A DNA stretch of 15,860 nucleotides from positions 1-15,860 of the forward strand of contig JAIRUL010000025.1 of NCBI GenBank assembly GCA_031254445.1, in the 5' to 3' direction. Source of the DNA: Chitinispirillales bacterium. GTDB taxonomy: Bacteria > Fibrobacterota > Chitinivibrionia > Chitinivibrionales > Chitinispirillaceae. The notes under the pieces were generated by a model. It made no database searches and was not told where the DNA came from. It was given only the letters and a program-made list of their open reading frames with translations. The stretch's first letter is position 1. Each line of letters begins with the position of its first letter. This document shows positions 1 through 15,860 of this stretch, one piece after another. The position numbers and the translations under genes were made by a program.

Positions 1-5
1 TTAAA

Positions 6-24
6 CCTAAAATCCGCAGTTAAA
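6..24. repeat. Left terminal inverted repeat of the IS1380 element
   Basis: The segment begins CCTAAAA and contains TCCGCAGTTAAA at 13-24. The reverse complement of this 12-mer recurs exactly at 1533-1544. The last transposase codons are encoded within it. Confidence 0.75.
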
Positions 25-1443
25 CCCTGGCGATAGCCCGTAATCCGGCATCACCGAGTTGACAAGTGCCTGTAATTTGTTATGATGCCTGCCCAACTGC
101 GGCGCAGTTAGCCTTAGCCATATTTGCAGTCGTCGGTATCCCTCTTCTATGCGCTGCCATAGGGTATCGTTGACGGCTAGTTTCATGTGCTTCTCGCGTC
201 CGGTTTCCACCATTTGCCCGGCTAGCAGCAAGTAGTCCCTTCTGGATGTTTGGGCTTCCTGATGCTTGCGGCCGCTGAAAAAGCGCGAGAACAAGCTCCA
301 CAAGTTGTACGACAGCAGCGTCAGGCGAGCCGCAAGTTCCGTTACATTGCTGTGCTGAGAACAAAACCCCGTAAACCCCCACTGGTTTTTCAGTTCGTCA
401 AAGATGTTTTCGCAGTCGGCGCGCTTTTGGTACAGCTCCACCGCCTGAAAAGCGTCCGCCTGCTGCTTGGTCAGGTTTGTTACCCACGCCGAGTATTCAT
501 ACCGGCAAGTGCCGAACAGCGTCCCGCTTTCCTCGGCGCTTTGTTCGGCTACCAGCCTGCGGCCAAGGACGACGCGCCGCTCGCGACTCCACCCACGTAG
601 CTTTAGCATCGTTTCTGCAACTTGAAGGACGCCGAAAGAGGCCGCGCCCTGCCACTGGTTGGCGTCCACGTTATTGATTGCCTCCATCACGCGGGCGGTT
701 TTCCTTAGCTTGAACAGATACCGAGGGCGTTCTTCCGGGCGCTCTTCATGCCAACTAGCGAAATCCTCCGAACAAAACGAAACGTCGGCACGGTTCAAGG
801 ATGGCCGCTTATCGGGCGGCAAGCGGCTAAGCAGTTGTTCAAGCATCTCTATCCAACCGCTGCTGGAACCGCTGTTCCCAGGACGGAACTCCATGTCGAG
901 GCATAGCCTGATCCCTGCAACCGAGCAGACCAATGGATGATGGCTGCCGCGGTTGCGCTTCATCGGGTTATAGCCGACCTCGACGCCTTCCTGCTCGCCG
1001 TAGCGGGTGGTTACCGTGGAATCCCAGTCTAATATGCAGGGTGCGGGCAGCGATCCATATATTATGCCGTTGACCTGATGCATCCATTTACGCCCGGCAT
1101 CGCTGTCGACGCTTTCGAAAAAACGGCGAACCGAGTCGTCGCCAGGAATGCGCCGCGCCGCTTTGAATATCTTGGCCAACGCCGCATCGTCCTGCACCGA
1201 GCGGATATGCTTGAAACGCTTGCCTTCTTGGATGCAGGTAAGGATGAAGCCGATTAATATGTCGCGTACCGGCGTCGCGTTGTTGCTGGTACGAGTCACC
1301 GGGCAAGCCTCTACCAATCGATCTATTATGCCGAGCTGATCCAAAAACGAGGCGAACGCCACCATCCCGCCGTATGTGGTAAGGTGCTTGTCGCTACGCT
1401 CGACGCTAAAACCGCCGCCGGGGGTGTCAAATTGGTAGTCCAT
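7..1443 (-). CDS. IS1380 family transposase
   Basis: This is a DDE transposase that cuts and moves the surrounding element. The 478-residue product fits the family length and looks intact. Numbered from the upstream GTG at 1452, the catalytic candidates are D142/D144 in LDWDST, D223 in RADVSF (usually RADSGF in this family), and E349/E353 in YQKRADCENIFDELK. The family motif GYNPMKRNRGSHHP follows the first aspartate. I chose the ATG at 1443 rather than the GTG at 1452 because AAGGTG lies six bases before the ATG. The stop codon lies inside the left inverted repeat. A hairpin covers the ribosome site, which is described separately. Family assignment is firm; activity is not proven. Confidence 0.92.
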   Translation of the reverse strand: MDYQFDTPGGGFSVERSDKHLTTYGGMVAFASFLDQLGIIDRLVEACPVTRTSNNATPVRDILIGFILTCIQEGKRFKHIRSVQDDAALAKIFKAARRIPGDDSVRRFFESVDSDAGRKWMHQVNGIIYGSLPAPCILDWDSTVTTRYGEQEGVEVGYNPMKRNRGSHHPLVCSVAGIRLCLDMEFRPGNSGSSSGWIEMLEQLLSRLPPDKRPSLNRADVSFCSEDFASWHEERPEERPRYLFKLRKTARVMEAINNVDANQWQGAASFGVLQVAETMLKLRGWSRERRVVLGRRLVAEQSAEESGTLFGTCRYEYSAWVTNLTKQQADAFQAVELYQKRADCENIFDELKNQWGFTGFCSQHSNVTELAARLTLLSYNLWSLFSRFFSGRKHQEAQTSRRDYLLLAGQMVETGREKHMKLAVNDTLWQRIEEGYRRLQIWLRLTAPQLGRHHNKLQALVNSVMPDYGLSPGFNCGF

Positions 1444-1447
1444 TGCG

Positions 1448-1464
1448 TTCACCTTATGGGTGAA
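1448..1464 (-). promoter_or_regulatory. Hairpin covering the transposase ribosome binding site
   Basis: TTCACC (1448-1453) and GGTGAA (1459-1464) form a six-base inverted repeat with a five-base loop. On the transposase mRNA, the AAGGTG that serves the ATG at 1443 would be paired with the upstream TTCACC. Insertion sequences often hide the start site this way so that read-through transcripts are poorly translated. Its action here is inferred from base pairing only. Confidence 0.5.
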
Positions 1465-1532
1465 GGTGGATAAGGGCTAAAAATACACGTAACCTATTGA
1501 AAATAATACTCAAATACTAATAAATGCAAATT

Positions 1533-1551
1533 TTAACTGCGGAATCTTGTT
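1533..1551. repeat. Right terminal inverted repeat of the IS1380 element
   Basis: It starts with TTTAACTGCGGA, an exact inverted copy of bases 13-24. The outer seven bases, ATCTTGT, agree with the left tip at only three positions, so the exact border is uncertain. Confidence 0.7.
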
Positions 1552-1581
1552 TCAAAAAAAACAAAAAAATTCATTTTTCTA

Positions 1582-1610
1582 TTGACAGCCCATTTCCCGC
1601 ATATTATTTT
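1582..1610 (+). promoter_or_regulatory. Sigma-70-type promoter of the nitrogenase-like operon
   Basis: A perfect -35 box TTGACA (1582-1587) is followed, after a 17-base spacer, by TATTTT (1605-1610). The region is AT-rich, lies outside the insertion sequence and is the only strong promoter-like site before the gene at 1729. The start of transcription would fall near 1617, leaving a leader of roughly 110 bases. A palindrome begins about ten bases after the -10 box, as expected for a repressor site. Confidence 0.6.
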
Positions 1611-1619
1611 AACTTAGTA

Positions 1620-1643
1620 AACAGATATGTGTTATCAGATAAC
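1620..1643. promoter_or_regulatory. Putative operator with palindrome GTTATC-A-GATAAC
   Basis: GTTATC (1631-1636) and GATAAC (1638-1643) are a perfect inverted repeat around a single A. The one-base gap is too tight for an RNA hairpin, so a DNA-binding protein is the more likely reader. Just upstream, AACAGATATGT (1620-1630) recurs exactly next to the promoter at 10475-10503. AACA (1620-1623) and TGTT (1630-1633) also form an inverted pair six bases apart. The regulator is unknown. Confidence 0.45.
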
Positions 1644-1655
1644 GACTAAAAATAA

Positions 1656-1696
1656 GGCCAAAACGCTTAAAAAAGCCAAAAACGGCCAAAAAACGC
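1656..1696. repeat. Three GCCAAAA repeats in the leader
   Basis: GGCCAAAACGC (1656-1666), GCCAAAAACG (1675-1684) and GGCCAAAAAACGC (1684-1696) are near-copies spaced over 41 bases in the untranslated leader of the nitrogenase-like gene. They may be protein-binding repeats or a product of local duplication. No function can be assigned. Confidence 0.4.
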
Positions 1697-1728
1697 AGAA
1701 ATAACAAGAAAGGCGGCGATTAAATAAC

Positions 1729-3066
1729 ATGAACGCAGTCATAGAACAAGAGCGCTACACGTGCGCGATAGGCGCTATGCAGAGCGTCGTGGCGATCCCT
1801 CGGGCGGTGCCTATCCTGCACTCCGGGCCGGGCTGCGGCGACATGATATGCGGCTTCTTCGAGCGCGCGACGGGGTACGCCGGCGGGTCGACGACGCCCT
1901 GCACCAACTTCTTGGAAAAAGACGTGGTCTTCGGCGGCATAGACCGCCTGCGCGACATCGTCGCCAACACGTACAAGGTGCTCGACACCGACTTGCAGGT
2001 GATCCTCACCGGATGCACCTCCGGCATCGTGGGCGACGACGTGGACGCGCTGGCAAACGAGTTCCGCGCCGAGGGCAAGCACATCGTCGCGGTCGAGACG
2101 GCGGGGTTCAAGTGCAGCAACTACGAGGCGCACAGCCTCGTGGTCAACGCCATCGTCGACCAGTACGTCGACGCGTTCGCGGACGGCAACGAGAGCCGGA
2201 GCGAGTCCGAGACCGTAAACGTCTTCGCCTCCCTGCCCTACCAAGACCCGTTCTGGAAGGGCAATCTGGGAGAATACAAGCGGCTGCTTGAGGGCTTGGG
2301 GCTAAAAGCCCACATCCTATTTGGCCCGCAGTCGGGCGGCGTCGCCGAGTGGAAGCGCATTCCGCGCGCGAATTTCAACATTTTGGTCTCCCCGTGGCAC
2401 GGCCTGCCTATCGCCGACAGCCTGAAAACAAAATACGGGCAACCGTATACGTGGTTCCCGCACATTCCCATAGGCGCGAACCAGACCGAGAAATTTTTGC
2501 GCCAAGTACTGGATTTCGCGCTCTTGCAAGGCGCCGACATAAGCCGCGACAAAGCCGAGGCGTTCATAACCCGCGAAAGCCACGCCTACTATGAGGAGAT
2601 CGATAATTTGGCGACGTTTTTGATGGAATTCCGGTACGGCCTGCCGAACCACGTCCACATCTTGCACGACGCCGGCTACGTCGCCGCGCTCAGCAAGTTT
2701 TTGCTGCACGAGGTGGGCATCGTGCCGAAAGAGCAGTTCATAACCGACAACACGCCCGACAAGTTCAAAAAGCAGATAGCGGACGATATCGCGTCGACAT
2801 CCGACAAGCGCGAGATCCCCGTCATCTTTGAACCCGACGCGGGGCTCGCGCAAGACGCGATCCGCAAACTCAGCCACAAGGGGCGCGGGTTGATTATCGG
2901 GAGCGGCTGGGACAAGGAGCTGGCGAGGGAAAAGGACTACGACTTCCTCTCCGCCTCGGCGCCGTCCCCCTACCGCTTGGTATTGACGAGCAACTACGCC
3001 GGTTTTTCCGGCGGGCTGCGCGTGATAGAAGATATTTATAACACCGTATTAGCCACTTATAAATAA
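1729..3066 (+). CDS. Nitrogenase component-1-like (oxidoreductase) subunit
   Basis: The 445-residue protein belongs to the NifD/NifK/NifE/NifN superfamily. C12 (YTCAIGA), C36 (HSGPGCGD) and C96 (LTGCTSGIVGDD) sit where component-1 proteins hold the P-cluster or similar cluster. NFLEKDVVFGG (60-70) is also typical. The segment matching the NifD Cys275 region reads NILVSPWHG (about 217-225) and has no cysteine. The C-terminus (YAGFSGGLRVIEDIYNTVL) recalls NifK-type subunits and lacks the NifD His442 equivalent. Extra cysteines are C41, C58 and C129. It is therefore probably not a true MoFe protein subunit. Its neighbours are a NifX-like carrier and a methionine-forming sulfhydrylase, which suggests C-S bond chemistry as in methylthio-alkane reductase. 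No NifH or second subunit is in the window. The start lacks a good ribosome site (AGAAAGG is 15 bases away). Family is firm; substrate is inferred. Confidence 0.85.
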   Translation: MNAVIEQERYTCAIGAMQSVVAIPRAVPILHSGPGCGDMICGFFERATGYAGGSTTPCTNFLEKDVVFGGIDRLRDIVANTYKVLDTDLQVILTGCTSGIVGDDVDALANEFRAEGKHIVAVETAGFKCSNYEAHSLVVNAIVDQYVDAFADGNESRSESETVNVFASLPYQDPFWKGNLGEYKRLLEGLGLKAHILFGPQSGGVAEWKRIPRANFNILVSPWHGLPIADSLKTKYGQPYTWFPHIPIGANQTEKFLRQVLDFALLQGADISRDKAEAFITRESHAYYEEIDNLATFLMEFRYGLPNHVHILHDAGYVAALSKFLLHEVGIVPKEQFITDNTPDKFKKQIADDIASTSDKREIPVIFEPDAGLAQDAIRKLSHKGRGLIIGSGWDKELAREKDYDFLSASAPSPYRLVLTSNYAGFSGGLRVIEDIYNTVLATYK

Positions 3067-3078
3067 GGAGGGGGCAAA

Positions 3079-3420
3079 ATGAGTTTTCGCGTCGCGTTTG
3101 CAAGCACGGGCGAGTACATCGACCAGCACTTCGGCTCCGCCCGCTACTTTCAGGTCTACGATATAGAACACAACGGGCACAGCTACATCGGGGCCCGCGA
3201 CGCGACCGCAATGTGCCAAAGCGGATGCGAGGGCGGCTTCGACCACCTTTTGAAAGCGCTAAACGATTGCGACGCGGTGTTCGCAAGCAAAATCGGCCAA
3301 TACGCGGCGGCGTTTATGATTAGCCACGGCAAGAGGGTCTTTGAGGCTGCGGGGACGGTGGAGGGCATCCTTGCAGAGATTAGGGATGTGAATTTGCTTG
3401 GGGAACTTTGGGAGATATAA
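3079..3420 (+). CDS. NifX/NafY-type iron-molybdenum cofactor-binding domain protein
   Basis: This 113-residue protein is a single domain of the family that carries nitrogenase cofactor or its precursors (NifX, NafY, the C-terminal part of some NifB). Typical features are the start VAFASTGEYIDQHFGSARYF with the conserved D-x-HFG (15-19), a CQSGC pair (C46, C50), and the ending DAVFASKIGQYAAAFMISHGKRVFEAAGTVEGIL. It starts 12 bases after the preceding stop, with an excellent AAGGAGG site at 3065-3071. The two genes are surely co-transcribed. By context it would hand a metal cluster to the nitrogenase-like protein. Members of this family also occur in unrelated iron-sulfur roles. Confidence 0.88.
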   Translation: MSFRVAFASTGEYIDQHFGSARYFQVYDIEHNGHSYIGARDATAMCQSGCEGGFDHLLKALNDCDAVFASKIGQYAAAFMISHGKRVFEAAGTVEGILAEIRDVNLLGELWEI

Positions 3421-3441
3421 AGCCAAAATCTTTAAAATCTT

Positions 3442-3526
3442 AAAGTCAAAGTCTTTTAAATCTTTTTCAGACGAAGCCTACGGCTTCATAACGTGTGGCG
3501 CAGAGCCGCCACACAAAGTCAAAGTC
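3442..3526. repeat. Intergenic repeat block with two hairpins
   Basis: The gap between the NifX-like gene and the sulfhydrylase holds AAAGTCAAAGTCTTTTAAA (3442-3460), which matches 4941-4959 at 18 of 19 bases. Next come the perfect hairpins GAAGCC-TAC-GGCTTC (3473-3487) and GTGTGGCG-CAGAGC-CGCCACAC (3493-3514). AAAGTCAAAGTC then returns at 3515-3526. No T-run follows the hairpins, so they may stabilise or divide the mRNA rather than terminate it. Confidence 0.6.
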
Positions 3527-3553
3527 AACATCAACAAACGAAAGGAAGAAAAA

Positions 3554-4912
3554 ATGTCAACAGCAACAACCGCGTACCGCTTCGATACGCAAAGAGTCAG
3601 GGCCGGGTACGAACCGAAAGAGCACAACTACGCGGTGTCGCCGCCCATCTACCAGACGGCGGCCTACGACTTCCGCGACGTGGAGAACGCGAAGAACCTC
3701 TTCAACCTCTCCGAGGAGGGCAACCTCTACACCCGCATAGGCAACCCCACGGTGGCGGTGCTCGAACAGAGGGTGGCCGCGCTCGACGGCGCGAGCGCGG
3801 CTATAGCGCTCTCTAGCGGGATGGCGGCTATTAGCTACACGCTCCTGAACCTCGCGGAGGGCGGCGGGAGGATCCTCACGTCGCCGTACCTTTACGGCGG
3901 CAGCGACGACAGCTTCAAGAAGGTTTACCCTAAGTTCGGGATCGAGTTCGACTACGCGAAGAACATCGACAACCCCGAAAAGCTGGCTGAGGAGATTAAA
4001 CCCGACACAAAAGCCATATACATCGAAAGCATCAGCAACCCGAACACCGTCTTGCTCGACGTTGACGCGATAGCGAAGGTGGCCCACGACCACGGCATCC
4101 CGCTCGTGGTTGACAACACGGTAGCCACGCCGTACCTCTATAGGCCAATCGAACACGGCGCGGACATAGTGGTATACTCCGCGACTAAGGGGCTAAACGG
4201 GCACGGCAACCTCATCGCGGGGCTGATTCTGGAGAGCGGGAAGTTCGACTGGGAAGGGAGCGGCAGGTTCCCGCACTTTGGCGAGAAGTACTACACGCTG
4301 CGCGACCCGGAGACCGAGGCCAACCGCAGCTACCTAGAGGTCTTCCCCGACTACCCGTTCACCACGAGGGTCCGCCTCAACTACCTAAACTACTTCGGCG
4401 CGGCGCTAGGGCCGTTCGACGCCTACCTCGCGGTTATCGGGCTGGAGACGCTCTCGGAAAGGCTCGGCAAGCAGAGCTTCAACGCCGCGGCGATAGCGGA
4501 TTACCTAAATGCCCACAACTCCGTAGAGTGGGTGCGCTACCCGGCGCTACGTTCGAGCCCCTACCACGACCGCTACAAGCGCGACTTCAAAAACGGCGCC
4601 GGCGGTCTTCTGGCGTTTGGTTTCAAGGGGACGCAGGAAGAGCGGGAGACGTTTTTGAACTCCGTGAAACTCCTGCACTACCACGTGAACATCGGCGACG
4701 CAAGGACGCTCATCGTCAACTCGCCGCAGACAACGCACGGGGAGCTCACGGTGGACGAGAAGGCGGCTGTGGACATTCCGGAGAACCTAATAAGGATATC
4801 GGCGGGGCTGGAGGACGTGGCCGATTTGATCGCGGATTTGGAGCAGGCGTTTCAAAGGGCGGCGGGAACGGGCGTGGGCTTTGAACCGGCGCTTCAAAGG
4901 GCGGCGGGGTAG
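3554..4912 (+). CDS. O-acetylhomoserine sulfhydrylase (Cys/Met metabolism PLP enzyme)
   Basis: This enzyme joins O-acetylhomoserine with sulfide or methanethiol to give homocysteine or methionine, using pyridoxal phosphate in the cytoplasm. The 452 residues fit the family (about 420-440) plus a short tail. Seen motifs are PIYQTAAYDF, YTRIGNPT (59-66), SSGMAAI, D187 (VVDNTVATPYL), and the PLP lysine K212 in VVYSATKGLNGHGN. The ATG at 3554 is chosen because AAAGGAAG lies at 3541-3548. The upstream in-frame codons encode Lys-rich, intergenic-looking sequence. The last 20 residues contain a duplicated QRAAG, described separately. Its position behind a nitrogenase-like gene suggests it captures a thiol made by that enzyme. 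Methionine gamma-lyase is a less likely alternative. Confidence 0.88.
   Translation: MSTATTAYRFDTQRVRAGYEPKEHNYAVSPPIYQTAAYDFRDVENAKNLFNLSEEGNLYTRIGNPTVAVLEQRVAALDGASAAIALSSGMAAISYTLLNLAEGGGRILTSPYLYGGSDDSFKKVYPKFGIEFDYAKNIDNPEKLAEEIKPDTKAIYIESISNPNTVLLDVDAIAKVAHDHGIPLVVDNTVATPYLYRPIEHGADIVVYSATKGLNGHGNLIAGLILESGKFDWEGSGRFPHFGEKYYTLRDPETEANRSYLEVFPDYPFTTRVRLNYLNYFGAALGPFDAYLAVIGLETLSERLGKQSFNAAAIADYLNAHNSVEWVRYPALRSSPYHDRYKRDFKNGAGGLLAFGFKGTQEERETFLNSVKLLHYHVNIGDARTLIVNSPQTTHGELTVDEKAAVDIPENLIRISAGLEDVADLIADLEQAFQRAAGTGVGFEPALQRAAG
4847..4908. repeat. Direct repeat in the 3' end of the sulfhydrylase gene
   Basis: GCGTTTCAAAGGGCGGCGGG (4847-4866) and GCGCTTCAAAGGGCGGCGGG (4889-4908) match at 19 of 20 bases with a 42-base period. 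Both copies are in frame and give FQRAAG and LQRAAG, extending the C-terminus beyond the usual family end. Confidence 0.7.
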
Positions 4913-4940
4913 AAGCCTGAGACCGTAGGCCGAAGGCTTT

Positions 4941-4994
4941 AAAGTCAAAATCTTTTAAAGCTGTTGGGGACGGGGCTCTGCCCCGTAACGCCCC
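4941..4994. repeat. Intergenic repeat AAAGTCAAAATCTTTTAAA plus GC-rich hairpin
   Basis: Bases 4941-4959 repeat 3442-3460 with one change. A hairpin follows: ACGGGGC (4970-4976), loop TCT, GCCCCGT (4980-4986). It is flanked by an outer GGGG (4966-4969) and CCCC (4991-4994). The association of the AT motif with GC stems suggests a dispersed REP-like element. No T-run follows. Confidence 0.55.
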
Positions 4995-5016
4995 GATAAA
5001 TTAGCCCCCCTGTCAA

Positions 5017-5052
5017 TATCCCCCCACATAAAGATGCGGGGGGATACTTTTT
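5017..5052 (+). terminator. Rho-independent terminator after the sulfhydrylase gene
   Basis: TATCCCCCC (5017-5025) pairs with GGGGGGATA (5038-5046). Inside, CAT pairs with ATG around the loop AAAG. TTTTT follows at 5048-5052. The long GC stem and T-run make a strong terminator that should separate the nitrogenase-like/sulfhydrylase unit from the transporter unit. Confidence 0.85.
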
Positions 5053-5059
5053 AAAACAT

Positions 5060-5138
5060 GCGCCCCTTTGGGGCGCGAAAGCCGGTACGGCATAGGCGGT
5101 GTCTGCCTCCCCCTTATGCGCCACGCTGGGGCGCATAA
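5060..5138 (+). promoter_or_regulatory. Structured leader of the importer operon (two hairpins)
   Basis: GCGCCCC-TTT-GGGGCGC (5060-5076) and TTATGCGCC (5114-5122) with GGCGCATAA (5130-5138) form two stable hairpins upstream of the binding-protein gene. A weak AGGC/GCCT pair lies between them. There is no T-run after either. I see no match to known riboswitch consensus sequences such as the S-box. I also see no convincing promoter in the 140 bases between the terminator and the gene, so how the transporter is transcribed is unclear. Confidence 0.4.
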
Positions 5139-5191
5139 ACAGTAAAGCGGCAACGTTATCATTATCCATAATAAAAAAAGGAGGATTGCAA

Positions 5192-6223
5192 ATGAAAGTC
5201 AAGAAGATCCATGCCGCCGTACTAACTGCGGCGTTCGCGTTTACCATTGCCGCTGGGCTGCTATTCTGCGGGGGCAAGCCTGCCGACGGCAAGTTCAAGT
5301 TCGGTAAAATAGACATCCCGGGCAAGGACGGCGCGCTTTGCAACGCGCCGCTTTACATCGCCTACGAAAAAGGGTTTTTGGCCGAGGAGGGGTTTGACGT
5401 CAACCTGATTTCCGCCGACATTGAGACAAAGAAGATCGGGCTGAACAACGGCGCGATCCCTATTGTCAACGGCGACTTCCAGTTCTTCCCCTCCATCGAG
5501 CAGGGCGTGAACGTTAAGGTCGTGGACGGGCTGCACAACGGCTGCATCAAATTCGTAGTCCGTCCGGGTTCCGATATTAGGGCCGCGCTTGACCTTAAAG
5601 GAAAGAAGGTCGGCGTGGACGAGATCGGCGGCACCCCGCATCAGGTCGCGAGCGTTTGGCTCGAGCAGGCGGGCGTTTCCGCGCTGCCGGAGAAGGGGCA
5701 GGTGACATTCCTCCCCTTCTCCGACGGCAATCTGGAACTGCAGGCGCTCTATAACGGCGACATCGACGTGGCGGCCATGTGGGATCCGCTCGGCTCCATC
5801 GCCGCTAAGGCCGGCAAGGCCGAGATCATCTTCGACCTCTCCACCGACCCCGCGTTTGCCGGAAAGTACTGCTGCTTTCTCTATGCGTCAAACAAGGTGC
5901 TAAAAGCGAACCCGCAGAAGGTCGCGGCGATCTTGCGCGCGTACAACAAGGCGCAGGACTGGATAAGCAAAAATGCGAGGGAGGCGGTGGACATCATCAC
6001 CGACAAAAAATATGCGGCCATCGAAGACAAGGAGCTTGCCGAAGAGCTTGTCAAAAGCTACGCCTACCCGTCGGCGCACAACCGCGAGTCCAACCACCAA
6101 GACGTCGGCGGGGACGTGCTCTACTTCGCGCGGGCGCTGCACGATATCGGGTATCTGACCACCGACCCGCAGGCGTTCACCGAGAAGGCGTATCAAAAAA
6201 TTGACCTGACGCAAGGCCAGTAG
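5192..6223 (+). CDS. ABC transporter substrate-binding protein (SsuA/NMT1-like)
   Basis: This is the extracytoplasmic receptor of the importer encoded by the next two genes. The 343-residue protein begins with a signal sequence (KVKK, then a hydrophobic stretch to about residue 25) and C26 in LLFCGGK. That resembles a lipoprotein site, but phenylalanine before the cysteine is unusual, so processing is uncertain. The mature part has the NMT1/SsuA pattern: NAPLYIAYEKGFLAEEGFDV, FVVRPGSDIRAALDLKGKKVGVDEIGGTPHQ and ALYNGDIDVAAMWDP. The ATG at 5192 follows AGGAGG at 5179-5184. Family members bind alkanesulfonates, taurine, nitrate or thiamine precursors. The nearby sulfhydrylase favours an organosulfur ligand, but the ligand cannot be read from the sequence. 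Confidence 0.85.
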   Translation: MKVKKIHAAVLTAAFAFTIAAGLLFCGGKPADGKFKFGKIDIPGKDGALCNAPLYIAYEKGFLAEEGFDVNLISADIETKKIGLNNGAIPIVNGDFQFFPSIEQGVNVKVVDGLHNGCIKFVVRPGSDIRAALDLKGKKVGVDEIGGTPHQVASVWLEQAGVSALPEKGQVTFLPFSDGNLELQALYNGDIDVAAMWDPLGSIAAKAGKAEIIFDLSTDPAFAGKYCCFLYASNKVLKANPQKVAAILRAYNKAQDWISKNAREAVDIITDKKYAAIEDKELAEELVKSYAYPSAHNRESNHQDVGGDVLYFARALHDIGYLTTDPQAFTEKAYQKIDLTQGQ

Positions 6224-6237
6224 AAAGAGCGGTTTTT

Positions 6238-7296
6238 GTGAATCTACGGAAGAAAAGCGGCGGCGCGGCGCTGGTTTTTAGCGGAAGCGCCGCCAACAAA
6301 ACGGTTTCAAATGCCAAATTTATTTGGATGATGGCGGCAAGCGTCGCGGGGTTTCTCTTGGCGCTCCTTGCAAACGCTTTCTTCCCGCAGGCGGCGCATA
6401 GCGCGGCGTTCAAAGAGTATACCGCGCTAGGAGTAACGCTCGACATGAACGGCGCGTACCGCTTAACGTTAGCCTTGCTTATCGCGCTATACGCGGGCGG
6501 CGGAATATTCGCGTATTTCGCGCCTTCGGGCAGGGCGAAATACGCGAAACGCGCCGCGTTCCTCTTTGCGCTCGGCGCCGCGCTTGCGCTTTGGGACATC
6601 TTCGGCACCAAGCTATCCCTGCTGCCGCAACCGTTTTTCCCCGGCCCCGCGAAAATAATCGAGTCGTTTCTCATAGAGGGCGGCTACATCTGGCAAAACA
6701 CCCTCTACTCGCTGCGCCTCTTCGCCGTGGGGTTCTTAGCCGGCGTCGCTTTCGGCATAGGGACCGGCATCCTCATCGGGTGGTTCCCCAAGGCCTACTA
6801 CTGGGTGTACCCTGTGCTGAAGACGACAGGCGTTATCCCCGCCGTTGCGTGGATGCCGTTTGCGCTCACCCTCTTCCCAACGCCGTTTTCCGCCGCCGCG
6901 TTCCTGATAATTATCTGCGTGTGGTTCCCCGTGGCATCGCTAACCGCGGCGGGGATTTCCGGCACGCCTAAGACCTACTTCGAAGCCGCGCGCACGCTCG
7001 GCGCGAAGACGCCGTATTTAGTCTTCCGCGTGGCCATCCCCCACGCCATGCCGAACATCTTCACCGGCATCTCGACCGCCACCGCGTTCGCTTTCACTAC
7101 GCTCGTAATCGCGGAGATGATGGGCCAGCCCGGCGGGCTAGGGTACTACATCAACGCGTCGAAAGTCTGGAGCGCCTACTACAAGGTTTTTGCGGCGATA
7201 GTCGTCATGGCTATCCTATTCAGCGTGATAATGCGCGCGCTCGAACTGGTTCGGGGCCGCGTGCTTAGATGGCAGAAAGGGATGGTGAAGTCATGA
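6238..7296 (+). CDS. ABC transporter permease (SsuC/TauC-like)
   Basis: This is the membrane channel of the importer. The 352-residue protein starts with GTG, 14 bases after the binding-protein stop, with a modest AAAGAG site at 6224-6229. The core from about residue 155 has the binding-protein-dependent transport fold and an EAA loop at about 246-278 (YFEAARTLGAKTPYLVFRVAIPHAMPNIFTGI), the contact point for the ATPase. Hydrophobic segments lie near 29-48, 75-95, 104-121, 163-183, 190-210, 219-238, 280-297 and 317-335. The first three exceed what a typical 250-270-residue SsuC carries. The gene overlaps the ATPase gene by four bases (ATGA). Confidence 0.88.
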   Translation: MNLRKKSGGAALVFSGSAANKTVSNAKFIWMMAASVAGFLLALLANAFFPQAAHSAAFKEYTALGVTLDMNGAYRLTLALLIALYAGGGIFAYFAPSGRAKYAKRAAFLFALGAALALWDIFGTKLSLLPQPFFPGPAKIIESFLIEGGYIWQNTLYSLRLFAVGFLAGVAFGIGTGILIGWFPKAYYWVYPVLKTTGVIPAVAWMPFALTLFPTPFSAAAFLIIICVWFPVASLTAAGISGTPKTYFEAARTLGAKTPYLVFRVAIPHAMPNIFTGISTATAFAFTTLVIAEMMGQPGGLGYYINASKVWSAYYKVFAAIVVMAILFSVIMRALELVRGRVLRWQKGMVKS

Positions 7297-8192
7297 GCGT
7301 ACAGCCGTTGCCTATAGGGGGATTGGGGATTGATGCCATAAACCGGCCGCATATTGACACTTCGGCAAAAAGAGCGGACATCGCCAGAAGCGAAAATCCT
7401 TCGCCATCATCAGACGGCGAGATTCTAAAAATAGACTCCGTAACCCGCACCTACACCGACGCCGAAGGGAACACCGTGGAGGCGCTGCGGGACGTAAGTC
7501 TTAGCGTTAAGAGGGGCGAGTTCGTGTCGATCATCGGCTCATCCGGCTGCGGCAAGACAACGCTCTTGCGGATGATCGCCGGCCTTGACGCGCCGGAATC
7601 GGGGGAACTCGTTCTAAACGGCGAGCGCATCGCTAGGCCCTCGCAAAAGCTCGGATACGTCTTCCAGCAGGGCAGCCTCTTCCCGTGGCAGACTGTCGAG
7701 CAAAACATATCGGCGGGGCTAAAAGCGCGGGGCGTTTACAAGGAGCGCAAAGCGGATGTGAAAACCTATATAGAGTTAATAGGCTTAACCGGTTTTGAGA
7801 AATCTTTCCCCCACCAAATCTCCGGCGGCATGGCGCAGCGCGTGGCCATAGCGCGCGCGCTGATAAATAACCCCGCAGTGCTGCTCCTAGACGAACCCAT
7901 GGGCGCCCTAGACTCCCTAACCCGCGCCGACATCCAATGCAAATTGCTGGAGCTCTGGAAGAAGCGCAACACAACGATGGTGCTAGTGACCCACGATGTG
8001 GACGAGGCGATTTTTTTGTCGGACCGCATCGTGATAATGACCCCGCGCCCGGGCAAAATCCAAGGCTTCATCAGCGTAAAAATCCCCCACCCGCGCCACC
8101 GAGGAGGGATCGAGTTCCTATCGATTCGCCGCGACATACTAGAAGTGCTGCATTTGGCGAGGGCGAACCCGGCGCCGGAGTATATGATATGA
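7293..8192 (+). CDS. ABC transporter ATP-binding protein (SsuB/TauB-like)
   Basis: This ATPase powers the importer. The 299-residue protein shows Walker A GSSGCGKTT (82-90), Q-loop Q125 in VFQQGSLFPW, signature SGGMAQ (177-182), Walker B VLLLDE (196-201), the D-loop GALD and the switch histidine H234 in LVTHDVDEA. The ATG at 7293 overlaps the permease stop as ATGA, which points to coupled translation. A start at 7269 is possible but would overlap more and adds no domain. The first 45 residues before EILKIDSVTRTY are a polar extension not seen in most SsuB proteins. The downstream gap holds no clear terminator. Confidence 0.9.
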   Translation: MSVQPLPIGGLGIDAINRPHIDTSAKRADIARSENPSPSSDGEILKIDSVTRTYTDAEGNTVEALRDVSLSVKRGEFVSIIGSSGCGKTTLLRMIAGLDAPESGELVLNGERIARPSQKLGYVFQQGSLFPWQTVEQNISAGLKARGVYKERKADVKTYIELIGLTGFEKSFPHQISGGMAQRVAIARALINNPAVLLLDEPMGALDSLTRADIQCKLLELWKKRNTTMVLVTHDVDEAIFLSDRIVIMTPRPGKIQGFISVKIPHPRHRGGIEFLSIRRDILEVLHLARANPAPEYMI

Positions 8193-8416
8193 AAATACAA
8201 TCTTTAAAGTCAAAAATCAGAGCAACCGAGCAAAACCGCTTCATGTTTTTCGGTGCGCCCAAAGAACGCTTTTTCAAATTGCCTTTTTGCCTTTAGATAG
8301 GCTTCATGTAATGTCATTGCCCTGCCCTCTTATTTTTTTAATCCTCGCCTGCCTCTTTTTTAATCTTTATTTTCCGGCATTGCCACGAAGCCAGCGTTTT
8401 ATTTTGCTCTCTCGCC
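8193..8416. other. Convergent intergenic gap with a third repeat copy
   Basis: This 224-base gap separates the importer operon from the oppositely directed copper-protein genes. AAAGTCAAAAATC (8206-8218), preceded by CTTT, matches the start of the repeats at 3442 and 4941. Several T-runs follow, but I find no strong GC stem next to them on either strand, so a terminator cannot be called. No convincing coding sequence was found. Confidence 0.4.
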
Positions 8417-10423
8417 TCAAACGCCCTCTTCATATCCTTGTCGTCCCCCGCCCCCGCCCTTCCCGGCGTCAAAATACGCGTCGGGGTAAATCAGCGTCTC
8501 GGCTCTTGCGGCTTCGGCTTTTACCGCTTCTATGTCTACGCTGTTGATATCGTCCACCACTTTTACGTATCCGTAAAATATATTGTCCCCGGTAGAAAAT
8601 TCAAAATTTACCGTAGGGTTCAGCGGCAGCACGTTTTCCCCCAGCCTCATCCCCACCTTGCTGAAGTAGGCGGGGATGATTATTTGGCTGTTGCCCGGGT
8701 CTGCGGATTCGACGTTGATTTTCCAAAGCGCTTGGATACCCTTTTGCATCACGACAATGGCCGGCTCGAACCCGTCGTCGCTCAGGCGTATCGTTACGGT
8801 TTGCGCGTTTGCGTTGCCGGACAGCTGCGCTAACGCGATTTTCTCCGTGGGGATAGCCACCCCGGCGGGCAGCGGCGCGTCGTCCGGCTCCCGCGGCGCG
8901 TCGGCGGCGCTCCTGCCCTCGGCGACCACCGTGACCGTGCCGAAAATCATGCCCATCCAGCAGGAGTAGCGGAAGCGCCCCGCGTTCTTCGGCGTGAACT
9001 CTATTACGTTGATGCCGGGCGAAAACGTGTGTTCGACGCCGTGTTCGCGCATTATGATGCGGTTGTTGCAGCCGTTGATGCTGCCCTGCGCGGCGTCGAT
9101 GGTCCACCGCACCGGAATGCCCTGCTGCACGGTGATCGCCGGGTAGCGGTTCGGGTGCAGCGAGGACGTAACAATTTGCGCGCCGTTTTCGATTATCGGC
9201 GTAAATGCCTCGTTGCCTTGATCTGCGGACATGGATGCCGCCATCCTGTCAATCGGGCTCGCGATCCCGGCAAGGTTCCAGCCGTTGGCAAACATCGTTA
9301 GCCCCATTGCCGCGACCAAGACGGCGCCGGCCTGCATGGCGCGGCGGGAAAACGCCTGGCCCTTTACGCCGCTCAGGATTCCGCTCACGGCTCCGACGGC
9401 AAACATCAGCGGGACGGTTCCTATGCAAAAGAGAAACATGGAGATGCCGCCTTGCACCGCGCTTCCGGTGGAGAGGGCGTATAGCTGCATGGCTTGCAGG
9501 GGCCCGCACGGCATAAACCCGTTCAGAAAGCCGACGGCGAGCGGGCCGCGGCCGGCTTTCCGCTCGTCGATTTTTTTGGAGAAGAATTTCGGCATGCGCG
9601 GGATAAAATTACGGAGGGACGGGAATATCCCAAGCATGTTTACCCCCATAATTAACATAAAAACGCCGGCAAGCAGCAGCGCAATCCCCTGAAAGCGCGA
9701 CGACACTGCGATAACGGAGCCGAGCGCGCCTACGGCGGCGCCGACAAGGGTGTAAGAGATAACCCTGCCGGCGTTGTACAGCGCGCCGGGAATCAGCAGG
9801 GAAAGATTGGACGGCGGGTTTGGGTTGATATTATCGCTTAACTTGGACGTTGATTTTAATGGCGAATCAACACTAATATTCTTGCCGATACCTTCACCTG
9901 CATTGTCATTTGACAACGCCGGCGATTCGACGCGTTCGCTCGCCCGCGCCTTTACCCCGCCCATCGACTGCGACAGGTTTATCCCCCCGCACATCGCGAC
10001 GCAGTGGACGGACGTTACAAGGCCGATGACAAGCACCATCCCGTAGCCCATGCCTGTCTGCGCGACCGGGAAAGAGGCGGCGAGGCTGCTCATGCTGAAC
10101 ATGCGCAGCAGTATGTAGAGGGCGAGGATGATCGCCGCTGCCCCCGCTATCTTCGACGCCGAAGCCTTTTCCTTGCCCCCCTCCAAGATCCTGTAGCCGT
10201 GCCCCTCGACCGCCGCGCGTAAATCGCTCATGGCGACGGCGGAAGCGTCGTAGGTCACCTCCGCCGTGCCCTTTCTATAGCTGACGGAGACGCCGTGAAC
10301 GCCCGCCATGCCCCCGAGCGCCCTCTCGATCGCGTTCTGGCAGTTCACGCAGGTCATCCCGCCTATGTAGAGCGTCTGCGCCTGTAGATTCCCTGTTTCC
10401 ATGCGGCTACCGGCCTTTTTCAT
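8417..10423 (-). CDS. HMA - DsbD_2/TauE-like membrane - double cupredoxin protein
   Basis: This 668-residue fusion is probably a copper-handling membrane protein. Domains in order: an HMA metal-binding domain (about 17-80) with GMTCVNC (C25, C28); a membrane segment (93-110); a DsbD_2/TauE-SafE-like core (about 126-385) with SVHCVAMCGGI (H140, C141, C145) and NGFMPCGPLQ (C306), split by a polar insert (about 152-205); a cupredoxin (about 410-502) with NGCN (C452) and CWMGM (C488, M490, M492); and a second cupredoxin-like stretch (about 540-625) with no such ligands. The tail is Gly- and Glu-rich. The start is uncertain: ATG 10423, TTG 10432 and ATG 10402 are possible, none with a good ribosome site. 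It is a paralogue of the gene at 10622-12166. The metal is inferred from the HMA and cupredoxin families. Confidence 0.82.
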   Translation of the reverse strand: MKKAGSRMETGNLQAQTLYIGGMTCVNCQNAIERALGGMAGVHGVSVSYRKGTAEVTYDASAVAMSDLRAAVEGHGYRILEGGKEKASASKIAGAAAIILALYILLRMFSMSSLAASFPVAQTGMGYGMVLVIGLVTSVHCVAMCGGINLSQSMGGVKARASERVESPALSNDNAGEGIGKNISVDSPLKSTSKLSDNINPNPPSNLSLLIPGALYNAGRVISYTLVGAAVGALGSVIAVSSRFQGIALLLAGVFMLIMGVNMLGIFPSLRNFIPRMPKFFSKKIDERKAGRGPLAVGFLNGFMPCGPLQAMQLYALSTGSAVQGGISMFLFCIGTVPLMFAVGAVSGILSGVKGQAFSRRAMQAGAVLVAAMGLTMFANGWNLAGIASPIDRMAASMSADQGNEAFTPIIENGAQIVTSSLHPNRYPAITVQQGIPVRWTIDAAQGSINGCNNRIIMREHGVEHTFSPGINVIEFTPKNAGRFRYSCWMGMIFGTVTVVAEGRSAADAPREPDDAPLPAGVAIPTEKIALAQLSGNANAQTVTIRLSDDGFEPAIVVMQKGIQALWKINVESADPGNSQIIIPAYFSKVGMRLGENVLPLNPTVNFEFSTGDNIFYGYVKVVDDINSVDIEAVKAEAARAETLIYPDAYFDAGKGGGGGRQGYEEGV

Positions 10424-10448
10424 TAAAGACAACGTCGGCTGTGGGACG

Positions 10449-10477
10449 AATAACAGATATGTATACTATGTGTTATT
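10449..10477. promoter_or_regulatory. Putative operator, AATAACA-N15-TGTTATT
   Basis: AATAACA (10449-10455) and TGTTATT (10471-10477) form a perfect seven-base inverted repeat around 15 bases, with inner ATA/TAT pairs extending it. It overlaps the -10 box of the minus-strand promoter and its start point, the place a repressor would sit. It contains AACAGATATGT (10452-10462), identical to 1620-1630, and TATGTGTTAT, also found at 1626-1635. Confidence 0.5.
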
Positions 10478-10503
10478 GTAGCATGATATTCATCCGATGT
10501 CAA
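10475..10503 (-). promoter_or_regulatory. Sigma-70-type promoter of the longer HMA-cupredoxin gene
   Basis: On the minus strand TTGACA (10498-10503) is followed by a 17-base spacer and TACAAT (10475-10480), close to the ideal sequence. Transcription would start near 10468, about 45 bases before the ATG at 10423. The gene therefore has its own promoter although a paralogue lies just upstream. Confidence 0.7.
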
Positions 10504-10558
10504 TATAAAAATAGTTTTTTGCCAAAAAGGAATGCAAGCCAAGGTCCGCCGGTTCCGC

Positions 10559-10587
10559 GCCGCCGCGGCTACGCGCGCCACGGCGGC
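10559..10587. other. GC-rich inverted repeat between the two copper-protein genes
   Basis: GCCGCCG (10559-10565) and CGGCGGC (10581-10587) can form a seven-base stem with a 15-base loop, about 35 bases after the stop of the upstream minus-strand gene. No T-run follows on the minus strand, so it is at best an imperfect terminator or mRNA end. Confidence 0.3.
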
Positions 10588-10621
10588 AAGCGCGTTAATG
10601 TTTTTTGGCGCGTCGGCAGAA

Positions 10622-12166
10622 TCAATTCCCTATTTGGAGCGTCTCCGCGCCCCTCGGTTCGCAGCACGCGGCGCCCCGGCGGGGGTTTGCCTGCGAGGAC
10701 GGCTCAACGGGGGCCGGCTGGCCGATGGCTGCGCCGCTTGACACCACCGTTATCGTGCCGGGGATCATTCCCATCCAGCAGGTGTATGGGATTTTCCCCA
10801 CTTTGCTCGGCGTGAACTCGACGACGTTTTCGCCGGGCTGGAATTTGTATTCGATGCCGTATTCCCGTATGAATATCCTGTCGTTGCACCCGTTTATGCT
10901 GCCGGGCGGCGCGTCGATTATCCACTTGACGGGGCGGTTGGCTTCTACGGTTATCGAGGGGTAAGAGAATGAGCGGAGGGTGCTGTTTACGATTTGGGGG
11001 CCCCTGTCTATTGCGAAGTCGACCAAGGGGGCCGCGCTGTTTTGGCGCGCGGCGGAGGCGAGGGGCACTCCGCCGACCCCCGTTAGGCCGAAGAGGTTCC
11101 AGCTCTGCGAGAGCATGCAGAGGCCGAGGACGGCGACCATGACCGCGCCGGCGGCCATGACTTTCCGCGAGGACTTTTTCCCGGCGATCGCGCTGAACGC
11201 GCCGAGGCCGAACATGAGCGGCACGGTGCCGAGGCAGAAGAGCGCCATCGAGAGCGCGCCCTTTGCGGCGCTTCCGGTGGAGAGGGCGAATATCTGCATG
11301 GCCTGAAGCGGGCCGCAGGGCAAAAAGCCGTTCAGGAAGCCGACGATGATAGGGCCTTTTTTGTCCGCCGCGCCGACCCAGCGCGAGACGAACGCCGGCA
11401 TGCGGGGGACGAAGCGGCGCATATGCGGGAAGAGGTCGAGCATGCCTATCCCCATGGAGAGCATGAAGAGCCCGGCGATCAGCTTCAGGGCGCCCTGCGC
11501 GTTGATAGAGAACGTAACGGCCGCGCCGGCCGCCCCGACGGCCGCGCCGATAAGCGTGTAGGATATCAGGCGCCCTGCGTTATACTGCATAGACGGCCAT
11601 AGGTACGAAAAGCGCCTGCCCAAAACGGCGGCGTCCGCCCTGCCGCTGTTATTGCCGGCGGCATTCGCGTTGGTTTCACGGGCGGCGGCGTTAGCGCCCC
11701 CATCGCCTCCCGCGCGCGGCACGCACTGGGAGAGGTTTATCCCGCCGCACATCGCGACGCAGTGGACGGAGGTGAAGAGCCCGACCAAAAAGATAAGCCC
11801 GTAGCTCATGTCGACGGCGGCGAGCTTGGACGGGACGAGCATGTTCAAGAGCCCGAACTGCTGCAGGACGATGTAGATAGCCGCTATAATGACCATCATC
11901 CCCGCCGCGCGGTTCCAGTCGATTCCGGCGCGCGCAGCGATATATTCACCCTGCGCATCATAGCCTAAGCCGTTGATAACAGCGGAGACAGCATCGAGGG
12001 TAACCCGACTTGGGTCGTATGTGACGGTGGCGGTTCCGCGGCTATAGCTCGCCGTGGCGCACTCCACCCCCTCCACAGCGGAGAGGGTGCCGCAGATAGT
12101 CTCCTCGCAGTGCGCGCAAAACATCCCGGCGACCCGTAAAACTATAGTTTTAGCATCGGCAGTCAT
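10622..12166 (-). CDS. HMA - DsbD_2/TauE-like membrane - cupredoxin protein
   Basis: This 514-residue protein is the shorter paralogue of the gene at 8417-10423. The HMA domain (about 7-72) has GMFCAHC (C17, C20). A membrane segment spans about 87-104. The DsbD_2/TauE-SafE-like core (about 121-360) has SVHCVAMCGGI (H136, C137, C140) and NGFLPCGPLQ (C284), with a polar Ala/Asn-rich insert at about 150-185. One cupredoxin domain (about 385-476) has NGCN (C427) and CWMGM (C463, M465, M467). A CC pair lies at 501-502. The ATG at 12166 is preferred because AGGGGA lies just upstream. The in-frame sequence before it falls in the AT-rich promoter region. A likely role is moving or reducing copper across the cytoplasmic membrane. 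Names such as sulfite exporter or urease accessory protein would be misleading. Confidence 0.84.
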   Translation of the reverse strand: MTADAKTIVLRVAGMFCAHCEETICGTLSAVEGVECATASYSRGTATVTYDPSRVTLDAVSAVINGLGYDAQGEYIAARAGIDWNRAAGMMVIIAAIYIVLQQFGLLNMLVPSKLAAVDMSYGLIFLVGLFTSVHCVAMCGGINLSQCVPRAGGDGGANAAARETNANAAGNNSGRADAAVLGRRFSYLWPSMQYNAGRLISYTLIGAAVGAAGAAVTFSINAQGALKLIAGLFMLSMGIGMLDLFPHMRRFVPRMPAFVSRWVGAADKKGPIIVGFLNGFLPCGPLQAMQIFALSTGSAAKGALSMALFCLGTVPLMFGLGAFSAIAGKKSSRKVMAAGAVMVAVLGLCMLSQSWNLFGLTGVGGVPLASAARQNSAAPLVDFAIDRGPQIVNSTLRSFSYPSITVEANRPVKWIIDAPPGSINGCNDRIFIREYGIEYKFQPGENVVEFTPSKVGKIPYTCWMGMIPGTITVVSSGAAIGQPAPVEPSSQANPRRGAACCEPRGAETLQIGN

Positions 12167-12226
12167 AAATTTTCCCCTATCGGGAAACACGAAAATTGTA
12201 TTGGAGCGGTTTTGGGTTATGGAATA

Positions 12227-12256
12227 ATTATAGTAAAGGCATTTACGAAAAATCAA
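12227..12256 (-). promoter_or_regulatory. Promoter of the shorter HMA-cupredoxin gene
   Basis: The minus strand reads TTGATT (12251-12256), an 18-base spacer, then TATAAT (12227-12232). The leader to the ATG at 12166 would be about 55 bases. I do not see the AACAGATATGT operator here, so this paralogue may be regulated differently from the longer one. Confidence 0.55.
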
Positions 12257-12296
12257 TACTGTTTAATAATATAATAATTTTTTCAACGAAAATCAA

Positions 12297-12325
12297 TTGT
12301 TTAGCGGCATGATGTATATTTTATA
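12297..12325 (+). promoter_or_regulatory. dprA: Possible promoter for dprA
   Basis: TTGTTT (12297-12302) and TTTATA (12320-12325) are 17 bases apart. A start point near 12331 would coincide with the dprA ATG at 12330, giving a leaderless message. That fits the absence of any ribosome site before this ATG, but the boxes are weak matches in AT-rich DNA. Confidence 0.3.
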
Positions 12326-12329
12326 GTTA

Positions 12330-13430
12330 ATGCACGAATATTGGATAGCCCTAAACAACATCGCCGGCCTCGGCCCGGCTCGCATAAAGCGGCTCGTAGA
12401 CGCGTTCGGCACGCCCAAGGGCGCGCTTGAAGCGCCGCTGCCGCTTTTATTGGACAACAAGCTCGTACCGCCCCAAAGCGCAAAAGAATTTCGCAACGCA
12501 AAAAACCTTATCGGCTCCGCCCGCGAGCAGCTCGAAGCCTGCCGCGGGAGCGGCGTCTCCGCGCTCATTCAGTCCGACGAAGGTTACCCGGTATACCTAA
12601 AGGAGATTTTCGCCCCGCCGCCCGTACTCTACGTCAAGGGCGACCTCGCCGCGCTGCGCGGCCACGCGCTTGCTATAGTGGGAACGCGCAACCCCACGCA
12701 TTACGGAATAGCGTGCGCTCGCGCTCTGACAACCGAACTCTGCCCAAGCGCGGCGATAGTGAGCGGCCTCGCGCGCGGCATCGACACCGCTGCGCACGAG
12801 CGCTGCCTCGAACTTCGCGGGAGGACGGTCGCGGTCTTGGGTTGCGGGATCGACCGCGTTTACCCGAGCGAAAACAAGGAGCTTGCGGAGCGGATATGCG
12901 AGAGCGGCGCGCTTGTCTCGGAGTTTCCCCCGGGGACTATCCCCGAACCCTACAATTTCCCGCGCCGCAACCGCATAATAAGCGGGCTCTCCTGCGGGGT
13001 GATTGTCGTCGAGGCCGGCGAAAAGAGCGGGGCGCTCATCACCGCCGACAACGCGCTTCAGCAAAACAGGGTGGTGTTTGCGGTGCCGGGGCCCATAACG
13101 TCGCCTATGAGCGCGGGGACGTTTAGGCTGATAAAGGAGGGCGCGGTGCCGGTGCGCTCCTCCGCGGATGTTTTCGAGCACATCTCGGCGACGACGTTCG
13201 CGCCGATGCTCTCCGCGCCCTCTTCCGGGATACGGAGCGAAGCGCCGCCGCCCCTCCCCGAGGGCGAGCTTGCGGTGTGGGACGCGCTCTCCGGCGAGCC
13301 GGAGCGGGTCGATACAATATCGGAGGCGTGCGGCGTGGGCATCCCGCAGCTTCTGGGGATTCTCCTGAGCTTGGAGCTGAAAGGCGTTGTGGCGCAGGTC
13401 GGGGGGCAGCAGTTTAGGCGGGCGCTGTGA
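12330..13430 (+). CDS. dprA: DNA-processing protein DprA
   Basis: DprA (Smf) loads RecA onto incoming single-stranded DNA during natural transformation and is widespread in bacteria. The 366 residues fit the family. An N-terminal helix-hairpin-helix-like part (3-36, LNNIAGLGPARIKRL) precedes the Rossmann core with VGTRNPTHYG (117-126), SGLARGIDTAAH (145-156), VLGCGIDRVYPSEN and FPRRNRIISGLS (210-221). VVEAGEKSGALITA and VPGPI follow. A C-terminal winged-helix part spans about 311-362. The usual GTN near residue 262 reads GTF. No ribosome site precedes the ATG. The stop overlaps the next gene's GTG start (GTGA). Confidence 0.93.
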   Translation: MHEYWIALNNIAGLGPARIKRLVDAFGTPKGALEAPLPLLLDNKLVPPQSAKEFRNAKNLIGSAREQLEACRGSGVSALIQSDEGYPVYLKEIFAPPPVLYVKGDLAALRGHALAIVGTRNPTHYGIACARALTTELCPSAAIVSGLARGIDTAAHERCLELRGRTVAVLGCGIDRVYPSENKELAERICESGALVSEFPPGTIPEPYNFPRRNRIISGLSCGVIVVEAGEKSGALITADNALQQNRVVFAVPGPITSPMSAGTFRLIKEGAVPVRSSADVFEHISATTFAPMLSAPSSGIRSEAPPPLPEGELAVWDALSGEPERVDTISEACGVGIPQLLGILLSLELKGVVAQVGGQQFRRAL

Positions 13431-13726
13431 ACCTATCGGCGAAAAAAAAGCGGATTGCCGTCATTGCCGTTGCGGCGGCGGCGGCAATCGCCCTCCTCGT
13501 TGCGTTGACGGTAGGGAATCAGGGCTTTTTGGATATGTACCGGGCCTATCGGCAAGATAAAGAGCTTACGCAAAAAATCGAGGGCGCGCGCGCCGAGGCG
13601 GATTCGTTGCGGGCCGAGATTGAGAGGCTTAAGGGCGACACCGCCTATATCGAGAAGGTCGCGAGGGAGAAGCTCGGCATGGCGCGCAAGGACGAGAAGA
13701 TTATCAAATTCGTGGAGGAGAAATAG
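13427..13726 (+). CDS. Septum formation initiator, DivIC/FtsB-like
   Basis: This small bitopic cell-division protein would join the FtsQ/DivIB-FtsL complex at the septum. The 99 residues show a basic N-terminus (AKKKR), one membrane segment (about 9-28), a coiled coil (about 40-70, KELTQKIEGARAEADSLRAEIERLKG), then the family ending YIEKVAREKLGMARKDEKIIKFVEE. The GTG start overlaps the dprA stop, suggesting coupled translation. It could be named ftsB or divIC; the sequence does not decide between them. Confidence 0.85.
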   Translation: MNLSAKKKRIAVIAVAAAAAIALLVALTVGNQGFLDMYRAYRQDKELTQKIEGARAEADSLRAEIERLKGDTAYIEKVAREKLGMARKDEKIIKFVEEK

Positions 13727-13742
13727 CAATGGGGGCGCGAAT

Positions 13743-14405
13743 ATGAGCGCCGAAAAATCAGAATCCGTCATCCTCTCCGTCGCGCCGTATCGGGAGACAA
13801 GCTGTATTATGCGCCTCTTCACCCGCGCGCACGGGCTTGTGCACGGGATGGCGAAGGGCGCGCGGCGGAGCGGAAAGCCGGCGGCAGCGCCGCTTGACCG
13901 CGGTTTTCTCTTAGAGGCCGTTGTCTACTATAGGCCGAACCGCGAACTGCACACGCTCGGCGGATTGCACGTGACCAATTTTTTCCCAAACATCAGGTCA
14001 AGCATAACGAAATCCGCAGTCCGCGACATCGCCCTCGAGCTGTACCTGAAATCGATAACGCTGTCTGAGCCGCACCCGGAGCTGTTTGAGCTGATTGTCG
14101 ATTTTTTGGCGGAGACGGACGGCGCAGCCAGCTCAAACGCCCTATTTCCGGCGCTGTGGCGCTTTATCAGCGACTACTGCCGGCTTGCTGGTTTCGGCAT
14201 AGACGCGCAGAGCTGCAAAGCGAGCGGCATTGATTCCGGCGTTGTCAAGATTGTCGACGAAACTATAAACGCTGGCCTAACCGGCGCTGTTGACAAAAGC
14301 GTGTCTTTCCGCGTGACCGAGCAGCTGCTGTCGTACTGCCGCCGCCATTTTGACATGCGCGGAGGGTTCAATTCGCTTGAGTTTTTGAGGCTGATGTGTA
14401 CATAA
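13743..14405 (+). CDS. recO: DNA repair protein RecO
   Basis: RecO works with RecR to load RecA at gaps during recombinational repair. The 220-residue protein starts with the RecO OB-fold pattern: SVILSVAPYRETSCIMRLFTRAHGLVHGMAKGARR, then FLLEAVVYYRPNRELHTLGG. A helical C-terminal part follows. It is shorter than the usual 240-250 residues and lacks the CxxC pairs of the zinc finger found in many RecO proteins; only an isolated C appears after AQS. The ATG at 13743 is 16 bases after the preceding stop, with a weak G-rich site (GGGGG) upstream. Assignment rests on the N-terminal pattern. Confidence 0.8.
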   Translation: MSAEKSESVILSVAPYRETSCIMRLFTRAHGLVHGMAKGARRSGKPAAAPLDRGFLLEAVVYYRPNRELHTLGGLHVTNFFPNIRSSITKSAVRDIALELYLKSITLSEPHPELFELIVDFLAETDGAASSNALFPALWRFISDYCRLAGFGIDAQSCKASGIDSGVVKIVDETINAGLTGAVDKSVSFRVTEQLLSYCRRHFDMRGGFNSLEFLRLMCT

Positions 14406-14420
14406 AAAATAATTTTCCAC

Positions 14421-14450
14421 TTGCATTTCCGGACAGCGGTTATATATATT
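14421..14450 (+). promoter_or_regulatory. Possible promoter of the malY-like gene
   Basis: TTGCAT (14421-14426) and TATATT (14445-14450) are 18 bases apart in the AT-rich gap after recO. The start would lie near 14457, giving a leader of about 80 bases. Confidence 0.4.
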
Positions 14451-14504
14451 AACTGTCGGCATGCTTTTGGGGTAAAGGTTCGGAAAACGCGATATTGTAT
14501 CCAC

Positions 14505-14524
14505 TTAATTAAGCCGTTTAACGG
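14505..14524. promoter_or_regulatory. Small palindromes before the malY-like gene
   Basis: TTAATTAA (14505-14512) is directly followed by CCGTT-T-AACGG (14514-14524). Both are self-complementary and lie about 15 bases before the ATG. They could be an operator, but short palindromes are common in AT-rich DNA. Confidence 0.25.
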
Positions 14525-14538
14525 TTGGATCGCTTTGC

Positions 14539-15699
14539 ATGAAATACAACTTCGACCGCGTGGTAGACAGATACGGCACATACAGCGTCAAGTACGACCC
14601 GCGCACGCGCGGCAAGCCTGTCGATGCGCTCCCTATGTGGGTTGCCGATATGGATTTCCCAACGCCGCCTTGCGTGCAGGACGCGCTTACGGAGCGCGCG
14701 AGGCACGGGATTTTCGGGTACTCGGAGCCTGACGCCGGGTACTTCTCCGCCGTGCAGGGGTGGTTTGAAAAACGCTTCGGGTGGCGCGTAGAGCAGAAGT
14801 GGCTGTCGATAACGCCGGGCGTGGTGAACGCCATATACATCGCCGTCCGCGCGTTCACGAAGCGCGGCGCCGGCGTGCTTATCCAGCAGCCGGTCTACTA
14901 TCCTTTTGAATCAGCCGTCAAGCACACGGGGCGGGAACTCTTAGTCAACGAACTAACGTATCGCGACGGCAAGTACGGGATAGACTTTGACGATTTTGAA
15001 GCGAAAGCAAGGTGCGCGAGCCTGTTCATCCTCTGCAACCCGCACAATCCGGTCGGGCGCGTTTGGACGCGCGACGAGCTGATGCGAATGGGCGAGATTT
15101 GCCTAAAGTACAGGGTTGTCGTTATTTCCGACGATATTCACCAAGACTTCGTTTACAATGGCCACCGCCACCTAGTGTTCTCGGAGCTCGATAAGCGCTT
15201 TGCGGGCATAACGGTCACCTGCACCGCGCCCTCCAAGACGTTTAACCTCGCTGGATTGCCCCACGCGAATATTTTTATCGCAAACGACTCGATGCGCCGC
15301 GAGTTCAGAAACGGGTACGCAAGCATCGGCTTGAGCCAACCTGGCGTTATGGGCATAGTCGCGTGCAAAGCGGCGTATGAGGGCGGCGCGCAGTGGCTTG
15401 ACGAACTTATAAGCTACCTATCCGGCAACATGTCGCTTATACGAGAGTTTTTGCCGGCCCATACCCCTAAGATTAAATTCGTCGAACCCGAGGGCACGTA
15501 CCTAGCGTGGCTTGACTTCTCCGCGCTTGGGCTGGCGCCGCGCGAACTAGACGACGCCGTTACCGATAAAGCCAAATTGTGGTTTAACAGCGGCCCGACA
15601 TTCGGCATGGGCGGCGCAGGCTTCCAGCGCATGAACGTCGGCTGCCCGCGCTCGCTGCTTCGGGTCGCGCTTGAACGGCTGAAAAGCATTGCGGCCTAA
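14539..15699 (+). CDS. MalY/PatB family C-S lyase (PLP aminotransferase fold)
   Basis: Enzymes of this class I fold family cleave cystathionine or cysteine C-S bonds (cystathionine beta-lyase activity), releasing homocysteine, pyruvate and ammonia. The 386 residues fit the family. Seen motifs are LPMWVADMDFPTPP (31-44), SITPGVVNAIY, CNPHNPVGRVW (166-176), ISDDIHQDF (196-204) and the PLP lysine K233 in APSKTFNLAGL. The C-terminus reads FGMGGAGFQRMNVGCPR. No clear ribosome site precedes the ATG. It lies 7 kb from the sulfhydrylase and is transcribed separately, so a shared sulfur role is possible but not shown. Aminotransferase activity is the main alternative. Confidence 0.88.
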   Translation: MKYNFDRVVDRYGTYSVKYDPRTRGKPVDALPMWVADMDFPTPPCVQDALTERARHGIFGYSEPDAGYFSAVQGWFEKRFGWRVEQKWLSITPGVVNAIYIAVRAFTKRGAGVLIQQPVYYPFESAVKHTGRELLVNELTYRDGKYGIDFDDFEAKARCASLFILCNPHNPVGRVWTRDELMRMGEICLKYRVVVISDDIHQDFVYNGHRHLVFSELDKRFAGITVTCTAPSKTFNLAGLPHANIFIANDSMRREFRNGYASIGLSQPGVMGIVACKAAYEGGAQWLDELISYLSGNMSLIREFLPAHTPKIKFVEPEGTYLAWLDFSALGLAPRELDDAVTDKAKLWFNSGPTFGMGGAGFQRMNVGCPRSLLRVALERLKSIAA

Positions 15700-15773
15700 A
15701 CACGGTTGCTGTTTTTTAAATTGCGGACAATGTTAATGGCGCTAAATATACCGCTAAGATTGCGCATTCGAAA

Positions 15774-15860
15774 ATGAAAGATTTGATCGATAAATTAGAA
15801 TCGTTGCAAACCCTATCGCGGGATGAATTTAAAGAGTTGTTGTTATGCGATGACGACTAC
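15774..15860 (+). CDS. Start of a HydE-like radical SAM protein, cut by the window end
   Basis: Only 29 codons are visible, reading MKDLIDKLESLQTLSRDEFK and then ELLLCDDDY. This resembles the N-terminal helix of HydE, the radical SAM enzyme that helps build the [FeFe]-hydrogenase H-cluster. Related BioB/PylB-type proteins start similarly. The diagnostic CxxxCxxC motif lies beyond the window. The preceding 74-base gap shows no good ribosome site. The call is tentative. Confidence 0.5.
   Translation, partial: MKDLIDKLESLQTLSRDEFKELLLCDDDY

Follow-up and report, generated by a model that had tools for sequence, protein, structure and literature searches.

A Mar-Like K Subunit Beside a Sulfhydrylase and an Organosulfur-Type Importer in a Chitinispirillales Bacterium: A Probable Sister System of the Methylthio-Alkane Reductase

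The stretch of DNA analysed here (15,860 nucleotides from a Chitinispirillales bacterium, hereafter the window) carries part of what we read as an organosulfur-assimilation operon, whose enzyme would be a sister of the methylthio-alkane reductase (Mar) with a changed substrate pocket and, because of that change, probably a different substrate; we give this reading a probability of about 0.6. The clade to which the enzyme belongs probably consists of reductases of the Mar kind, predicted to break the C–S bond of an organosulfur compound after its import. In the strain from which the window comes, the gene for the K subunit is separated from that for D, and a transposase stands in D's place.

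Gene Content of the Locus

All six open reading frames between positions 1729 and 8192 are present and intact on the plus strand. Together with the region upstream, the features are as follows:

7..1452, minus strand: transposase (DDE_Tnp_1_4; PF13701, 126.2 bits), located where relatives have the D subunit
1453..1728, no strand: AT-rich leader, 31% GC, with no D gene remnant seen
1729..3066, plus strand: K subunit of a Mar-like nitrogenase-family reductase (PF00148, 200.7 bits; Cys12/Cys36/Cys96; tree placement)
3079..3420, plus strand: NifX-type cofactor carrier (PF02579, 78.3 bits)
3554..4912, plus strand: MetY-type O-acetylhomoserine sulfhydrylase (PF01053, 396.6 bits; PDB 7kb0, E 3.3e-116)
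5192..6223, plus strand: SsuA/NMT1-type substrate-binding protein (profile matches; fold of the AlphaFold2 model)
6238..7296, plus strand: ABC permease (BPD_transp_1) of the SaoP/NtrB/TauC class (profile matches)
7269..8192, plus strand: ABC ATPase of the SaoA/NtrCD/TauB class (profile matches)

The more likely starts of MetY and of the binding protein are ATG 3554 and ATG 5192, each following a purine-rich stretch that resembles a ribosome-binding site. Against TIGR01326, MetY scored 469.5 bits, slightly below the cutoff of 495.1. Scans for Rfam families (at gathering thresholds) and for tRNAs gave no matches. The first-pass annotation had described a component-1-like protein with three P-cluster-type cysteines, a NifX-like carrier, a PLP-dependent sulfhydrylase and an SsuABC/NitT-type importer, all running in the same direction, and each of these is borne out. 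What it missed is that K by itself is not the enzyme: neither a D subunit nor H nor a NifB-like gene is among the open reading frames of the whole stretch.

The K Subunit and Its Position Beside Mar

The best PDB match of K was MarK of R. rubrum (9d9u_C, the same sequence being present in 9fmg; E 5.4e-116, 43% identity), which agrees with the kinship to MarHDK proposed earlier. Passages of PMC12552129 describe 9FMG as the Mar complex and name Cys32, 56 and 121 as the P-cluster ligands of MarK; Cys12, 36 and 96 of the window's K align with these. The three cysteines are invariant in an alignment of 15 close relatives and occur in 113 of 115 K rows, the remaining two being cut short (sequences below 380 amino acids or with runs of N were left out of the D and K tables).

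We rejected membership in Nif, since K falls far under every NCBIfam nif cutoff (the best nif model, nifE, gave 73.7 bits against a cutoff of 505, and the highest score of any NCBIfam equivalog, BchB, was 83.4 bits against 490), NifI was found in none of the 80 relative loci in a search for which the query's own contig served as the positive control, and the nif genes of the same genome lie on other contigs. The window itself contains no nif genes. Neither of the two outcomes that the first-pass annotation had set against its own proposal, a canonical NifE, NifN or NifK with a complete nif cluster nearby or a neighbourhood not conserved in relatives, was observed.

In both the K and the D trees, the window clade (support 100/100 and 100/99, respectively) branches beside, not inside, the clade holding R. 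rubrum MarDK, and a Mar-like group encloses the window clade with support of 98/99 (K) and 97/94 (D). In Pectinatus (locus L063), a true Mar system and a window-clade system are adjacent, while two other loci (L041 and L086) have a second K closer to MarK, at a distance of about 8 kb in L086. The separate clade and its co-occurrence with Mar proper speak for the earlier suggestion of a system distinct from the described mar operons. Carriers of the clade are Clostridia, Treponema, Coriobacteriales, Synergistaceae and gut Fibrobacterota; they include named isolates of Faecalispora, Kineothrix, Acetobacterium and Pectinatus, which makes our reading directly testable. A profile search with a third nitrogenase-like clade, which may or may not be Nfa, gave Geobacter, Pelotomaculum, Acetivibrio and others among the best 120 of 1039 matches.

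Cofactor Ligands and Pocket in the D Subunit of Relatives

The D subunit of a relative (L019) matched MarD (9fmg_A) with an E-value of 1.5e-134. Every clade row with data is invariant at Cys66/91/158, Cys73, Trp195, Phe199, Cys270, His375, Arg428 and His429. Both cofactor ligands (Cys270, His429) and all three P-cluster cysteines are therefore retained. The substrate pocket is changed. Gln74 and His194 of MarD occur in 0/74 and 0/75 clade rows, respectively, vs. 122/122 close MarD rows for each, the latter being those more than 60% identical to R. rubrum MarD from the best 120 of 820 proteins, with R. rubrum MarD counted twice (P0121 and the PDB reading). On the same MarD set from the best 120 of 820 proteins, 35 fixed differences separate the clade from MarD, six of them immediately after His429 (N430G, L432M, A433T, P434L, L435W and A436G). 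With the pocket altered in this way, the exact Mar substrates are uncertain for the clade.

Gene Neighbourhood and Importer

In all 80 relatives, D lies 5' of K on the same strand, with a median spacing between matches of 18 bases and a maximum of 454. These loci are related and partly redundant because the set was assembled through similarity to K. Among the 33 loci with full flanks, H was present in 31, B in 27, X in 26, MetY in 21, either MetY or MccA/B in 30, and an importer in 24, so that the conservation of sulfhydrylase and importer that the first-pass annotation had proposed to look for is seen in most of them; X was near DK in 50 of the 80 relatives, many of which have short flanks. 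Counting against our main reading, MetY is absent from 12 of the 33 and any importer from 9. Ten of the 33 have a methionine-type importer (MetI and MetQ), seven of these lacking one of the Ssu type. Two B proteins (L027 and L053) scored best as NifB in a comparison that covered models other than BciD (TIGR01290, 276 and 279 bits, both below a cutoff of 343.65 set for longer NifB).

As a trait separating the clade from Mar, the importer is weakened: SsuBC-like genes are found close to Mar proper as well (L123, L125 and L126), and in the Pectinatus locus an ABC set precedes the Mar pair. We also tried naming the substrate from the binding protein. Its C50, C118, C227 and C228 do not vary across 27 aligned sequences, and its AlphaFold2 model (mean pLDDT 88) has the fold of the SsuA/TauA/NrtA/CmpA/Thi5 class; the Z scores were similar (about 23 to 28) across the whole class, so that no ligand can be named from the fold. 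No sulfite reductase domain (PF01077) was matched in 8 of the 12 genomes searched, which makes sulfite an unlikely product; the domains present in the other four count against our main reading.

The Upstream Region and Alternative Readings

The contig ends six bases past the transposase, which has one copy in its own assembly and none in seven genomes of the same genus. This assembly is 70% complete, and neither D nor a second H was found in it. Mis-binning of the contig was rejected: its DprA has counterparts 68–76% identical in all seven other genomes of the genus, and in five of the seven a Dsb-type gene resembling that of the window adjoins DprA. One reading, confined to this strain and compatible with any reading of the clade, is that the arrival of the transposable element coincided with the loss or relocation of D, leaving MetY and the importer to ordinary sulfur uptake. 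The transposase in D's place, the lack of a detected D in the assembly and GUT77 of the same genus, in which D directly precedes K (this D was left out of the D and K tables because of a scaffold gap), all favour it, as does a promoter-like match directly ahead of K (TTGACA-17-TATTTT, 1582–1610), a weak sign given that 6 such sites were found in 1400–8500 vs. 2.7 expected. A palindrome in the leader, GTTATCAGATAAC at 1631–1643, was rejected as a shared operator; it is not conserved in relatives, its core appearing in four relative loci only and at scattered positions. Against such a loss stand the full length of K, free of stops, and the incomplete assembly with a contig end at the transposase, so that the genes for D, H and B may be located in a part of the genome that the assembly lacks. 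We regard it as possible, if doubtful.

At the level of the clade, one might suppose a plain methylthio-alkane reductase acting on the R. rubrum Mar substrates, 2-(methylthio)ethanol and dimethyl sulfide, its pocket having drifted neutrally. The retained ligands and Arg428-His429 hallmark, the MetY neighbour suited to methanethiol capture, and the importers near Mar proper, which deprive the clade's importer of any value as a mark of a different substrate, would fit this. However, the separate clade in two trees, the coexistence with true Mar in Pectinatus and with a K nearer MarK in two further loci, the loss of Gln74 and His194 from every row with data and the 35 fixed differences, six right behind His429, render it unlikely. 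Highly improbable, in our view, is a sulfonate reductase like Isr that releases sulfite from isethionate or taurine imported via an SsuABC-type carrier, even though the SsuA-type binding protein belongs to a complete importer and Isr operates with SsuCAB in R. capsulatus (PMC11423573). IsrD has one P-cluster-type cysteine and no FeMo-co-type ligands, while IsrB is reported to be BciD-like (PMC11423573); the relatives' D subunits have three cysteines and the Mar ligands, their B scores as NifB, and most genomes searched (8 of 12) gave no match to the sulfite reductase domain. Only one of 115 D rows (L129) shows an Isr-like cysteine pattern. We therefore rejected Isr membership because of the cysteines in D, a decision that the NifB-type B gene supports.

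Proposed Function and Comparison with Known Systems

In its fullest form, seen in relatives, the operon comprises D, K, X (NifX), B (a NifB-type radical SAM protein), MetY, an SsuABC-type importer and H. For the Mar sister system that we favour, B and X would assemble an [Fe8S9C] cluster and serve as its carriers, and H would pass electrons, with ATP, via the P-cluster between D and K to this cluster in D, where the C–S bond of the imported compound would be cut reductively. MetY would then join the freed thiol (methanethiol) or sulfide to O-acetylhomoserine. We infer the reaction, its substrate and its product, including a methylthio substrate and thiol release, from sequence. In the Mar pathway, methanethiol is captured by O-acetylhomoserine sulfhydrylase. 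It is described there as a methionine precursor in passages of PMC12552129. More specifically, we see an even chance that the clade is a second class of C–S reductases, which kept the [Fe8S9C] ligands, lost Gln74/His194 and supply MetY with thiol or sulfide from imported organosulfur compounds in hosts without sulfite reductase.

Nitrogenase-like enzymes of sulfur assimilation in the literature searched are Mar and Isr. If our reading is true, the clade would be the third such enzyme, occurring in numerous anaerobes of guts and sediments and combining Mar cofactor ligands with an altered pocket, and one metallocluster scaffold would have been tuned to different C–S substrates. It could also put a name to a route by which sulfur is supplied in the rumen and in insect guts, and perhaps to one by which methanethiol, sulfide or hydrocarbon is released there.

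Overall, the system resembles MarBHDK of R. rubrum in the P-cluster cysteines of DK and, in clade members, in Cys270, Arg428-His429 and a NifB-type partner; it differs in an identity of about 41–43%, the separate clade, the coexistence with true Mar in one genome, the replaced Gln74 and His194 and the rewritten residues following His429. With IsrBHDK and SsuCAB of R. capsulatus, it shares a nitrogenase-like enzyme and an SsuABC-type importer assimilating organic sulfur, and departs from them in the D-subunit cysteines and ligands, the kind of B protein and the sulfite released by Isr. Mo-nitrogenase NifDK/NifEN is alike in the PF00148 family and the three K-side cysteines; unlike it, K scores far under the nif cutoffs, the relatives' loci lack NifI, and nif lies elsewhere in the genome. 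Finally, the passages of PMC10418091 on group IV-A MarHDK-like genes place these near type I mlp gene clusters, likewise Mar-like genes amid sulfur and methionine genes, and in Acetobacterium (L077) a URO-D (mlp-type) gene adjoins DK.

Gene content of the window and identity of K

The window corresponds to contig C243 (15860 bases) of an assembly that is 70% complete. All six genes described in the first-pass annotation are there and uninterrupted:

1729-3066, K subunit of the nitrogenase-like reductase, intact
3079-3420, NifX-like carrier, intact
best start 3554, O-acetylhomoserine sulfhydrylase (MetY), intact
best start 5192, binding protein of the importer, intact
after the binding protein, permease and ATPase of the importer, intact

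A transposase gene lies to the left of K on the opposite strand, with 6 bases remaining between it and the end of the contig. The best solved relative of K was 9d9u_C (E 5.4e-116; next best 1.3e-14), identical in sequence to a chain in 9fmg, which passages of PMC12552129 describe as the R. rubrum methylthio-alkane reductase (Mar) complex. The D chain of 9FMG is 100% identical to a protein annotated as methylthio-alkane reductase. MarK and the window's K share 43% identity, and the nif cutoffs all lie far above the scores of the latter. The window also encodes a PatB-type C-S lyase (14539-15699; TIGR04350, 457.7 bits), and PatB-like matches occur in 5/80 relative loci as well.

A clade apart from Mar proper

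A tree of the 1729-3066 protein (38 rows), a check proposed in the first-pass annotation, placed it in a 23-row clade (support 100/100) adjoining a 7-row Mar clade (100/99) and two other small lineages; the whole group was supported at 98/99. The D tree (41 rows) concurs, showing an 18-row clade (100/99) whose sister group consists of Mar proper and a single Treponema sequence (95/93). A program warning indicated that several long branches meet here, so the clades are more secure than the branching order between neighbouring ones. Pectinatus (L063) has a window-clade pair with a true Mar pair, 71% (D) and 64% (K) identical to that of R. rubrum, immediately before it, and a second K closer to MarK was also found in L041 and L086.

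Active site of D

The alignment combined 115 D sequences, one of them R. rubrum MarD and the other 114 taken from loci, with the best 120 of 820 MarD homologues; residue numbers follow PMC12552129. Rows with >55% identity to the D of locus L019 were taken as the clade (n = 75, one cut at the start), and those with >60% identity to R. rubrum MarD as Mar (n = 122). Clade D keeps the P-cluster cysteines 66, 91 and 158 in every row with data and, wherever data exist, also Cys73, Trp195, Phe199, Cys270, His375, Arg428 and His429. Gln74 and His194 are present in 122/122 Mar rows, where Cys73 gives way to Asn in eight cases and to Thr in one. In the clade, Gln occurs in 0/74 rows at position 74 (Met 53, Thr 15, Val 4, Ala 2) and His in 0/75 at position 194 (Val 49, Ile 14, Met 12). 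Overall, 35 positions differ between the two sets while being at least 93% fixed in both, six of them immediately after His429. In MarD, Cys73 and Gln74 occupy the place of NifD Val70, and the S2B site is surrounded by His194, Trp195 and His375 (PMC12552129). Judging from sequence, the residue differences may alter the substrate.

Neighbourhood of the relatives

Among named genome contigs, 158 relatives were found. The best 80 of these (L009-L088) were examined, and K is preceded on its own strand by a MarD-like gene in 80/80; the gap between the D and K matches had a median of 18 bases, exceeded 100 bases in 7 loci and reached a maximum of 454. The conserved association with a sulfhydrylase and an importer, which the first-pass annotation had proposed as a check, was borne out among the 33 loci with >8.4 kb on each side of K, where, at tblastn identity thresholds of our choosing on which all neighbourhood counts depend, MetY was matched in 21/33 and an importer of either kind in 24/33: SsuABC-type in 17 (at least two of its three genes) and methionine-type (MetI + MetQ) in 10. 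MetY or MccA/MccB occurred in 30/33, and the partner genes H, B and X in 31, 27 and 26, respectively. Among 31 loci with 10 kb on each side, matches within 5 kb and at 5-10 kb from K numbered 19 and 11 for H, 19 and 6 for MetY, 14 and 2 for the binding protein, and 6 and 9 for the ATPase. B was NifB-type in the two proteins tested but without NifB's C-terminal NifX part, which X matches; B and X together thus resemble a split NifB. In Acetobacterium tundrae (L077:11437-12477), a URO-D (mlp-type methyltransferase-like) gene lies immediately 3' of DK.

The window's own copy and its genus

The window belongs to the same genus (phylum Fibrobacterota) as Fibrobacteria bacterium GUT77, presumably a termite-gut genome, whose K matches that of the window at 73.929% over 1331 bases. 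In GUT77, a D gene containing a scaffold gap ends where K begins, and the end of a MetY-like gene lies farther upstream. No clade-type D was found in the window's 70%-complete assembly, where the best match (32%) was to nif genes and full-length NifH was matched once. The 276 bases before K have 31% GC and a promoter-like match; no trace of D was seen in them.

K is present in 2/8 genomes of the genus. Of the genes on its right, DprA occurs in 8/8 and a Dsb-type protein in 7/8, and in L141, L142 and L144 this right-hand block, or its Dsb-DprA part, occurs without sulfur genes in the fetched flanks. The locus thus looks like an acquired island that a transposable element later disturbed. Beside dprA, on the minus strand (8417-12256), two adjoining genes encode membrane proteins that contain HMA and DsbD_2 domains and, in one of them, a cupredoxin-like domain as well; matches occurred in 6/7 other genus genomes.

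The window's own genome also has nif genes on two other contigs: C40 carries nifH, nifD and two NifI-type genes, and C24 the end of nifK, nifE and a nifN-nifB fusion, roles that we assigned by interpreting matches and gene order. Other nitrogenase-like genes were also observed. Another Mar-like clade (L124, L125, L132, L134; genera g24, probably Fibrobacter, and g29) has Asp73, Gln74 and Ile194, with an adjoining NifB-type gene and, in 3/4 loci, MccB; the gene order in L134 is K before D. A third DK clade (L127, L128, L016:887, L035:11504), with relatives in Geobacter and Pelotomaculum, has His at the His429 position and a gap at that of Arg428. L129, from the same phylum, encodes a D subunit with one P-cluster-type Cys, the pattern described for isethionate reductase (Isr).

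Proposed function and comparison with known reductases

The complete system is most likely a Mar-type C-S reductase, predicted to act on an imported organosulfur compound and to feed MetY: the compound would be taken up, its C-S bond cut reductively and the product passed to MetY, which accepts sulfide or methanethiol. SsuBC-like genes also occur near Mar proper (L123, L125, L126), and an ABC set precedes the Mar pair of L063, so the importer weighs less in our reading of the clade. The modelled fold of the window's binding protein (pLDDT 88) is of the SsuA/TauA/NrtA/CmpA/Thi5 class and names no ligand. In this protein (5192-6223), C50, C118, C227 and C228 are invariant in 27 sequences; we take these cysteines to be reminiscent of the Thi5 Cys-rich motif.

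Sulfite is an unlikely product. The sulfite reductase domain PF01077 was not found in 8/12 clade-carrying genomes, namely those of the window (70% complete), GUT77 (68%), L019, L024, L028, L032, L065 and L075, and was present in those of L027, L063, L076 and L077; the control of this search was matched in 11/14 genomes. Most such hosts would thus gain little from releasing sulfite.

No analysis of the window's clade was found in the literature searched (mostly open-access texts). According to passages of PMC10418091, MarHDK-like genes termed "group IV-A" occur close to mlp clusters; if the two are the same, the existence of the clade may be partly known already, and its active-site pattern was not found in those passages. 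A sulfite-releasing enzyme like Isr is also unlikely on the subunits: passages of PMC11423573 describe an IsrD with a single P-cluster-type Cys and a partner, IsrB, nearest to BciD, whereas the D subunit of the clade has three such cysteines and a partner that was NifB-type in the two proteins tested.
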